Source: Flavobacterium alkalisoli
Lineage (GTDB): Bacteria > Bacteroidota > Bacteroidia > Flavobacteriales > Flavobacteriaceae
NCBI RefSeq assembly: GCF_008000935.1
Contig: NZ_CP042831.1
Coordinates: forward strand, 1,240,001 to 1,304,000
Length of the DNA: 64,000 nt
Direction of reading: 5' to 3'
Part shown: positions 1-64,000 of the stretch, piece after piece
How the letters are laid out: each line of letters opens with the position of its first letter
Numbering within the stretch: position 1 is the stretch's first letter
Program-made: the position numbers and the translations under genes
Notes under the pieces: model-generated
The model's database searches: none
Seen by the model: only the letters and a program-made list of their open reading frames with translations
Told to the model about the DNA's origin: nothing

Positions 1-75
1 TAGCGGGAAGAATTAAAAGTTGGTGTTTGTGCTAAATTTTGTAGGTTTGAGAACTATAACCACAACCACATTTTT

Positions 76-666
76 ATGAAAAAAGCAGAACTTATTTTAG
101 GAATATTAATTCTGACGGGAATTGCATTATCTGTTTTACATCTTCCGGGGGGAGCTATGCTATTAGTTTTAATTATGCCTGTTTTAAGTATGATGTATTT
201 ATGTTTAGGCTTTGCTTTACTTAATGGTATACCCCTTAAAAATGAGAGCTATAAAGGATTAAGTACAATGCGTATAGTAGGCAGTGTATTATCGGGGATT
301 GTTTTTTCGATAGCATTAATAGGTATACTGTTCGGGTGGATGATGTGGCCGGGGGCATCTGTAATGCTTCTTAGTAGTATTGCCGGATTACTTATTATGC
401 TGATAGTCGTTCTTATAAAATATTTTACAAAAAAGGACTTGTTTTACAGGAACATGCTAATTAGAATTGCTGTTATCGGAATTCCGTCGCTTTTATTGTT
501 TGCAGATCCTTCTCTTGCGGGAAAGATTAAATACGGTAATAATCCTGAGCTTATACAGGCAATTAAAGAAGCCGAAGCGGATCCTGAAAATGAAGAACTT
601 TGGAGAAAAGTCGATAGTATTAGAGGTTTAAGTGATAGAGAATATCAGCAGGATAGAAACAAATAG
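76..666 (+). CDS. Small polytopic membrane protein of unknown function
   Basis: I do not recognise a family. The 196-residue protein has about five hydrophobic segments (roughly residues 5-21, 27-49, 66-88, 93-114 and 128-145) followed by a charged tail (about 150-196) rich in Glu and Lys, so it is almost certainly an inner-membrane protein with a soluble C-terminus. The ATG follows an AT-rich leader, and nothing of an upstream gene is visible in the first 75 bases. The next gene in the same direction starts about 80 bases later and also encodes a membrane protein, so the two may be co-transcribed. Function is unknown. Confidence 0.75.
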   Translation: MKKAELILGILILTGIALSVLHLPGGAMLLVLIMPVLSMMYLCLGFALLNGIPLKNESYKGLSTMRIVGSVLSGIVFSIALIGILFGWMMWPGASVMLLSSIAGLLIMLIVVLIKYFTKKDLFYRNMLIRIAVIGIPSLLLFADPSLAGKIKYGNNPELIQAIKEAEADPENEELWRKVDSIRGLSDREYQQDRNK

Positions 667-746
667 AGGTCTAATATTTTTAAGATAATTAACGCTTGCC
701 GTAAACATCTAATTCATTAATTTTAAGGGTAATATTAAAATGATGA

Positions 747-1466
747 GTGATGCTGTCGCGAAAAAATCTTGTAGACGAACTGCTTGCCCAAAGAAAGCGA
801 AGTTTGACCGAGGCCGATTTAATAGAATCGGTAAAAGTATTACTTATTCGTGATGAAACCCAAAGGCAAGCCATAAAACAAAGGCTTAATGATGGGGGAG
901 AGCAGGATAGCAATTCCTTTATTTTTGATTATCTGGAATCCGACAGGATTTTTCATGTTGACCAAATCAAGGCTGTTTGTGTGGACTACAGGTTACGTTT
1001 TTTAAATAGTAATCGTTTTAAAGGGCAGGTTCCCGAGGAAGCTGTTTCAAAAATACGTTCACTGGAAAAACAGCATAATACTACCCTTAGCGGATTTAAG
1101 ATTGCCGCTCCGTCCAAACTTTTTAAGCTCGATAATTATGACGATCCTTTACTGTTTACCCCTATAGGTAACGGATACTATTATCTTGTACATAAATGGG
1201 GTAACGATATAAGTGGCTGGCGAAAGTTGCTGGTTCGTCCTTTTAGGGATTTCGGTAGTTTCCTGTTGTTCCTTGTCCTGGTGAGTGTGATGCTAACCTT
1301 CATGATATCAGACGGTGCATTAGGTGTAGCCGATGTGTCGGTAATGCGGTTTATCTGTTTCCTTTTTATTTTTAAAGGCGTTTGCGGTATTTCACTTTAC
1401 TATTGCTTTTGGAAAGGCAAGAACTTTAATACTGCCATTTGGAACAGTGATTACTACAATCACTAA
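747..1466 (+). CDS. Hypothetical protein with C-terminal membrane segments
   Basis: Unrecognised 239-residue protein. The N-terminal ~170 residues are soluble and charged, and two hydrophobic segments lie near residues 173-190 and 204-223, followed by a short aromatic tail. The frame can start at GTG 747 or at the ATG immediately after it (750); ATG 750 is the more usual choice. Composition is ordinary for the window. It lies between another membrane protein and the AI-2E-type transporter, with 71 bases to the next start, but context gives no functional hint. Confidence 0.7.
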   Translation: MMLSRKNLVDELLAQRKRSLTEADLIESVKVLLIRDETQRQAIKQRLNDGGEQDSNSFIFDYLESDRIFHVDQIKAVCVDYRLRFLNSNRFKGQVPEEAVSKIRSLEKQHNTTLSGFKIAAPSKLFKLDNYDDPLLFTPIGNGYYYLVHKWGNDISGWRKLLVRPFRDFGSFLLFLVLVSVMLTFMISDGALGVADVSVMRFICFLFIFKGVCGISLYYCFWKGKNFNTAIWNSDYYNH

Positions 1467-1537
1467 ATATTAAATTTTCCTAAAACTTTGATAATGTTAA
1501 AGATGTAAGTTTTATCTTTAAAGAAAAACTTTACAGA

Positions 1538-2608
1538 ATGACATTTGGTAAACAAATACTCTATACCGCGACTGCGGCCATTTTAGGTGTTTATTTTTTA
1601 ACGACAGGCCTGGTTAAGGCCAAGCCTTTCCTTGCACCGCTACTAACCGCTGTCATTTTGGCTTTATTGGTACTGCCCATAGCCCGAAAACTGGAATTGT
1701 GGAAAGTGCCCCGCATGGCATCATCACTAATAAATACGTTATTGCTTTTTTTTGTAAGCGTGGGTTTTGTAGCACTTATATCCATACAGATACAGAGTTT
1801 TGTTGCCGACTGGGATAAGGCGAAACAAAAAATAATGCCCGAAATAGAAAAGCTTGAAACCTATGTTTATGAAAAAACACCCCTAGGTCCTGAGGATATA
1901 GAAAAACAGCAAAGTGAAGCAACGGGTAATATGGGAAAGCAGGCGCTGAGCTTTATAAACGGCCTGTATTCGTTTAGTGGTGATTATCTGCTAACATTTA
2001 TCTATATTTTCTTTTTGCTTAACTACAGGCGAAAATTCAGGCAGTTTTTTGTAAAGCTCTTTAAGAAGGAAAATAAAAAGTATGTTGATGAGGTGCTCAC
2101 ACAGGCAACTAAGATTACTCAGGGCTACCTGTATGGTAAGTTTATACTCATGATATTTTTAGCTATTATCTATGCGTTGGGTATGGCGGCCTTTGGTGTT
2201 AGTAATTTTATTATCATAAGCGTGCTGGCGGCATTGCTTTCCATTATTCCGTACATAGGTAATATTATAGGCTTTTTAATAGCTATAGGTTTAGGCTATA
2301 TTGCCGATGGCGATACAACCGCATTAATTGGTATAGTGATTACTTTTTCCGTAGCGCAGTTTATCGAGTCTTATCTGTTTGAACCTTATGTGGTGGGTGA
2401 TAATGTAAACCTCGACCCGTTTATAACTATTTTGGCTGTTGTGGCAGGTAATATGATTTGGGGCGTAATAGGTATGATACTTTCCATACCGGTACTGGGT
2501 ATAATTAATGTAATTTTTATGCATGTAAAACCACTCAAGCCTTACAGTTTTTTATTGGGTAATGGCGAGGTAAAGCAAAAGAGTAAAAATATAGGCAAGG
2601 ATAAATAA
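1538..2608 (+). CDS. AI-2E family transporter (PerM-like permease)
   Basis: The 356-residue protein matches the AI-2E/PerM exporter family in length and layout: two N-terminal membrane helices, a long soluble stretch (about residues 85-140), then several helices in the C-terminal half with the family's Gly/Pro-rich loop near ALLSIIPYIGNIIGFLIAI and the later VVGDNVNLDPFI segment. Family members have been linked to export of small molecules or to Na+/H+ antiport; the substrate here cannot be told. A TATCTTTA box at about 1513-1520 is a plausible promoter. The next gene starts only ~45 bases after the stop, so read-through is possible. Confidence 0.88.
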   Translation: MTFGKQILYTATAAILGVYFLTTGLVKAKPFLAPLLTAVILALLVLPIARKLELWKVPRMASSLINTLLLFFVSVGFVALISIQIQSFVADWDKAKQKIMPEIEKLETYVYEKTPLGPEDIEKQQSEATGNMGKQALSFINGLYSFSGDYLLTFIYIFFLLNYRRKFRQFFVKLFKKENKKYVDEVLTQATKITQGYLYGKFILMIFLAIIYALGMAAFGVSNFIIISVLAALLSIIPYIGNIIGFLIAIGLGYIADGDTTALIGIVITFSVAQFIESYLFEPYVVGDNVNLDPFITILAVVAGNMIWGVIGMILSIPVLGIINVIFMHVKPLKPYSFLLGNGEVKQKSKNIGKDK

Positions 2609-2652
2609 ACTATAAGCAAACTTTTGCATCTTTGTATAAAACCTTTAATGCT

Positions 2653-3375
2653 ATGCGAATTACCTGTTTTTTACTGCTGCTGTTTATGGCTGTGCCCTGT
2701 GTGGCTCAAAATACCGACATAAACGAAGCCGTTACCAAAACAGACAGCCTGACGCCCGATCCTTTTTACAGGGAAGATCAGTTTTATGCATCCATATCCT
2801 ATAATCTGGTACAAAACAAGGTCGACCAGTATTCGCAAAATGCATTTTCAAGCGGATTTACCTTTGGTTTTTTACGTGATATGCCTATAAACGAGGCGAG
2901 AACTTATGCAGTAGCCATTGGTTTGGGGTATTCTTACAATAATATTAAGCAAAACCTTTTTGTCTACGAAACACAGGAGAGAGGTGAAACAGCAAGAGTT
3001 TATGAAGTAGTGGAAGAAGGTTCGTTTGATAAAAGCAAACAGGTATTGCATTATCTTGAGATTCCGTTGGAATTAAGATGGCGTAACTCTACATCATACA
3101 GTCATAAATTCTGGAGGGTATATACCGGTTTTAAGGTAAGCTATCTTATAGGCGACCATTCTTATTTCGGGGCTTCGGGAGGAGAAGTTCGTGTAAGGAA
3201 TAACCCTGATCTTAACAAACTAATGTGCGGCGCTTATGTTTCTGCCGGATGGAATACCTGGAATTTTTATACTTACTATGGCTTTACACCAATATATAAA
3301 GATGCCTATACTGTTAAAGGCGAAAAAATAAATTTGAGCTCGCTTAATATCGGGCTTATCTTCTATATCCTTTAA
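2653..3375 (+). CDS. Exported outer-membrane beta-barrel-like protein
   Basis: About 240 residues. The chosen ATG at 2653 gives a clean signal peptide (MRITCFLLLLFMAVPCVAQ, cut after Ala-Gln); an in-frame TTG at 2632 would put extra residues in front of it. The mature part alternates hydrophobic and polar residues with many aromatic residues (for example YASISYNLVQNK, FGFLRDMP, GLGYSYNN) and ends near a terminal aromatic strand, LNIGLIFYIL, as in small porin-type barrels that are common in Bacteroidota. No substrate can be inferred. It converges with the minus-strand membrane protein that ends one base after its stop codon. Confidence 0.75.
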   Translation: MRITCFLLLLFMAVPCVAQNTDINEAVTKTDSLTPDPFYREDQFYASISYNLVQNKVDQYSQNAFSSGFTFGFLRDMPINEARTYAVAIGLGYSYNNIKQNLFVYETQERGETARVYEVVEEGSFDKSKQVLHYLEIPLELRWRNSTSYSHKFWRVYTGFKVSYLIGDHSYFGASGGEVRVRNNPDLNKLMCGAYVSAGWNTWNFYTYYGFTPIYKDAYTVKGEKINLSSLNIGLIFYIL

Positions 3376-3376
3376 A

Positions 3377-3994
3377 CTACAGCGAAGGCAGTAGCCACAT
3401 ATACCATAGCCCTATTTGGGGAAGTATACCTATTAGTGAGCCCAGTATAAGCTCGTCCATAGTATGTGCTTTCATAACAAGTCTTGAAGAGGCTGTAAAC
3501 CCGCAACATAATATGAAAAACGCTATTATTGCGCTCATAGGGAGGCTATAATAAGCTGATATGGAAATTACAAATATGGTAAGTGATGTTACTCCCATCA
3601 TGTGCAGGCTGGCCTTATAGCCTAACAAAATACAAAGCAGTGCTATAAGGGTGCTTATAAGGTAGCCCGTAAAGTAATAATGCAGCTCCTGTATGGTAAC
3701 ATTGCCAAACCCCTGTTTTATTAGTATAAAAAGCAGTATGGCCTGTATGGCAAGCGGTATTTTACGTTCTTTTTTATCAAGGTGTATTTTAGAGTGTATT
3801 AGTCCCAGCGAATTAAGGAGATAGTACACGCAAACCGGTAACAGTACGGTAAGGATAAGCACCTGTACCGATATAAGAACAATTTCATAACCGTAAAAAT
3901 AACGGTGGGAGATAAGAAGATAGAACAGTGCGGCATATACCGATATAAACAGCGGATGGAAAATATAGGAGAAAGCCGGCAGTATCTTCTTCAT
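3377..3994 (-). CDS. Polytopic membrane protein, PAP2-like, downstream of rpoN
   Basis: The 205-residue protein has about six membrane helices. The C-terminal part (ASSRLVMKAHTMDELILGS) resembles the last signature of PAP2 phosphatases (SR, then H about four residues later, then D), but the full three-motif PAP2 active site is not evident, so enzymatic activity is doubtful. The start codon lies one base after the rpoN stop codon (TAA-C-ATG), which indicates translational coupling with rpoN. I know this pairing as common in flavobacteria, but the protein's role is not established. Confidence 0.7.
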   Translation of the reverse strand: MKKILPAFSYIFHPLFISVYAALFYLLISHRYFYGYEIVLISVQVLILTVLLPVCVYYLLNSLGLIHSKIHLDKKERKIPLAIQAILLFILIKQGFGNVTIQELHYYFTGYLISTLIALLCILLGYKASLHMMGVTSLTIFVISISAYYSLPMSAIIAFFILCCGFTASSRLVMKAHTMDELILGSLIGILPQIGLWYMWLLPSL

Positions 3995-3995
3995 G

Positions 3996-5459
3996 TTATA
4001 TTTTCTTTCTCATCCTTGCCACAGGAATGTCAAGTTGTTCCCTGTATTTTGCAATAGTCCTTCGGGCTATAGGATAGCCTTTTTCTTTTAATATTTCCGC
4101 AAGTTTGTCGTCCGGTAACGGTTTTCTTTTGTCTTCTTCGTCTATAACGTTTTGAAGTATCTTTTTAATTTCGATAGTGGATACATCCTCACCCTGATCG
4201 TTTTTCATAGCTTCAGAGAAGAATTCCTTAATCAGTTTAGTGCCATAAGGAGTTTCTACATATTTACTGTTTGCCACACGCGATACGGTACTAATATCAA
4301 GTCCCACCATATCGGCAATATCCTTAAGGATCATCGGTTTCAGCTTGGCTTCGTCGCCATCAAGAAAATATTCTTCCTGATAATGCATAATGGCATTCAT
4401 GGTAACAAATAATGTTTCCTGGCGCTGTTTAATAGCATCGATAAACCACTTAGCCGAATCCAGTTTTTGTTTTATAAATTGTACAGCATCTTTTTGCTGG
4501 TTCGATTTTTCCCTTGAGTCCTTATAGCTTTGTAACATTTCCTGATAATCTTTAGAAACGTGCAGCTCGGGAGCATTCCTTCCGTTTAGTGAAAGTTCAA
4601 GCTCGCCATCTACAATACGAATACTGAAATCAGGTACTACATGCTCTACCATTTTAGAGTTGCTGTCGTAAGCTCCGCCCGGTTTAGGATTAAGCTTTTC
4701 TATCTCGTCTATACCTTTTCGAAGCTGATCCTGACTGATGTCATACTTTTGAAGCAGCTTGTCATAATGCTTTTTGGTAAAGGCATCAAACTGGTTTTCC
4801 AGTATGTCTATTGCAAGATCTATAGATTCTGAAGGGGTTTTGTGTTTTAACTGTAGCAACAGACATTCCTGTAGGTCGCGTGCGCCCACACCTGCAGGTT
4901 CCAGCTGGTGTATAATGTGCAGTATGTTCTCTACTGTCTTTTCGTCGGTATAAATACCCTGAGTAAACGCCATATCGTCTACAATGTCGCTAATGCTCCT
5001 GCGGATGTACCCGGTATCGTCTATACTGCCTACCAGAAATTCGGCAATTTCCCTTTCGTTGTCGCTAAGTATAAAAGTGTTTAGCTGATCGCTAAGGTTT
5101 TGGTGAAAACTAACAGGGGCGGCAAAAGGCATAGTGCGCTCTTCGTCGTCGTCACTGTAGTTGTTTGCCTGTAATTTATAGTTGGGTATTTCGTCGTCGC
5201 TAAGGTATTCATCAATGTTTATGTCGTCGGCATCAATGTGGTCGTTGTCATAATCATCGTACTCATCATATTCATCATTGGCGAAATCATCGGTCTCATA
5301 CTCATCTTCCTTGCCTGTTTCCAGTGCAGGGTTTTCAACCATCTCTTCCTTAAGGCGTTGCTCAAATGCCTGCGTTGGCAATTGTATCAGCTTCATCAGC
5401 TGAATTTGCTGCGGAGATAATTTTTGCGATAATTTTAATTGTAAATTCTGTTTGAGCAT
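3996..5459 (-). CDS. rpoN: RNA polymerase sigma-54 factor
   Basis: The 487-residue protein has the full sigma-54 architecture: an N-terminal Gln/Leu-rich activator-interaction region (LKLSQKLSPQQIQLMKLIQL, residues ~7-27), a long acidic Asp/Glu linker (about 50-95), the core-binding region, a helix-turn-helix (about 385-405, DISTVSRVANSKYVETPYG) and the C-terminal RpoN box (ARRTIAKYREQL) that contacts the -24 element. It directs core polymerase to -24/-12 promoters and needs enhancer-binding ATPase activators, none of which is encoded in this window. It is followed with a one-base gap by a membrane protein in the same transcript. Confidence 0.97.
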   Translation of the reverse strand: MLKQNLQLKLSQKLSPQQIQLMKLIQLPTQAFEQRLKEEMVENPALETGKEDEYETDDFANDEYDEYDDYDNDHIDADDINIDEYLSDDEIPNYKLQANNYSDDDEERTMPFAAPVSFHQNLSDQLNTFILSDNEREIAEFLVGSIDDTGYIRRSISDIVDDMAFTQGIYTDEKTVENILHIIHQLEPAGVGARDLQECLLLQLKHKTPSESIDLAIDILENQFDAFTKKHYDKLLQKYDISQDQLRKGIDEIEKLNPKPGGAYDSNSKMVEHVVPDFSIRIVDGELELSLNGRNAPELHVSKDYQEMLQSYKDSREKSNQQKDAVQFIKQKLDSAKWFIDAIKQRQETLFVTMNAIMHYQEEYFLDGDEAKLKPMILKDIADMVGLDISTVSRVANSKYVETPYGTKLIKEFFSEAMKNDQGEDVSTIEIKKILQNVIDEEDKRKPLPDDKLAEILKEKGYPIARRTIAKYREQLDIPVARMRKKI

Positions 5460-5577
5460 AGTAAAAACATAGGGTCTTAATAATTATAAAAGTACAAAAA
5501 AGCCCTTTTAAAACGCTATGTTTTTAGAAAAAATTATAATTAAGGAAAAAAGAGGTATAATTTTTGATGGTGAGGTG

Positions 5578-6180
5578 TTAACCACGATTGTCTTCAACTA
5601 CTTTCAAGCTGAGGTAATAATCGATTATTTCTCCTTTGTCATTAATAGGGAACAGGTATTTTTCTTTTTTAATACTATCTCTATCTTGAGTTTTAACTTT
5701 CTGGATTTCCAGTTTATCTGTTTCTATTAGGTTATCAAGATTATTTGTGTCTAGCGTAATTTTGTTTTGGTTGATTCTGTAATTTCCGTATATATAGGTG
5801 CTAAATCCAATGGCAAAATTTTCAAATATATAAGTGCTGTCTGTTTTAAAATCTATAGATGAGCCATTAAAATCTCCATCGTAAGAGGCCCGCAATAAAG
5901 TAGGTTTGCTGAAATTTGAATTAATGTTAATTTGTAGTGTTATTATAATTATGATAAAACTCAGCGAGCAGTATGTGAAAGTGAAGTTGACAAGCTTTTT
6001 TTCTTTTCGGTATAGTTTAATCTCTTTGTATAGTGTAACCAAGGCTAATATGGTTCCTGTGAGTAAAAGGGGTATCCAAAACATAGCATCAAATAATGAT
6101 ACCTCATGTTTTGAACGCCAAGTAAGGTATACAAGTGTGAACCCGATAATAAGAATTGTTATTTGGCGGAGTAATTTCAT
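5578..6180 (-). CDS. Hypothetical membrane protein, AT-rich
   Basis: Unrecognised. From the ATG at 6180 the protein is 200 residues; an upstream in-frame start at 6216 would add 12 residues that lie in the asnS terminator region and is less likely. It has three hydrophobic segments (about residues 5-19, 29-47 and 65-85) followed by a ~110-residue beta-rich soluble domain with strands such as DSTYIFENFAIGFSTYIYGNYRI, reminiscent of small lipocalin-like domains. It is more AT-rich than its neighbours and lies between asnS and rpoN in the same direction. It may be a recent acquisition or a fast-evolving gene. Confidence 0.65.
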   Translation of the reverse strand: MKLLRQITILIIGFTLVYLTWRSKHEVSLFDAMFWIPLLLTGTILALVTLYKEIKLYRKEKKLVNFTFTYCSLSFIIIIITLQININSNFSKPTLLRASYDGDFNGSSIDFKTDSTYIFENFAIGFSTYIYGNYRINQNKITLDTNNLDNLIETDKLEIQKVKTQDRDSIKKEKYLFPINDKGEIIDYYLSLKVVEDNRG

Positions 6181-6220
6181 AAGGTGTGCAGTTAATATTT
6201 TGTCTAAAATAAACAAAAAA

Positions 6221-6242
6221 GCCCTGCAATATCCTGCAGGGC
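6221..6242. terminator. Terminator after asnS
   Basis: Eight-base perfect stem (6221-6228 with 6235-6242, GCCCTGCA/TGCAGGGC) with A-runs on one side and T-runs on the other. It lies just downstream of the asnS stop on the minus strand and in front of the next minus-strand gene. Confidence 0.85.
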
Positions 6243-6282
6243 TTTTTCTATATTCTGATATCTCAATACTAATTCCTGAAAA

Positions 6283-7716
6283 TTAAAACTCAGCGTTTTG
6301 CGGAGTCCTTGGGAAAGGAATCACATCGCGGATGTTGCTCATACCTGTTACAAACAGTACAAGACGCTCAAATCCAAGTCCGAAACCGCTGTGTACCGCA
6401 GTGCCAAAACGGCGTGTATCCATGTACCACCATAGTTCTTCTTCGTCAATGCCTAAATCGGCTATCTTTTGCTGAAGTACATCAAGACGCTCCTCTCTTT
6501 GCGAACCACCTACAATTTCACCAATGCCCGGGAACAGGATGTCCATGGCACGTACGGTTTTGTTGTCGTCGTTAAGACGCATATAGAAAGCCTTAATTTT
6601 AGCAGGGTAATCAAATAAGATTACAGGTGACTTAAAGTGTTTCTCTACAAGGTAACGCTCGTGTTCACTTTGCAGGTCGGCACCCCATTCTTCAATAATA
6701 TAGTTGAACTTCTTATTTTTGTTAGGCTTAGAGTTTTTAAGGATGTCGATAGCTTCAGTATAGCTTACGCGCTTAAAGTTGTTTTCAAGCACAAACTGAA
6801 GTTTTTCTAAAAGTCCCATTTCGCTGCGCTCGTTTTGCGGCTTCTGTTTCTCTTCGGCTGCAAGGCGCTCGTCAAGGAATTTAAGGTCGTCTTCACAACG
6901 CTCCATAGCATATTTAATAACATACTGAATAAAGTCTTCAGCAAGGTCCATGTTAGCATCAAGGTCGTTAAAAGCAACCTCAGGCTCTACCATCCAGAAC
7001 TCGGCAAGGTGACGCGATGTGTTTGAGTTTTCGGCACGGAAAGTCGGTCCGAAAGTATATACCTGGCCTAAAGACATAGCATAGGTTTCTGCCTCAAGCT
7101 GACCAGATACTGTAAGGTTAGTTTCTTTACCGAAGAAATCTTCTTTGTAATCCACTTTCCCTTCTTCTGTACGCGGGGTGTTGTCAAAAGGTAATGCTGT
7201 TACCTTAAACATTTCGCCTGCACCTTCTGCATCACTACCGGTAATGATAGGTGTGTTTACATATACAAAGCCTTTTTCCTGAAAGTACTGGTGAATGGCA
7301 AAAGAAAGTACCGAACGTACTCTCATAATAGCGCCAAAAAGGTTAGTACGTGTTCTTAAGTGAGCATTTTCTCTTAAGAATTCAAGCGAGTGCTTTTTAG
7401 GCTGCATGGGGAATTTTTCAGGATCACTGTCTCCTAAAATTTCAATATGCGATACTTTTATTTCATATGTCTGACCTTTACCCTGGCTTTCTACAAGGCT
7501 GCCTTTTAAAGCAACAGCGGCTCCTGTGGTAATACGTTTAAGGGTTTCTTCCGGTGTGTTTTCAAAATCAACAACACACTGGATATTATGTATAACCGAA
7601 CCATCGTTCAGTGCTATAAACTGATTATTCCTAAAAGTTCTTACCCATCCTTTTACTGATACCTCATCAATCGTGTTTGTGCTGTTCAACAGGTCTTTAA
7701 CTTTTGTATGCTTCAT
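6283..7716 (-). CDS. asnS: Asparagine--tRNA ligase
   Basis: The 477-residue class II aminoacyl-tRNA synthetase charges tRNA-Asn with asparagine in the cytoplasm. The N-terminal OB-fold anticodon-binding domain (residues ~15-105, starting [13 protein letters not shown]) is followed by the catalytic core. Motif 2 is seen as [19 protein letters not shown] and motif 3 as [19 protein letters not shown], both diagnostic for AsnRS rather than AspRS or LysRS. Length fits bacterial AsnRS with the ~60-residue insertion usual in Bacteroidota. It appears monocistronic with its own terminator; a TACATTTG box on the minus strand at 7798-7791 is a plausible promoter. Confidence 0.97.
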
Positions 7717-7790
7717 TTTTGTTTTAAATTAAAATAGTATAAACTAATAAAAACGGTGTATTTTGCCTATTACAAAATACAAATGCCTGC

Positions 7791-7798
7791 AAATGTAG
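7791..7798 (-). promoter_or_regulatory. Probable -7 box of asnS promoter
   Basis: The minus strand reads TACATTTG, matching the Bacteroidota -7 consensus TAnnTTTG, about 75 bases upstream of the asnS ATG. A convincing -33 TTTG was not found at the usual distance, so support is moderate. Confidence 0.45.
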
Positions 7799-7866
7799 TA
7801 AAAACAACAAAAAGGTTTAAATATTAAACTCAGTAATTTGTAAAACTTTACCTTGTCTTAAAGTAG

Positions 7867-7874
7867 TACCTTTG
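7867..7874 (+). promoter_or_regulatory. Probable -7 box of the SMR exporter promoter
   Basis: TACCTTTG matches TAnnTTTG and lies 21 bases upstream of ATG 7896. Its presence also argues against a longer reading from 7872, which would start inside the promoter. Confidence 0.55.
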
Positions 7875-7895
7875 CGTGCATTAAACATTAATGTC

Positions 7896-8222
7896 ATGAA
7901 CTGGATTCTACTTATTATCGCCGGATTATTTGAAGTAGGTTTTGCCTCTTGCCTTGGTAAGGCTAAGGAAACCACGGGTGTTGCCTCTACGTACTGGATG
8001 GGCGGATTTTTTGTTTGCCTTAGTATAAGCATGTTTTTGCTGTATAAGGCTACGCAAACATTGCCTATAGGTACTGCATATGCCGTATGGACAGGTATAG
8101 GGGCGGTAGGTACCGTGCTCATGGGTATTTTGGTGTTTAAGGAACCTGCCGATTTTTGGAGGATGTTCTTTATTACAACCCTTATAGCTTCGATTGTGGG
8201 ATTAAAATTTGTGTCTCACTAA
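7896..8222 (+). CDS. SMR-family exporter, Gdx/SugE-like
   Basis: The 108-residue protein has four transmembrane helices. The essential membrane Glu is present at residue 13 (IIAGLFEVGFA) and the Gdx/SugE signature GTAYAVWTGIGAVG lies at about residues 57-70. Characterised Gdx proteins export guanidinium in exchange for protons, while relatives (Qac type) export quaternary ammonium compounds. The signature favours the Gdx side, but the Trp often found three residues after the Glu is Phe here, so specificity is uncertain. It is a single gene rather than a paired heterodimer. Its stop codon overlaps that of the convergent DUF5686 gene. Confidence 0.85.
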   Translation: MNWILLIIAGLFEVGFASCLGKAKETTGVASTYWMGGFFVCLSISMFLLYKATQTLPIGTAYAVWTGIGAVGTVLMGILVFKEPADFWRMFFITTLIASIVGLKFVSH

Positions 8223-10714
8223 AATAGCTTAAGCACAAACGACAGCTTAATGGAAATATTCCTGTCAAAATCAGGAAGGTGATAAGGACCATATCTGTAA
8301 AAGAAGGTTAGTCCCAGTCCCTGGAATATCTCGTTAAGTTCAAGTCCGCTTTCGTAATATCCTTTTTCAAGGGTTTTGTAAGGCTGGCCTACCTGTCTTT
8401 CCTGATGCTCCATGTTACCCCAAACGGTTCTTGTTACCAGTACCGGAGTAAGCTTTATTTTCCAGAAAAGGTTTTGCCTTCTTAAGGCATGCTTAAACTG
8501 GAACATACCGTACTGGCTCGAGAAGAACTCATTAAAGTACATGGTTTCAAAACTGTTTTTACCTGCAAAGGTTATACGGGCAATAACGCCGTCTTTGTCA
8601 AGGTTGTTAGGTGAAGTACTGTACAAATGCGTAATAGGGATTTCGCCAAGCGCCAAACCGGTTTGTACTACTATAGATGTTTTTTGTCCGTTTATGTATT
8701 TCTTTTCGTACTCTGCCCTAAAGTCGAATTTACTGAAATTGAAATCTCCGTCAAGCGCACCCTTTATCGCCTGAGTGTACTGGAAGGTAAACTTAGGGAA
8801 GCGTTTTTCTACCTCTGTACGACCTTCCGGTGTCTGCATGAAATCGCTAAACGGATTCCATTGAACCGTACCTTCAAAAGTTGAGAGGGTGTAGCTGGAA
8901 TATAGACGGTCGTTAACGTTAAAAACGTAATCAAAACGCGGGTCTACAGCAGTGTGGTTAAAAGACCATCTGCTTTCGGTTTTAGGTATGATTTTGGTTT
9001 CTAAATAAGCCTGCCAACGCCAGTATTTGTAAAAAGTAGATACGTTAATAGGGCGTGGGTCATATATTTTAAATACACGTTTATCGGTGGCAAAATTGGT
9101 GCTACCAATCTCCTGAACATCTTCAGTATAAGAACCGCCTATCCAGGAATCGGAAAATTTACCTATTCTTACAGCAGCGCCCAAATTGTATTTAAACTCG
9201 CCGTCTTTTGTACCATACACGCCATAGCCACCTATCCTGAAAGTTTCAGAGAATTTTTTATTGGTTATGCCGCCTAATCCTAACCTAAAGCCTTCGTAAT
9301 TGTTGTATTTTACTATTTGCCTAAGATCCAAATCAAAAAAGCCCAGTGGCAGATAACCTGTGATTACCCTTTTGCCTAATTTAACAAGCTTTTCTATTTT
9401 TTCCTCGGCAACCAAACTGTCAAGGGCAGGATAGGTGTTCAGACTTCTTTCGTCAAGTGTGGTTGTTCGATATTGTTTCCAGTACTCTTCGGGTCTGGAA
9501 ATGGCCTCTTCCTTAATTTCGATCGCTATAGCAGGGTTTTTAATAACCAGAGGAATATTGAATTCTTTCTCTGAATTGATCGATTCCGAATATACATACA
9601 CAAAATCGGAAGCTTCCTTCTCTCTTGGTATGCTCGTTTCGTCTATGGCATCAAACTTAATGGTCTCTCCCAGTATGTTTATGTCCTGCTTATTGTTTCC
9701 CTTAACTATCTTGAGTGTTTTCTTATCGGGGAACCAAAGGTTAAGGTCTTTTTCAAATTTAAAATAATGTGTAGAGTTAATGTCAAGTACGTTCTTTACA
9801 CGAAATACTGCTTTAGCTACGCCAAATGTAGCCCTGTCTATGTATAATATACCGTCAAGCCTTTTTTTCTTTTTAGCCCTTTTAGGGGTAAAATAAATCA
9901 TGTAGGTTTCCCTGTTATCTATAGATACGGTATCTAATACATGATACTTATATTCTGTAAAGGCATTATTGTCAAGCGGGCCTATGTATTTTGTTTCTAA
10001 AAGGTCTATGTTGTTATATACCGAATAAGATTGCAGCTGTAGCCCTATAAACTCATAAATAGGTTCTTTAAACCCTGCCATTCGGGTGGCAAGTATGTTT
10101 TCTTTTAATCCTTCGTTTTTAGTATAGTTATATTCCGAAACCTTTTCGGTTTGATATAAGTGCTGTTTCTCAATCAGTTTTTTGAATTTGAAACCGGTTG
10201 AGTCTATCTTTTCCAGTATGCGTCCTGCTTTTTCATAAACAAAAACCGAATCAATCTTGCCTGATAGGGAATCGGGATTTGCAGTTATAATAAGCCTGTT
10301 GTAGGTTTTATATCTAAAACTGTTAAGCTTTTGCTGAGGGTCGTTAAGCGATTTTCGGTTTATGGCATGAAGGATAATTTGAGAACCGGCATCCGTTTGG
10401 GTTATAACTACCTCGTTAAGCTCCTGCGGCTTTATTTTAAGTTTTACCGTGTAAAAATTTTTACCTGCCTGCAGCTTTATGATTTTGTTTTCATAGCCGG
10501 TATAGCTTATGGTTAATTCCTGCTGGCGGGTTTGTGTCTCTACATTAAATTTTCCGTCAAGGTCACCCACTATAATTGTGCCGTCCTGAGTAATAATACT
10601 GGCAAAAGGAAGAGGAGAGTTAGTAGTACCGTCCTTAACAACTCCTGTAACGGTGTACTGGGCGTGGACAGCTATGCTGCAAATAAGAAGAAGCAGGGTG
10701 TATACAACTCTCAT
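8219..10714 (-). CDS. DUF5686 outer-membrane protein with carboxypeptidase-D-like domain
   Basis: The 831-residue protein has a signal peptide (MRVVYTLLLLICSIAVHAQ). Next is a carboxypeptidase-regulatory-like beta-sandwich (about 20-100, VTGVVKDGTTNSPLPFASI) of the kind found on TonB receptors, then a middle domain (about 105-400), and a C-terminal ~400 residues with repeated amphipathic strands ending in an aromatic residue (SIKLSFVLKLF), which suggests an outer-membrane barrel. This order is typical of the Bacteroidota family DUF5686; function is not established. It overlaps the convergent SMR gene by four bases and appears to be transcribed alone. Confidence 0.85.
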   Translation of the reverse strand: MRVVYTLLLLICSIAVHAQYTVTGVVKDGTTNSPLPFASIITQDGTIIVGDLDGKFNVETQTRQQELTISYTGYENKIIKLQAGKNFYTVKLKIKPQELNEVVITQTDAGSQIILHAINRKSLNDPQQKLNSFRYKTYNRLIITANPDSLSGKIDSVFVYEKAGRILEKIDSTGFKFKKLIEKQHLYQTEKVSEYNYTKNEGLKENILATRMAGFKEPIYEFIGLQLQSYSVYNNIDLLETKYIGPLDNNAFTEYKYHVLDTVSIDNRETYMIYFTPKRAKKKKRLDGILYIDRATFGVAKAVFRVKNVLDINSTHYFKFEKDLNLWFPDKKTLKIVKGNNKQDINILGETIKFDAIDETSIPREKEASDFVYVYSESINSEKEFNIPLVIKNPAIAIEIKEEAISRPEEYWKQYRTTTLDERSLNTYPALDSLVAEEKIEKLVKLGKRVITGYLPLGFFDLDLRQIVKYNNYEGFRLGLGGITNKKFSETFRIGGYGVYGTKDGEFKYNLGAAVRIGKFSDSWIGGSYTEDVQEIGSTNFATDKRVFKIYDPRPINVSTFYKYWRWQAYLETKIIPKTESRWSFNHTAVDPRFDYVFNVNDRLYSSYTLSTFEGTVQWNPFSDFMQTPEGRTEVEKRFPKFTFQYTQAIKGALDGDFNFSKFDFRAEYEKKYINGQKTSIVVQTGLALGEIPITHLYSTSPNNLDKDGVIARITFAGKNSFETMYFNEFFSSQYGMFQFKHALRRQNLFWKIKLTPVLVTRTVWGNMEHQERQVGQPYKTLEKGYYESGLELNEIFQGLGLTFFYRYGPYHLPDFDRNISIKLSFVLKLF

Positions 10715-10778
10715 GTGGTCTTTTAGTGCTTAACGTGCAAAGCTTAAATTTGTTACAAAGATATGTGATAAATAAAAA

Positions 10779-10798
10779 GCCCGCTATATATAGCGGAC
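10779..10798. terminator. Terminator after frr
   Basis: A 16-base perfect palindrome (10781-10796, CCGCTATATATAGCGG). Read on the minus strand it is followed by a run of T (the + strand carries AAAAA before it), 25-40 bases after the frr stop. Confidence 0.85.
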
Positions 10799-10820
10799 TC
10801 TTAATTTATTGTAGTATGCC

Positions 10821-11381
10821 TTATACTTTCATTATTTCTGCTTCTTTGTGTACAAGCAGGTCGTCAATTTTCTTTATAAAGCTATTGGTAAGCTCCTGTA
10901 CATCGTCTTCTGCTTTTTTACAAACGTCTTCCGACATACCGTCTTTTTCAAGTTTCTTAATTTCGTTGTTAGCATCCTTACGGGCATTTCTAACACCTAT
11001 TTTAGCGTCTTCTGCCTCTGATTTGGCCTGCTTAACAAGATCTCTCCTTCGTTCCTCTGTTAACGGCGGAACGCTGATGATAATGTTGTCTCCGTTGTTC
11101 ATTGGGTTAAAACCAAGGTTAGCAATCATAATTGCCTTTTCAATTGGCTGAAGCATACTTTTTTCCCAAGGGGTAACAGTTATGGTTCTTGCATCGGGAG
11201 TGTTAACATTGGCAACCTGTGAAAGCGGAGTTTGTGAACCGTAATAGTCCACTTTTACACCACCCAGCATGGCAGGGCTTGCTTTACCTGCGCGTATATT
11301 TAGAAATTCTTTTTCAAGGTGAGCTAAAGAACCGGCCATTGATTCCTGAGTGCTGTCTAAAATAAAATCTATTTCTTCCAT
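10821..11381 (-). CDS. frr: Ribosome recycling factor
   Basis: The 186-residue protein has the standard RRF length and motifs: the N-terminal FLNIRAGKASPAML helix that carries the conserved Arg/Gly/Ala/Ser residues, the VNTPDARTITVTPWEKSML segment of the second domain, and the PPLTEERRRDLVKQAK helix. With EF-G it splits the post-termination ribosome. It lies 27 bases after pyrH on the same strand, the order seen in most bacteria, and is followed by a strong hairpin. Confidence 0.98.
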   Translation of the reverse strand: MEEIDFILDSTQESMAGSLAHLEKEFLNIRAGKASPAMLGGVKVDYYGSQTPLSQVANVNTPDARTITVTPWEKSMLQPIEKAIMIANLGFNPMNNGDNIIISVPPLTEERRRDLVKQAKSEAEDAKIGVRNARKDANNEIKKLEKDGMSEDVCKKAEDDVQELTNSFIKKIDDLLVHKEAEIMKV

Positions 11382-11408
11382 AATGCTTTTTCGTTTCAGT
11401 TTTAAAAA

Positions 11409-12116
11409 TTAAACGCTTACTGTAGTACCTACAAGTTCTCCTTCACAAACTTTTACCAGGTTGCCTTCTTTGTTCATGTCAAAAACAATAATAGGCAGTT
11501 CGTTTTCCTGGCTAAGGGTAAAGGCTGTAGTGTCCATTACGTTAAGGCCTTTTTTAAGTACGTCCTCAAAAGTAAGGGTGTCATATTTAGTAGCGCTTGC
11601 GTCTTTCTCTGGGTCGGCAGTATAAATACCGTCAACACGTGTGCCTTTTAGTATTACATCAGCATGAACCTCCACACCTCTAAGTACTGCAGCTGTATCG
11701 GTGGTAAAATAAGGGTTACCTGTACCGGCACCGAAAATTACAATCCTTCCTTTTTCAAGGTGGCGCACTGCACGTCTTTTAATGTAAGGTTCAGCAATAG
11801 CTTCAATCTTAAGGGCAGTTTGCAGCCTTGTTTGCATGCCTGCATCTTCAAGAGCTCCCTGTAATGCCATACCGTTAATTACGGTAGCTAGCATTCCCAT
11901 GTAGTCTCCCTGAACCCTGTCCATACCATTGCTCGCGCCTGATACACCTCTAAAAATGTTTCCGCCGCCTATAACGATGGCAATTTCTACACCTTTTTCA
12001 TGTATTTGTTTAATTTCACTGGCATATTCGGCAAGTCTTTTAGGGTCAATGCCATACTGCCTGTCGCCCATAAGAGCTTCGCCGCTTAGCTTTAACAGGA
12101 TTCTTTTGTATTTCAT
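11409..12116 (-). CDS. pyrH: UMP kinase
   Basis: The 235-residue amino-acid-kinase-fold protein phosphorylates UMP to UDP with ATP in pyrimidine nucleotide synthesis. It starts with the [14 protein letters not shown] glycine-rich motif, then [11 protein letters not shown], the [16 protein letters not shown] segment and [17 protein letters not shown], all diagnostic for bacterial hexameric UMP kinase. It is the first gene of the pyrH-frr operon. A TATATTTG box on the minus strand (12144-12137) lies about 20 bases upstream of the ATG and is a good promoter candidate. Confidence 0.98.
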
Positions 12117-12136
12117 AGGGTTTAAATTGAATGGTG

Positions 12137-12144
12137 CAAATATA
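12137..12144 (-). promoter_or_regulatory. Probable -7 box of pyrH-frr promoter
   Basis: The minus strand reads TATATTTG (consensus TAnnTTTG). A T-rich stretch (TTTTCGG) lies about 17-20 bases further upstream, near where the -33 element would be. The distance to the pyrH ATG is about 20 bases. Confidence 0.5.
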
Positions 12145-12207
12145 GTAATTATTGTTTTGCCGAAAACACATTTTTAAGCCTGTATGCCTGCTAAATATAC
12201 TATGTAA

Positions 12208-12987
12208 TTAAACGATGAGTTCTTCGTAAGATTTTTTTGCTGCTTCGTACCCGATATTAAAAATCTCATCCATCTTTTGCCTGTTGCTTTCAAAAGTACT
12301 GTACATGGCTAATTCATCCGGGCTTATTACCCAGTCACAAAGGGTAAATTTCTGCATGTTGCTGTTTGCCGAAAGCAAATCATAAGCTCTTGTGGTTACC
12401 GCTTTTATAGATTTTAAATCCTCAGGGCCAATCTTTTGGATAGGACTAACATAAATGCCTATTAGTGTTTCACATCTTCCCTGTAAGATATCGGTAGGGA
12501 AGTGGTTAATAATACCGCCGTCGCTGTAAATCTTTCCGTCAATTTCATAAGGTGAGATGATGCCCGGAAAGGCAGATGATGCAATAACGGCATCGGCAAT
12601 TTTTGTCTCGGGGCCAAATATCTTCAGTTTGCCCGAAACCAAATCGGTAGCGGTTATATGCATACGGCATTTTATTTCGCCGATAAGCGTATCGCCAAAA
12701 ACCGAATGGAAATAAGTTTTAAAGGAATCGGAATCTATAAATCCCGCCTTGCGGAAAGTAAAGTGTTTCCAATGAAAAAAATAGATGGATTTGAAAAATT
12801 CCAGTATTTCTTCAGGCGATTTTCCAAAGGCATAAAGAGATGATACAATAGCGCCGGAACTGGTACCTGCAATGTGTGACGGTTTGATGCCTATTTCGTC
12901 AAAATATTTTAATACACCTGCATGGGCAATTCCTTTTGAGCCTCCGCCCGAAAGAATAATGCCAATGGTGCTGTCGTCAAATTTCAT
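12208..12987 (-). CDS. Patatin-like phospholipase
   Basis: From ATG 12987 the protein is 259 residues; a longer reading to 13074 adds a Lys-rich stretch with no family character. It shows the patatin oxyanion loop GGGSKGIAHAG (residues ~11-21), the nucleophile elbow GTSSGAIVS (Ser at ~41) and the second dyad motif SDGGIINHF (Asp at ~160), so the Ser-Asp dyad is intact. The family hydrolyses acyl chains of phospholipids or neutral lipids. No signal peptide is seen, so it probably acts in the cytoplasm or at the inner membrane face. It is transcribed divergently from the thioredoxin-fold gene. Confidence 0.9.
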   Translation of the reverse strand: MKFDDSTIGIILSGGGSKGIAHAGVLKYFDEIGIKPSHIAGTSSGAIVSSLYAFGKSPEEILEFFKSIYFFHWKHFTFRKAGFIDSDSFKTYFHSVFGDTLIGEIKCRMHITATDLVSGKLKIFGPETKIADAVIASSAFPGIISPYEIDGKIYSDGGIINHFPTDILQGRCETLIGIYVSPIQKIGPEDLKSIKAVTTRAYDLLSANSNMQKFTLCDWVISPDELAMYSTFESNRQKMDEIFNIGYEAAKKSYEELIV

Positions 12988-13083
12988 GGTGTGTTTGGTT
13001 TGCCTGACTAAATTACAGTTTTTTATTAGATGGCTTCCTTTTTGCTTTATAAAAGTTAATTTACTTTTACACAAATTTATACT

Positions 13084-13692
13084 ATGAGTACACTAATAGA
13101 AAAAAGTCTGGATAACAGTTATTCTTATTCAGAGTACAGAAATCATATATCGATGCTCCTGCAGGACGGACTTTCTACAGGACTTACACAGTCGGAAGAC
13201 TTAACGCATTACAGTACGCTTAACGAAGCGCGAATGAACCGCCTTGAAAAAACAATCAAGGTTCCTCAGGAAATTAAAGACAAATTGGCAGGTCTTGAAA
13301 AAGAACATATCCTGTTGGTTATCAGTGAAGGGTGGTGTGGCGATGCTGCCCAGATAGTTCCTGTTATTAAAAAAATGGCGGATGAAACTGATAAGCTTGA
13401 GCTTAGTATTGTACTTCGTGATGAAAATGACGATTTAATGAACGAGTACCTTACTAATGGTGCAAGGTCTATACCTAAACTGGTACTGATAGAAAAGGAC
13501 ACCCTTATAGCACGAGGCAGTTGGGGGCCAAGGCCGCATGATGCCGCTAAGCTTATAACTGATTACAAGGCTAAGCACGGTGTAATTGACCAGGAGGCTA
13601 AAACCGAACTGCAAAAATGGTATTTGCACGATAAAGGTGAAAGCACCATGGAAGAGATAACATTACTGCTGCAAAACGCAGAGAATATGTAA
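13084..13692 (+). CDS. Thioredoxin-fold protein with a single active-site Cys
   Basis: The 202-residue protein belongs to the thioredoxin-like group typified by PF14595. The fold core runs from about residue 72 (HILLVISEGWCGDAAQ) to ~165, including the cis-Pro loop ARSIPKLVLI. The active site reads WCGDA: the first Cys (residue 85) is kept and the second Cys of CxxC is replaced by Ala, so a standard disulfide exchange is unlikely; a monothiol role or binding function is possible. The N-terminal ~60 residues are helical. There is no signal peptide, so it is probably cytoplasmic. It shares a bidirectional terminator with the convergent TlpA-like operon. Confidence 0.82.
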   Translation: MSTLIEKSLDNSYSYSEYRNHISMLLQDGLSTGLTQSEDLTHYSTLNEARMNRLEKTIKVPQEIKDKLAGLEKEHILLVISEGWCGDAAQIVPVIKKMADETDKLELSIVLRDENDDLMNEYLTNGARSIPKLVLIEKDTLIARGSWGPRPHDAAKLITDYKAKHGVIDQEAKTELQKWYLHDKGESTMEEITLLLQNAENM

Positions 13693-13694
13693 TT

Positions 13695-13723
13695 AAAAAG
13701 TCCGCTCATTGAGCGGACTTTTT
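13695..13723. terminator. Bidirectional terminator between thioredoxin-fold and TlpA-like genes
   Basis: A perfect 13-base stem (13695-13707 with 13711-13723) with a three-base loop, flanked by A and T runs on both sides. It serves both convergent transcripts. Confidence 0.92.
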
Positions 13724-13754
13724 AATTTTGTCGTCTTAAGAGAAGAAGAATCAA

Positions 13755-14807
13755 TTATTCCTTTTCCAGTATGGCATCTATTTGCTTATAGCTTTGGTTG
13801 ATGCCTATAATTTTGCCTTTAGGGTCAAGGAAAATTTTATAGGGAATGGCTGTTATTCCGTAATGTTTTTTTATTTCAGTTTTTAGGTCGCCTGCAATAT
13901 AGTTATTCCATATTAGCCCATCTTTTTCAATAGCCTTTTTCCATTTTTCAGCATTGTCATCCAGGGAAATATTTATTATTTCCAGCTTGTCTCCATGTTT
14001 TTTAGCCAGTTCAGGTAGTTCTTTGTTCTCTATCCTGCATTCACTACACCATGATGCCCAAAAATCAATAATAGTGAATTTGTTGTTTGGGGTGTAAAAG
14101 TTTTCGGTTTTGCCTTCGGTACTTTGTAGAGCAAAGTTTTTTACAGTAGTCCCGTTTTGTACGCTTAATTTTGATTTTAATGTAGTGTTCGTGGCCCTAA
14201 GATCTTCACTAAGCATAAAAGAGGTGTCAATAATGCTTTTTATTTCTTCAATCTGGGTGGCATTCAATAGATCACGTGAATTTACACTTAAAACACTGCC
14301 ATGTACGGGAGAGTTAGGAAACGAATCTATATTTTTTTTAAGGTTTTTTACTACAAGGTCTGCATAGTTTTCTTTTTCATTATTTTCTAATGTAAAAGCG
14401 CGATAATTATCCCATATTTTATGGTTACGGGAACCTTCTACTTTTTTTGCAAAAAGAAACTTTACAGGTTTAGGTCCTTTACTTTCAATATATTCAAAGT
14501 CAATTTTAATGTCTCCGTTGTCTAAATAAACACGGACTTCACTACCAAAGGGTTTTAAGAAAAAGTGACCGCACATTTCTTCAACATTGTCAATCGTGCC
14601 TTCAAGTTTAAATGTATTGTTTTTTACTATGGCATAGTCTTTTTTGTCGGCATGAAAAAAAAATACAGTGTCGTTATACGGAGTTAGAAAGTTACCTGTA
14701 ATGGTAAATTTTTTACTTTCGGTTTTGTCCTCTTTTTTGTCGCAGCTTATTAGTGATGTTGTGAATATAATTAATGCTGCAATAATGGTTTTGAAGGTGT
14801 GTTTCAT
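13755..14807 (-). CDS. TlpA-like thiol-disulfide oxidoreductase lipoprotein
   Basis: The start at ATG 14807 gives a lipoprotein signal peptide (lipobox ISC, Cys at residue ~22) and a 350-residue protein; the longer frame to 14918 runs back into the upstream gene. Residues ~35-215 resemble the DUF4369-type N-terminal domain (ITGNFLTPYNDTVFFF). Residues ~220-350 form a thioredoxin domain with the active site WASWCSEC and the cis-Pro region ITAIPYKIFLDPKG. Such proteins reduce or shuffle disulfides in the periplasm or at the outer membrane. It is the last gene of the ftsX operon, 25 bases after the YiiX-like gene. Confidence 0.87.
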   Translation of the reverse strand: MKHTFKTIIAALIIFTTSLISCDKKEDKTESKKFTITGNFLTPYNDTVFFFHADKKDYAIVKNNTFKLEGTIDNVEEMCGHFFLKPFGSEVRVYLDNGDIKIDFEYIESKGPKPVKFLFAKKVEGSRNHKIWDNYRAFTLENNEKENYADLVVKNLKKNIDSFPNSPVHGSVLSVNSRDLLNATQIEEIKSIIDTSFMLSEDLRATNTTLKSKLSVQNGTTVKNFALQSTEGKTENFYTPNNKFTIIDFWASWCSECRIENKELPELAKKHGDKLEIINISLDDNAEKWKKAIEKDGLIWNNYIAGDLKTEIKKHYGITAIPYKIFLDPKGKIIGINQSYKQIDAILEKE

Positions 14808-14832
14808 TATGATTTGTAAGATTGGTTCTTTA

Positions 14833-15447
14833 TCAGAACGCAAAAATAACCTCAATCTTATGTGATACAGATATCCCACCCGGATTACATCCCGGTAAAC
14901 CTTCGGGAATTTCGGCATCTATGCTTTTGTAATAGTCTACCCATGCAGGAAAAAAGTTATCTGTTCCCGGTTCTTTATAGGTCATGGGTTGCAGCTCAAA
15001 AAAAGGTTTGTTATTGTTGGCATGCTTAAAAGCATCATATATCAATTCGCTGCAATAGTAAGCACCATTGTCATACACATAAGCATCATCATAAGGAATA
15101 CCAAGCTGTTGTATGGAAAAATCTATAGCCTTAGGTATGATTTTTCGGAACTTCTTTTTAAGCCTGCCTACGTACATGGGTTTGCTGGTGTTTTTTGAAA
15201 ACTTTTCCAACGGAGTAAGACGAACGGCACTCCCGGCAGCTTCAATAATGTAAATACTATCGTTGCGATGGTATACCATACCCATATGGCTAAAATCGTT
15301 GCCGTTATAGCCTTCGGTTACTGCTTCTATGGCATCGCATAAAGGGCCGCAGTCCATATCCTGAAAAATAAGGTCGCCGTCTTTAAGTTCTGTTTTTTGT
15401 GCAAAGAGGTTTGCCGATAACAGAAAAAAGAAAATTATTTTTTTCAT
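14833..15447 (-). CDS. YiiX-like permuted NlpC/P60 hydrolase
   Basis: The 204-residue protein has a signal peptide (MKKIIFFFLLSANLFAQ) and the layout of the YiiX/YebB (C92-type) permuted papain-like family: GDLIFQDM at about residues 24-31, the conserved His in DFSHMGMVY (residue ~54) and the nucleophile Cys in AYYCSELIYDAF (~131). In permuted NlpC/P60 enzymes the His comes before the Cys, as here. The target bond is not known; relatives have been proposed to act on lipids or peptidoglycan peptides. It lies 21 bases after truB within the ftsX operon. Confidence 0.83.
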   Translation of the reverse strand: MKKIIFFFLLSANLFAQKTELKDGDLIFQDMDCGPLCDAIEAVTEGYNGNDFSHMGMVYHRNDSIYIIEAAGSAVRLTPLEKFSKNTSKPMYVGRLKKKFRKIIPKAIDFSIQQLGIPYDDAYVYDNGAYYCSELIYDAFKHANNNKPFFELQPMTYKEPGTDNFFPAWVDYYKSIDAEIPEGLPGCNPGGISVSHKIEVIFAF

Positions 15448-15468
15448 TCTGCTAAGATACTTAAAGCT

Positions 15469-16170
15469 TTATTCCTGACTAAAACTTTTAATTTCATCTT
15501 CAAAAGCATCGGGGGTAAGGGCACCCTCTACTGAAAATTCTCCGATTTTTGTTCGTCTTAATGCGGTTAGGTGCGATCCGCTTTGCATCGCCTGCCCAAA
15601 ATCATTTGCTATGGAACGGATGTAGGTTCCTTTGCTGCAAACAATCCTGAAATCAACCTCGGGTAGTGCTATGCGTGTTATTTCAAATTCATGAACGGTT
15701 ACCTTGCGTGAAGCAATTTCTACTTCCTCGCCTTTACGGGCATGTTCATAAAGTCGTTTACCGTCTTTTTTTATGGCGGAGAAAACAGGCGGTTTCTGGT
15801 CTATTTCACCCATAAACTGCTTTGTGGTTTCCTGTATAAGTTCTTCGGTTATATGGTCAGTAGGAAAGGTAGCGTCAACTTCCGTTTCAAGGTCGTAAGA
15901 CGGTGTTGTTGCACCAAGATAAAAGGTTCCGGTGTATTCCTTTTCCATTCCCTGTAGTTCCGGTATACGTTTGGTAAATTTTCCGGTACATACAATAAGG
16001 AGTCCGGTAGCTAAGGGGTCAAGGGTTCCGGCATGGCCTACCTTAATCTTTTTAAGCCCCATATGCTTTTTAAGTGCCCACTTGATTTTGTTTACTGCCT
16101 GAAAAGAGCTCCATTGCAGTGGTTTGTCTATCAATAATACTTTTCCTTCCTGAAAACTTTCCGGCGTCAT
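15469..16170 (-). CDS. truB: tRNA pseudouridine(55) synthase
   Basis: The 233-residue protein converts U55 in the T-loop of tRNAs to pseudouridine. It shows the N-terminal LLIDKPLQWSSFQAV segment, the catalytic motif GHAGTLDPLATGLL (catalytic Asp51) and later SKGTYIRSIANDFG, which together define TruB. It lacks the C-terminal PUA domain of the E. coli enzyme, which fits the shorter length. Its ATG shares one base with the uppP stop codon (TAATG), so translation is probably coupled. Confidence 0.96.
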   Translation of the reverse strand: MTPESFQEGKVLLIDKPLQWSSFQAVNKIKWALKKHMGLKKIKVGHAGTLDPLATGLLIVCTGKFTKRIPELQGMEKEYTGTFYLGATTPSYDLETEVDATFPTDHITEELIQETTKQFMGEIDQKPPVFSAIKKDGKRLYEHARKGEEVEIASRKVTVHEFEITRIALPEVDFRIVCSKGTYIRSIANDFGQAMQSGSHLTALRRTKIGEFSVEGALTPDAFEDEIKSFSQE

Positions 16171-16955
16171 TAAATAATTGTAAGCGGGTGAATAAAGTAA
16201 TGTATCAGTATAACTGCCAGTCCGGCAATAATCCTGTAGTAGCCAAACATCTTAAAGCCGTGTCTGCTCAGGTAGTTGATAAAAGTGTTTATTGCCAGCA
16301 TGGCTACCACAAACGCAACCACATTACCTACAATAAGCATGTTTACCTGATCCTGAGAAAGCTCGAATCCGGCTTTATAATAGTCGTATGATTTTTTTGC
16401 TGTTGCGCCAAACATGGTTGGTACAGCCAGGAAGAAAGAAAACTCTGCCGCTGCCTTGCGCGATAGTTTTTGCGACATACCGCCTACAATACTGGCACCG
16501 CTTCGCGATACCCCCGGTATCATGGCGATACATTGAAAGAATCCTATTTTTAATGCAGTGCCATAGCTTATCTCAGTATTTTCCGAATCACCAAACCATT
16601 CGTCTACCTTTAAAAGTATAACTCCGCCAATAACCAGAGATATGGCTACCGTTAGCGGGCTTTCAAGTAATGAGTCTATAAAATCACTTAAAAGAAGACC
16701 TAATACTACGGCAGGCATAAAAGCTACCAGCAGTTTAAGGTAAAAGTCTACACTCTGGAAAAAACGCTTAAAATACAGTGCGATAACCGCAAGTATGGCA
16801 CCCAGCTGTATGACAATGGTAAAAAGTTTGGTAAAGTCGTCGCCTGCAATCCCGAAAAAGGAAGAAGCGATAATCATGTGTCCGGTAGATGAAACGGGTA
16901 AATATTCGGTTAAGCCCTCAATAATGGCAATAATAATAGCCTGCAGTAAATCCAT
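16170..16955 (-). CDS. uppP: Undecaprenyl-diphosphatase
   Basis: The 261-residue membrane enzyme recycles undecaprenyl diphosphate to the monophosphate carrier used in cell-wall and surface glycan synthesis. The BacA/UppP signatures are intact: [16 protein letters not shown] (residues ~13-28) and [10 protein letters not shown] (~158-167), with the Glu and Arg/Ser residues needed for catalysis. About eight membrane helices are predicted. It is the third gene of the ftsX operon, seven bases after the DUF3098 gene, and overlaps truB by one base. Confidence 0.96.
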
Positions 16956-16962
16956 TCAGTAA

Positions 16963-17256
16963 TTATTTCTTGAAGTTTTTAATTTCAGAATCTTCAGGGA
17001 ATCTTTCTCCTTTTTTTGCTTTTGCTTCCGGGTCTTTAAGTATGGCATAGATAGTAATACCAAAACCTATAAGCACCACAGTAGGAGCCAGTCTTATCCT
17101 TCTGAAATTAAAAATGGCATCGCTCCATTTGGTTGGGTCATCACTGCCACCTCCGGACATTAAAATAAAGCCAATGGTTATAACTGCAATTCCTATAAGT
17201 AGTATTTTATAATTTTCCTTTTCAAAAAGGAATTTGGTTTTTATCTCGTTACCCAT
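16963..17256 (-). CDS. DUF3098 small membrane protein
   Basis: The 97-residue protein starts with a charged segment (KFLFEKENYKILLIGIAVI), has two membrane helices (about 16-36 and 55-73) joined by a short loop with MSGGGSDDPTKW, and a Lys-rich tail. The SGGGSDDP loop and its placement between ftsX and uppP are characteristic of DUF3098, a Bacteroidota family of unknown function. The gene order suggests a role linked to cell division or envelope synthesis, but that is inference. Confidence 0.88.
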   Translation of the reverse strand: MGNEIKTKFLFEKENYKILLIGIAVITIGFILMSGGGSDDPTKWSDAIFNFRRIRLAPTVVLIGFGITIYAILKDPEAKAKKGERFPEDSEIKNFKK

Positions 17257-17281
17257 AATTGTTTGTTTCAGGTTTAATCGT

Positions 17282-18151
17282 TTAATATAAATCGTCTGTC
17301 CTTAGGTTAAGGAAACGCTGCGTAGCAAAGAACGTACTTATGGCAGCGATTATTATACCAAAGCCCAGTACTCCTCCCATAACTATGGCTGTAGGTACCC
17401 AGTCTTTCCAGATGTTAAGGAACGGAAGTTTTTCGTCTACATAGTTTACCAGCCATAATAATGCAGCAATGGCAAGCAGTGCGCCTATAAGCCCAAGCTT
17501 AATACCTCTCCATATAAATGGCCTTCTTATGAATGATTTTGTAGCTCCTACCATCTGCATGGTCTTAATGGTAAAACGGTGTGAATAGATAGAAAGCCTA
17601 AGCGAGCTGTTTATAAGCAGCATGGCTACAAAGGTAAGCCCTCCTGTAATAATAAGTATCCAGTAGCTTATTTTCTTTATATTTTCGTTCGCCATTTCTA
17701 CTACTACAGCATCATAGCTAACATCGGCCACCATAGGGTTAGACCTGAACTCAACATCTATGTTCTTAATACTGTCTGACTGAACGTATGCGCTTTTTAA
17801 GTGTATGTCGTAAGAATCAAAAAGCGGATTGTCTATAAGGGTTTCAAAGTCACCTAAAATGTCTTTGTTCTTTTCGGCGGCATCCTCTTTTGTTACAAAA
17901 TTGTAGTCTTTAATATAAGGCGCATCTTTAAGCTGTTTGCCAAAAGCGGTAACCACACTGTCATTTGCTTCCCTTTTAAAGTAAACGGTAAGCGGTATGT
18001 TTTCCTTTACATAGCCCGATATCTTTTCTGTATTTATTACAAAAAGACCTAAAGCCCCAAGCAATGTAAGTACTATGAAAATGATTAGAATAACCGAGAA
18101 ATAAGAGGAAATGAGTCTTCTTTTTTGAAACTGATCAAAAGATGATGCCAT
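17282..18151 (-). CDS. ftsX: Cell division protein FtsX
   Basis: The 289-residue protein (ATG 18151; an in-frame start two codons upstream is possible) has the FtsX layout: one N-terminal membrane helix (about 22-45), a ~110-residue extracytoplasmic domain (with YVKENIPLTVYFKREANDS) and three C-terminal helices of the FtsX permease domain. FtsX works with the ATPase FtsE to activate peptidoglycan hydrolases at the septum; no ftsE lies nearby, which is usual in this phylum. It is the first gene of a six-gene operon that continues through uppP and truB to the TlpA-like gene. Confidence 0.93.
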   Translation of the reverse strand: MASSFDQFQKRRLISSYFSVILIIFIVLTLLGALGLFVINTEKISGYVKENIPLTVYFKREANDSVVTAFGKQLKDAPYIKDYNFVTKEDAAEKNKDILGDFETLIDNPLFDSYDIHLKSAYVQSDSIKNIDVEFRSNPMVADVSYDAVVVEMANENIKKISYWILIITGGLTFVAMLLINSSLRLSIYSHRFTIKTMQMVGATKSFIRRPFIWRGIKLGLIGALLAIAALLWLVNYVDEKLPFLNIWKDWVPTAIVMGGVLGFGIIIAAISTFFATQRFLNLRTDDLY

Positions 18152-18220
18152 ACACACATTAATTTTAGGTGTAAAAATAAATAAAGTATTTGTTTATACA
18201 TAGTTTATAACGGGCAAAGT

Positions 18221-18250
18221 TTTGACTTTCGTACAATAAGCGTAAATTTG
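18221..18250 (+). promoter_or_regulatory. Promoter of leuS (Bacteroidota type)
   Basis: TTTG at 18221-18224, an 18-base spacer, then TAAATTTG at 18243-18250. This is a near-perfect match to the TTTG/TAnnTTTG promoter form of Bacteroidota and lies about 44 bases upstream of the leuS ATG. Confidence 0.8.
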
Positions 18251-18293
18251 CGTTCCTTTAAGACTTTCAAACATTTGACTTTAGACTTATACA

Positions 18294-21191
18294 ATGAAAT
18301 ACAATCCTAACGAAATAGAGGCCAGGTGGCAAAAATACTGGGCTGAAAACGGAACCTTTAGGGCAGAAGACGTTTCTGATAAACCTAAATATTATGTGCT
18401 GGACATGTTTCCTTACCCATCTGGGGCGGGACTTCACGTAGGTCACCCGCTGGGATACATTGCATCTGATATTTATGCGCGCTACAAGCGCCATCAGGGA
18501 TTTAATGTACTGCACCCGCAGGGATACGACAGCTTTGGCCTTCCGGCAGAACAGTATGCTATACAAACCGGGCAGCACCCTGCAATTACTACCGAAACCA
18601 ATATTGCGCGCTACAGGGAGCAGCTTGATAAAATAGGCTTTTCGTTTGACTGGGACAGGGAAGTACGTACTTCTAACCCGGAGTATTACAAATGGACACA
18701 GTGGATATTTATCCAGCTGTTTAATTCATGGTATAATAAAGATGCCGAAAAGGCAGAAGATATTAAAGCCCTTGTTGCCGAGTTTGAAGCAAACGGTAAT
18801 GCTAAAGTAAATGCTGTTTGTGATGACAACATTCCGCAGTTTACTGCTGCACAATGGAAAGGTTATAGCGGAGAGGAGCAACAGAGAATGTTGTTAAAAT
18901 ACCGCCTTACCTACCTTGCGGAGACCGAGGTTAACTGGTGTCCGGCTTTAGGTACGGTACTGGCTAACGACGAAATTGTAAACGGTGTTTCCGAAAGGGG
19001 AGGACATCCGGTTATCCGTAAAAAAATGACGCAATGGAGTATGAGGATTTCTGCTTATGCAGAAAGACTTTTACAGGGCCTTGAAACTATAGACTGGACA
19101 GAATCGTTAAAGGAAAGCCAGCGTAACTGGATAGGTAAATCGGTAGGTGCATCAGTTACATTTAAAGTAAAAGACAATCATAATAAATTCCTTCACCTGT
19201 TAACGGGTGATGATACAGGTGAATACAGCATTGAGGTGTTTACCACCCGTCCCGATACTATTTTTGGGGTGAGCTTTATGACGCTTGCACCGGAGCATGA
19301 ACTTGTGGCTAAAATTACCACGCCGGAACAAAAAGAAGCTGTTGAGGCTTACATAGAAGCTACGTCAAAACGTAGCGAGCGCGAGCGTATGGCCGATGTA
19401 AAAACCATATCAGGGGTGTTTACAGGAGCTTATGCCGAGCATCCGTTTACAAAAGAGCCGGTGCCAATCTGGATAGGCGATTATGTACTGGCAGGTTATG
19501 GTACGGGAGCTGTTATGGCAGTGCCAAGCGGTGACCAGCGTGATTATGATTTTGCGAAGCATTTCAATATCCCTATCAAAAATATTTTTGACGGAGTTGA
19601 TATTTCTGAAGAGGCATATGCTTCTAAAGATAACGTTAAGCTTAAGGATTCTGATTTCCTTAACGGACTTGACTATAAAAAAGCAACTAAAAAAGCCATT
19701 GAGGCTCTTGAAGATATAGAACAGGGAAGGGGTAAAACCAATTACCGCCTTCGTGATGCGGTTTTCTCGCGCCAGCGTTACTGGGGTGAGCCGTTCCCGG
19801 TTTATTATGTAAACGGGTTACCGCAAATGATAGAAGGCAAGCATTTGCCAATACGTCTTCCGGATGTGGAGAAATACCTTCCTACCGAAGACGGGCAGCC
19901 ACCTCTTGGAAACTCTAAAGAATGGGCGTGGAGTGTTGCCGAACATAAAGTGGTTAGCAACGACCATATCGATAATGTATCGGTATTCCCGTTAGAGCTT
20001 AATACCATGCCGGGTTGGGCAGGTAGTTCATGGTACTGGTTACGTTATATGGATCCGCATAACGACGATGAGTTTGTGTCTAAACAGGCACAACAGTACT
20101 GGGAAAATGTAGATTTATACATAGGCGGTAGTGAGCATGCTACAGGTCATTTATTATACAGCCGTTTTTGGAACAAGTTTTTAAAAGACCGTGGTTTTAT
20201 AGTTCAGGAAGAACCGTTTAAAAAGTTGATAAACCAGGGTATGATTTTGGGAACTTCGGCTTTTGCCTTCCTAAAAAGAGAAGCTGGTAAGCAAACTTTT
20301 GTAAGTAAAGAGGAGTATAATAAAAATGTTGATGCCGAAGGTCTTAATGGTGTTACTTATCAGGCTCTTCACGTGGATGTGTCTCTTGTAAATGCTTCGG
20401 ATGAACTGGATGTTGAAGGTTTTAAAAATCATCCGTTAAGTCAGGATTTCAAAGGAGCTGAATTTATATTGAATGATAACGGTAAATATATCGTTGGTCG
20501 TGAGGTAGAAAAAATGTCCAAATCAAAATATAATGTTGTAAATCCTGATGATATCTGTGAACAATATGGTGCAGATACCTTAAGGCTATATGAAATGTTC
20601 CTTGGTCCGCTGGAGCAGGCCAAGCCTTGGAATACGGCCGGTATTACAGGGGTGTCGGGCTTCCTTAAAAAATTATGGAAACTGTATTTTGATGATAATG
20701 GGCTAATTGTTACTTCTAACCCTGCAAGTAAGGAGGCTTACAAAGTGCTGCATAGAACCATCAAAAAAGTACAGGAAGATATAGAGAACTTCTCGTTCAA
20801 TACATCGGTAAGTTCGTTTATGATTGCCGTTAACGAGCTTACGGCTATAAAATGCCACGAACGTACCATACTCGAGCCGCTTGCAGTGCTTATTTCGCCT
20901 TATGCACCGCACATTGCCGAGGAGCTTTGGCACAGGCTGGGGCATCAGGGAAGTATTTCTAAAGTGAAGTTCCCTGTGTTTAACCCTGAGCATCTGGTAG
21001 AAAGCAGCAAGGAGTATCCGGTGTCGTTTAACGGTAAGATGCGCTTTAAAATAGAACTGCCTATGGATATGGCAGTGCCTGATATTGAAAAAGCTATTCT
21101 TGCAGATGAGCGTACTGTACAACAGCTTAACGGACAGCAACCTAAAAAGGTAATTGTTGTACCGGGTAAGATTATTAATATTGTTGGGTAA
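18294..21191 (+). CDS. leuS: Leucine--tRNA ligase
   Basis: The 965-residue class I synthetase carries the HIGH-type motif HVGHPLGYI (residues ~49-57), the CP1 editing domain (with the Thr-rich [13 protein letters not shown] stretch) and the KMSKSKYN catalytic loop (~740). It is about 100 residues longer than the E. coli enzyme; one insertion is the stretch of about 35 residues after [10 protein letters not shown] in the catalytic core. The C-terminal domain ends in GKIINIVG. It has its own promoter and terminator and diverges from ftsX. Confidence 0.98.
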
Positions 21192-21231
21192 GCTTCTAAG
21201 TTACAAAGTAACAGAGTTGCAAAGTATATAT

Positions 21232-21257
21232 AAAACCGCAGTTTACGCTGCGGTTTT
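21232..21257 (+). terminator. Terminator after leuS
   Basis: A ten-base perfect stem (AAAACCGCAG 21232-21241 with CTGCGGTTTT 21248-21257), followed by a T run, 40 bases after the leuS stop. Confidence 0.92.
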
Positions 21258-21287
21258 TTTATTTTCCTCTTGAGAGGGTTGGGGTTT

Positions 21288-21565
21288 GTCATTTCGATAT
21301 GTAATGTAATGGAGTAAAGAATCTCATGTTATTCTATTCTTTTGTCTTGAAACAAAAGAATCAAAAATTCAAGCCTCAGGCTCCTTAGGCTAAAAATTAC
21401 TTCATTTGGCTAAAACATTCGAACTCGCCTTCGGCTCAGACAGCGAATGTTTTGTTACGCCTCACTTGTAATTTTCTTACGCCACAGAGCCAAATGGCAA
21501 AGTTACACTCAAATGTACTTTGTTAGGTGTTGTCTTGCTCATTTCGATACGTAATGTAATGGAGT
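21288..21565. repeat. Repeat-rich intergenic element between leuS and yugP-like gene
   Basis: No gene is visible between 21192 and 21715. Two near-identical 27-base direct repeats (21289-21315 and 21539-21565, one mismatch, starting TCATTTCGATA) flank a hairpin-rich stretch. Inside it lie a nine-base inverted repeat (21337-21345/21352-21360, TTCTTTTGT/ACAAAAGAA), AAAATTAC/GTAATTTT (21393-21400/21468-21475), CATTTGGCT/AGCCAAATG (21403-21411/21488-21496) and AAAACATTCG/CGAATGTTTT (21412-21421/21444-21453). The second and third pairs interlock, so they cannot both form as simple nested stems. This resembles dispersed non-coding repeats of flavobacterial genomes; I see no coding potential. Confidence 0.8.
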
Positions 21566-21715
21566 GAGGTACTGTGACTGAACATGAAAAAATGCCACTC
21601 TTTCAGTTTACCTGCTCAAAAAGTTATAAATAAGTGTCAAAATAACAGTTTAAGCCAATATTTCAACAGATTGGCTTTGATTTTGATATAGCTATTGTAA
21701 TAAAAACAAGAAAAG

Positions 21716-22417
21716 ATGGCATTAGGATATTATATATTAATTGGTATTATAGCTTTAGCAAGCTATGCAGTAAGTGCTAAGTTAAAGAGTAAGTTTGCAT
21801 ACTACTCTAAAGTGCATTTACGTAACGGCATGAGCGGAGCCGAAATTGCTCAAAAAATGTTAGCCGATAACGGTATTTATGATGTTAAAGTTATGTCTAC
21901 ATCAGGTAGCCTGACCGACCATTATAACCCGGCGAATAAAACCGTAAACCTAAGTGAATCCGTATATAACCAACGTAATGCTGCTGCGGCTGCAGTGGCT
22001 GCACACGAGGTAGGCCATGCTGTACAGCATGCACAGGCATACAGTATGCTGCAGTTTAGGTCTAAAATGGTTCCGGTTGTTAGTGTGTCGTCTAACCTCG
22101 CGCCTATACTTATTATAATTGGTATTGTGCTGGGTGCTGCCGCAAATATGGGTATTGGCTTTTATGTAGCTGTTTTAGGTCTGGTGCTTATGGCAATAGC
22201 TACATTATTCAGTTTTATTACGCTTCCGGTGGAGTATGATGCCAGTAACCGTGCTTTAGCGTGGCTTAAAAGCAAAAATATGCTTTCGCAGCAGGAATAT
22301 GCAGGGGCTGAGGATTCGCTTAAATGGGCTGCACGTACATATGTAGTTGCTGCATTGGGTTCGCTGGCAATGTTATTGTATTGGGCGCTTCAGTTATTTG
22401 GAGGTTCCAGGGATTAA
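21716..22417 (+). CDS. YugP-family zinc metallopeptidase
   Basis: The 233-residue membrane protein has an N-terminal helix (residues 4-20), a cytoplasmic or periplasmic region, the zinc site HEVGHAVQHA (HExxH at about residue 97) and three further helices (about 125-142, 145-166 and 210-229). The SESVYNQRNAAAAAVAAHEVGHA arrangement is typical of PF04298. Substrates are unknown. The ATG follows an AT-rich leader after the repeat element, and a hairpin terminator lies downstream. Confidence 0.9.
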   Translation: MALGYYILIGIIALASYAVSAKLKSKFAYYSKVHLRNGMSGAEIAQKMLADNGIYDVKVMSTSGSLTDHYNPANKTVNLSESVYNQRNAAAAAVAAHEVGHAVQHAQAYSMLQFRSKMVPVVSVSSNLAPILIIIGIVLGAAANMGIGFYVAVLGLVLMAIATLFSFITLPVEYDASNRALAWLKSKNMLSQQEYAGAEDSLKWAARTYVVAALGSLAMLLYWALQLFGGSRD

Positions 22418-22442
22418 TCCCTGTCTATATATATATCTTGAT

Positions 22443-22472
22443 AAACCGCCGGGCTTATAACCCAGCGGTTTT
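22443..22472 (+). terminator. Terminator after the YugP-like gene
   Basis: An inverted repeat with AAACCGC on one side and GCGGTTT on the other, a GGG/CCC inner stem and a following run of seven T, 25 bases after the stop codon. Confidence 0.85.
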
Positions 22473-22561
22473 TTTATTTTATTGTAGTGCACTTTGATTC
22501 TGAAGAAGCTTAGTTATGTGAAGAGTTTCTGCTAACTGAAAACTGAGTACTGAACACTAAA

Positions 22562-23032
22562 TTAAAGCTGTATCTGTCTTTCAATTTGCTGTTCCAGCGA
22601 TATAAAGGTTTCTGTGCGCGACACACCATTTATGGGTTGGATCTTTTTGTTGAGCAACTGCATGAGATGTTCGTTATCGCGGCAAATCATTTTTATAAGA
22701 ATAGACCAGTTACCGGTGGTGTAATGGCATTCCAGTACTTCGGGTATTTTGCGCAATTCCTTAACTGCCTCAAAGTTACTGGATGCCTTTTCAAGATAAA
22801 TACCCACAAAAGCCATGGTGCTGTAACCCAAGACCTTTGTATTTACTATAAATTTAGATCCGGATATAACGCCTGCCTGTTCCAGTTTACGAAGGCGTTG
22901 GTGTATGGCAGCCCCCGATATGCCTATTTTTGCGGCAATCTGTAAAATGGGTTTGCGGGCATCTTCCATCAGGTAGCGTAAAATCTCTTTGTCAATCCCA
23001 TCTATTTCTATCTGTAGCGAATTTATCTTCAT
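22562..23032 (-). CDS. Lrp/AsnC-family transcriptional regulator
   Basis: The 156-residue protein has an N-terminal winged helix-turn-helix (IDGIDKEILRYLMEDARKPI, then IGISGAAIHQRLRKLEQAGVI) and a C-terminal RAM/AsnC effector domain (about 70-150, ending ISLEQQIERQIQL). Family members sense amino acids and regulate amino acid metabolism. It lies directly downstream of the saccharopine-dehydrogenase-type gene on the same strand but behind a terminator, so it may have its own promoter. Control of that neighbour is a reasonable inference. Confidence 0.93.
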   Translation of the reverse strand: MKINSLQIEIDGIDKEILRYLMEDARKPILQIAAKIGISGAAIHQRLRKLEQAGVISGSKFIVNTKVLGYSTMAFVGIYLEKASSNFEAVKELRKIPEVLECHYTTGNWSILIKMICRDNEHLMQLLNKKIQPINGVSRTETFISLEQQIERQIQL

Positions 23033-23077
23033 AACCTTTCAGTTTAAAATCAAATATAGTGAATAGATTAAAAAATA

Positions 23078-23106
23078 AAACCCCTCCGAGGGGCTTGGAG
23101 GGGTTT
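23078..23106. terminator. Terminator after the saccharopine-dehydrogenase-type gene
   Basis: A ten-base perfect inverted repeat (AAACCCCTCC 23078-23087 with GGAGGGGTTT 23097-23106), about 30 bases after the minus-strand stop codon. A shorter alternative stem (CCCCTC/GAGGGG) lies inside. Confidence 0.8.
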
Positions 23107-23136
23107 AAGAATAAAGTTGAGTTAGTAATGGAGGTT

Positions 23137-24507
23137 TTAGCTCACTACGTTATTGGCATTATAGCCGGTGTAGTGAACTTGCTTTTCGTGAAAAACAACC
23201 CCAAATTCTTCCAGTTCTTTTAATATTGGCAGGTATACTTCTTTGTTTAGAGGAAGTTGTACACCCGGCGTGATAATATTTCCGTTAAGTATTTGCAGTG
23301 TAGCCATAGCTACCGGTAAACCTACTGTTTTTGCCATTGCGGTATAGGTTTGGTCTTCACCTATACATACCATGGTAGCATCTATCTGTTTGCGCTCGCC
23401 GTTAAGTTCGTAACCAAATTTATGGTACATCACAATCATGTCTTTGTCTTCCGGGCTAAGCGTCCATTTATCACTTAAAATCTTTTCCAGTATTTGGGCA
23501 GGAGTAGCATTTATAAGTCCAACAATCTTGTTAGGATTAAAAATATCAAGCTCCACCAGTTTGTCCCATTGTATATCATCCTGATCCAGCTTAAGGCTAT
23601 GTCTCAGTTTAAGTTCAACCGAATCGGTAGGGTGATAGGGGAGGAATGCATTCACAAAATCGCGGTAACTCATGGTTTCTGAGTTTTCCATGATATAAGA
23701 ATCGTCGGTCATTCCAAGCTGTACAAACATGTTCCAGGCTTTAGAGAAGCCTACCCTGCGCAGGGTTCCCCTGTATAATGTTTTAACATCATCAAGTCCG
23801 TAAACGCTGCGGTATTTTAATGAATCGCGGTTAGCATACCCTTCAAAACGGCCGTAACCTTCCACGTCCATAAACTCTGTCCTGCGAAACAGTTTGTTGT
23901 AAGGGATGTATTTGTAAGTACCTTCCTGAATAAACTTTGCAGTACCGCCCTGTCCTGCTAAAACCACATTGCGGGGGTTCCATGTAAATTTATAATTCCA
24001 AAGGTTATTATCGCTTTCCGGAGCTACAAGTCCTCCGCAAAATGATTCAAACAAGATAACCTTTCCGCCTTTATCACGAATTTCATCCAGTACCTTCATG
24101 GCACTCATATGGTCAATGCCCGGATCAAGCCCAATCTCGTTCATGAAAACAAGATTGTTTGCCTTAACCTGCTCATCCAGCTCCTGCATGGCAGGGCTAA
24201 TATATGATGCGGTTACAAGGTGCTTTTTGTGGGTTATACAGTCTTTCGCTACTTCATAGTGAAGATGTGCCGGCAGCATAGATATTACTATGTTGGCTTT
24301 ACTTATCTGAGTATGTCGTTGTTCAGCATTAAAAATATCAAAAGCTATTGCTGTAGCACGCGGATGAGCGCCCACTTTCTTTTGCGCAAGCTCTAAAGAC
24401 AGGTCTGCAATGGTAAGGTGCAGGTTCTCTGCTTCCGATTTGTTTAAAAGGTACTTAATTAATGATGATGCAGAGCGTCCTGCGCCAATAATTAATATAT
24501 GCCTCAT
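23137..24507 (-). CDS. Saccharopine dehydrogenase-family protein
   Basis: The 456-residue protein has an N-terminal Rossmann fold (HILIIGAGRSASSLIKYLL), an IVISMLPAHLHYEVAKDCI segment and a C-terminal substrate domain with NEIGLDPGIDHMSAMKVLDEI and ESFCGGLVAPESDNN, which match the saccharopine reductase/dehydrogenase (Glu-forming) and LYS9-like enzymes. In lysine metabolism these interconvert saccharopine with aminoadipate semialdehyde and glutamate. A role in lysine degradation is likely but the direction is not shown by sequence. The adjacent Lrp-type regulator fits amino acid control. Confidence 0.88.
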   Translation of the reverse strand: MRHILIIGAGRSASSLIKYLLNKSEAENLHLTIADLSLELAQKKVGAHPRATAIAFDIFNAEQRHTQISKANIVISMLPAHLHYEVAKDCITHKKHLVTASYISPAMQELDEQVKANNLVFMNEIGLDPGIDHMSAMKVLDEIRDKGGKVILFESFCGGLVAPESDNNLWNYKFTWNPRNVVLAGQGGTAKFIQEGTYKYIPYNKLFRRTEFMDVEGYGRFEGYANRDSLKYRSVYGLDDVKTLYRGTLRRVGFSKAWNMFVQLGMTDDSYIMENSETMSYRDFVNAFLPYHPTDSVELKLRHSLKLDQDDIQWDKLVELDIFNPNKIVGLINATPAQILEKILSDKWTLSPEDKDMIVMYHKFGYELNGERKQIDATMVCIGEDQTYTAMAKTVGLPVAMATLQILNGNIITPGVQLPLNKEVYLPILKELEEFGVVFHEKQVHYTGYNANNVVS

Positions 24508-24621
24508 TGAGTTTAGGAGTTTAATTATAACACGAAAGTAGTAATTTGTTATATTTATAAAAATTTTTTAGCAAAATAAATGCGTTAAACTTTTTAATTT
24601 TACCCATTATAAACAACACAC

Positions 24622-25008
24622 ATGGACAAAAAAACTATAGCTATTGCTGCAATACTGGGAGCTACAGGTATAATACTTGGGGCATTTGGTGCACACGGAT
24701 TAAAAAAACTTATAGAGCCCGATTCTATAGCCGTATTTGAAACGGGGGTAAAATATCAAATGTATCATGCCTTATTTCTTCTTTTTATCGGTATTGTAAC
24801 ACGCATTTCAGACAAGGCAAAAAAGACCATTTTGATACTTACCGTTTTAGGGGTGCTTTTCTTCTCCGGATCGATCTATTTTTTGGCCTGTAATTCACTT
24901 TTTGCATTCGATTTCAAAACGATAGGATTTATCACTCCTGTTGGAGGATTGTTATTAATTAGCGTGTGGGTAGTATTATTTTTACAGATAATGAAGCAAA
25001 AGGAATAA
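24622..25008 (+). CDS. DUF423 membrane protein
   Basis: The 128-residue protein has four membrane helices (about 5-21, 46-62, 69-89 and 97-122). It carries the DUF423 features LGAFGAHGLKK (residues ~19-29) and the TGVKYQMYHALFLL segment, with conserved His residues in both. The family (E. coli YgdD) has no settled function. The gene diverges from the saccharopine-type gene and lies 80 bases upstream of pckA, which has its own promoter. Confidence 0.9.
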   Translation: MDKKTIAIAAILGATGIILGAFGAHGLKKLIEPDSIAVFETGVKYQMYHALFLLFIGIVTRISDKAKKTILILTVLGVLFFSGSIYFLACNSLFAFDFKTIGFITPVGGLLLISVWVVLFLQIMKQKE

Positions 25009-25046
25009 TTTTATCCTAAATTTTTATTTTGTAAAATTTAATTTTA

Positions 25047-25054
25047 TACTTTTG
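25047..25054 (+). promoter_or_regulatory. Probable -7 box of pckA promoter
   Basis: TACTTTTG matches TAnnTTTG and lies 34 bases upstream of the pckA ATG. A TTTG at 25028-25031 is 15 bases further up, slightly closer than usual. Confidence 0.5.
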
Positions 25055-25088
25055 TCCCCTGAAACAATGCAACTTAATAACAAAACTT

Positions 25089-26690
25089 ATGAGTAATTTT
25101 GGCCTTTTTACGAAAACGATTTCGTTAGAGAAAATGGGAATTAAAAATGCTAATGTAAAATATCAGTTAACTCCGGATGAGTTACATGATATTACGATAG
25201 AAAAAGGCCAGGGTGTCGAAAGTTCTACAGGTGCGCTGGCAGTTAACACCGGTGAGTTTACCGGAAGATCGCCACAGGACCGTTTTATTGTAAGGGACAG
25301 TATAACTGAAGATAGAGTTTGGTGGGGTAATGTAAACCTTCCTTTTGACAGCGATAAGTTTGAAAAACTTTACAACAAAGTAACGGAATACCTTAGCGGA
25401 AAAGAGATTTTTGTAAGAGACAGCTATGTGTGTGCCGATCCTAATTACAGAATGAATGTAAGGGTGGTTACAGAGCTTCCTATGTCAAACCTTTTCTGTT
25501 ACAATATGTTCCTTCGTCCTGAAGAATCGGAACTGGAAAACTTTGCGCCAGAGTGGCATGTGGTATGTGCACCGGGCTTTATGGCAGATCCTGCTGTAGA
25601 CGGTACACGTCAGCATAACTTTGCTATCCTTGACTTTACAAGAAAAATTGCCCTTATAGGCGGTACAGGTTATACGGGAGAAATGAAAAAAGGTATTTTC
25701 TCTGCACTTAACTTTATACTTCCTGTGTTTAAAGATACTTTACCAATGCACTGTAGTGCTAACGTAGGTGCCGATGGAGATACTGCTATCTTCTTTGGTC
25801 TTTCGGGTACCGGTAAAACAACTCTTTCTGCAGATCCTGCGCGTAAGCTTATTGGTGACGATGAGCACGGCTGGACTAAAGAGAACACTATCTTTAACTT
25901 TGAAGGCGGTTGTTATGCTAAGGTTATTAACCTTACAGAAGAAAACGAACCGGATATCTTCAGGTCTATCAAAAGAGGCGCAATCCTTGAGAACGTTATC
26001 TTTAAGGAAGGTACTAACGAAGTTGATTTTGAAGACATATCTATTACGCCTAATACCCGTGTAAGCTACCCAATCTATCATATAGATAATATACAGCCGG
26101 GATCTATAGGTCACAACCCTAAAAACATATTCTTCCTTACTGCCGATGCGTTTGGAGTACTGCCTCCGGTTTCTAAATTAACTCCGGGTCAGGCAGCTTA
26201 CCATTTCATTTCGGGTTATACTGCTAAGGTAGCCGGTACGGAAGCTGGTGTTAACGAGCCTCAGCCTAACTTCTCAGCTTGTTTTGGAGCGCCTTTCATG
26301 CCGCTTCACCCAACAAAGTATGCAGAGATGCTAAGTGCTAAAATGAAGGATGCCGGCGTTAATGTATGGCTTATAAACACAGGCTGGACAGGCGGTGCTT
26401 ATGGTACAGGTCACAGAATGAAATTAAAATATACAAGAGCCATGATTACAGCTGCCCTTAACGGTGAGCTTGATAACGTGGAATACAAAACACATAAAGT
26501 ATTTGGCTTAGCTATACCGCAAACATGCCCTAACGTTCCGGATGAGGTATTGAACCCAAGAACGACATGGGATGATAAGGATGCTTATGATGCTAAAGCG
26601 CATGAGCTTGCTGAATCATTCAGGAAAAACTTTGCCAAATTTGAAGAGTTTGCCAATGACGAAATCATGGCAGGTGCACCAGTGGCATAA
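25089..26690 (+). CDS. pckA: Phosphoenolpyruvate carboxykinase (ATP)
   Basis: The 533-residue enzyme converts oxaloacetate and ATP to phosphoenolpyruvate, CO2 and ADP, the committed step of gluconeogenesis. Visible motifs are the substrate-binding GEFTGRSPQDRFIV, the kinase-1a P-loop GLSGTGKTTLS (residues ~238-248), the metal-binding DDEHGW (~258) and FSACFGAPFMPLHP. The P-loop and length mark the ATP-type, not the GTP-type enzyme. It is transcribed alone with a promoter just upstream and a strong terminator. Confidence 0.98.
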   Translation: MSNFGLFTKTISLEKMGIKNANVKYQLTPDELHDITIEKGQGVESSTGALAVNTGEFTGRSPQDRFIVRDSITEDRVWWGNVNLPFDSDKFEKLYNKVTEYLSGKEIFVRDSYVCADPNYRMNVRVVTELPMSNLFCYNMFLRPEESELENFAPEWHVVCAPGFMADPAVDGTRQHNFAILDFTRKIALIGGTGYTGEMKKGIFSALNFILPVFKDTLPMHCSANVGADGDTAIFFGLSGTGKTTLSADPARKLIGDDEHGWTKENTIFNFEGGCYAKVINLTEENEPDIFRSIKRGAILENVIFKEGTNEVDFEDISITPNTRVSYPIYHIDNIQPGSIGHNPKNIFFLTADAFGVLPPVSKLTPGQAAYHFISGYTAKVAGTEAGVNEPQPNFSACFGAPFMPLHPTKYAEMLSAKMKDAGVNVWLINTGWTGGAYGTGHRMKLKYTRAMITAALNGELDNVEYKTHKVFGLAIPQTCPNVPDEVLNPRTTWDDKDAYDAKAHELAESFRKNFAKFEEFANDEIMAGAPVA

Positions 26691-26712
26691 ATCAGGAAAT
26701 TTTAGAATAATG

Positions 26713-26740
26713 AAAAAGAGCCGTTTTTACGGCTCTTTTT
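26713..26740 (+). terminator. Terminator after pckA
   Basis: A 12-base perfect stem (AAAAAGAGCCGT 26713-26724 with ACGGCTCTTTTT 26729-26740) and a T run, 23 bases after the pckA stop. Confidence 0.93.
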
Positions 26741-26801
26741 TTATTTATGAGAGATATTTTATTGTTTTGTGTGTTGAAATGACAAAAGTATTTATCAATT
26801 A

Positions 26802-26829
26802 AAAAAGCCGCTTCTTTAAGCGGCTTTTT
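26802..26829. terminator. Terminator after hemD-DUF4271 operon
   Basis: A 12-base perfect stem (AAAAAGCCGCTT 26802-26813 with AAGCGGCTTTTT 26818-26829), symmetric in A/T runs. It serves the minus-strand hemD gene ending at 26866 and may back up the pckA terminator. Confidence 0.88.
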
Positions 26830-26865
26830 GATATTGTAAGTATGTTTGGTATTGGTTTTATTTTA

Positions 26866-27624
26866 TTATTTGGCTTTGTTGGCCTCGATAATATACTTTT
26901 CCAGAGCCATTGTCATAGATGGTGTTCCCGGTGCGGGAGCCATAATGTCTACTCTTAAGCCTCTGTCTAAGGCTTCTTTTTGTGTTGTGCTTCCAAATAC
27001 CGCAATACGTGTATTGTTTTGCTGGAAGTCAGGGAAATTCTTAAATAAAGATTTTATACCTGTTGGGCTAAAAAATGCAAGCACATCATAATAAACATCT
27101 TTAAGATCGGAAAGGTCGCTCATTACTGTTTTGTAAAAAGTGCCTGGAGTCCAGTTTACTTTTAGGTTGTCCAGTGTTTGAGGAACATCGTCGTTAAGCT
27201 GATCTGATGAAGGTAAAAGGAATTTCTCTTCCTTATACTTTTTAATTAACGGAGACAGATCGACAAAATCTTTCTGGCCAACATAAATTTTTCTTTTTCT
27301 GTACACCACATACTTCTGCAGGTAAAAAGCAACAGCTTCACTCTGGCAAAAATATTTCATAGTCTCCGGCACTTTGTAGCGCATTTCTTCGGCTACTCTA
27401 AAAAAGTGGTCAACAGAGTTTTTGCTGGTAAGGATTATGGCTGTGTAGTTGTTAAGGTCAATTTTTTGCGCCCTAACATCTTTTGCGCTTACACCCTCTA
27501 CGTGAATAAATGGCCTAAAGTCTACTTTTACTTTTAGTTTGTGTTGAATTTCGAAGTATGGTGAATTTTCTACTTTAGGTTCCGGTTGCGAAACCAAAAT
27601 TGTTTTCACTTTCATATTTGACAT
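26866..27624 (-). CDS. hemD: Uroporphyrinogen-III synthase-like protein
   Basis: From ATG 27624 the protein is 252 residues (ATG 27615 is also possible; a start at 27654 would overlap the upstream gene). It shows the loosely conserved HemD pattern of two Rossmann-like lobes: NNYTAIILTSKNSVDHFFRVA in the first lobe and YYDVLAFFSPTGIKSLFKNF followed by RIAVFGSTTQKEALDRGLRV in the second. HemD closes hydroxymethylbilane to uroporphyrinogen III for heme. It forms an operon with DUF4271, 11 bases apart. Sequence conservation in this family is low, so the assignment rests on pattern and length. Confidence 0.85.
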   Translation of the reverse strand: MSNMKVKTILVSQPEPKVENSPYFEIQHKLKVKVDFRPFIHVEGVSAKDVRAQKIDLNNYTAIILTSKNSVDHFFRVAEEMRYKVPETMKYFCQSEAVAFYLQKYVVYRKRKIYVGQKDFVDLSPLIKKYKEEKFLLPSSDQLNDDVPQTLDNLKVNWTPGTFYKTVMSDLSDLKDVYYDVLAFFSPTGIKSLFKNFPDFQQNNTRIAVFGSTTQKEALDRGLRVDIMAPAPGTPSMTMALEKYIIEANKAK

Positions 27625-27635
27625 AGTTGTTATAT

Positions 27636-28301
27636 CTAACTTTTTGTAAACCAATAATACATGAAATAATAGGGTGCTATTTCAAGAGTGCAAAGATACA
27701 AAATAAAATAGAATAATTTGCCCACTATCAAATTTTGATATGCCTTCAGTGTAATGAGGTATGAATAAACACTTCCTGAAATAATAAGGCCTAAAATTGA
27801 ATATACTACAATGGGGTGGGGAGTACTGTTGTAAAACAGTACGGCGTTAACGGGTAGCAAAAGCATCCCAATATATGTGCGGTAATTAACCTTTTGAAGG
27901 TTAAACTGCTCGTTAAATTCTTCTATGTTAAATGATGTGGCTATTATCTTTTCTGTAAGGTATTTAGAAAGGATGAAAAAGCCTAAAAAAGTAAATATCT
28001 GTATAAAGGTTACCCAGCTTGTTTTTTCGCTTTTGCCAAAATAGCTCAGCAGGAATTGTATAAAAAAAGTAAAGGATACCAATTGTACAAAAAAGAACGA
28101 AATGGTAAAGCTGTTGGTTATGTTTCCACTATCTTTATATATCTTGATGTACTTATCTGAAATGGCAAGTTTGGAAAATTCTGTAAACCTAAGGCTGAAA
28201 ACAGATCTGTTTACAGCGATAAGAACAAAGCAAAAGGTAAACAGGAGGGTAGCCCAATCCCTGCTTTCAATCATTCTTTCCTGTAAAACAAATTCGTTCA
28301 T
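27636..28301 (-). CDS. DUF4271 membrane protein
   Basis: A 221-residue polytopic membrane protein (ATG 28301) with about six hydrophobic helices and the N-terminal RDWATLLFTFCFVLIAVNRS segment. The layout and its position immediately upstream of hemD match the Bacteroidota family DUF4271, whose function is unknown. A role with heme synthesis is only suggested by the pairing. Confidence 0.83.
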   Translation of the reverse strand: MNEFVLQERMIESRDWATLLFTFCFVLIAVNRSVFSLRFTEFSKLAISDKYIKIYKDSGNITNSFTISFFFVQLVSFTFFIQFLLSYFGKSEKTSWVTFIQIFTFLGFFILSKYLTEKIIATSFNIEEFNEQFNLQKVNYRTYIGMLLLPVNAVLFYNSTPHPIVVYSILGLIISGSVYSYLITLKAYQNLIVGKLFYFILYLCTLEIAPYYFMYYWFTKS

Positions 28302-28381
28302 ATCGCACAAAATTAGTGATTTTTATATTCGTTATTTTGCAGTTTTATAATTTAATTATAGTACACGCGTTAGAAATACAT

Positions 28382-28389
28382 TATTTTTG
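28382..28389 (+). promoter_or_regulatory. Probable -7 box for the glycosyltransferase-dihydroorotase operon
   Basis: TATTTTTG matches TAnnTTTG and lies 21 bases upstream of ATG 28411. It also argues that a start at 28387, inside the box, is not used. Confidence 0.6.
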
Positions 28390-28410
28390 CATTTCAAAAT
28401 TCACGCGCAC

Positions 28411-29133
28411 ATGAGCGAAGGCATTGTTGTAATACCTACTTACAACGAAATTGAAAACATAGAAACAATTATCAGGGCGGTTTTTTCTCTTGAGACTCCG
28501 TTTGATATATTGGTTGTTGATGATAACTCTCCCGATGGTACTGCCCAAAAAGTTAAGGAGCTTATGCAGGATTTCCCGCAAAGGCTTTTTTTAGAGGTTA
28601 GGGCTGGCAAAGCCGGGCTGGGTACTGCCTATGTGCACGGGTTTAAATGGGCAATTACCAGGAAATATGAATATATTTTTGAAATGGATGCCGATTTTTC
28701 GCATAACCCTGCCGATTTGGAAAGGCTTCAGGAGGCCTGTAAAAAAGGAGCAGATATGGCCATTGGTTCCCGTTACAGTAAAGGGGTTAATGTGGTAAAC
28801 TGGCCTTTAAGCCGAGTATTACTTTCATACTATGCCTCTGTATATGTAAAAATGATAACCGGCATGAAAATTCATGATGCCACTGCCGGGTTTATATGCT
28901 ATAAACGAAAAGTGCTGGAAAGCATAAACCTTGATAATATTAAGTTTGTAGGGTATGCCTTTCAGATTGAAATGAAGTACAGAACCTGGTCTAACGGGTT
29001 TAATATTATGGAAGTACCCATAATATTTACCGACAGGACCAAAGGCGAGTCTAAAATGAGCAACGCCATTATTAAAGAGGCGATATTAGGTGTTGTTTCA
29101 CTAAGAATAAAGAAAATGCTTAACAGATTATAA
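28411..29133 (+). CDS. Polyprenol-phosphate mannosyltransferase-like glycosyltransferase (GT2)
   Basis: The 240-residue GT-A fold protein starts at ATG 28411. It has the dolichol-phosphate-mannose-synthase pattern: VIPTYNEIENI, LVVDDNSPDGT, EMDADFSHNPADL (the metal-binding DAD, about residue 90), then SRYSKG and TAGFICYKRK, with IFTDRTKGESKMS near the C-terminus. There is no C-terminal membrane helix, so it resembles the soluble bacterial Ppm1/DPM1 type that makes polyprenyl-phosphate-mannose as a donor for extracytoplasmic glycosylation. The acceptor and sugar are inferred from the family. It is first in an operon with dihydroorotase and DUF4296, eight bases before pyrC. Confidence 0.9.
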   Translation: MSEGIVVIPTYNEIENIETIIRAVFSLETPFDILVVDDNSPDGTAQKVKELMQDFPQRLFLEVRAGKAGLGTAYVHGFKWAITRKYEYIFEMDADFSHNPADLERLQEACKKGADMAIGSRYSKGVNVVNWPLSRVLLSYYASVYVKMITGMKIHDATAGFICYKRKVLESINLDNIKFVGYAFQIEMKYRTWSNGFNIMEVPIIFTDRTKGESKMSNAIIKEAILGVVSLRIKKMLNRL

Positions 29134-29141
29134 CCGGAGAG

Positions 29142-30485
29142 ATGAACAGGATTTTAATTAAGAACGCTAAGATTGTAAATGAAGGGTCAATATTTGAAGG
29201 CGATCTTTTAATTGAAGATAAATATATCAAAGAAATTGCCGATAGTATAAGTGCAAAGTCTTCTGATATAAAAATTATAGATGCCGAAGGAAATTACCTT
29301 ATTCCGGGGGCTATAGATGACCAGGTGCACTTTCGTGAGCCGGGTTTAACCCACAAAGGAAATATTGAAACCGAATCGCGTGCAGCTGTTGCCGGTGGTA
29401 TTACCTCTTTTATAGAGCAGCCTAACACGGTGCCTAATGCGGTTACCCAAGAGCTTTTAGAGGAAAAATACCAAAGAGCAGCAGAAACATCGTATGCCAA
29501 CTATTCCTTTATGATGGGGGGTACTAACGATAACCTTGAGGAAGTGCTTAAAACAAATCCTAAAAATGTGGCTGGTATTAAGCTGTTTTTAGGTTCTTCT
29601 ACAGGTAATATGCTTGTGGATAACGAAGAGGTGCTGGAAAAGATTTTCTCAAGTACGCCTATGCTTATAGCGGTACACTGTGAGGATGAAGCTACTATTC
29701 GCGAAAACCTTGAAAAATACAAGGAGGAGTTTGGTGATGATATACCTATGAAATACCACCCGCTTATAAGAAGTGCGGAGGCTTGTTATAAATCATCGTC
29801 AAAAGCTATAGAGCTGGCTAAAAAAACAGGGGCGAGGTTACATATATTCCACGTTTCTACCGCCATAGAAACTGAACTGTTTACCAATAAAATTCCTCTT
29901 GAGGAGAAAAAGATAACTGCCGAGGTTTGTGTACACCACCTTTGGTTTAGCGATGCCGACTATGAAAAGAAAGGTTCGCTGATAAAATGGAATCCTGCTG
30001 TGAAAACTTCATTAGATAGAGATGCGCTTTGGGAAGCTTTACTGGATGACAGAATTGATGTTATTGCTACCGATCACGCTCCTCACACCCTTGAAGAAAA
30101 GAAAAATCCGTACACAAGCGCACCCTCGGGAGGTCCGCTGGTACAGCATGCTGTAGTGGCTATGTTTGAGGCTTATCATCAGGGTAAGATATCCATAGAA
30201 AAAATAGTGGAGAAAATGGCACACAATCCTGCCAAGCTATTCAAGATTGAAAAGCGTGGATTTATCCGTGAGGGATATTTTGCCGATCTTGCTATTGTTA
30301 ATCCGGGTATGCCATGGAGTGTTAAGAAAGAAAACATACTTTACAAATGCGGCTGGTCTCCGTTTGAAGGGACTAACTTTAAATCGAGAATTACCCATAC
30401 GTTTGTTAACGGACAGCTTGTATACAATAATTCTAAAGTAAAAGACATCCGTTGCGGTGAGCGTTTACTTTTTGACAGAGAATAG
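29142..30485 (+). CDS. pyrC: Dihydroorotase, class I-like
   Basis: The 447-residue amidohydrolase interconverts carbamoyl aspartate and dihydroorotate in pyrimidine synthesis. It shows the metal-site region DDQVHFREPGLTHKG (residues ~57-71), the AGGITSFIEQPNT segment, HCEDE, IFHVSTA, and ATDHAPHT (~307), whose Asp is a usual catalytic residue. The first His of the usual HxH metal pair is Gln here. I recall the same Gln in other Bacteroidota sequences annotated as PyrC, so this may be a lineage trait; reduced activity or another role cannot be ruled out. It lies between the GT2 and DUF4296 genes with very small gaps. Confidence 0.88.
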   Translation: MNRILIKNAKIVNEGSIFEGDLLIEDKYIKEIADSISAKSSDIKIIDAEGNYLIPGAIDDQVHFREPGLTHKGNIETESRAAVAGGITSFIEQPNTVPNAVTQELLEEKYQRAAETSYANYSFMMGGTNDNLEEVLKTNPKNVAGIKLFLGSSTGNMLVDNEEVLEKIFSSTPMLIAVHCEDEATIRENLEKYKEEFGDDIPMKYHPLIRSAEACYKSSSKAIELAKKTGARLHIFHVSTAIETELFTNKIPLEEKKITAEVCVHHLWFSDADYEKKGSLIKWNPAVKTSLDRDALWEALLDDRIDVIATDHAPHTLEEKKNPYTSAPSGGPLVQHAVVAMFEAYHQGKISIEKIVEKMAHNPAKLFKIEKRGFIREGYFADLAIVNPGMPWSVKKENILYKCGWSPFEGTNFKSRITHTFVNGQLVYNNSKVKDIRCGERLLFDRE

Positions 30486-30487
30486 AT

Positions 30488-30901
30488 ATGAAAAAGTTTA
30501 CAGTTATATTATTTGCACTTGTAGTGCTGGCAGCCTGCAATAAAGGGCCTGAAAAGCCACAAAACTTTATAGAGGAAGACAAAATGGAAGACATACTTTA
30601 TGATGTTGCCCTGTTGCAGTCTATGAGTTCGTTTGCGCCGGGAGTGCTGCATGATAATGATATAACTGTAAACGATTATCTTTATAAGAAGTATGACATG
30701 GACAGTCTTACGTTTACTGAGAATCATACGTATTATGCTTCTGATTTTGAAAGGTACCAAAAGCTGATGGAAAGGGTAACAGACAGGCTTAGGGCTGAAA
30801 AAACAGAAGTGGATACCTTAATGCAGGCTAAGCCTGAAAAAGACGAGATTAAAGCATCTGCCCTTGTTGTTGATACTGCTAAGGTGAAAGAAAAGCTTTA
30901 A
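30488..30901 (+). CDS. DUF4296 lipoprotein
   Basis: A 137-residue protein with a lipoprotein signal (MKKFTVILFALVVLAAC, Cys at residue 17), then MEDILYDVALLQSMSSF and a helical middle part (SDFERYQKLMERVTDRLRAE). This is the DUF4296 pattern, a Bacteroidota lipoprotein family usually placed after pyrC. Function is unknown. It starts two bases after the dihydroorotase stop, and its 3' end overlaps the convergent SDR gene by four bases. Confidence 0.88.
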   Translation: MKKFTVILFALVVLAACNKGPEKPQNFIEEDKMEDILYDVALLQSMSSFAPGVLHDNDITVNDYLYKKYDMDSLTFTENHTYYASDFERYQKLMERVTDRLRAEKTEVDTLMQAKPEKDEIKASALVVDTAKVKEKL

Positions 30902-31902
30902 GATAACGATCTGAAATCTTTTGCTATCTGTTTTAAATGCGATTTTATATCCCCGAAATTGTAGTTAAGCGTTTCCTTAATTTTGGAATTGTCAAAATTC
31001 TGATGCCTGTGTGCCGATTTTGCCATGGTACGGGTAAAATGCCTAGGCCTGAATAAAAGCTTCGAGAAAAACCAGTCTAAGCGGTATGCTACATTTGTCA
31101 TAAATGGTGTAGCATATATAAACGGACGTTTTTTGTGCATGCCGTCAGCTATGGCATTAAAAATAGTCTCAAACGATATGTTTTCGGCAACAAGGGTATA
31201 TTGCTCTCCAGATACTTCAGATTCCATTAATTGTATCATGATATTGGCAACATCTTCTGCTGCCACAGCTCCACACGTACCTTTTGAGTAAAAATAAAGG
31301 CCTTTGTCAATATTTTTAAATATCTCTCCGCTTCCCTGGTTCCAAAAACCGTATCCGAAAATAAGTCCGGGGTTAACAATTACCACTTCAAGCCCTTCCT
31401 GCCAGCCACGCCAAACTTCGGTTTCTGCTCCGTGTTTGCTTATGGCGTAGTCAGAATGAAACTTTTCAGGATTCCATTCGGTTTCCTCGGTAATTATTAT
31501 TTCATTGAATTTAAGATCCCCTAATGCGGCTACCGAGCTTACATGGCAAAATTTCCTGATGCCTAATGCCAGCGAAACGTTAACCATATTAGCCGTGCCT
31601 TCAATATTTATTTTGCGTAGTTTTTCTTCGTCAGCAGGGTCAAAAGAAATGTATGCGGCACAGTGGTATACTTTGTCTATTCCTGCCAGTGCCGGTTCCA
31701 GCGAGGGAACATCAAGTATATCGCCTTCTGTCCATTCTATTTTTTCAAACAATTCCTGTTTGTTGTAATGGGAAAAAAGGTGCTTTGTTTTTTTGATGGT
31801 TTCGGCCCTGCGGTATAATGCCCTTACGGGCTCGTCGCCCTGTGTAAGCTGTAATAGCAGATGTGCGCCTACTAATCCTGTTCCTCCTGTAACTAAAATC
31901 AT
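30898..31902 (-). CDS. NAD(P)-dependent epimerase/dehydratase-like SDR
   Basis: The 334-residue extended short-chain dehydrogenase has the nucleotide-binding motif TGGTGLVGAHLL at the very N-terminus, the CHVSSVAALG strand with the catalytic Ser, and the catalytic YAISK (Tyr about residue 152). The C-terminal substrate region gives no specific match; the layout is like dihydroflavonol-4-reductase-type or 3-beta-HSD-type members, so the substrate is unknown. No signal peptide. It converges with the DUF4296 gene. Confidence 0.87.
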   Translation of the reverse strand: MILVTGGTGLVGAHLLLQLTQGDEPVRALYRRAETIKKTKHLFSHYNKQELFEKIEWTEGDILDVPSLEPALAGIDKVYHCAAYISFDPADEEKLRKINIEGTANMVNVSLALGIRKFCHVSSVAALGDLKFNEIIITEETEWNPEKFHSDYAISKHGAETEVWRGWQEGLEVVIVNPGLIFGYGFWNQGSGEIFKNIDKGLYFYSKGTCGAVAAEDVANIMIQLMESEVSGEQYTLVAENISFETIFNAIADGMHKKRPFIYATPFMTNVAYRLDWFFSKLLFRPRHFTRTMAKSAHRHQNFDNSKIKETLNYNFGDIKSHLKQIAKDFRSLS

Positions 31903-32002
31903 ATAACAAATATAGCTATTGATTGATGTAAAATATGTTGGGTCAACTATAAATATTCACTTTTTTTAAACATAGGAGGTATGTTTTTATCGCCGTACAT
32001 TG

Positions 32003-32010
32003 TATTTTTG
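32003..32010 (+). promoter_or_regulatory. Probable -7 box of tyrS promoter
   Basis: TATTTTTG matches TAnnTTTG and lies 20 bases upstream of the tyrS ATG. No clear TTTG is present at the usual -33 distance. Confidence 0.5.
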
Positions 32011-32030
32011 CACTTCACTAAATTTTTGAT

Positions 32031-33332
32031 ATGAAGAACTTTGTAGAAGAGCTAAGATGGAGAGGTATGATACACGATATCATGCCCGGAACCGAAGACC
32101 AACTGAATAAAGAGGTTACAACGGCGTATATTGGCTTTGATCCAACTTCAGATTCATTACACATTGGTAGTTTAGTGCCTATTATTATACTGGTGCATCT
32201 GCACAAATGCGGGCACAAGCCTGTTGCGCTTGTGGGTGGTGCTACAGGGATGATAGGTGACCCTTCGGGCAAGAGTGACGAAAGAAACCTGCTTGATGAG
32301 GAATCGTTAAACAAAAATGTGGAAGGAATTAAAAGAGTGCTTTCCCGTTTTCTTGACTTTAATGCCAAGGAAGCAAATGCTCCGATGTTGGTTAACAACT
32401 ACGACTGGATGAAGGAATTCTCTTTTATCGGGTTTGTGCGCGATGTAGGTAAACGTATTACCGTAAACTACATGATGGCAAAAGACTCGGTTAAAAAGAG
32501 GCTTACGGGTGAGGCAGGATCAGGCATGTCGTTTACCGAATTTACTTATCAGCTTATTCAGGGTTACGATTTCTATCACCTTCACAAACATTATAACTGT
32601 ATGCTTCAGCTGGGCGGTAGTGACCAGTGGGGTAACATCACCACAGGTACCGAGCTTGTAAGAAGAATGAATGACGAAGGAGCGAAGGCTTATGCCATGA
32701 CGACTCCGCTTATCACTAAGGCCGACGGTTCTAAATTCGGTAAATCGGAAGGTGGGAACATCTGGCTTGATGCCGATAAGACATCTGTGTATAAGTTTTA
32801 CCAGTTTTGGAGAAATATTAAGGATGAGGATGCTGAGAAGTATATCAGGATATTTACATTCCTTCCGCAGGAAGAGATTGAACAATTGATTGAAGATCAT
32901 AAGAAAGATCCTGGTGCATGGGGACTTCAAAAAAGGCTTGCTCAGGAAGTGACTACATTTGTTCACTCTAAAGAAGATTATGAAGAGGCTGTAAGAAAAG
33001 CGGAATTTGTTTTCTCTAATTATGACCGTGAGGCTATTGAGAACGAAAGTGAAGAGTTCTTTACAGATATTTTTGAGGAATTCTTTACGACTCCGGTAAA
33101 AAAGTCGGCACTTACAGAAGGTGAAGATGTTGTTGTGGTGTTAAGTGATATTACAGGTATTTTCCCTTCAAGAAAAGAGGCAAGAAAATCATTAGCGGCT
33201 AATGCTGTAGCAATTAACAAAGTTAAGATTGATGAAAGCTATGCTTTAAGTACTAACGATTTGCTTTTTGGTAAATACATCCTGGTTTCTTTTGGTAAGA
33301 AAAAGAACTTTGTTGTTCCTGTAGAAGATTAA
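32031..33332 (+). CDS. tyrS: Tyrosine--tRNA ligase
   Basis: The 433-residue class I synthetase has the HIGH-type motif LHIGSLVPI (residues ~45-53), GGATGMIGDPSGKSDER, the tyrosine-site QGYDFYHLHKHY and QLGGSDQWGN segments, and the KMSKS-type loop as SKFGKSEGG (~232). An S4-like RNA-binding domain occupies the C-terminal ~70 residues (FPSRKEARKSLAANAVAINK). It is monocistronic, with a terminator about 20 bases downstream. Confidence 0.98.
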   Translation: MKNFVEELRWRGMIHDIMPGTEDQLNKEVTTAYIGFDPTSDSLHIGSLVPIIILVHLHKCGHKPVALVGGATGMIGDPSGKSDERNLLDEESLNKNVEGIKRVLSRFLDFNAKEANAPMLVNNYDWMKEFSFIGFVRDVGKRITVNYMMAKDSVKKRLTGEAGSGMSFTEFTYQLIQGYDFYHLHKHYNCMLQLGGSDQWGNITTGTELVRRMNDEGAKAYAMTTPLITKADGSKFGKSEGGNIWLDADKTSVYKFYQFWRNIKDEDAEKYIRIFTFLPQEEIEQLIEDHKKDPGAWGLQKRLAQEVTTFVHSKEDYEEAVRKAEFVFSNYDREAIENESEEFFTDIFEEFFTTPVKKSALTEGEDVVVVLSDITGIFPSRKEARKSLAANAVAINKVKIDESYALSTNDLLFGKYILVSFGKKKNFVVPVED

Positions 33333-33354
33333 TTTTATAAATTATATATACAGT

Positions 33355-33377
33355 AAAGCCGCTCATTGAGCGGCTTT
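33355..33377 (+). terminator. Terminator after tyrS
   Basis: A ten-base perfect stem (AAAGCCGCTC 33355-33364 with GAGCGGCTTT 33368-33377), three-base loop and T run. Confidence 0.92.
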
Positions 33378-33398
33378 TTTAATATTAGGGATAGGGTT

Positions 33399-33435
33399 GT
33401 CATTCCGATTGCAGCGCAGCGGAATAAAGGAATCT
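33399..33435. repeat. Dispersed intergenic repeat copy
   Basis: This 37-base stretch starts GTCATTCCGATTGCAGCGCA and ends GGAATCT. It has the same plan (a GTCATTnCGA head, tandem five-base units, an AATCT tail) as the two copies near 21289 and 21539. It lies between tyrS and an AT-rich orphan gene. Confidence 0.7.
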
Positions 33436-33504
33436 AAATTATCTTATATTTATATAAGTTATTGATAGACTATAAGTAAATTATTAAAGCAATTAAATAA
33501 AGAT

Positions 33505-33945
33505 ATGACGTATGATAGAATTGATTGGCATTCGGGGAATAATTTTCCTAAACAATTACCTTTTGAAAATGGTGGGACTCATATCGGAATATTTTTAGCA
33601 TGGATAATTATTAATGATATGATAGGGGTGATTCATGTCGAAGATTTAAATGGGTTGCTGACGAAAGTTAAAAGTCGTTCAATAACTGGTAGGGCTTTTT
33701 TAATTGAGGAGTGTGATGCTAAATTTTGGTCAGAAGATTTAAATGACGAAGGGAGGGAGTTTGCAAATTACTATTATGCAGATAGGGATGGCTATGGAAA
33801 GTATGTGGATGATTATTCTGAGATTTTTAGTGTGTATGAGACTTTGTATCACGTAGAGGATAATTGGAAAAACTATGATTTAATGGAGTCTATGATTTCA
33901 AAAAGATATGCTGAATGGAAGCATAGGAATGAAGTTATGAAATAA
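33505..33945 (+). CDS. Hypothetical protein, AT-rich, WHSG...GGTHIG type
   Basis: A 146-residue soluble protein. I recall a family with the opening DRxDWHxGGxFPxxLPxExGxTHIGxFLAWAI, which this matches (DRIDWHSGNNFPKQLP, then GGTHIGIFLAWIII); I know no established function. Family members are scattered in bacteria, and a link to toxin or immunity loci has occurred to me but is not shown here. It has a fully helical/acidic middle (FLIEECDAKFWSEDLNDEGREF) and is more AT-rich than its neighbours. It lies between tyrS and a sulfatase, shortly after a dispersed repeat, which fits a laterally acquired gene. Confidence 0.75.
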   Translation: MTYDRIDWHSGNNFPKQLPFENGGTHIGIFLAWIIINDMIGVIHVEDLNGLLTKVKSRSITGRAFLIEECDAKFWSEDLNDEGREFANYYYADRDGYGKYVDDYSEIFSVYETLYHVEDNWKNYDLMESMISKRYAEWKHRNEVMK

Positions 33946-33971
33946 AAAAACGGCTCATAGAGCCGTTTTTT
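33945..33971. terminator. Bidirectional terminator between the AT-rich orphan and the sulfatase
   Basis: A 12-base stem (33945-33956 with 33960-33971, AAAAAACGGCTC/GAGCCGTTTTTT) with a three-base loop. It abuts the stop codons of both convergent genes and overlaps the sulfatase stop. Confidence 0.9.
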
Positions 33972-35611
33972 TATTTTATTGGAGTACCCCTTAGTTTTTT
34001 AAAGTTCTCGTAGGCTTTGTCTATTTTTTCTTTAGGAGTGGTCTCAAGCTCCTTATCGGTTACTTTGTATTCTGTTTGAAGCTCTTTTAGCCTTGCGTGC
34101 AGCTCTTTTTGGATGCTGGCATATTCCGGGCTGTTATAAATATTATGCTGTTCCTCAGGGTCTGTTTTAAGGTCGTACATTTCCCAAACATCAATGTCGT
34201 CATAAAAATGGATTAGCTTATAACGGCTAGTCCTTACACCATAATGCCTTTTTACCATATGGAAAGCAGGATAGTCGTAATAATGATAGTAAAGGGCATC
34301 CCTAAAATTGTCATCCTTTATAGTGTTTTCCAGTAATGGCCTTAATGATTTACCCTGAAAATCGGACGGTATCTGTACACCGGCATAATCAAGGAAGGTA
34401 GAGGCGAAGTCAAGATTTTGTGTCATACCCGAAACAATTTTCCCTTTCTGTATTTTTTCAGGATACTGTATAAGTAATGGCTGTTTCATAGATAGCTCGT
34501 ACATAAAACGCTTGTCAAACCAGCCATTTTCACCCATGTAAAAACCTTGGTCAGAAGTATAAACCACAATGGTGTTATCTGTTAGTCCGTTAGCGTCAAG
34601 ATAATCCAGTATTTTGCCTACACCTTCATCTACTGAAGCGATTGTTGCAAGGTAATCCTGTACATAACGTTGGTATTTGTATTCTGCCAGCTCCTTACCG
34701 TGAAGGTTAGCTTTGTGAAAAGCATCGTTTTTTGCCTGATAGGCAGAATCCCATACTTTGCGCTGTAGTGGTGTCATTCTGTCAAAGTCATTCGTCCAAG
34801 GGTTATGAGCAAGTTTAGGGCTTCCTTCTTTCTTAGTTATTTTAAGGTCGTGTCCCTCATACATATCATCATAAATGGTCATGAGTTGCTGTTGCGCGGC
34901 AGGCTGTCCTTCATGTTTTGCATAATAGGTATCAGGTATAGGGAATTGTATACTGTCATACATGTTTAAATGGCGAAGGGCCGGCATCCAGTTGCGGTGT
35001 GGCGCTTTGTGATGCACCATTAAAAAGAATGGCTTGTCTCCTTTTTTGTTTTCATCTATCCATGCAATGCTTTTGTCTGTAATCAGGTCGGTAGCATAAC
35101 CGTCTGTAACGACTTTACCGGTTGTGGTTATAAATTCCGGATTGTAATAATTTCCCTGATCGTTCAGGATGTCCCAATGGTCAAAACCTGTAGGGTCTGA
35201 TGAAAGGTGCCATTTTCCTATAACGGCCGTTTTATAGCCTGCTTCCTGTAGGTATTTCGGTAATGTCTTTTGAGTGTTGTCAAACTTATCGCCATTCATC
35301 CTGAAACCATTCATGTGGCTGAATTTTCCGGTAAGTATTGTAGCGCGGCTAGGTCCGCAAAGGGAATTGGTGCAAAAGTTATTGGTAAACAAAGCCCCGT
35401 TTTTTGCCAATCGGTCTATGTTAGGGGTTTTTGCCAGCTGACTTATTGGGTAACCGTATGCACTAATGGCCTGTAGGGCATGGTCATCGGTCATTATAAA
35501 AATGATGTTGGGTTTTTTCGGAGTCTCCGCAACTTGTTCGGTTTCCTTCTTTTTACCGCAGGAAAACACAGCCAGCATTGCCAGTGTAACGGCTAAGATA
35601 CGTTTGGTCAT
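33971..35611 (-). CDS. S1-family sulfatase lipoprotein
   Basis: The 546-residue protein has a lipoprotein signal (Cys at residue 18). The sulfatase core starts with NIIFIMTDDHALQAISAYG (metal-binding Asp pair) and has the formylglycine motif CGPSRATILTG, with the modifiable Cys at residue 85; then GKWHLSSDPTGFDHW, HHKAPHRNW and VVYTSDQGFYMGENGWFDKR. All metal and catalytic positions look intact. It removes sulfate esters from glycans or other organosulfates after Cys oxidation by a separate maturase, which is not in the window. The layout recalls GlcNAc-6-sulfatase-type enzymes, but specificity is inferred. There is no susCD pair nearby. Confidence 0.93.
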   Translation of the reverse strand: MTKRILAVTLAMLAVFSCGKKKETEQVAETPKKPNIIFIMTDDHALQAISAYGYPISQLAKTPNIDRLAKNGALFTNNFCTNSLCGPSRATILTGKFSHMNGFRMNGDKFDNTQKTLPKYLQEAGYKTAVIGKWHLSSDPTGFDHWDILNDQGNYYNPEFITTTGKVVTDGYATDLITDKSIAWIDENKKGDKPFFLMVHHKAPHRNWMPALRHLNMYDSIQFPIPDTYYAKHEGQPAAQQQLMTIYDDMYEGHDLKITKKEGSPKLAHNPWTNDFDRMTPLQRKVWDSAYQAKNDAFHKANLHGKELAEYKYQRYVQDYLATIASVDEGVGKILDYLDANGLTDNTIVVYTSDQGFYMGENGWFDKRFMYELSMKQPLLIQYPEKIQKGKIVSGMTQNLDFASTFLDYAGVQIPSDFQGKSLRPLLENTIKDDNFRDALYYHYYDYPAFHMVKRHYGVRTSRYKLIHFYDDIDVWEMYDLKTDPEEQHNIYNSPEYASIQKELHARLKELQTEYKVTDKELETTPKEKIDKAYENFKKLRGTPIK

Positions 35612-35664
35612 GAGTAATAGATTTGCGAAAGGTAAATATACGATTATAAGTATATAACGTATTG

Positions 35665-36645
35665 TTAAAGTACCATAAGGTTACATCCGCGGATATCGGA
35701 ATTATCAAAACGGCCCAATACCTCAAAAGACTGATTTGGGTGTTTTTTTCCTAAATCCTGAGTAGCGATAAAAGAACAGGAATTGATATTGGCCAGGTCT
35801 ATTACATTTATGCCACCCGTTTTACCGGTGTCTACATAGCTTAAAGCATCTTCGGTATCGCGGATAAGGATATCCATCCATGGCGGGCACTCAAAAATAC
35901 CATCGCCCATTGAATAGGCCTGCGATAGCAGTTCGGTCATGCCGTATTCCGAATGGATTTTACTTACGCCAAATCCTTTACATAATATTTCATGAAGCTC
36001 CTCACGAATCATTTCACGGCGCTTGCCTTTCATTCCGCCTGTTTCCATTATAATGGTGTTCTTCAGGTTGAAATCCTGTTTTTCTGTCAGGTCGAGAAGG
36101 GCATAGGTAACACCTATCAGTATCACATTCTGTCCTGAGTTATCCAGTGCTGTAAGTTTTTGTATAAGCTCGTCGTAGTTGTGCAGGTAAAAACCGCTAT
36201 CGGGGTTGTTTGAGCGTTCAATGAGATCTTCTACCATGTAAATTAATGAAGAGCCTTCGCGTTCCAGGTAGGATGGTAGAAGAGCCAAAACGGCATAGTC
36301 TTCGATGTTTCCGTAAAACTGTGAAAAAGCCAGTCTGAAACTGTCTTCATAATAGCTTAAATCGGTAACAAGGTGCCTGCTGGTTGTCATTCCCGTTGTT
36401 CCGCTACTGGTAAAAGTGATTTGTGCAGGATTAGTAGTGCTTACCACGTCATGACTTTTAAAAAACTGTATAGGCAGGAACGGAATCTCGTGTATGGATT
36501 TTACATTTTGCCTGTCTTTACTCAAAAGCTCACAGAAATTACGGTATACTGCATTATTGTCATACTGGTGCCTGTATACTTTTAGTGTAATTTTTTCAAA
36601 CTCCTTTTTAGAAGCAATAGTAAATATGTCGTTTTGGGTAAGCAA
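35665..36645 (-). CDS. LuxE/acyl-protein synthetase-like adenylating enzyme
   Basis: I choose TTG 36645 as start, giving 326 residues (LTQNDIFTIASKKEFEKI). A longer frame reaches 36684, but it would include a TATTTTTG promoter box at 36669-36662. The protein has the adenylate-forming signature FTSSGTTGMTTSRH (residues ~88-101) and METGGMKGKRREMIREELHE, as in LuxE-type acyl-protein synthetases (PF04443). LuxE activates fatty acids for the luciferase pathway; no lux genes are near, so the acyl group and acceptor are unknown. The gene stands alone between the sulfatase and the small T9SS protein. Confidence 0.85.
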   Translation of the reverse strand: MLTQNDIFTIASKKEFEKITLKVYRHQYDNNAVYRNFCELLSKDRQNVKSIHEIPFLPIQFFKSHDVVSTTNPAQITFTSSGTTGMTTSRHLVTDLSYYEDSFRLAFSQFYGNIEDYAVLALLPSYLEREGSSLIYMVEDLIERSNNPDSGFYLHNYDELIQKLTALDNSGQNVILIGVTYALLDLTEKQDFNLKNTIIMETGGMKGKRREMIREELHEILCKGFGVSKIHSEYGMTELLSQAYSMGDGIFECPPWMDILIRDTEDALSYVDTGKTGGINVIDLANINSCSFIATQDLGKKHPNQSFEVLGRFDNSDIRGCNLMVL

Positions 36646-36661
36646 TGCATAAAAGTTTTGG

Positions 36662-36669
36662 CAAAAATA
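36662..36669 (-). promoter_or_regulatory. Probable -7 box of the LuxE-like gene
   Basis: The minus strand reads TATTTTTG, which matches TAnnTTTG, 17 bases before the TTG at 36645. It supports that TTG as the true start. Confidence 0.5.
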
Positions 36670-36673
36670 CAAA

Positions 36674-36702
36674 TAAAAAAGCACCGCTGTTGCAGTGCTT
36701 TA
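36674..36702. terminator. Terminator after the small T9SS protein
   Basis: On the minus strand AAAGCAC pairs with GTGCTTT around a short interrupted loop, followed by a T run. It lies about 25 bases after the stop codon at 36726. Confidence 0.65.
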
Positions 36703-36725
36703 ATTATGTTATACTGTTGAATATC

Positions 36726-37064
36726 TTATTTAACAATCAGTTTTCTGGTTGCTGTAGCTTCACCTTCCTTAACCTTAACAATATATACACCTGCAGTTAG
36801 GTTAGATATATTTAATTCTTTACCGGTTATGGTAGCCTGAAGTATTTTTTTACCCAGTACATCGTAAATCTCTACCTCTTTGCTTTGACCAGACTTAGAG
36901 GTGATATAAACCCTGTCTGAACTTACCGGGTTAGGGTATATGTTCAGGTCTTCTATGTTCTGCTGTTGCATTACAGCTGTATTTCCTTTGCTATCCTGTG
37001 CAGCAGCGCTGAAGGATATAAGGAAAAAGAACAGTAAAGTGATATAAAAGTAGTTTTTCTTCAT
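36726..37064 (-). CDS. Minimal T9SS type A sorting-domain protein
   Basis: The start at ATG 37064 gives a clear signal peptide (MKKNYFYITLLFFFLISF, cut after AAAQ) and a 112-residue protein; a longer frame would add 16 non-signal residues. After ~20 residues of linker comes a complete type A sorting domain: LNIYPNPVSSDRVYI (about residues 37-51), EIYDVLGKKIL, ISNLTAGVYIVKVKEG and the terminal KLIVK. So almost no passenger is present. T9SS would export it across the outer membrane and may cut off the domain. It is the third gene after the TonB receptor and beta-helix lipoprotein, but separated by a terminator. Confidence 0.85.
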   Translation of the reverse strand: MKKNYFYITLLFFFLISFSAAAQDSKGNTAVMQQQNIEDLNIYPNPVSSDRVYITSKSGQSKEVEIYDVLGKKILQATITGKELNISNLTAGVYIVKVKEGEATATRKLIVK

Positions 37065-37123
37065 TGACGACGATTGATAGTGTAAAGATATAAAAATATT
37101 TTCAAATATCATACCAAAAAAAA

Positions 37124-37144
37124 GCCCCTCAATTTATGAGGGGC
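37124..37144. terminator. Terminator after the beta-helix lipoprotein
   Basis: An eight-base perfect stem (GCCCCTCA 37124-37131 with TGAGGGGC 37137-37144). On the minus strand it is followed by a run of at least eight T. It lies between the lipoprotein stop and the small T9SS gene. Confidence 0.87.
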
Positions 37145-37169
37145 AATTCAGTATTATTTTAGCTAAAAA

Positions 37170-38333
37170 CTAGAAGCTGTAACCAGTCCAAGAGAACGCA
37201 CCAGCGTTAGCACCAGTTTGAGTACCGTTTTCAGTAATTGTAGCACTGTCAGTTGGAGTGTTTTTAACAGGAGCATCACCAAGACCGTTTGCAGTGTCTC
37301 TTGTTACTGTTAAAGCAGTTCCGTCAGCAGCAGGACCTTTAGAGTCAGTTAGGTCGATAAAGTCACCTGCAACTACACCAGCACCAAATTTAGCATATCC
37401 GTTAAGGATTGTAGCTTTAGCACCTCTTCTTACTTTAAATACATCCTGCATTGTAGCCTCAGCACCAGGAGCATTGTTGATGATTGTAATACCGTTAACA
37501 ACAAAGTCAGACTGGTTGATGTCAGTTGGAGAGTTACCGTCAAGGTTACCGTCAGCCTCTATACCTCTAGGGTCTACAGTTACAGCAGTATAACCAGCTT
37601 CACGGATACCGTAAGCGTTAGTTACAGTACCTCTGTACCCCTGAGAGAAGTCAAACATATCATCTGTACAGTTAACAACAAGGATGTTGCTTACGTTTAC
37701 AGTACCACCAAAGAATTCGATAGCATCGTCATCACCGTTGTTAAGGTAGATGTTGCTTATTTGAGTACCAGCACCAACACCGTTAAGTGTTAAACCATTG
37801 TGCTCTGCCTCGTCGTCAATTCTTGCTCCAGTGTACTCGATGATTACATAATCAAGAATACCTGAGTTGTCGTTAACATCATCACCACCAAAAAGGATAG
37901 CGTTGTTGATTTCTGTAGCAGCTTCGTTTGAAGCACCGTTTTGACGGCTTAACGGAGCTTTACCGTTAAGGATAACACCACCCCAGTCACCAGCTACAGG
38001 AGTTGCAGCATCTGAAGTGAAAGTAATTGGGTTTTGAGCATCACCATCAGCCATAATTTTACCACCTCTTTCAACAAGTAGGTAAACGTCAGTACCACCA
38101 GCAACAGCTTTAATTGTAGTACCGGCAGGTATAGTTAAAGTAGCACCGTCTTTCACGATAAAAGTACCAGTTAATTTGTACTCTAAAGAAGCGTCAAGAG
38201 TTAAATCTTCTGTTAGGTTACCAACAAGGTTAGTATCAACAGGAGTAGGAGTTGGTGTTGAATCGTCATCACTTGAGCAGCTTGTTAGAACTAATGCAGC
38301 AACAGCTAGCATTGATAAGAATTTTGATTTCAT
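37170..38333 (-). CDS. Beta-helix-like surface lipoprotein next to a TonB receptor
   Basis: The 387-residue protein has a lipoprotein signal (LVLTSCSSDDDSTPTP; Cys at residue 19 followed by SSDDD, an acidic stretch that resembles a Bacteroidota lipoprotein export signal). The mature part is rich in short repeated strands with Gly/Asn/Asp turns (GATLTIPAGTTIKAVAGG, NGLTLNGVGAGTQISNIYL, DDAIEFFGGTVNVSNILVV), typical of a right-handed parallel beta helix. I know close relatives that databases label multidrug transporter, which the sequence does not support: there is no membrane domain. It lies 109 bases after the TonB receptor and is likely its partner. Ligand unknown. Confidence 0.82.
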   Translation of the reverse strand: MKSKFLSMLAVAALVLTSCSSDDDSTPTPTPVDTNLVGNLTEDLTLDASLEYKLTGTFIVKDGATLTIPAGTTIKAVAGGTDVYLLVERGGKIMADGDAQNPITFTSDAATPVAGDWGGVILNGKAPLSRQNGASNEAATEINNAILFGGDDVNDNSGILDYVIIEYTGARIDDEAEHNGLTLNGVGAGTQISNIYLNNGDDDAIEFFGGTVNVSNILVVNCTDDMFDFSQGYRGTVTNAYGIREAGYTAVTVDPRGIEADGNLDGNSPTDINQSDFVVNGITIINNAPGAEATMQDVFKVRRGAKATILNGYAKFGAGVVAGDFIDLTDSKGPAADGTALTVTRDTANGLGDAPVKNTPTDSATITENGTQTGANAGAFSWTGYSF

Positions 38334-38442
38334 CTGTTTATTATTAATTGTGTTTACTCGTTAAAAAATGTTTCGTTTTAATTTCTGTGGCAAAAGAACT
38401 ACTAGTGCTTAACATGAACATTTACTAAACATTAAGTTACTG

Positions 38443-41184
38443 TTAAAACTTGTAGGTTAATCCTAAGCTAAAGTCAAGACCAAGCTTGTAGGTTGATAAA
38501 ACTGTCTCAGGGTTTTCGTTTCCGTTAGATTCCCTTGTTAGCCTAAACTCAGGGTTAATAAGGTTCTTAGCTTTTAAGCTTAGCCCGAAATGCTCGCCAA
38601 ATGTAGTTTGGGTAACAAAGTCCAGTGTAGGTATTCCTTTTTCCACTATATTTTCAAAACCTCTTGTACCTACAGAGTAAATTCTGTCACTAAAGTAGTT
38701 TACCACTACAGATGAGGTTAAGCTGTAACCTTCGTTCTTTACATTGTAAGTTAGGTCGGCATTAAGTAGTAATGGAGAAGCTCCCTGAAGTTCATCATAA
38801 CCTTTCCCTCCTTGTGCAGAGCTGTTTGTAAACTGCGGAAGCGGGTTTTCAAGATCCTGTTTTGTATAAAGGTATGAAACATTTGCCCCGGCAGAGAATA
38901 CGGTTTCTTTACCTGTTTCTTCAGAAGTTACTTTATAGATATTCTTTTTAGCTTCCAGCTCAATACCCATTGCATCGGCAGTACCACCTACGTTAAGGTA
39001 GGTAAGAGTGTTACCACCTGAAGGTATTTCTGATCTTGCAATTGGGTTCTTAATGTGCTTATAGAAACCTGTTACTGCAAATATTTCGTCGCTTTCCGGG
39101 TAGAATTCCCATTTAATGTCGGCATTATAGTTTTCTGATGGTACCAGATCAGGGTTACCCTGGCTTGAGAAGCTTACGTCCTGATATTTAAACGGAGCAA
39201 CTTCCTTAAACTGAGGTAAAGTGTAAGACATACTACCTGCTAAACGTAAAATGTTTTTCTCGTTTAGGTTATACTTAAGGTTTAGATTTGGTAAGAAATA
39301 GCTTTTGTCTATTTCTGCTATACCGTTAGTGTTACTGTTTGCTATGTTTGTGTCATACTCCACTTCCTGAAGTACTTTTTCAAAACGTCCTCCTACTACT
39401 AATACTAAGCTTTCGTTGATGTTGTGGGTAAATGTGGTTAAAGCCGCATTTATTGTTCTTGTTCCGTTGTAAGTAAACGGATCAAATACTCTTGGGTTGT
39501 TCATTGTACCTCTTCCTGTTTGTAATTGGAATATACCATTGTCAAGGTTTTCCTGATTGTATAAACCATCTGCATTGTTTATGTCTACAGGAGTAAGGGT
39601 TGAGAATCTGTGGTTAAATATTAACGAAGAGAAATCTCTTGTTGTGTGTCTGAAATTGTAACCAAAATCAAGTTTGCTTTGTGATTCGTTCTCAAATTTA
39701 TAGGTAGCAACTGCTTTTCCGGCAAAATCATCTTCATTAAGTTCGCCAAAATAACGCTCGTTATCACCGGCACTGTTTATTGACGGACTGTAGTTGCCGT
39801 TTCTGAATATGTATTTGTTGCTTCTTCTGTCTGGCTCGCTTGTTCTTATCATGTTATAAGCGGCGCCTAGGTTAAGATCCCATTTGTTGCCAAATTTAAG
39901 CTCAGATAACAACTGGTTGACCCAAAGGTTGTTGTTGTTCATCTGTTGCCTTCTAAGGTATTCAATATCACCTTCCTGCTCAGGGTTGTTAGGTCCTAAA
40001 TAATCACCTACAGATTGCGTGTTTGAGTGTATGTAAAGTGAGTTGTATGAAATGGAGTTAGAGTTTTCCATTTTATACTTAAAGTTACCCATTAATGTTT
40101 GAGAAACATTGTAAGTATATTTTTTATAATCTTGGTCCTGGAAAACAGTACCTATACTTGTTGTTTGTCTTATTTTACCATCTCTGTATTTGTAGTCACT
40201 GCTGTTAGCGCCTACTACATACATGGTAAAGCTATCGTTGTTTTCAAAATCAAATCTTTTACCAAAGGAAGCATTAATTGCAGTGTTTATTTGTGTAGAC
40301 TGCTGATTAGTGTTCAGGTTGTTGGCAAAGCTGTATACGCGAAGGTCGTTTATACCGGGGTTTTTATCTGCTGTACCAAACCAGTTACCTCCGTCAAGTG
40401 TAAGGAAGTCTTCACTTACAGTTTGTGAGTTGAAACCTGTAGATATACCAATTTCAAGTTCCTGATTACCTGAAAGTTCTTTAGAAACGATATCAATATT
40501 TGCACCACCTACATCTCCGTAAATTTCGGAACCGAAAGTTTTGTTAACCCCGATGTTTTTAATAATGTTTGATGTAAAGAAGTCAAGGGATATGTTTTTG
40601 TATTCAGGGTCTTCGGAAGGTAGTGGCATTCCGTTCATTGTTGTAGAGTTGTAACGGTCTCCTAATCCTCTTACAAAAACGTTTTTAGCTCCCTGTTGTT
40701 TAGTAACACCTGTCATTTTTGTTACGGCACCTTCGGCATCGCTAACACCTTTTCTTGACATTTCCTGTGCGCCTATGGTTTGTTTTATAACAACCGCATT
40801 TTTTTGTTCAACTAATAAAGCCGACTCTTTTTCACGGTTAAAAGTTTTTTCGATAACAATGTCGGTCAGTACTACACTTGTAGAGCCTATAGCCTGATTT
40901 ATCGTTTTTGTTTCGCCTGCTTTAATGGTAAAAGATATTTCTGAAGTTTCATAACCAAGAAACGCTATTACTAAAGTGTGGCTTCCTTCGGGAACCGATA
41001 GAGAGTACTTTCCGTTTTCGTCTGTGTTAGTTCCAATTGTTGTTCCTTTTATCACCACACTGGCAAAAGGAAGGGTTTCATCATTTAAGTCTTTGTCGGT
41101 AATTGTACCGGTTACTGTTCCGTTGTTTTGGGCAAAGCTTAATGCAAAGGTAAACAGTGTGATAATTAAAAATTTAAGTTTCAT
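38443..41184 (-). CDS. TonB-dependent outer-membrane receptor with carboxypeptidase-D-like domain
   Basis: The 913-residue protein has a signal peptide (MKLKFLIITLFTFALSFAQ), a carboxypeptidase-regulatory-like N-terminal domain (about 20-110, VTGTITDKDLNDETLPFAS), a plug domain (VVIKQTIGAQEMSRKGVSD, about residues 129-147, then RGLGDRYNSTTMNGMPLPS) and a long barrel ending GLDFSLGLTYKF with terminal Phe. It takes up or senses an unknown ligand using TonB energy. It lacks the SusD partner, so it is not a standard glycan SusCD pair; its partner is probably the beta-helix lipoprotein. It diverges from a PhoB/PhoR-like system. Confidence 0.93.
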   Translation of the reverse strand: MKLKFLIITLFTFALSFAQNNGTVTGTITDKDLNDETLPFASVVIKGTTIGTNTDENGKYSLSVPEGSHTLVIAFLGYETSEISFTIKAGETKTINQAIGSTSVVLTDIVIEKTFNREKESALLVEQKNAVVIKQTIGAQEMSRKGVSDAEGAVTKMTGVTKQQGAKNVFVRGLGDRYNSTTMNGMPLPSEDPEYKNISLDFFTSNIIKNIGVNKTFGSEIYGDVGGANIDIVSKELSGNQELEIGISTGFNSQTVSEDFLTLDGGNWFGTADKNPGINDLRVYSFANNLNTNQQSTQINTAINASFGKRFDFENNDSFTMYVVGANSSDYKYRDGKIRQTTSIGTVFQDQDYKKYTYNVSQTLMGNFKYKMENSNSISYNSLYIHSNTQSVGDYLGPNNPEQEGDIEYLRRQQMNNNNLWVNQLLSELKFGNKWDLNLGAAYNMIRTSEPDRRSNKYIFRNGNYSPSINSAGDNERYFGELNEDDFAGKAVATYKFENESQSKLDFGYNFRHTTRDFSSLIFNHRFSTLTPVDINNADGLYNQENLDNGIFQLQTGRGTMNNPRVFDPFTYNGTRTINAALTTFTHNINESLVLVVGGRFEKVLQEVEYDTNIANSNTNGIAEIDKSYFLPNLNLKYNLNEKNILRLAGSMSYTLPQFKEVAPFKYQDVSFSSQGNPDLVPSENYNADIKWEFYPESDEIFAVTGFYKHIKNPIARSEIPSGGNTLTYLNVGGTADAMGIELEAKKNIYKVTSEETGKETVFSAGANVSYLYTKQDLENPLPQFTNSSAQGGKGYDELQGASPLLLNADLTYNVKNEGYSLTSSVVVNYFSDRIYSVGTRGFENIVEKGIPTLDFVTQTTFGEHFGLSLKAKNLINPEFRLTRESNGNENPETVLSTYKLGLDFSLGLTYKF

Positions 41185-41232
41185 TTCGTGTCGTTTAATT
41201 TCGCTGCAAAGAAACTTCAGGTATCCGAACCG

Positions 41233-41305
41233 ATTGTTAGATAAACGTTACCTTTGGATTTAGGTTTTATTATTAAATTGTTAACAGATTAAATAATTGT
41301 TAACA
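41233..41305. promoter_or_regulatory. Repeated ATTGTTAACA sites in the TonB receptor/response regulator intergenic region
   Basis: The ten-base sequence ATTGTTAACA occurs at 41277-41286 and 41296-41305, a period of 19 bases, and a related ATTGTTAG lies at 41233-41240. Each copy contains the palindrome TGTTAACA. The region lies between the divergent TonB receptor and response-regulator genes, so it may be an operator for either. No regulator has been tied to it from sequence alone. Confidence 0.5.
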
Positions 41306-41367
41306 CGTTTGTTCATTTTGTATTATCTTTACCTTTACAGCCGCAAAACATAATATGCCAAAGCATT

Positions 41368-42054
41368 ATGAAGAAAAAAGACATTAAGATCTTATTGGTT
41401 GATGATGAGCAGGATATCCTGGAAATTGTGGGGTATAACCTATCTCAGGAAGGTTACCAGATTATCACTGCATCAAATGGCAGGGATGCCATTGCGAAAG
41501 CAAAAAAAGAGCTTCCTCACCTTATCATTATGGATGTAATGATGCCCGAAATGGACGGTATGGAAGCTGTTGAAAACATCAGGAAATTACCTGAGCTTAA
41601 CAATGTAATTATCACTTTCCTTACTGCAAGAAGCGAAGACTATTCTCAGGTAGCAGGGTTTGATGCCGGAGCCGATGATTATATTGCAAAGCCTATTAAG
41701 CCAAAATTACTGGTAAGCAAAGTAAAAGCTTTACTAAGAAGGCTTAAGGAAGATGAAAGCAAAGGCGATGTTCTTAAAGTAGGTAATATTGAAATAAACC
41801 GTGAAGAGTATAAGATTATTCTTGAAGATAACGGAGAGATCGTACTGCCAAGAAAAGAGTTTGAACTTTTCTATTTATTAGCTTCTAAACCCGGTAAAGT
41901 ATTTAAGAGGGAAGAAATTCTTGACAAAGTATGGGGTAATGAGGTTGTAGTAGGCGGAAGGACTATTGATGTACACATTAGAAAGCTTCGTGAAAAAATA
42001 GGTGACGAACTATTTAAAACGATAAAAGGAGTAGGCTATAAGCTGGAAATTTAG
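41368..42054 (+). CDS. OmpR/PhoB-family response regulator
   Basis: The 228-residue protein has a receiver domain (acidic pair D12 D13, phosphoacceptor Asp56 in LIIMDVMMPEMDG, Thr and Lys switch residues in FLTARSEDY and YIAKPIKPK) and a winged-helix DNA-binding domain (about 130-228, with KVFKREEILDKVWG and RTIDVHIRKLREKIG). It resembles the conserved PhoB/RprY-type regulator of Bacteroidota. Its stop codon overlaps the kinase start by one base. The target promoters are not known, but the divergent TonB receptor is an obvious candidate. Confidence 0.94.
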   Translation: MKKKDIKILLVDDEQDILEIVGYNLSQEGYQIITASNGRDAIAKAKKELPHLIIMDVMMPEMDGMEAVENIRKLPELNNVIITFLTARSEDYSQVAGFDAGADDYIAKPIKPKLLVSKVKALLRRLKEDESKGDVLKVGNIEINREEYKIILEDNGEIVLPRKEFELFYLLASKPGKVFKREEILDKVWGNEVVVGGRTIDVHIRKLREKIGDELFKTIKGVGYKLEI

Positions 42055-43097
42055 TGGCAATAAATTTTAAGAAAACATATAAGTTTGCTGTTAAGTCAGC
42101 GCTTTACATATCCCTATTTTCTGCTGCCTTAATGGCAGTGATGAAATTCTTTTACACCGAAATAAGCTGGGCGTTTATTTCGGCCTTATCCTCGGCAATT
42201 CTCATATTTTCATTTTTTGTGCTGCAATATCGTGTAGAACGTTTTATTTACCGCAGGGTAAAAAAAATATACGACGATGTTTCGTTATTGGAATCGAGTT
42301 CTTTAAGGAACAAGTCGATTACTACCGATATGGCTACACTTACACGTGAAGTTGAGAAATTTGCCCGCGATAAGAAAATTGAGATTGAAACCTTAAAGGT
42401 TCGTGAGGAATACCGCCGCGAGTTTATTGGTAATGTATCACACGAACTAAAAACCCCTCTTTTTACCGTACAGGGTTATCTGCTTACACTGCTTGACGGT
42501 GCCATGAGCGATAAAACCCTGCGCAAAAAATACCTGCAACGTGCCGAAAAAGGTGTGGAAAGGCTTATTTATATTGTGCAGGATCTAGATATGATTACCA
42601 AGCTAGAGGTGGGCGACCTTAACCTTAATTACACCAAATTCAACATTGTTGAGGTTATACAAAACGTATTTGACCTGCTTGAAATGAAAGCAGACAAAAA
42701 AGGTATTATCCTGATGTTTGATATGAAGTATTTCAAGCCAATAATGGTGTATGCCGACAGGGAAAAAATACAGCAGGTGGTAACCAATTTAGTGGTGAAC
42801 TCCATTAAGTATGGACGTGAAAACGGTACTACCGAAGTAAGTATAGAAGACCTTGTAAACAATAAGATTATTGTAAGGATTAAAGATAATGGTGAGGGTA
42901 TAGAGAAAAAGAATGTGCCAAGGTTGTTTGAGCGCTTTTACCGTGTTGACAAAAGTGGTGCCCGTACCGAGGGTGGCTCCGGTTTAGGACTTTCCATAGT
43001 AAAACACATCATAGAAGGCCATGATGAAAAAATATATGTGGAAAGTAAATATGGTGAGGGTTCAGAGTTTTCATTTACCCTCGAAAAGACCAAATAA
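42054..43097 (+). CDS. Sensor histidine kinase
   Basis: The 347-residue kinase starts at GTG 42054, overlapping the regulator stop (TAGTG). It has two membrane helices (about 13-31 and 36-56) with almost no periplasmic loop, so it probably senses something in or through the membrane or a partner protein, as PhoR does. The H-box is VSHELKTPLFTVQG (phospho-His130). The ATPase domain has the N-box VVTNLVVNSIKYG, G1 DNGEGI and G2 GGSGLGLSIV. No HAMP domain is obvious. Its 3' end overlaps the convergent glycosyltransferase by 27 bases. Confidence 0.93.
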   Translation: MAINFKKTYKFAVKSALYISLFSAALMAVMKFFYTEISWAFISALSSAILIFSFFVLQYRVERFIYRRVKKIYDDVSLLESSSLRNKSITTDMATLTREVEKFARDKKIEIETLKVREEYRREFIGNVSHELKTPLFTVQGYLLTLLDGAMSDKTLRKKYLQRAEKGVERLIYIVQDLDMITKLEVGDLNLNYTKFNIVEVIQNVFDLLEMKADKKGIILMFDMKYFKPIMVYADREKIQQVVTNLVVNSIKYGRENGTTEVSIEDLVNNKIIVRIKDNGEGIEKKNVPRLFERFYRVDKSGARTEGGSGLGLSIVKHIIEGHDEKIYVESKYGEGSEFSFTLEKTK

Positions 43098-44133
43098 GTC
43101 TTTCCAGGTTACTTCTTCCGTATCCATATTTTTAAGTCCCTTGTACATAGTTACCTCCTCAAGGTCGCTAATCTTAAAGTCATCCTGAAGGGCATAAGGT
43201 ACCAATCCCGATTTTTTAAGTTTTTGTGCCAGGTATTCCTGTTCATACTGTCCGGGAGTAGGTATAAAAAATGCTTTTTTACCCAGTTTGGCAAGATCCA
43301 TAACTGTTGTATAGCCTGATCGGCAAAGTACCAGTTCACTCTCATTAAAAGCTTGTTCCAGTTCTTCGCGGCCCATGTAGTTGTATGTGGTAATATGGTC
43401 TTCTTCGGTAACGGTCTGATTGCCGTCTATAACCCCGCGAATAAAAATTACCTCACCCTCATAATCCAAAAGCTCTTTTTGAAGCTTTTCTTCCAGTAAT
43501 GTCCTTTGTGGTTCAGGACCTGAAAGTATTACCATAAGATCATATTTCTTAGGAAGGCATTTTTTATTTAGCCGGCTAAGCGGGCCTATGTATTTTATGT
43601 TTAAGGTGCAGTTTTCCGGATGGCCCAGTTTTCCTGTAAGATTTGGCGATGTGGCAACATCCGGTACCCAGCATTGTTTATGTTTCTTAATAAACAGCTG
43701 GTGTATGTAAGTAGTGAACCAGGTGGTGTTTCCTGTAAGTACGTTTAGCTGATGTGTCATAAAAGCCGACGGTACTTTAGGGGAATACACTCCCATTCGG
43801 TTATCAGAAATGATACCGCTAATGCCATATTCCTTGATCCATTTTTTTACGGTTCTGTTCTCGCTCCTCACCGCCTTTATCATATTCGGTATCTGGAAGA
43901 ACATCTTCAGCTTAAAAAAGCTTCCGTTTTTGGCATATTCTATTTTATATGAAGGGAGTTCCAGTATCTTTTTGTCAGGAAACTCTTTTTTAAGTAACTC
44001 AAGGGCAACGCCGTCGGAAGCTATAATTGGTTCAAATCCATGGTTCTCTAATGCTTCAATAACGGGAATACAGCGTGTAGCATGGCCCAGCCCCCCAGTT
44101 TAAAGGGGTTACCAGTATTTTTTTGTTCTGCAA
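43071..44133 (-). pseudogene. MurG-like glycosyltransferase, frameshifted near its start
   Basis: The reading frame from 44133 (TTG start, QNKKILVTPLNWG) runs into a stop after a six-G tract (44091-44096). If one G is dropped, it continues as LGHATRCIPVIEALENHGF and on without a break to the stop at 43071, giving about 353 residues, the usual length of this GT-B family. The C-terminal part has IKYIGPLSRL, DLMVILSGPEPQR and FFIPTPGQYEQEYLAQ, like MurG/UDP-glycosyltransferase donor sites. It could be a pseudogene, a phase-variable gene or a sequencing error in the G run. The longest uninterrupted reading starts at 43904. The convergent histidine kinase overlaps by 27 bases. Confidence 0.82.
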
Positions 44134-44229
44134 AACTTTAAGTTTTTAATAACTATTTAATAAGTGCAAGCTAAAACTATTCTCTGTTTCGTATATTTCC
44201 CTAATTTTACCAAAATTTTAAATTTAACC

Positions 44230-44904
44230 GTGGGAAGTAAAAATAAACTGAAGCGTTTTAGGGAAAATGAGACTTTTAACAACGTGCTGCAACCTACCCG
44301 TGAGGAAGCAGTGTCGGGTAATTTTCCTTTAAAAGGTAAATGGGGGAGTGACTTTTTTAAAAATGACAACCCGATAGTTCTTGAGTTGGGTTGTGGTAAA
44401 GGCGAATACTCTGTAGGCCTTGCCCAAAGATATCCTGAAAAGAATTTTATAGGTATAGATATTAAGGGAGCCCGTTTTTGGCGTGGTGCCAAAACTGCTG
44501 TAGAAGGCGGTATTAATAATGTTGGTTTCCTGCGTACGCAAATTGAGCTTATTGAGCATTTTTTTGCCGAAGGCGAAGTTTCTGAAATATGGATAACCTT
44601 CCCTGATCCGCAAATAAAATACAAGCGTACTAAACACAGGCTTACCAATTCGGAATTTCTGCAGCGTTACAAGAAAGTCCTTAAACCGGACGGAATTATG
44701 AACCTTAAAACCGACAGCGAGTTTATGCACGGTTATACGTTAGGGTTGCTGCATGGAGAGGGACACGAAGTGATTTATGCAAACCATAATGTGTATGAAA
44801 ATCATGGAGCGCCAGAGGTGGTTACTGCAATACAAACGTTCTACGAACAACAATATCTTGAAAAAGGAAAACCAATAACGTATATTCAATTTAAAATTAA
44901 GTAG
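44230..44904 (+). CDS. trmB: tRNA (guanine(46)-N7)-methyltransferase
   Basis: The 224-residue SAM-dependent enzyme methylates G46 in the tRNA variable loop. I choose GTG 44230, which gives VGSKNKLKRFRENETF, the usual N-terminus; an upstream reading from 44164 adds unrelated sequence. Motifs include LELGCGKGEYSVGLA (SAM binding), FIGIDIKGARFWRGAKTA, and the diagnostic ITFPDPQIKYKRTKHRL. It begins a tight three-gene run with a LysE transporter (seven bases later) and an ATL protein (two bases after that). Confidence 0.95.
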   Translation: MGSKNKLKRFRENETFNNVLQPTREEAVSGNFPLKGKWGSDFFKNDNPIVLELGCGKGEYSVGLAQRYPEKNFIGIDIKGARFWRGAKTAVEGGINNVGFLRTQIELIEHFFAEGEVSEIWITFPDPQIKYKRTKHRLTNSEFLQRYKKVLKPDGIMNLKTDSEFMHGYTLGLLHGEGHEVIYANHNVYENHGAPEVVTAIQTFYEQQYLEKGKPITYIQFKIK

Positions 44905-44911
44905 ATAAAGA

Positions 44912-45547
44912 ATGGATATAATACTCCCTTTGCTTTTGGGTATAGCTGTTGCAACACCGGGTATAATGCTTCCGGGGTTAATTAATATGACGGCTGCCAA
45001 GATTAGCGTAAGGGATGGCAGGGCTTGTGCGGTAGTGTTTTCTATAGGTGCTACTGTTATAGTTTTTATCCAGTCTTACATAGCGGTTTCCTTTGCTAAG
45101 TTTATTAGCAAAAGGGATGATATCATTAACCTGCTGGAGGAAGTTGGGCTTGGTATTTTTGTACTGCTTACCATCTACTTTATTTTTATTGCAAAAAAAC
45201 CTCAGTCAAAAGACGACGAAGAGCCAGCAAAAATGAGATCCCGTACAGGATGCTTTTTTTTAGGGGTCCTGCTTTCAGTACTTAATTTTTTCCCTATCCC
45301 TTATTATGTGGTTATGAGTGTTACACTCTCTACATATAAGTTCTTTTCGTTTGATAATTTTTTTGTCTTTTTATTTGTTATAGGAGCCATAACAGGAACA
45401 TTTGCCGTGTTCTATCTGTATATTATTTTCTTTAAAAAGCTGGAAGAAAAGACCGACTTCTTTATGAAGAACATCAACTATTTTATAGGTGGTGTTACCG
45501 GCCTTGTATCTGTAATTACCCTGATTAAGTTGTTGAGAAACATGTAA
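44912..45547 (+). CDS. LysE-family transporter
   Basis: The 211-residue protein has about six membrane helices with the LysE/RhtB-type opening LLLGIAVATPGIMLPGLINMTAAKISVRDG and a Pro-containing loop (LLSVLNFFPIPYYVV). The family exports amino acids and related small molecules; the substrate is not predictable. It lies in an operon between trmB and the ATL gene. Confidence 0.85.
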   Translation: MDIILPLLLGIAVATPGIMLPGLINMTAAKISVRDGRACAVVFSIGATVIVFIQSYIAVSFAKFISKRDDIINLLEEVGLGIFVLLTIYFIFIAKKPQSKDDEEPAKMRSRTGCFFLGVLLSVLNFFPIPYYVVMSVTLSTYKFFSFDNFFVFLFVIGAITGTFAVFYLYIIFFKKLEEKTDFFMKNINYFIGGVTGLVSVITLIKLLRNM

Positions 45548-45549
45548 TC

Positions 45550-45891
45550 ATGACACAGGACAAAAACCAAAACTTTTTTGAACGGGTGTATGATGTAGCC
45601 CGCCTTATCCCTCATGGCAGGGTAACATCCTATGGGGCTATTGCAAGTTTTCTGGGGGCAGCCCGTTCGGCAAGAATGGTGGGTTGGGCCATGAATGCCT
45701 GTCACGGTCGCGATGATGTGCCTGCACACAGGGTGGTTAACAGGGTAGGGCTTCTTTCGGGCAAGCATCATTTTCCAGGCACCAACCTTATGCAGCAGCT
45801 GCTGGAAAGCGAAGGCGTTAAGATAAATGACAATAAAGTGACCGATTTCGATAAACTTTTTTGGGATCCTGCAAAGGAATTAGACTTTTAA
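45550..45891 (+). CDS. Alkyltransferase-like (ATL) DNA repair protein
   Basis: The 113-residue protein has the MGMT DNA-binding domain (ARLIPHGRVTSYGAIASFLG, then SARMVGWAMNAC). The methyl-acceptor motif PCHRV is replaced by PAHRV (Ala59), so it cannot remove alkyl groups by itself. ATL proteins bind O6-alkylguanine and hand it to nucleotide excision repair. Length and the missing Cys fit ATL, as in E. coli YbaZ, which has Trp at that site. It ends the trmB operon. Confidence 0.92.
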   Translation: MTQDKNQNFFERVYDVARLIPHGRVTSYGAIASFLGAARSARMVGWAMNACHGRDDVPAHRVVNRVGLLSGKHHFPGTNLMQQLLESEGVKINDNKVTDFDKLFWDPAKELDF

Positions 45892-45948
45892 CTTCTGTTA
45901 ATGTACTTTTTACTGCTTTAAAAACTTTATTGTATAAAGTTTTCATAC

Positions 45949-45956
45949 TATCTTTG
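45949..45956 (+). promoter_or_regulatory. Probable -7 box of mrp promoter
   Basis: TATCTTTG matches TAnnTTTG exactly. A TTG at 45930-45932 is 16 bases upstream. The box lies 52 bases before the mrp ATG. Confidence 0.5.
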
Positions 45957-46008
45957 CAATTTGAAATCAGTCTTAATAAGAGGCTGAAACTGAATAGTAT
46001 AATATATT

Positions 46009-47139
46009 ATGAAACTTGATAGAAAAGAGATATTAAAAGCCCTTGAAACCATTACAATAGCCGGAGAAGGCCAAAACATGGTAGAAAGCGGGGCTGTAAG
46101 AAACGTACTTACTTTTGGTGATGAGGCAGTTGTAGAAGTAGTGCTTACTACTCCTGCAATGCATATTAGAAAGCGTGCCGAAGCTGATATTATAAAAACA
46201 ATTCAGGAAAAGGTAAATGCCGATGCTAAGGTAAAAGTAAACGTAAAAGTAGAATCGCCTGAAAAGCCTGAGATAAAAGGTAAAGGTATTCCCGGTATAT
46301 CAAACATTATAGCAGTGTCTTCCGGTAAGGGTGGGGTAGGTAAATCTACAATTACGGCAAACTTAGCTGTTACCCTTGCTAAAATGGGTTTTAAGGTTGG
46401 TGTTCTTGATGCCGATATTTATGGTCCGTCTATGCCGATAATGTTTGACGTAGAGAGGGAAAGGCCAATATCGGTAGAGGTAGACGGAAAGTCTAAAATG
46501 AAACCGATACAAAGCTACGGTGTGGAATTACTTTCAATAGGATTTTTCACTACGCCGGAGCAGGCTATCATCTGGAGAGGCCCAATGGCTTCTAAAGCGC
46601 TTAACCAGATGCTTTTTGATGCCGACTGGGGTGAGCTTGACTTTATGCTTATCGACCTTCCTCCGGGAACGGGAGATATCCACTTATCAATAATGCAGTC
46701 ATTACCTATTACCGGTGCGGTTGTGGTAAGTACACCACAGGCAGTTGCCCTTGCCGATGCCAAAAAAGGTGTGGCAATGTTCCAGCAGGAAAGCATCAAT
46801 GTTCCGGTACTGGGTATTATAGAAAACATGGCTTACTTTACTCCGGAAGAACTTCCTGATAACAAATACTATATTTTTGGAAAAGAAGGTGCAAGAAATC
46901 TTGCAGCAGATTTAGATGTGCCTTTCCTTGGCGAAGTGCCAATCGTGCAGAGCATTCGCGAAGCAGGAGACTATGGCCGACCTGCAGCATTGCAAACGGC
47001 TACTCCGCTTGAAGCGTCGTTTGAAGAGCTGGCACGTTCGGTAGTACAGGAAACCGTGAACAGAAACGACAACCTTCCGCCTACAGAGGCAATAAAAATC
47101 ACTACCATGGCTGGCTGTTCAGCAGTTAAAAAGAAATAA
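46009..47139 (+). CDS. Mrp/ApbC-type Fe-S cluster carrier ATPase
   Basis: The 376-residue P-loop ATPase has an N-terminal DUF59/MIP18-like domain (about 1-85), the deviant Walker A motif SSGKGGVGKSTITAN (residues ~104-118), the Walker B-like LDADIYGPSMP and LLIDLPPGTGD segments, and a C-terminal CSAVKKK. The family assembles or transfers Fe-S clusters. It has the usual CxxC-poor bacterial form. It is two bases from a NifU-domain gene, which fits a shared Fe-S role. Confidence 0.94.
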   Translation: MKLDRKEILKALETITIAGEGQNMVESGAVRNVLTFGDEAVVEVVLTTPAMHIRKRAEADIIKTIQEKVNADAKVKVNVKVESPEKPEIKGKGIPGISNIIAVSSGKGGVGKSTITANLAVTLAKMGFKVGVLDADIYGPSMPIMFDVERERPISVEVDGKSKMKPIQSYGVELLSIGFFTTPEQAIIWRGPMASKALNQMLFDADWGELDFMLIDLPPGTGDIHLSIMQSLPITGAVVVSTPQAVALADAKKGVAMFQQESINVPVLGIIENMAYFTPEELPDNKYYIFGKEGARNLAADLDVPFLGEVPIVQSIREAGDYGRPAALQTATPLEASFEELARSVVQETVNRNDNLPPTEAIKITTMAGCSAVKKK

Positions 47140-47141
47140 CG

Positions 47142-47381
47142 ATGACAACAGAAGAAATTAAATTTAATGTGGAAAAGGCGCTGGATGAAATCCGCCCGTT
47201 CCTTGAGTCTGACGGAGGAAACATTACCCTTATCGATATTGAGGACGACAAGCATGTAAAGGTTCGCCTGGAAGGTGCATGTGTGGGTTGCAGCGTAAAC
47301 CAAATGACATTAAAAGCCGGAGTGGAAACAACTATCAAAAAATTTGTTCCGCAAATAGAAACCGTAGTAAATATAGCTTAA
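47142..47381 (+). CDS. NifU C-terminal domain protein (Nfu type)
   Basis: The 79-residue protein is a stand-alone NifU C-terminal domain: VEKALDEIRPFLESDGGNI followed by the cluster-binding CVGCSVNQMTLK (CxxC). It binds a [4Fe-4S] cluster as a scaffold or carrier. It is directly downstream of the Mrp-type ATPase and probably co-translated with it. Confidence 0.94.
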   Translation: MTTEEIKFNVEKALDEIRPFLESDGGNITLIDIEDDKHVKVRLEGACVGCSVNQMTLKAGVETTIKKFVPQIETVVNIA

Positions 47382-47412
47382 GGTTCGGCTGATAAATATC
47401 ATGAAATAAAAG

Positions 47413-47445
47413 AACAGTTTTAGAGACTTTTGCTTTAAAACTGTT
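47413..47445 (+). promoter_or_regulatory. AT-rich hairpin in front of the ferredoxin reductase gene
   Basis: A ten-base perfect inverted repeat (AACAGTTTTA 47413-47422 with TAAAACTGTT 47436-47445) followed by TTATT and the ATG at 47451. It may be a weak terminator for mrp-nifU, or a hairpin that hides the translation start, since the ribosome-binding region lies in the 3' arm. Confidence 0.6.
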
Positions 47446-47450
47446 TTATT

Positions 47451-48518
47451 ATGAAAAAAAAGAAAATGATTAGTACAGATATATTAATAATCGGCGCTGG
47501 TCCAACAGGGCTTTTTGCCGTATTTGAAGCAGGATTACTAAAGCTTAAATGCCATATTATAGATGCGCTCCCACAACCGGGCGGGCAGCTTGCCGAGCTT
47601 TATCCTAAAAAACCAATTTTTGATATTCCCGGTTTCCCTTCTGTTTTAGCAGGAGACCTTGTAACAAACCTGATGGAACAGATAAAGCAGTTCCAGCCGG
47701 GCTTTACCCTTAACGAAAAGGCAGAGACTATAGAAAGGCAGGAAGACGGCACTTTTATAGTTACCACAAACAAAGGTACACAGCACCATGCTAAGGCTGT
47801 TGCCATTGCCGGTGGCCTGGGTAGTTTTGAGCCGAGAAAACCTATTATAGAAGATCTTGAGTTTTATGAAGATAAAGGGGTTGAGTACTTTGTAAAAGAT
47901 CCTGAGCTTTTCCGTGATAAACGTATTGTTATTGCAGGTGGTGGCGACAGCGCACTGGACTGGAGTATTTTTCTTGCCGATGTAGCTAAAGAGGTAACCC
48001 TTGTACACAGGAGAAACGAGTTTAGGGGTGCTTTAGATTCTGTAGAGAAAGTACAGGAACTAAAAAAACAAGGTAAGATAAACCTTATCACTCCGGCAGA
48101 GGTAACAGGTATTCGCGGTGCAGAGCATGTAGAAGAACTGGATATTGAACAGGATGGGGGACACAGGACTATAAAAACCGATTATTTCATTCCGCTTTTT
48201 GGTTTGTCGCCTAAACTTGGTGCTATTGCTAACTGGGGACTTGAAATAGAAAAGAATGCCATTAAGGTTAACAATGCACTGGATTATCAAACCAATATAG
48301 AAGGTATATATGCCATAGGTGATGTTAATACCTATCCGGGTAAACTAAAGCTTATACTTTGCGGTTTCCATGAAGCAACCCTTATGTGCCAAAGTGTGTA
48401 CAATAAGTTGAACCCCGGTAAAAAATATGTTCTTAAATATACAACAGTAAGTGGTGTTGACGGGTTTGACGGAACACGTAAGGAAGCCGAAAAACAGGTT
48501 GTAAAAGCGATTGAATAG
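47451..48518 (+). CDS. Ferredoxin--NADP+ reductase, TrxR-like (YumC type)
   Basis: The 355-residue flavoprotein starts MKKKKMIS (ATG 47451; MISTD at 47466 is possible). It has the FAD motif LIIGAGPTGLFAVFEAG, QPGGQLAELYPKKPIFDIPG, the NADP motif IVIAGGGDSALDWS and YAIGDVNTYPGKLKL. Unlike thioredoxin reductase it lacks a CxxC redox pair, as in YumC/TrxR-like ferredoxin reductases. A 2Fe-2S ferredoxin gene starts two bases after the stop, supporting this role. Confidence 0.93.
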   Translation: MKKKKMISTDILIIGAGPTGLFAVFEAGLLKLKCHIIDALPQPGGQLAELYPKKPIFDIPGFPSVLAGDLVTNLMEQIKQFQPGFTLNEKAETIERQEDGTFIVTTNKGTQHHAKAVAIAGGLGSFEPRKPIIEDLEFYEDKGVEYFVKDPELFRDKRIVIAGGGDSALDWSIFLADVAKEVTLVHRRNEFRGALDSVEKVQELKKQGKINLITPAEVTGIRGAEHVEELDIEQDGGHRTIKTDYFIPLFGLSPKLGAIANWGLEIEKNAIKVNNALDYQTNIEGIYAIGDVNTYPGKLKLILCGFHEATLMCQSVYNKLNPGKKYVLKYTTVSGVDGFDGTRKEAEKQVVKAIE

Positions 48519-48519
48519 T

Positions 48520-48849
48520 ATGGCAGATGTAACCATAAAGATAAAAGACAGGGACGGGGTTATGCACGAAGTGCAGGCACCTACCGATATGTCTATGAAT
48601 TTAATGGAACTGGTGAGGGCTTATGAGTTGGCTCCCGAAGGTACTATAGGAGTATGCGGAGGGATGGCCATGTGTGCTTCCTGCCAGTGTTATGTGCTTA
48701 ACGATGTGGAGCTGCCGGAAATAGGTCCTGATGAGGATGCCATGCTTGCCGAAGCTTTTTATGTTAAGCCAAACAGCAGGCTGGGTTGCCAGATACCTAT
48801 AACAGAACAACTGGAGGGACTTGAAATTGAGTTGGCTCCTGAATCATAA
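48520..48849 (+). CDS. 2Fe-2S ferredoxin, adrenodoxin type
   Basis: The 109-residue protein (ATG 48520; a TTG three codons earlier overlaps the previous stop) has the cluster ligands in the order C-x5-C-x2-C (GVCGGMAMCASCQC) and a later Cys in RLGCQIP, the vertebrate/adrenodoxin-type spacing. It carries electrons, most likely from the adjacent ferredoxin reductase, perhaps for Fe-S assembly or a P450-like enzyme; the acceptor is not in the window. Confidence 0.93.
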   Translation: MADVTIKIKDRDGVMHEVQAPTDMSMNLMELVRAYELAPEGTIGVCGGMAMCASCQCYVLNDVELPEIGPDEDAMLAEAFYVKPNSRLGCQIPITEQLEGLEIELAPES

Positions 48850-48851
48850 AT

Positions 48852-48883
48852 AAAAAAAGCGCTTCATTTGAAGCGCTTTTTTT
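48852..48883 (+). terminator. Terminator after the ferredoxin gene
   Basis: A 14-base perfect stem (48852-48865 with 48870-48883, AAAAAAAGCGCTTC/GAAGCGCTTTTTTT), four-base loop. It separates the redox genes from the polyamine operon. Confidence 0.93.
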
Positions 48884-48894
48884 ATTTTAATGTT

Positions 48895-48924
48895 TTTGTT
48901 TTTTGGTAAATAAAAATATCTTTG
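48895..48924 (+). promoter_or_regulatory. Promoter of the speD operon
   Basis: TTTG at 48895-48898, an 18-base spacer and TATCTTTG at 48917-48924 closely match the Bacteroidota promoter form. It lies 27 bases upstream of the speD ATG and right after a terminator, so the operon has its own control. Confidence 0.75.
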
Positions 48925-48950
48925 GGCAAAACAATGCCCAGCCTTACTAA

Positions 48951-49313
48951 ATGACAAACACTGCATATTCGCCCGGGCTTCATAAACTGCTTACGCTCAG
49001 GGTGGAAAATATCGATAAACTTATAAGCCTTAAGGGGTTTAAAAACTTTTCTGACGGTATTTTATTAAAATACGGATTGGAAGAGGTGGGGTTTTCATCT
49101 CATGTTTTTGATAACGGAAGCTATACTGCGGCCTACTGTTTAAAAGAATCTCATTTATGTATACATACATGGCCTGAGTTTACTCAGTTAACCATGGATG
49201 TGTATTTATGTAATTATCTTAAAGATAATAGTGATAAGGTAAGGGCTATTGCTAAAGAATATATAGATTATTTTGAAGCAGAGGTAATTAAAGACTTTGA
49301 AATTAACCGATAA
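48951..49313 (+). CDS. speD: S-adenosylmethionine decarboxylase proenzyme
   Basis: The 120-residue protein is the short bacterial/archaeal type (as in Thermotoga). The self-cleavage site KESHLCIHTWPE puts the pyruvoyl-forming Ser at 67, His at 72 and the catalytic Cys at 87 (DVYLCN). The spacing Ser +5 His, +20 Cys equals that of the Thermotoga enzyme (63, 68, 83), so it should be active. It makes decarboxylated SAM, the aminopropyl donor. It is the first gene of a seven-gene operon and is only four bases from the DUF4178 gene. Confidence 0.93.
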   Translation: MTNTAYSPGLHKLLTLRVENIDKLISLKGFKNFSDGILLKYGLEEVGFSSHVFDNGSYTAAYCLKESHLCIHTWPEFTQLTMDVYLCNYLKDNSDKVRAIAKEYIDYFEAEVIKDFEINR

Positions 49314-49317
49314 GCGT

Positions 49318-50544
49318 ATGACTTTTACCTGTCCTGAATGCAATACTAAAACACAAACCGAAGTCCCTGTAAATGCGGTTAATTTTGCATGCCCTAACTG
49401 TAGCAGGCTTTTTGGCTTTAATAAAGTAGGAGAAAGCAGGGAACTGAAAAAGTATAAGCACGAATCGGATAATATTGTTTTAAAAACAGGACAAAAAGCA
49501 AAGCTTTTTGGTAAGGAATATGAAGTTACCGGTGCCATAGTTAAAAAGGTTCCACCTAAATATTTTTGGCGTGAATATATACTTGTATCAAAGGATGGAG
49601 AAAAGCGATACCTTTCAGAAACTAACGGTCACTGGATATTTTTAGAAGAAAGCCCCGACCTGTATGATGTGTCTTATTATCCAAGAACATTAACTCATAA
49701 TAATATACAAACAAAATTATATGATTATGCATCGTGTTCTATTGTTCAGTGTGAAGGTTTTTTTGATTTTGAAATTCCGTCACGGGAAATTAAGATGGTG
49801 GAATATATTAATCCGCCCTATGTTGTTTCTATAGAAATAACAGGTAAGGATGAGGTTACTTATTTTGGTAAACATATTTCTGCTTCCGATGTGAAAAAAG
49901 CTTTTAAAATAGAACACATGCCCGAAAAGACAGGGGTAGGTATTGTACAACCTTATCTTTTTGACGTAAGGAATATGGCTATTATATTATCATGTTTTGC
50001 ACTACTTATACTTATAGGACATCTGATAATTTACAGCGGCAGGGAAGAAACAACTGTTTTAAGTAAAAACATGAATTTTTCTGAGTTTAATAATAAAGAT
50101 TATGTAAGCGATTCCTTTGTGCTTAACGGAGCATCGGCCCCGCTTACAATTGCACTAAGCTCGGATGTGAATAATTCCTGGGCTGCCCTTCAGGTAGCAT
50201 TAATAAATGAAAGCACTAACGAAGAGATATATGCCTCAAAAGATATAGAATACTATCATGGTTATGAAGGAGGCGAAAGCTGGAGTGAGGGTAGCCAGAA
50301 TGAGAAGTTCTATATATGCGGCGTGCCTCAGGGCAAATACCATTTAACGCTTACACCTTCAAAACCTTTTGAAAGCAAACAAAACAGTTATATAAACGTA
50401 AATGTAAAATGGAATCAGCCGTCGTTATGGAATGTTTTTTTACCTATAGGTATAATGGCAGGTATAGTGATACTGTTTTATTTTTTAAACCTGTTTTTTG
50501 AACAGCAAAGATGGTCTGAAAGTAACTTTTCACCCTATGAATAG
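49318..50544 (+). CDS. DUF4178 membrane protein with N-terminal zinc ribbon
   Basis: The 408-residue protein begins at ATG 49318; a reading from 49297 overlaps speD. Residues ~4-34 form a zinc ribbon (CPECNTKTQ and ACPNCSRLF). The middle has the DUF4178 domain (LKTGQKAKLFGKEYEVTG, then FWREYILVSKDGEKRYLSE). Two membrane helices (about 220-240 and 378-398) flank an extracytoplasmic beta-rich domain (~250-370). DUF4178 has no known function but recurs next to DUF350 and spermidine-synthase-like genes. It is likely an accessory or sensor part of the operon. Confidence 0.85.
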   Translation: MTFTCPECNTKTQTEVPVNAVNFACPNCSRLFGFNKVGESRELKKYKHESDNIVLKTGQKAKLFGKEYEVTGAIVKKVPPKYFWREYILVSKDGEKRYLSETNGHWIFLEESPDLYDVSYYPRTLTHNNIQTKLYDYASCSIVQCEGFFDFEIPSREIKMVEYINPPYVVSIEITGKDEVTYFGKHISASDVKKAFKIEHMPEKTGVGIVQPYLFDVRNMAIILSCFALLILIGHLIIYSGREETTVLSKNMNFSEFNNKDYVSDSFVLNGASAPLTIALSSDVNNSWAALQVALINESTNEEIYASKDIEYYHGYEGGESWSEGSQNEKFYICGVPQGKYHLTLTPSKPFESKQNSYINVNVKWNQPSLWNVFLPIGIMAGIVILFYFLNLFFEQQRWSESNFSPYE

Positions 50545-50547
50545 TAT

Positions 50548-50748
50548 ATGAACATAGAAAAAATAAAATATTACGTAAAGAATAATTACCCTGCTTTTAT
50601 AATAGGGGTGTTTTTTCTGTTGCTTTTCCTGCAATTTACTTTTGCGGGTAACAGAATATGCGATTGCGAGAAAACCGAAAAATATAATTCTGCTTCCAAT
50701 AGAACACATTCGCGTGCCGGGGGAGTGAATCATTTTTATCATAAATAA
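50548..50748 (+). CDS. Small membrane peptide in the polyamine operon
   Basis: A 66-residue protein with one membrane helix (AFIIGVFFLLLFLQFTFAG, about residues 16-34), then a CDCEKTEKY motif and a His/Ser/Gly-rich tail. It lies three bases after the DUF4178 gene and 11 before DUF350, so it is almost surely co-expressed. I do not recognise a family. The Cys pair (CxC) just after the helix could bind a metal or anchor to a partner; this is inference. Confidence 0.7.
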   Translation: MNIEKIKYYVKNNYPAFIIGVFFLLLFLQFTFAGNRICDCEKTEKYNSASNRTHSRAGGVNHFYHK

Positions 50749-50759
50749 AAACAAATACT

Positions 50760-50972
50760 ATGGATATTTTTTTAAAACCCGTTTTGAGTTCCTTGTTATT
50801 CTCTTTTTTAGGACTTGCTATTTTGTTAATCTCTTACTTTATTGTCGAGAAGCTAACACCCGAAAATACATGGAAAGAAATAGTACAAAATAAAAACATT
50901 GCGCTAGCCATAGTTTTTGCAGCCTTTATAATAGGTATTGCCATTATTATAAGCGGAGCTATACATGGGTAA
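50760..50972 (+). CDS. DUF350 membrane protein
   Basis: A 70-residue protein with two membrane helices (about 8-28 and 48-67) joined by a LTPENTWKEIVQNKNIALAI loop. The pattern, including NxAxAI before the second helix, is DUF350 (as in E. coli YjfL, which has more helices). The function is unknown; the family co-occurs with polyamine-related enzymes in many bacteria. Its last eight bases overlap the aminopropyltransferase gene. Confidence 0.85.
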   Translation: MDIFLKPVLSSLLFSFLGLAILLISYFIVEKLTPENTWKEIVQNKNIALAIVFAAFIIGIAIIISGAIHG

Positions 50973-52482
50973 TAAAAAAATCGGTTTTGAAGTGCTGCTT
51001 TTTCTGGCGGTTTTTACTATAGCCACCTGTGGGCTTGTGTACGAACTTGTAGCCGGTACCCTGGCGAGTTACCTGCTGGGCGATTCGGTAAAGCAGTTTT
51101 CATTTATAATAGGGGTTTACCTTTTTTCTATGGGGGTAGGTTCTTATTTTTCAAAATTCATAAACCGTAATCTTTTAAACACTTTTGTAGATATAGAGAT
51201 ACTGGTAGGCCTTATTGGTGGGCTTAGCTCGGTAATACTTTTTGTGCTGTTTGAAAGTGTTTATTATTTTCAGTTTATACTTTATTTACTGGTTTTTATA
51301 ACCGGATGTTTGGTAGGGCTGGAAATTCCGCTTCTTATGAATATACTTAAAGACAGGGTTACTTTTAAGGATCTTGTTTCTAATGTATTCACTTTTGATT
51401 ATATAGGTGCCCTATTGGCATCCATTCTTTTCCCTTTGGTATTGGTGCCAAAATTAGGGATAATGAAAACATCCCTTTTCTTCGGGATGATTAATGTTAG
51501 TATTGCCATAGTGCTTTGTTTTATGCTTAAAAAAGACCTTAAAAATCCGGGGTTGCTTAAGGCAAAAGCAATATTTACCTTTTTACTGTTATTGGTCGTT
51601 TTTGTTTTCTCGGAGAGTATATTGTCGTACTCTGAAGGAAAACTGTATGGTGAAAATATAATTTATACACATACCACCTCTTACCAGCGTATAGTGCTCA
51701 CCCATAATAAAAATGACTACAGGCTTTACCTTAACAATAACCTGCAGTTTAGCTCTAAAGACGAATACCGCTACCATGAAGCTTTGGTACACCCTGTAAT
51801 GTCTATGGCAAATAAGGTTGACAATGTTTTGGTTTTGGGCGGAGGTGACGGACTTGCAGTACGCGAGATATTAAAGTATAGCGAGGTTAATCATGTAACA
51901 TTAGTAGACCTTGATGAAGGTATGACGGAATTGTTTAAGACCAATACCGTTTTATCGGATTTTAATAAGCACTCATTAACCAATCCTAAGGTAACCGTAA
52001 TTAACAGTGATGCCTATATATGGCTTAAAGAATGCCAACAAAAGTTTGATGTGGTAATTATTGATTTTCCCGATCCGTCAAATTATAGTTTGGGTAAATT
52101 GTATTCGCTTAATTTTTACAAAACTCTTAATAAGGTTTTGACAGATGATGCAATGACTGTTATACAAACCACTTCTCCCTTTTTTGCACCTAAGTCATTT
52201 TGGTGTATCAATAAAACCGCAGCTCAGATTTTTCCGGTTACCGATGCCTATCATGTTTACGTACCTTCTTTTGGGGAGTGGGGGTATACCATAGCAGCTA
52301 AGAGTCTTTCAAAACCATTAGGTAGTGCGAAACGCAGCGTACAGGGTTTAAGGTTTTATGATTATGATTACGGTAGGTTAAATGATTTTCCTAAAGATAT
52401 GCAGGTTAATGATATAGAGATAAACAGACTTGATAACCAGATATTAGTACGTTATTTTGATGAAGAATGGGGAAGGCTATAA
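50965..52482 (+). CDS. Membrane-fused spermidine synthase-like aminopropyltransferase
   Basis: The 505-residue protein has an N-terminal domain of about seven membrane helices (residues ~1-220) and a C-terminal aminopropyltransferase domain with the SAM-type motif LVLGGGDGLAVREILKYS (~290-307), LVDLDEGM, and the catalytic region VVIIDFPDPSNYSLGKLYS (Asp at ~367-370). It transfers the aminopropyl group from decarboxylated SAM (made by the speD product) to an amine acceptor. The membrane domain suggests the reaction is coupled to the envelope. P. aeruginosa SpeE2 (PA4774) is a functional analogue to compare. It overlaps DUF350 at its 5' end and the oxidoreductase at its 3' end. Confidence 0.9.
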   Translation: MGNKKIGFEVLLFLAVFTIATCGLVYELVAGTLASYLLGDSVKQFSFIIGVYLFSMGVGSYFSKFINRNLLNTFVDIEILVGLIGGLSSVILFVLFESVYYFQFILYLLVFITGCLVGLEIPLLMNILKDRVTFKDLVSNVFTFDYIGALLASILFPLVLVPKLGIMKTSLFFGMINVSIAIVLCFMLKKDLKNPGLLKAKAIFTFLLLLVVFVFSESILSYSEGKLYGENIIYTHTTSYQRIVLTHNKNDYRLYLNNNLQFSSKDEYRYHEALVHPVMSMANKVDNVLVLGGGDGLAVREILKYSEVNHVTLVDLDEGMTELFKTNTVLSDFNKHSLTNPKVTVINSDAYIWLKECQQKFDVVIIDFPDPSNYSLGKLYSLNFYKTLNKVLTDDAMTVIQTTSPFFAPKSFWCINKTAAQIFPVTDAYHVYVPSFGEWGYTIAAKSLSKPLGSAKRSVQGLRFYDYDYGRLNDFPKDMQVNDIEINRLDNQILVRYFDEEWGRL

Positions 52483-54085
52483 CAGTTCGAGAAGGACGTT
52501 TTTAAGAAACCTGGGGGCTATAGCTGTCGGGGCTGCCTTTATACAGTCTTGTGCTAAGAAAATTAAGTCAGTTGCCTTAAGGCTCACAGGAACATCTCAT
52601 ATTTTGGGGCATCGTTTGTGGGCTAAAGATTTTCCTAACCCTACAAAGGAGCTTAGTATTCCCATACTTATTGTAGGTGGTGGAATAACAGGATTAAGTG
52701 CTGCAAGGCAACTTATGCGAAAAGGAGCAGAAGATTTTTTACTTATTGAGCTTGAAGATCACACCGGAGGCAATTCCTCTAACGGGGAAAATGCCTATTC
52801 AAAATATCCGCTTGGGGCACACTATCTGCCTCTTCCAAATTTTCACGATAAAGAACTCATTACTTTTTTAGAGGAGGAAAATATAATAACCGGATATGAT
52901 AATGCCGGATATCCTGTTTTTGATGAAGAACAGCTTACTTTTTCGCCTCAGGAAAGACTCTTTTATAAAAACACATGGCAGGAAGGGCTTATACCACGTT
53001 ATGGCACTTCTGAAAAGACGATAGCCGAATTTGACCATTTCTTTAAGCTGATGGAAGGCTTTAGGGATCAAAAAGGAAAGGACGGAAAGTATAGTTTTGA
53101 TTTGCCAATTGAAAACGGTTCTCACGACGCAAATAACAAAGAGTTGGATGCAATAACGATGCAACAATGGCTAACGGATAATGGTTTTAAAACTGAAGAG
53201 GTTTTTGAGTATGTTGACTATTGCTGCCGAGACGATTTTGGTTTGGGAATAAAGTATGTGTCTGCCTGGGCAGGCGTTCATTATTTTGCTGCCAGAAAAC
53301 ATAACAACGGGGAGTCTAATAAAGAAAGCGTGCTTACCTGGCCGGAAGGTAACGCCAGGCTGGCTTCTCACCTAAAAAGATATGCATTAAACAAAACTCT
53401 GGTTAATCATATTGTTTTTGAGGTTGCTTCTGTTGATGATAAGGTTGTGGTTAAGGTCTTTGATGGCCAAAATAAAAAAACCATTGCTATTACAGCAAAT
53501 AAGGTGATAATGGCAATACCACAGTTTGTTAACGGTTATATTTTTAAACAAAGAAAGCCTCTTGTTAAAGAGTTTAATTATGCTCCGTGGCTATTGGCAA
53601 CTATAACGCTAAGCGATTTACCGGATGATTTTGGACAACCACTTTCTTGGGATAATGTTATTTATAAAGGGGAAGGTGTAGGTTACATATACGATCAGCA
53701 TCAGTCTTTAAAGCAGGTACATCAAAAAAAGGTAATTACTTATTATCATGCTTTTTCCTGTAATGATATTGTGGCTAAGCGAAAAGAAGTTTACGGTAAG
53801 GGTAAAGAGTATTGGAAAGAATTTGTACTTAACGATATAAAGAAAGCCCATCCTTGGATTGAAGATTTTACCGAAGATATAGCAATACATATTTTGGGAC
53901 ATGGTATGATAAGCCCTGTTCCCGGATTTATATTTGGTAATGCCAGGAAACAGGCTTCATCTGTTATAGAGAATAAAATATTTTTTGCCCATAGTGACCT
54001 TTCCGGTATTTCGGTTTTTGAGGAGGCTTTTCATCAGGGTATTAATGCAGCAAATAAATTACTAAATGAAACAACCCTGGATTGA
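52460..54085 (+). CDS. Tat-exported FAD-dependent amine-oxidase-like protein
   Basis: From ATG 52460 the 541-residue protein has a Tat signal (SSRRTFLRN, residues 9-17) and a possible lipobox (IQSC, Cys31), so it is likely periplasmic or membrane-anchored. The FAD motif LIVGGGITGLSAARQL lies at ~70-85, followed by LLIELEDHTGGN. The C-terminal HSDLSGISVFEEAFHQG resembles the last FAD-contacting segment of the amine-oxidase/protoporphyrinogen-oxidase group. The substrate is not known; a polyamine is a natural guess from the neighbours. It overlaps the previous gene by 23 bases and the next by 20. Confidence 0.87.
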   Translation: MKNGEGYNSSRRTFLRNLGAIAVGAAFIQSCAKKIKSVALRLTGTSHILGHRLWAKDFPNPTKELSIPILIVGGGITGLSAARQLMRKGAEDFLLIELEDHTGGNSSNGENAYSKYPLGAHYLPLPNFHDKELITFLEEENIITGYDNAGYPVFDEEQLTFSPQERLFYKNTWQEGLIPRYGTSEKTIAEFDHFFKLMEGFRDQKGKDGKYSFDLPIENGSHDANNKELDAITMQQWLTDNGFKTEEVFEYVDYCCRDDFGLGIKYVSAWAGVHYFAARKHNNGESNKESVLTWPEGNARLASHLKRYALNKTLVNHIVFEVASVDDKVVVKVFDGQNKKTIAITANKVIMAIPQFVNGYIFKQRKPLVKEFNYAPWLLATITLSDLPDDFGQPLSWDNVIYKGEGVGYIYDQHQSLKQVHQKKVITYYHAFSCNDIVAKRKEVYGKGKEYWKEFVLNDIKKAHPWIEDFTEDIAIHILGHGMISPVPGFIFGNARKQASSVIENKIFFAHSDLSGISVFEEAFHQGINAANKLLNETTLD

Positions 54086-55097
54086 TAAGGCAAAAACCGA
54101 CAGTATATTTATACTGATGCCCCCATTTGTGGTTTTGGCAATTGTATTTTTTTGCCAGGGATGGCTCATCAATCTTGAAAAAGAATATTCGTTTTATACA
54201 TGGTTGTTTTTTGTGGTGTTTATAGATGTTGCCCATGTATATGCCACTTTATTTAAAACATACTTGGTACCGCAAACTTTCAGGGAAAAAAAGAGGCTGT
54301 TGATAGGATTGCCTATAGTATGTTTCTTTATTGGCCTTATACTTTTTATGTTAGGGAGCAGGGTGTTTTGGATAACGCTTGCCTACATTGCCGTTTTTCA
54401 TTTTATAAGGCAGCAATATGGTTTTATGAGATTGTATTCCAGACTCGAAAATAAAACACGTCTCAGTGTCTTTTTTGATAACCTAACCATATATGCCGCA
54501 ACCGTATACCCAATGCTTTACTGGTTTATGAGTGCGCAAAGAAAGTATACATGGTTTATGGAAAATGAGTTTTTTACTTACAGGAATGATGAACTGCTTG
54601 CTGTTTTTGGTTATGTGTATGTGTTGATATTGGTTATTTATACTGTGAGGGTTATATATACTTTTGCTAAAAGCGGTTATTTTAATATTCCTAAAAATGC
54701 CATAATAATTGGTACCGCCGCTTCCTGGTATTTTGGGATTGTATATTACAATAACGACCTTGTTTTTACCATGCTGAATATAGTTTCACACGGTGTGCCA
54801 TACATGGCATTAATCTATCTTAAAGAAATAAGGCAGCCAAAGCAAAATGCATCGTCATTTATGCAGTATATTAACAGCTATAAAGGAATTATTATATATG
54901 TTGGGCTTTTGTTGCTTTTGGCTTTTTCTGAAGAATACCTTTGGGAAATTACAGTTTGGCAGGAACAGTTCTCTTTTTCAGGAGCGGCTGTATTTCAAAA
55001 CTGGCATTTTTTACTTGTACCATTGCTTGTAGTGCCGCAGTTTACCCACTACATACTTGACGGGTTTATCTGGAAGACCCCTAAGAAAGCAGCATAG
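54066..55097 (+). CDS. Polytopic membrane protein with buried His residues
   Basis: The 343-residue protein has about ten hydrophobic helices and several His in or near them (IDVAHVYATLF, VFHFIRQQYG, IVSHGVPYMALI, QFTHYILDGFIWK). I know no family. The buried His could bind a metal or heme, as in membrane oxygenases/desaturases, but the usual HxxHH boxes are not seen. It is the last gene of the polyamine operon and overlaps the oxidoreductase by 20 bases, so it is probably its membrane partner. Confidence 0.75.
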   Translation: MKQPWIDKAKTDSIFILMPPFVVLAIVFFCQGWLINLEKEYSFYTWLFFVVFIDVAHVYATLFKTYLVPQTFREKKRLLIGLPIVCFFIGLILFMLGSRVFWITLAYIAVFHFIRQQYGFMRLYSRLENKTRLSVFFDNLTIYAATVYPMLYWFMSAQRKYTWFMENEFFTYRNDELLAVFGYVYVLILVIYTVRVIYTFAKSGYFNIPKNAIIIGTAASWYFGIVYYNNDLVFTMLNIVSHGVPYMALIYLKEIRQPKQNASSFMQYINSYKGIIIYVGLLLLLAFSEEYLWEITVWQEQFSFSGAAVFQNWHFLLVPLLVVPQFTHYILDGFIWKTPKKAA

Positions 55098-55190
55098 TTA
55101 AAAGCTGAAATGGTTTTCATACTTATTTTTTCTATCGGGTCTTGATTTTTAAAATATCTTTTCAACTTTTATAATATGAACGTCAATAAA

Positions 55191-55216
55191 AAAGCCCCTT
55201 CAATTGAAGGGGCTTT
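55191..55216. terminator. Bidirectional terminator after the polyamine operon
   Basis: A 26-base perfect palindrome (AAAGCCCCTTCA and its complement, 55191-55216) with A/T runs. It serves the operon ending at 55097 and the convergent M43 protease gene ending at 55235. Confidence 0.88.
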
Positions 55217-55234
55217 AAATATAAAGTGTAAAAA

Positions 55235-57283
55235 TTAGTTTTTAATAAACTTAAGCGTTGCGCTTTGACCTTCTATATCAATTTTTATGAAATAAATGCC
55301 ATTGCTGTATGCAGAAGTATTAATGCTAAGATTATCAACTGAGTTAACTTCAGACTGTGCTACTACCTGTCCTAAGTTGTTGTAGATAGTATAGCTTTCC
55401 GGGAGCTCGTTGTTTTTTATGCTGATATTGATGATGCTATTAGTAGGGTTAGGGTAAAGTTTGATTCCGTTTTCATAAACAAAATCATTATTGCCTAAAG
55501 TGGTGTCTACATAGAATGAAGTTTCTTCTGTAGCTCCAAAAGAACCTCCTGAAGCAACAACTGTTCCGTCTATTGTAGTAACCTCATAATATCCCTCTCC
55601 AAAATCACAGCACATACCGTCTCCAGCCTGATCAATGATTACAAAAGTATAACACTGGCTAATTTCAAGCTCAACAGTTTCGGTATACAGTGTGTCGTCA
55701 TCATATGGTCCTCCATAAGTAACCAATTCTTCATTAGCGTCTAGAACACCCCAATAAGTTTCATCTCCCCATCCGTCAGTTAAAATAGTAACCGTTAATG
55801 CCTGAGTGTTGTATGATCCTACTGGTGTATAAGTGAAATCTTGTGTTATAGTATCATTTAACGGAGCCTCATCTTCTGTGTTGTTTACAGAAACTATATA
55901 TAGACTAAGCGTGTGCTCTCCTGCTGCAGGCTCTGCTACAGGGAGTTCTATAGTAACAGTTTCTCCATTTTCAAGTTCACCTGTCCAGCTATAAACAGCA
56001 GCTTCTTCATCAAGTGTATAGCTTATTTCGGCTGCTGTAATTGTATTATTCCCTGTGTTTTTAAGGTTGATAGTTAAGGCAAACTCTTCTCCGCAAGATT
56101 GCTGAAGCGGGTTTATGTTAAGCGATCCGTCATTGTCATAAACAACGCCAGGAACACAGCCGTCAGAAGTTATCAGTGATGCTCTTCTTGGAGAGTTAGC
56201 TAATACTGCCTGCATTCTTTCTTTTTGGTTTTGAGTGAATACATTCTGGCAACTATCGTTTGTATAGTCCATGTAATTTTCAATCATATCCATTCCGGGA
56301 GAGCTAGGGCATGAATCCTGTCCTTCGGGACATCCGCTGTTAGCAGCTGCAGCTACAGGAGTATCAGCACAATAGTCATCAAAACTGCAATTTCCGTCAC
56401 CCCAAATGTGTCTAAGGCCAAAATAATGTCCTACTTCGTGTGAAGCCGAACGTCCTTTATCTTTACCGCCTTCTTCATCATAGTATCCGTTAGGGTAAAT
56501 GTCTGATGAACCACAATACATTGCTCCAAGTGCAACACCATCTGTTTCTGCAAGTACAGGAAGTCCTTCTTCTTCAAGACCCTCAAGGCCTGATTCTGTT
56601 GGGAACTGTGCATAACCCGCAAGTTCACCTATAGGTGTGCCATTGAAACCGATATACAGATTGCTAACAACCCAAATGTTTAGGTATTTGTTAGGATCCC
56701 ATTGTGTTTGTGGTTTTATTATGGTTTCAACTGCATCCATTTCCCATCCGTAAGGATCGTCGTTTTCATAATAATGTCTTGTAATACCGCTTGTTGCTAT
56801 TCCGTATTCATCTCTTTGTGCCAAACAGAATTCTATTTCCATATCAGCACCTACCGGGTTTGTGTTAAAGCCAGGGGTATCTGCCATTCTTCTAAAATCC
56901 TGATTTAATACCGTAAGCTGCGAAAGTATTTGCTCATCGGCAATGTTTTCATTTTGGCCAATTGCATCTCCATCGTGTATAATGTGAAATACTACTGGAA
57001 TTGTAACCACCTCATTAGTGGTTTGAGTGTTTTTTAAAAAGCCTTTGGCCTTTTGTTCCTCAATTTTTTGTGCAATCCATTCTTCAAACTGTACAGTGTT
57101 AGATCTGTTTGGGAATTTTCTCTGTAAGTTTTCTTCATATTGTGTGGTGGCGCAGTTAATTAACCCGCTTTTTTGGCTGGGGCCAAATTGTTTTGTTTTC
57201 TTGCTTTGTGCAAAAGCTCCTGCTGATAGCAGACCAGACAATGCAAGTAAACCGATTTTAAAAGTAGTAGTGTTTAATTTCAT
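55235..57283 (-). CDS. Secreted M43-family zinc metalloprotease with T9SS sorting domain
   Basis: The start at ATG 57283 gives a signal peptide (SGLLSAGAFAQ) and 682 residues; the longer frame to 57358 adds non-signal sequence. After a pro-region comes the pappalysin-type catalytic domain with HEVGHYFGLRHIWGD (HExxHxxGxxH, about residues 285-299) and MIENYMDYTND (Met-turn). Then follow a CARDB-like domain (~405-500), a beta-rich domain with DGWGDETYWGVLD, and a type A sorting domain (GIKLYPNPTNSIINI to TLKFIKN). It is secreted by T9SS and probably degrades proteins outside the cell. It appears to be transcribed alone. Confidence 0.94.
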   Translation of the reverse strand: MKLNTTTFKIGLLALSGLLSAGAFAQSKKTKQFGPSQKSGLINCATTQYEENLQRKFPNRSNTVQFEEWIAQKIEEQKAKGFLKNTQTTNEVVTIPVVFHIIHDGDAIGQNENIADEQILSQLTVLNQDFRRMADTPGFNTNPVGADMEIEFCLAQRDEYGIATSGITRHYYENDDPYGWEMDAVETIIKPQTQWDPNKYLNIWVVSNLYIGFNGTPIGELAGYAQFPTESGLEGLEEEGLPVLAETDGVALGAMYCGSSDIYPNGYYDEEGGKDKGRSASHEVGHYFGLRHIWGDGNCSFDDYCADTPVAAAANSGCPEGQDSCPSSPGMDMIENYMDYTNDSCQNVFTQNQKERMQAVLANSPRRASLITSDGCVPGVVYDNDGSLNINPLQQSCGEEFALTINLKNTGNNTITAAEISYTLDEEAAVYSWTGELENGETVTIELPVAEPAAGEHTLSLYIVSVNNTEDEAPLNDTITQDFTYTPVGSYNTQALTVTILTDGWGDETYWGVLDANEELVTYGGPYDDDTLYTETVELEISQCYTFVIIDQAGDGMCCDFGEGYYEVTTIDGTVVASGGSFGATEETSFYVDTTLGNNDFVYENGIKLYPNPTNSIINISIKNNELPESYTIYNNLGQVVAQSEVNSVDNLSINTSAYSNGIYFIKIDIEGQSATLKFIKN

Positions 57284-57356
57284 TCTAAGGAATTTAAATT
57301 CGGAATCGAAAATAATTAATATTTTGTATGCAAGCCGACCAATTCCCTTTTTTAAC

Positions 57357-57387
57357 AAAAAATCCCGAGAGTATATCGGGATTTTTT
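57357..57387. terminator. Terminator after the DUF3050 gene
   Basis: A 12-base perfect stem (AAAAAATCCCGA 57357-57368 with TCGGGATTTTTT 57376-57387), 18 bases after the minus-strand stop codon of the DUF3050 gene and upstream of the protease gene. Confidence 0.88.
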
Positions 57388-57404
57388 TGTTTTATGCTAT
57401 TTTT

Positions 57405-58190
57405 TTATATCGAAGCCATATCGTGATGAAGAATGTTTTCTTCTATAGCATTCCATAATCCTATTCTCTTTTCAAGCGCCTGTTTAGAGGTTTCTTCCAC
57501 TTCACGCCATTTTTGCTCATCGTCTCCGCAAAGTTCATTTATCATTTGCATTGCCATTGGTCCGTGCTCGTCGGCATCCAGTTCAATGTGTCTTTCAAAG
57601 TAGTATATAAGCTTGTCAAGGTTTGTTTCCGGGAAGTTTTTCTGGAAGTTTTTCAGTATTTCGGTAAACATGCTCGGGATAAGGTCTTCACGGCCAAAGG
57701 TAAATGCAGCAGCTATCTGGTGAGGCTGGCCCTGATCTATGGTCATAAAAGTAAAGTTTAAAAAATCCTTTATCTTATCGTGCAGGTGACTTTGCTTTAT
57801 CGAAACAAAAATGTTTTGTGTTGCTACCACATCTTCTAGAAATGCCTTTACATCGGTAGTATTGGCACCACAGTCTTTCATGGCATCCACATACATTTCA
57901 TAGTGGCTTAATCTTTTTCCGTCAGCACTAATATCTGTTTCTTCTGCAAGTACAATTTCGTTAATCAGGTAACGAATATCGGGGTTGCCTACAGGAAGCC
58001 ACGGGGTGGTGGTGCATGTAAGTTTAGACTGTAATGCCTTTAACAGCGACATAAAATCCCAAACGGCATATACGTGCCCTTCTAAAAAGCACTTAAGGTC
58101 ATCTATGGTTTTTACTTTTCCGTATAAAGAATGCGTTAACAGAAGGTCTTTTTGGGGTTGGATACTTTTGTTAATGGTATCTGTATTCAT
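57405..58190 (-). CDS. DUF3050 (heme-oxygenase-like fold) protein
   Basis: The 261-residue soluble, mostly helical protein has the DUF3050 pattern, with the N-terminal FLEGHVYAVWDFMSLLKALQ (residues ~35-54), NEIVLAEETDISADGKRLSHYEMY, and the C-terminal FERHIELDADEHGPMA. The spaced His and Glu residues in helices (EGHVYAVWDF, EIVLAEETD, HIELDADEHG) look like a diiron site of the heme-oxygenase-like diiron group, but function is unproven. It lies between terminators and is monocistronic. Confidence 0.87.
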   Translation of the reverse strand: MNTDTINKSIQPQKDLLLTHSLYGKVKTIDDLKCFLEGHVYAVWDFMSLLKALQSKLTCTTTPWLPVGNPDIRYLINEIVLAEETDISADGKRLSHYEMYVDAMKDCGANTTDVKAFLEDVVATQNIFVSIKQSHLHDKIKDFLNFTFMTIDQGQPHQIAAAFTFGREDLIPSMFTEILKNFQKNFPETNLDKLIYYFERHIELDADEHGPMAMQMINELCGDDEQKWREVEETSKQALEKRIGLWNAIEENILHHDMASI

Positions 58191-58211
58191 AGCCTGGTTT
58201 TTTACAAAATT

Positions 58212-58243
58212 AAAAAAGCTTCTTTGTATAAAGAAGCTTTTTT
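58212..58243. terminator. Terminator after the acyl-CoA dehydrogenase
   Basis: A 14-base perfect stem (58212-58225 with 58230-58243, AAAAAAGCTTCTTT/AAAGAAGCTTTTTT), four-base loop. It lies 42-73 bases after the minus-strand stop codon and just upstream of the DUF3050 gene. Confidence 0.9.
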
Positions 58244-58284
58244 TGATTGATTTTTTAAATAAACGTATAATTTATAATTATATT

Positions 58285-59463
58285 TTATTTGAAAGCCGCA
58301 TGGCCAGTAATGTCAAGACCGGTTATTAAAAGGTGAATATCATGTGTTCCCTCATAAGTAATTACACTTTCTAGGTTCATCATGTGACGCATGATAGAAT
58401 ATTCTCCTGTAATACCCATACCGCCTAAAATCTGACGTGCTTCGCGGGCAATGTTAAGAGCCATGTCCACATTATTTCTTTTTGCCATAGAGATTTGTGC
58501 CGTTGTGGCTTTCCCCTCATTTCTTAAAACACCAAGCCTCCACGTTAGTAACTGGGCCTTGGTAATTTCGGTAATCATTTCGGCAAGTTTCTTTTGCTGA
58601 AGTTGTGTTGCAGCAATAGGTTTGTCAAACTGAATACGTTCTTTTGCATAACGCAGTGCCGTATCATAACAATCCATTGCGGCACCAATGGCACCCCATG
58701 CAATTCCGTAACGGGCAGAGTCAAGGCACCCAAGCGGAGCACCAAGACCTGATTTATTTGGTAAAAGGTTTTCTTTAGGGACTTTTACATTGTCAAAAAT
58801 AAGTTCACCGGTAGCCGATGCTCTTAATGACCATTTATTGTGAGTTTCCGGAGTGGAGAATCCTTCCATACCACGCTCTACTATCAAACCGTGAATTCTT
58901 CCTGTTTCGTCTTTAGCCCAAACTACTGCAATATCAGCAAAAGGAGCATTAGAGATCCACATTTTTGCACCGTTTAAAAGGTAATGATCACCCATATCCT
59001 TAAAGTTGGTTATCATACCGCCCGGGTTAGAACCATAGTCTGGCTCAGTTAAACCAAAGCAGCCCATAAACTCACCTGAAGCAAGTTTAGGCAGGTATTT
59101 TTTACGTTGCTCTTCGTTACCATATTTCCATATCGGGTACATAACAAGTGATGACTGTACCGATGCTGTAGAACGAACACCGCTGTCGCCGCGCTCTATT
59201 TCCTGCATGATAAGTCCGTAAGAAATCTGGTCAAGACCGGCACCGCCGTACTCTTCCGGAATATAAGGGCCAAATGCGCCTATATCGGCAAGTCCCTGTA
59301 TTATTTGTTTAGGGAATTCTGCCTTTTGAGCATAATCTTCAATTATTGGAGATACTTCGCGTTTTACCCATTCGCGGGCAGCATCGCGAACCATTTTATG
59401 TTCGTCTGTCAGTAACTCGTCAAGTAAATAGTAATCAGGAGCCTGAAATAAATCTGGTTTCAT
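58285..59463 (-). CDS. Acyl-CoA dehydrogenase, glutaryl-CoA dehydrogenase-like
   Basis: The 392-residue flavoenzyme has ACAD features: EEYGGAGLDQISYGLIMQEIERGDS, CFGLTEPDYGSNPGGM, and the C-terminal GGMGITGEYSIMRHMMNL followed by VITYEGTHDIHLLITG, where the Glu is the catalytic base position of the glutaryl-CoA branch. Glutaryl-CoA dehydrogenase oxidises and decarboxylates glutaryl-CoA to crotonyl-CoA in lysine and tryptophan degradation. The saccharopine-type enzyme ~34 kb away would fit such a route, but that is inference. It is monocistronic. Confidence 0.9.
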   Translation of the reverse strand: MKPDLFQAPDYYLLDELLTDEHKMVRDAAREWVKREVSPIIEDYAQKAEFPKQIIQGLADIGAFGPYIPEEYGGAGLDQISYGLIMQEIERGDSGVRSTASVQSSLVMYPIWKYGNEEQRKKYLPKLASGEFMGCFGLTEPDYGSNPGGMITNFKDMGDHYLLNGAKMWISNAPFADIAVVWAKDETGRIHGLIVERGMEGFSTPETHNKWSLRASATGELIFDNVKVPKENLLPNKSGLGAPLGCLDSARYGIAWGAIGAAMDCYDTALRYAKERIQFDKPIAATQLQQKKLAEMITEITKAQLLTWRLGVLRNEGKATTAQISMAKRNNVDMALNIAREARQILGGMGITGEYSIMRHMMNLESVITYEGTHDIHLLITGLDITGHAAFK

Positions 59464-59600
59464 TTATAACGTTTTAGTTGAAGGCAAAAGTAAACAAGAA
59501 TTGTAACAAATCAAGAATAAAATGTTGTATTTTTTAGCTGACATATGGAAATACCTCATTAAACTGTTATATATTGGTAAATCTTAAAACCAGCTAAAAT

Positions 59601-60389
59601 ATGAAACCATTATTAATTGCTTCAACAGCATTGTTAAGTGTTGCGCTTTATGCTCAGGATACGGCAATGGCAAACGTAGATAGTGCAAACAATACTGTTT
59701 TAAATTACAGCCTTAATGAGCTTGCTGTGAGTGAAGATACTCCTGATGTTTTATTGGGTGAACTTAACAGTAAGAAATCCAAAAAAGGACAGACTATTAG
59801 TGCTGATAGTAAAGTTGCCTATTATTTTGAGAATACTACAGGGGAAGATGGGGTTTATCTTAAATCCATGCTTTTTAAAGTGGCTAAAGTAAAGCACAAA
59901 ACAGAAGCCCGTATTAAAATATACAAAAAGCACGATTACGTGCAGGATACTTATCATCCTAAAACTGGTGCTAAATTTTCGTATGCTACTTTTATACCGG
60001 GAGATCCTATAGCTACACAGGAAATAATTGTTTTTCTTGAGCCTGGACAGAAAGGTGTAGTTGAGGTTGATTTAACGGAGTACAGTATAATGATGTCTAA
60101 AGAAGGACTTTTTTTAAGTCTTGAAGGCGTGGGGTATTATGATGCTGCAGGAAAACCGGCAAAAATTACAGATCCCAAAGAAATGACCTGGATTGATTTT
60201 CATCCTACTACAACAGATAATTATTGCGGATGGATTAATCCCATTGGAACCAATAGTTACTTTTGGAACAATATAAACAAACACCTTAAGGTTGATTATG
60301 AAGTTGTGTTTGAGCATAAACCATCTAAAAAGACTATTACGGCTCCTAACTTTGGGCTTAAGGTAATTATGCCTAAATTAAAGTTTTAA
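59601..60389 (+). CDS. Exported protein of unknown function
   Basis: A 262-residue protein with a signal peptide (MKPLLIASTALLSVALYAQ). The rest is beta-rich with many Lys and Tyr and contains EAGQ-like and WIDFHPTTTDNYCGWINP segments; no family is recognised. It may be a periplasmic or outer-membrane-associated protein. Its 3' end overlaps the convergent trmN6-like gene by 12 bases. Confidence 0.75.
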   Translation: MKPLLIASTALLSVALYAQDTAMANVDSANNTVLNYSLNELAVSEDTPDVLLGELNSKKSKKGQTISADSKVAYYFENTTGEDGVYLKSMLFKVAKVKHKTEARIKIYKKHDYVQDTYHPKTGAKFSYATFIPGDPIATQEIIVFLEPGQKGVVEVDLTEYSIMMSKEGLFLSLEGVGYYDAAGKPAKITDPKEMTWIDFHPTTTDNYCGWINPIGTNSYFWNNINKHLKVDYEVVFEHKPSKKTITAPNFGLKVIMPKLKF

Positions 60390-61085
60390 ATAAAAATCTT
60401 TAGTAAGTGCAGTATATTCCGAAGTGTATTGATGGCGGGCAGTCTCTATAGTCAGCTCATCAATGACAGTTTCGGTTTGCTGTCGTATAAAGGCTAAAAG
60501 GCTTCTCTTGATTTCTGTTTCAGGGGTGCCTTTTACCCTTGTTATTTTGGCAGGGTAAAGACCGAACTCAGCAGCAATAGCCTTAAATTTTTCTTCTTCC
60601 TTAAAAGGAATAATTACTGAAAAAATGCCGTTTTCAGAAAGTAGCATGGCAGCAGCTTCAATAAGCTCTTTAAAAGGCAGCGATTCGGTAAATCGTGCTT
60701 TGTCGCGCTGTTCGTTTCCTGAGCTGTAATTCTCGGTGTAAAAAGGAGGGTTGGATACAATAATATCATATTCCTCGTCTTCCATTTCCTCTACAAACTC
60801 ATCAAGGCCTGCGTGATAACAAAACAGGCGGTCGCTCCAAGGGCTTTCTTCAAAGTTCTCTACAGCCTGTTCGTAGGCGTCATCATCAATCTCAATAGCG
60901 TCAATCTGTTCTGCATGGCTGCGCTGTGCAAGCATCAGGGCTATAAGTCCGGTTCCGGCTCCTATGTCAAGTATGCTGAAAGGGTTGTTTACAACCGGTG
61001 TCCAGGCGCCAAGCAAAACACCATCGGTGCCCACTTTCATGGCACATTTATCCTGTTGTATGGTAAATTGCTTGAATTGGAACAT
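60378..61085 (-). CDS. tRNA1(Val) (adenine(37)-N6)-methyltransferase-like
   Basis: The 235-residue enzyme has the TrmN6/YfiC layout: GTDGVLLGAWTPVVN, the SAM motif ILDIGAGTGLIALMLAQR, and the amino-methylase motif IIVSNPPFYTENY (NPPF, about residue 110). The E. coli enzyme makes m6A37 in tRNA-Val. It lies 59 bases after rimM, so it belongs to the rpsP operon. Confidence 0.9.
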   Translation of the reverse strand: MFQFKQFTIQQDKCAMKVGTDGVLLGAWTPVVNNPFSILDIGAGTGLIALMLAQRSHAEQIDAIEIDDDAYEQAVENFEESPWSDRLFCYHAGLDEFVEEMEDEEYDIIVSNPPFYTENYSSGNEQRDKARFTESLPFKELIEAAAMLLSENGIFSVIIPFKEEEKFKAIAAEFGLYPAKITRVKGTPETEIKRSLLAFIRQQTETVIDELTIETARHQYTSEYTALTKDFYLKL

Positions 61086-61144
61086 TTCTTAAAAGTGAGA
61101 TGTTAGATTTGAGTAATGAGATAAGATGTGTTAACCCAAAACAA

Positions 61145-61675
61145 TTAACTGTTTAGGTATAGGTCTATAAGCCCTTCAGGAGTGTTAAGGATAATTTTTT
61201 TGTTTTCACGGTCTACCTTTATGATAAAATCATCTATCATAGGTATAAGGATCTCAATATCGCCTTTGAGTATTTCAAAAAGTGGCTGAGCCGATGTATC
61301 GTTAATGCCTACTATTTTACCAACATTGCCTAAACGCTGGTCTTCGGCATCAAAACCTATTACTTCATGAAAATAAAACTTATCGCCTTCCAGTTCAGGT
61401 AGCATTGACAGGGGAAGGTATACTTCGCAGCCTAAAATCTTTTCGGCGTCCTCCTCGCTGCTCACATCTTCAAAGCGTGTTCTTAAAAAATCGCCTTTGT
61501 GTAGTGAAGATGTTTCAATAAAAAATGGAACCAGATGTTTGTTTATTTCAACAAACACTGATTCCATGTTTTCATACAAACCCGGCTCGTCAGTATCTAA
61601 ATAGATAAGGACTTCACCTTTGTAACTGAATTTTTTGGCGATTTTGCCTAAATAGAAACAATCTTCTTTACGCAT
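61145..61675 (-). CDS. rimM: Ribosome maturation factor RimM
   Basis: The 176-residue protein has the N-terminal RimM domain (FYLGKIAKKFSYKGEVLI) and the C-terminal PRC-barrel (FHEVIGFDAEDQRLGNVGKI, then PMIDDFIIKVDRENKKIIL). It binds S19 and helps assemble the 30S head. It lies 14 bases after rpsP, the usual neighbour. Confidence 0.96.
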   Translation of the reverse strand: MRKEDCFYLGKIAKKFSYKGEVLIYLDTDEPGLYENMESVFVEINKHLVPFFIETSSLHKGDFLRTRFEDVSSEEDAEKILGCEVYLPLSMLPELEGDKFYFHEVIGFDAEDQRLGNVGKIVGINDTSAQPLFEILKGDIEILIPMIDDFIIKVDRENKKIILNTPEGLIDLYLNS

Positions 61676-61689
61676 AAATCGCAGTCAAA

Positions 61690-62244
61690 TTAAGCTTGGG
61701 TTTCTTCTGTGTTTTCTTCTGAAGTTGTATCAGCTTCAGCTACAGTTTCTTCGCTTTCAGCAGCAGCAGTTTCTTCAGCAGCAGCATCAGCTTCAGCTTG
61801 TTTAGCAGCAGCTATACGATCTTCGTTAATTTTTTTCTCTGCAGCAAGAGCTTTAGCTTTAGCATCAGCCTGAGCAGTAGAAAGTCCGTTTTTCTTAGCG
61901 TCGATCTTAGTTTCTTTTTCTTCTAACCAAGCAGCTAGTTTAGCGTCAGCCTGATCCTGAGTAAGTGCACCTTTACGTACACCTCCGTCAAGGTGGTGTT
62001 TAAGTAAAGCACCTTTGTAAGAAAGGATTGCTCTTGCAGTGTCAGTTGGCTGAGCACCATCATGTAACCACTTAACAGCGCTATCAAGGTTTAGGTCGAT
62101 AGTTGCAGGGTTAGTGTTTGGATTGTAAGTTCCCAGTTTTTCAAGGAATTTACCATCTCTTTTAGCGCGTGAATCCGCAGCTACTACCCAGTAAAAAGGT
62201 TTTCCTTTTTTACCGTGTCTTTGTAATCTGATTTTTACAGGCAT
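61690..62244 (-). CDS. rpsP: 30S ribosomal protein S16 with long C-terminal tail
   Basis: The N-terminal ~80 residues are canonical S16 (PVKIRLQRHGKKGKPFYWVV, FLEKLGTYNPN, DSAVKWLHDGAQPTDTARAIL). A ~100-residue tail follows, rich in Ala, Glu and Lys and ending in an acidic Thr/Glu stretch (EETVAEADTTSEENTEETQ), giving 184 residues against ~80-90 in E. coli. I know such tails as frequent in this phylum. It heads the rpsP-rimM-trmN6 operon; a TATCTTTG box lies 50 bases upstream. Confidence 0.97.
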   Translation of the reverse strand: MPVKIRLQRHGKKGKPFYWVVAADSRAKRDGKFLEKLGTYNPNTNPATIDLNLDSAVKWLHDGAQPTDTARAILSYKGALLKHHLDGGVRKGALTQDQADAKLAAWLEEKETKIDAKKNGLSTAQADAKAKALAAEKKINEDRIAAAKQAEADAAAEETAAAESEETVAEADTTSEENTEETQA

Positions 62245-62293
62245 AATCTTTAGATTAAATGTGAGGTTCCCGACCTCTGTTAATTAAGGGTGC

Positions 62294-62301
62294 AAAGATA
62301 T
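62294..62301 (-). promoter_or_regulatory. Probable -7 box of the rpsP operon
   Basis: The minus strand reads TATCTTTG, a full match to TAnnTTTG, about 50 bases before the rpsP ATG. No clear -33 TTTG was found. Confidence 0.55.
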
Positions 62302-62424
62302 AAAAGTTTAGGAGATAATTGTTTTAAAACTTATTTTTTATGATTTTTTGTCGAATGAAAGCTCAAATTGTATACTTTTAACGCGATTTATTATATTTTA
62401 ATTAGGATATATGTCATAAAAAAC

Positions 62425-62432
62425 TATTTTTG
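62425..62432 (+). promoter_or_regulatory. Probable -7 box of the DUF6252 lipoprotein gene
   Basis: TATTTTTG matches TAnnTTTG and lies 46 bases upstream of the ATG at 62479. Confidence 0.5.
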
Positions 62433-62478
62433 TCGTTGTAAAAATTGATACACCATTTCTTTAAGATATATTAATATA

Positions 62479-62949
62479 ATGAAAAAGATTTTATCACTAT
62501 TAGTGCTATTGGTAACTTTTGCCTCGTGTGAGGAAGACGTTAAGTTCAATAATCCGGCAGTTCAGGGGCTTAAAGACGATGAACTGTGGAGAGCTGCACA
62601 GTATACAGCAACAAGAGAGACAGATAATTCACTAACTATAGTTGCTACAAACGGTTTTGAAATCCTTACATTAAGAACTGCTTCGGTAGATCCGGGTGTT
62701 TATGACTTGGGTGTAAATGAGCAGAATAAGGCTACTTTCAGCGTTTCTGTAGATGGTATAGAGCAAAATTACCAGACAGGTACTGATTTAGGTGATGGGA
62801 AAATTGAGATAACTGTAGAAGATACTGATATGGCTCAGGGCTTCATTACAGGTACGTTCCGTTTCAATGCAGTTGAAGACGACGGGACTGTTCTTAACTT
62901 CCGAAACGGTGTGTTTTACAGGGTTCCGATACAACCAGTAGGTCAATAA
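62479..62949 (+). CDS. DUF6252 lipoprotein
   Basis: A 156-residue lipoprotein (MKKILSLLVLLVTFASC, Cys at residue 17, followed by EEDVKF). The mature part has the DUF6252 pattern of FNNPAVQGLKDDELWRAAQY, GFEILTLRT and FITGTFRFNAVEDDGTVLNF, a beta-rich domain found in Flavobacteriia. Function is unknown. The acidic residues after the Cys may direct it to the surface. Confidence 0.85.
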   Translation: MKKILSLLVLLVTFASCEEDVKFNNPAVQGLKDDELWRAAQYTATRETDNSLTIVATNGFEILTLRTASVDPGVYDLGVNEQNKATFSVSVDGIEQNYQTGTDLGDGKIEITVEDTDMAQGFITGTFRFNAVEDDGTVLNFRNGVFYRVPIQPVGQ

Positions 62950-62959
62950 TAATATTAAG

Positions 62960-62974
62960 CCACCGTTAAGGTGG
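62960..62974 (+). terminator. Terminator after the DUF6252 gene
   Basis: A short stem (CCACC 62960-62964 with GGTGG 62970-62974) followed by seven T, just after the stop codon. Confidence 0.75.
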
Positions 62975-63025
62975 TTTTTTTGTTTACAATAATTTTATAT
63001 TAAAATTTTATTAAATATTGCATCT

Positions 63026-63058
63026 TTTGTTTTTTGAAGCCAAATAAGATTACATTTG
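63026..63058 (+). promoter_or_regulatory. Probable promoter of the RRM protein gene
   Basis: TTTG at 63026-63029 and TACATTTG at 63051-63058, spaced by 21 bases, about 35 bases upstream of the ATG. A second TTTG at 63033 would give a spacer of 14. Confidence 0.5.
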
Positions 63059-63092
63059 TATAAGCCTTATAAGGAACAAATAATTAATTTAT

Positions 63093-63464
63093 ATGAATAT
63101 ATTCGTTGGTAGCCTTCCTTTCACAGCAAAGGAAGCTGATTTAAGAGAGTCCTTTGAGGCTTATGGTTCAGTTGAGTCTGTAAAAATAATTACAGATAGA
63201 GAGACTGGAAGAAGTAAAGGTTTTGGCTTTGTAGAAATGCCGGACGAGGAAGAAGGTGCGGCTGCAATTGAAGGACTTAACGGTTCTGATTTTGGAGGTC
63301 GTAGCATTGTTGTGAATAAATCGGAGCCGAAACCGCAAGGTGAACGCAGAAGTTTTAATAACAACCGTAGCGGTGGTTATGGTAACAACCGTGGCGGTGG
63401 TGACAGAGGAGGTTATAACAGAGGCGGTGGAGACCGTGGAGGTTATAATCGCGGTGGTTACTAA
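63093..63464 (+). CDS. RRM-domain RNA-binding protein with glycine-rich tail
   Basis: The 123-residue protein has one RNA recognition motif (residues ~1-80) with RNP2 IFVGSL and RNP1 KGFGFVEM. The C-terminal ~35 residues are Gly/Arg/Asn/Tyr-rich, with two near-exact copies of GGGDRGGYNR. Such proteins are often cold-induced and bind RNA nonspecifically in the cytoplasm. The tail is like eukaryotic RGG proteins and may aid phase separation, which is inference. It has its own promoter and terminator. Confidence 0.93.
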   Translation: MNIFVGSLPFTAKEADLRESFEAYGSVESVKIITDRETGRSKGFGFVEMPDEEEGAAAIEGLNGSDFGGRSIVVNKSEPKPQGERRSFNNNRSGGYGNNRGGGDRGGYNRGGGDRGGYNRGGY

Positions 63465-63486
63465 GATACGCTTTACTTTTTAATAC

Positions 63487-63510
63487 AAATCCCGGCTTAT
63501 GCCGGGATTT
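63487..63510 (+). terminator. Terminator after the RRM protein gene
   Basis: A ten-base perfect stem (AAATCCCGGC 63487-63496 with GCCGGGATTT 63501-63510), four-base loop and a T run. Confidence 0.93.
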
Positions 63511-63600
63511 TTTATTTTATAGTTTTTTGCTTTGAAAACAGGGTTTGGCTGACTTAATAACCGTTTGTTGAAAACATATCTGCTGCACCCTTAAACAGGG

Positions 63601-63632
63601 TTTGTAGTTAAAGGGTAAAAACCTTAATTTTG
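63601..63632 (+). promoter_or_regulatory. Probable promoter of dnaE
   Basis: TTTG at 63601-63604 and TAATTTTG at 63625-63632, spaced by 20 bases, 55 bases upstream of the ATG at 63688. The -33 copy lies within a 12-base direct repeat (AAACAGGGTTTG at 63536-63547 and 63593-63604). Confidence 0.6.
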
Positions 63633-63687
63633 AAAAGTTGGCCGCAAGGCATTCCTTTTCTTTTAACCTCCAAATAATTAACCGGTT

Positions 63688-64000
63688 ATGTACCTGATTT
63701 TTGACACCGAAACCACCGGATTACCCAAGCGATGGGATGCGCCGCTTACCGATACCGATAACTGGCCCCGCTGTATACAGATAGCATGGCAGCTGCACGA
63801 TGAGATGGGGCGGCTTATAGAACATCAGGATTATCTTATAAAGCCTGAAGGCTTTAATATACCCTATGATGCCGAACGTATACACGGTATTTCTACCGAG
63901 CTTGCTTTAGAGCAGGGGGTAGACCTGCAGGGTGTATTGGAGAAATTTAATGAGGCTATGGGTAAGGCCAAGTTTATAGTGGGGCAAAATGTTGGATTCG
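63688..64000 (+). CDS. dnaE: DNA polymerase III alpha subunit with N-terminal exonuclease (partial)
   Basis: Only the first ~104 residues are in the window; the gene runs past the end. It starts MYLIFDTETTGLPKRW, the ExoI motif of a DnaQ-like 3'-5' exonuclease (Asp-Glu at 6 and 8), followed by DNWPRCIQIAWQLHDE and GFNIPYDAERIHGIST. I know this opening from flavobacterial DnaE proteins in which the proofreading exonuclease is fused in front of the polymerase. A stand-alone DnaQ-like exonuclease cannot be excluded from this part alone. Confidence 0.85.
   Translation, partial: MYLIFDTETTGLPKRWDAPLTDTDNWPRCIQIAWQLHDEMGRLIEHQDYLIKPEGFNIPYDAERIHGISTELALEQGVDLQGVLEKFNEAMGKAKFIVGQNVGF

Follow-up and report, generated by a model that had tools for sequence, protein, structure and literature searches.

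A conserved seven-gene operon of Flavobacterium alkalisoli with a possible role in amine modification of the cell envelope

Seven adjacent genes of Flavobacterium alkalisoli, within a 64,000-nucleotide stretch of contig NZ_CP042831.1 (positions 1,240,001 to 1,304,000; the window), form a conserved unit whose order is kept beyond chance. The set is a variant near a published class of operons built around a 7TM-fused synthase, DUF350 and DUF4178, and it adds to these a membrane superfamily without a name, represented by the last gene (ORF7), and a conserved micro-protein. We tentatively read the operon as an accessory envelope amine-modification pathway in which a product would be oxidised after aminopropylation at the membrane, a proposal that may well have to yield to one of the alternatives weighed below.

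Organization of the operon

The genome is a single contig of 3,985,855 bases, and the seven reading frames all lie on its plus strand at 48951-55097 of the window. An earlier note on this DNA had placed the genes on one strand, never more than 11 bases apart and overlapping three times, and the reading-frame coordinates bear this out: spacers of 4, 3 and 11 bases separate three of the neighbouring pairs, and the other three pairs overlap by 8, 23 and 20 bases. Family calls were made with Pfam and NCBIfam profiles, each judged against the model's own cut-off. The start of the DUF4178 protein is taken as the first ATG (49318), with an earlier TTG listed at 49297.

48848-48887, plus strand: terminator-like stem that follows the ferredoxin gene upstream, setting the operon apart (18-pair stem, then TAATGTTTTT)
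48895-48924, plus strand: match to a Bacteroidota-type promoter, TTTG-N18-TATCTTTG
48951-49313, plus strand: SpeD-like class 1b AdoMet decarboxylase homologue (Pfam AdoMet_dc; E66-S67 cleavage site, H72, C87)
49318-50544, plus strand: DUF4178 protein of 408 aa, with a CxxC pair (Zn-ribbon-like), DUF4178, a TM segment, an extra domain and a second TM segment (Pfam)
50548-50748, plus strand: 66-aa single-TM peptide with a CDC motif and C-terminal FYHK (motifs across loci)
50760-50972, plus strand: DUF350 (YjfL-type) membrane protein, 70 aa, two TM segments (Pfam, hydropathy)
50965-52482, plus strand: SpeE, in which a polyamine aminopropyltransferase domain is joined to a 7-TM domain, 505 residues (Pfam, NCBIfam, hydropathy)
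52460-54085 (ATG), plus strand: FAD protein, flavin amine oxidase-like with a Tat signal and a Cys after the hydrophobic stretch (Pfam, fold, signal)
54066-55097, plus strand: ORF7, polytopic membrane protein (invariant residues in alignment)
55191-55216, minus strand: terminator-like stem of a converging minus-strand gene, just past the operon (scored for that minus-strand gene)

The promoter claimed earlier for 48895-48924 coincides exactly with the match to TTTG-N18-TATCTTTG, the Bacteroidota-type consensus. The full pattern recurs in 4 of 78 of the relatives' 200-base upstream stretches versus 5 of 1560 letter shuffles, and the -7 box alone in 33 of 78 versus 185 of 1560. The isolating terminator likewise claimed is the 18-pair plus-strand stem, upstream of the operon.

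Conservation and distribution

An ORF7 alignment was searched against named bacterial and archaeal genomes, confirming at least 563 places; the best 80, which were kept, come from Flavobacterium, other Flavobacteriaceae, Chryseobacterium, Epilithonimonas and Elizabethkingia. All seven families occur in identical order at 77 of these 80 loci, a figure that, because the loci were chosen by ORF7, says how often the other six families accompany ORF7 and not how frequent the operon is. The other three of the best 80 are two loci cut by a contig end (L069, L117) and one without a peptide match (L119). The earlier note had called for a co-occurrence search and had named the lack of a conserved order outside this strain as grounds for abandoning its reading; the order is kept.

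Of eight regions taken from relatives, six (L017-L022) keep the complete order, L023 has every family but the peptide, and in L024 the set is rearranged. Among 395 sampled genomes of the phylum, ORF7 is found in 23: 11 strong copies (the window's genome included), one broken copy that stops inside (G419), and 11 distant ones. Regions were examined around seven of the ten strong copies in other genomes, around the broken copy and around eight of the 11 distant ones. Four strong regions (L048-L051) hold all seven families and three (L052-L054) hold six by tblastn; the peptide that tblastn missed in these three is present on reading, as a short TM protein ending FYHK. The remaining regions hold an ORF7 fragment only (L055) or a distant ORF7 relative only (L056-L063). 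The window's ORF7 shares 95% identity with its counterpart in Flavobacterium beibuense RSKm HC5, and the ORF7 of L053 recurs unchanged as a Pedobacter protein (P0121).

Within a same-genus sample of 37 genomes, the window's included, a full-length FAD gene is present in eight, and SpeD in those same eight, always in the operon; both genes are absent from the other 29, five of which are assemblies less than 90% complete. The operon is thus accessory rather than housekeeping.

The component proteins

SpeD scores 55.5 bits against Pfam AdoMet_dc (cut-off 25) and falls below the cut-off of the NCBIfam equivalog TIGR03330 (47.4 versus 75.65 bits). The earlier note had concluded from Ser67, His72 and Cys87 that it should make decarboxylated SAM (dcSAM). 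The residues do stand, with S67 as the autocleavage serine, and among the best 80 of at least 563 ORF7 places the core ESHxx[IV]HTWPE is found at 78 of 78 loci and the Cys, hence all three residues, at 77 of 78. They correspond to the processing and catalytic residues S63, H68 and C83 of the Thermotoga maritima enzyme (PMC10407285). The conclusion drawn from them does not follow from the residues alone, since ornithine or arginine decarboxylase homologues were aligned on the same three positions by authors who expected the residues to be kept, and SpeD homologues with a changed substrate are widespread (PMC10407285). Given also the replacement of the catalytic Cys by Tyr in L127 and by Ser in L052, L053 and L054, and the sub-cut-off TIGR03330 score, decarboxylation is not certain for every copy. 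On the other hand, no second SpeD was found in the window's genome, and that the only copy sits next to an intact SpeE favors dcSAM production.

SpeE matches Pfam Spermine_synth (137.6 bits, cut-off 22.9) and, over its full length, the NCBIfam polyamine aminopropyltransferase model NF002956 (646.3 bits, cut-off 472), and hydropathy gives seven TM segments, in agreement with the earlier description of an aminopropyltransferase fused to about seven membrane helices. Among the best 80 of at least 563 places, GGGDG and DFPDP are kept at 79 of 80 loci (the sole miss is a truncated copy) and PSFGEWG at all 80; these we take to be the dcSAM-binding and catalytic motifs. The solved relatives of SpeE are polyamine aminopropyltransferases. 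The motifs are intact, and aminopropyltransferase activity is predicted from them. One further Spermine_synth match over the cut-off occurs in the window's genome, without the active-site motifs, and the genome has a deoxyhypusine-synthase-family gene.

The DUF4178 protein (28.8 bits, cut-off 25) carries its N-terminal CxxC pair at 78 of 79 loci from the best 80 of at least 563, with Zn-ribbon models scoring under their cut-offs in the same protein, and has TM segments at 220-238 and 372-390. The DUF350 protein (55.9 bits, cut-off 26) covers profile positions 4-66 of 133, half the length of the Pfam domain. No Pfam or NCBIfam model scores over its cut-off in the 66-aa peptide, which has one TM segment and, among loci from the same best 80, a CxC motif at 78 of 78 with a peptide match and an [FY][YH]HK end at 78 of 79 (77 of these [FY]YHK). 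The end differs in L119, and no such peptide was found in L023. As the tail is also present in L052-L054, from which CxC is absent, it is the most widely shared part of the peptide; which side of the membrane it faces is ambiguous.

The FAD protein, which the earlier note had called a Tat-signal oxidoreductase, matches Pfam PF01593 (Amino_oxidase; 40.3 bits, cut-off 19.8) and, on comparison of its predicted structure, has a flavin amine oxidase fold, with a putative amine as substrate. Its best-ranked structure matches include putrescine oxidase, with the spermidine dehydrogenase SpdH lower, and fold members acting on nicotine, cyclohexylamine and protoporphyrinogen have near-equal Z. Putrescine oxidase, NicA2 and SpdH are about 12-18% identical to it. 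With a signal of the SRRxF type (SSRRTFL) and TatC present in the genome, the protein is predicted to be Tat-exported. The twin motif is RR at 58 and RK at 22 of the best 80 of at least 563 loci; most Weeksellaceae copies carry RK, making export less certain there.

ORF7 gave no significant match to Pfam, NCBIfam or the PDB, and the classes considered for it were membrane di-iron hydroxylases or desaturases, Blh-type proteins and b-type cytochromes. In an alignment of 16 sequences, the most distant about 18% identical, D54, H57, H112, Q116, Y118, G119, H242, H328, Y329 and D332 are invariant, and in a predicted model (pLDDT 84.5, pTM 0.83, built with 100 sequences) the four histidines lie within four long helices. 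From these residues and this model we infer a metal or heme role. Distant relatives from Balneola, Rhodothermus and others add H-x4-H, H-x4-H-x5-HH and HH patterns, which recall membrane di-metal oxygenases; judged by sequence, ORF7 is a member of a histidine-rich membrane superfamily without a name. Near the distant relatives (eight loci, L056-L063) there was no match to any of the window's six remaining operon proteins, and the flanks of the seven of these loci that were read hold unrelated genes.

Relation to known systems

The closest published systems are the CesT/Tir-PspA operons, in which a 7TM-fused spermine/spermidine synthase occurs with DUF350, DUF4178 and a Ctha_1186 lipoprotein (PMC11237479). 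The window shares with them a 7TM-fused aminopropyltransferase, DUF350 and DUF4178 in one operon, and differs in several respects, as far as the portion of PMC11237479 used here describes them: its DUF350 protein has 70 aa, as opposed to 8TM there (and 296 aa in L024), its DUF4178 protein is larger and TM-fused, the FYHK peptide stands in the lipoprotein's place, and the FAD oxidase and ORF7 are added. The CesT-PspA dyad is absent from the seven genes, by Pfam, and from their vicinity. The earlier note said that DUF350 and DUF4178 recur with such enzymes, but did not name this close published class, which is tied to PspA-CesT (PMC11237479). Variants without the dyad, carrying an AdoMet decarboxylase and a polyamine oxidase, belong to an ATP-grasp/potassium channel group; they are PspA-less like the window, but carry DUF4247/DUF2617 or band-7-SHOCT proteins, none of which the window's seven match by Pfam (PMC11237479).

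A PspA-CesT cluster is seen in L024, from the same taxonomic order but another family. One strand reads CesT-PspA-SpeD-ion channel-DUF4178-lipoprotein-DUF350-SpeE, which from SpeD onward, the ion channel set aside, matches the window's order, although its DUF4178 protein is a 176-aa form unlike the 408-aa, two-TM protein of the window. The other strand, converging, carries a second SpeE, ORF7 and FAD, then PspA, YqiJ-like and flotillin-like genes. Pfam backs CesT, both PspA, SpeD, the channel, DUF4178 and DUF350; the lipoprotein, YqiJ and flotillin are called on reading, with no Pfam match. The window's own genome has CesT-PspA-YqiJ-flotillin at a separate locus (L159), with PspA about 483 kb from the operon. 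By tblastn, the L024 CesT and PspA proteins had no match in L017-L023, L048-L063 or L064-L143.

The parallel drawn earlier with SpeD2-SpeE2 of Pseudomonas aeruginosa (PA4773/PA4774) is a weak one. There, too, speD lies directly upstream of the aminopropyltransferase gene, and the pair was tied to surface polyamine in work cited by PMC11107197. The likeness is weakened by SpeE2 itself, a 349-residue thermospermine synthase as opposed to a 505-residue 7-TM fusion, and none of the window's other five families is named alongside the pair in the part of PMC11107197 consulted. The earlier note had also thought the full set undescribed, and none was found in the open-licence literature, most subscription papers lying outside it; the nearest account is PMC11237479.

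A proposed pathway and its rivals

In the pathway that we tentatively favor, SpeD would supply dcSAM in the cytoplasm, and the SpeE domain, anchored by its own seven TM helices and bearing the motifs described above, would aminopropylate an acceptor at the inner membrane. The DUF4178 protein, the DUF350 protein and the FYHK peptide, on the strength of their co-occurrence, may form a membrane scaffold around SpeE. The aminopropylated product would then be oxidised in the periplasm by the predicted Tat-exported flavin amine oxidase, and ORF7, with its four conserved TM histidines, might accept the electrons of the FAD or carry out a next, membrane-buried, metal-dependent step. The outcome would likely be a modified cationic envelope component and not bulk spermidine; the earlier note had suggested a lipid or wall component as the thing modified, which may be so. 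A more specific version, in which SpeE acts on a lipid head group or on the C-terminal Lys of the [FY]YHK micro-protein and the periplasmic oxidase and ORF7 mature the product, is a speculation that we think unlikely to hold as it stands.

The chief rival, somewhat doubtful in our estimation, is that synthesis of a free surface polyamine (spermidine, thermospermine or aminopropylated homospermidine) is coupled at the membrane to its export, with the TM domain of SpeE as exporter and the flavoenzyme trimming or degrading the polyamine at the surface. The complete aminopropyltransferase model in SpeE and the presence of putrescine oxidase, and lower down SpdH, among the structure matches suit it. 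Yet a simple synthase needs no DUF4178, DUF350, FYHK peptide or ORF7, and the order with these is kept at 77 of the best 80 of at least 563 loci. Two Flavobacterium strains that may or may not carry the operon contain 27.3 and 20.5 umol sym-homospermidine and 0.2 and 0.3 umol spermidine per g dry weight (PMC8570120), such that the traces of spermidine speak for a free product while amounting to about 1% of the homospermidine. We consider it improbable that the operon is instead a PspA-less branch of PSP-type membrane-stress systems, its polyamine enzymes tuning or reporting membrane state with no new product. The L024 cluster, with the same families in the order SpeD-DUF4178-lipoprotein or peptide-DUF350-SpeE and an ion channel added, the published operon class with dyad-less variants in a related group (PMC11237479), and the L159 locus all point that way; against this, CesT and PspA occur in only two of the eight operon-bearing same-genus genomes, the window's being one, and also in one without the operon.

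The remaining two readings concern parts of the set. The FAD protein and ORF7 might work together in respiration, with a periplasmic amine dehydrogenase passing electrons to ORF7, whose four histidines would bind two b hemes, and from there to quinone. We regard this as unlikely; it can be compatible with the envelope amine-modification pathway. The two genes occur together, usually overlapping, at all 80 of the ORF7-selected best 80 of at least 563 loci, the four TM histidines are invariant, and in SpdH electrons move from FAD to a heme b (PMC12564564). No FAD match, however, lies near the eight distant relatives (flanks of seven read), the extra paired histidines of these relatives look more like a metal oxygenase, and the invariant Asp and Gln beside His, in our judgement, suit a metal better than heme. 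It is very doubtful, finally, that SpeD and SpeE have drifted, with the SpeD homologue taking another substrate or inactive in some lineages and the system working without dcSAM: the low TIGR03330 score, the Ser of L052-L054 and the widespread substrate-changed homologues (PMC10407285) would fit, but the near-invariant SpeD core and Cys, and the pairing of a single SpeD, the only one in the genome, with one intact SpeE, argue otherwise.

Implications

Decarboxylated SAM serves free polyamine synthesis. A membrane transferase with an exported oxidase and ORF7, in a genus with homospermidine as its main reported polyamine, hints at a second use of dcSAM, in the envelope. If SpeE does act on a membrane acceptor, this would be dcSAM use outside free polyamine synthesis and an envelope chemistry not described before. 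The operon is compact, many Flavobacterium that can be cultured carry it, and 29 of the 37 same-genus genomes sampled lack it, so that the question is open to experiment. It also gives a genomic context to three families of no known function: DUF4178, DUF350 and the ORF7 superfamily.

Genomic setting and variants of the operon

The window also holds these neighbouring genes:

57405-59463, TenA-like and acyl-CoA dehydrogenase genes (named by reading), downstream of the operon

Among the best 80 of at least 563 loci matching ORF7, the polytopic membrane protein, a TenA-like gene lies near the operon in 42 and an acyl-CoA dehydrogenase gene in 44, and because these neighbours recur, the operon often holds the same chromosomal place. 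Two of these loci carry a small additional gene between SpeE and the FAD protein (L122:7880-8383 and L129:7638-8359), followed in L129 by what look like broken remnants; the inserts are perhaps an antitoxin-type module.

In the operon copies from other families (L052, L053 and L054), the catalytic Cys of SpeD is replaced by Ser, and the small peptide lacks its CDC motif while retaining the FYHK end. A distant branch of ORF7 (L056-L063; by name Balneola, Rhodothermus and others) has extra conserved histidines, and its neighbourhoods gave no hit for any of the remaining six operon proteins. The ORF7 of L055 (genome G419), a fragment with internal stops, is a decayed copy; the other operon genes, sought near it, gave no match.

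Only 3 of the 37 genomes sampled from the genus have the membrane-stress genes CesT and PspA. In the window's own genome, CesT-PspA-YqiJ-flotillin occupies a separate locus (L159; G000:C1, ~804890-805980). In L024, from a relative in another family of the same order, 14 genes form one cluster:

2074-16534, CesT, two PspA, SpeD, ion channel, DUF4178, lipoprotein, DUF350, two SpeE, ORF7, FAD protein, YqiJ-like, flotillin-like

Possibly, this cluster represents an ancestral or merged form.
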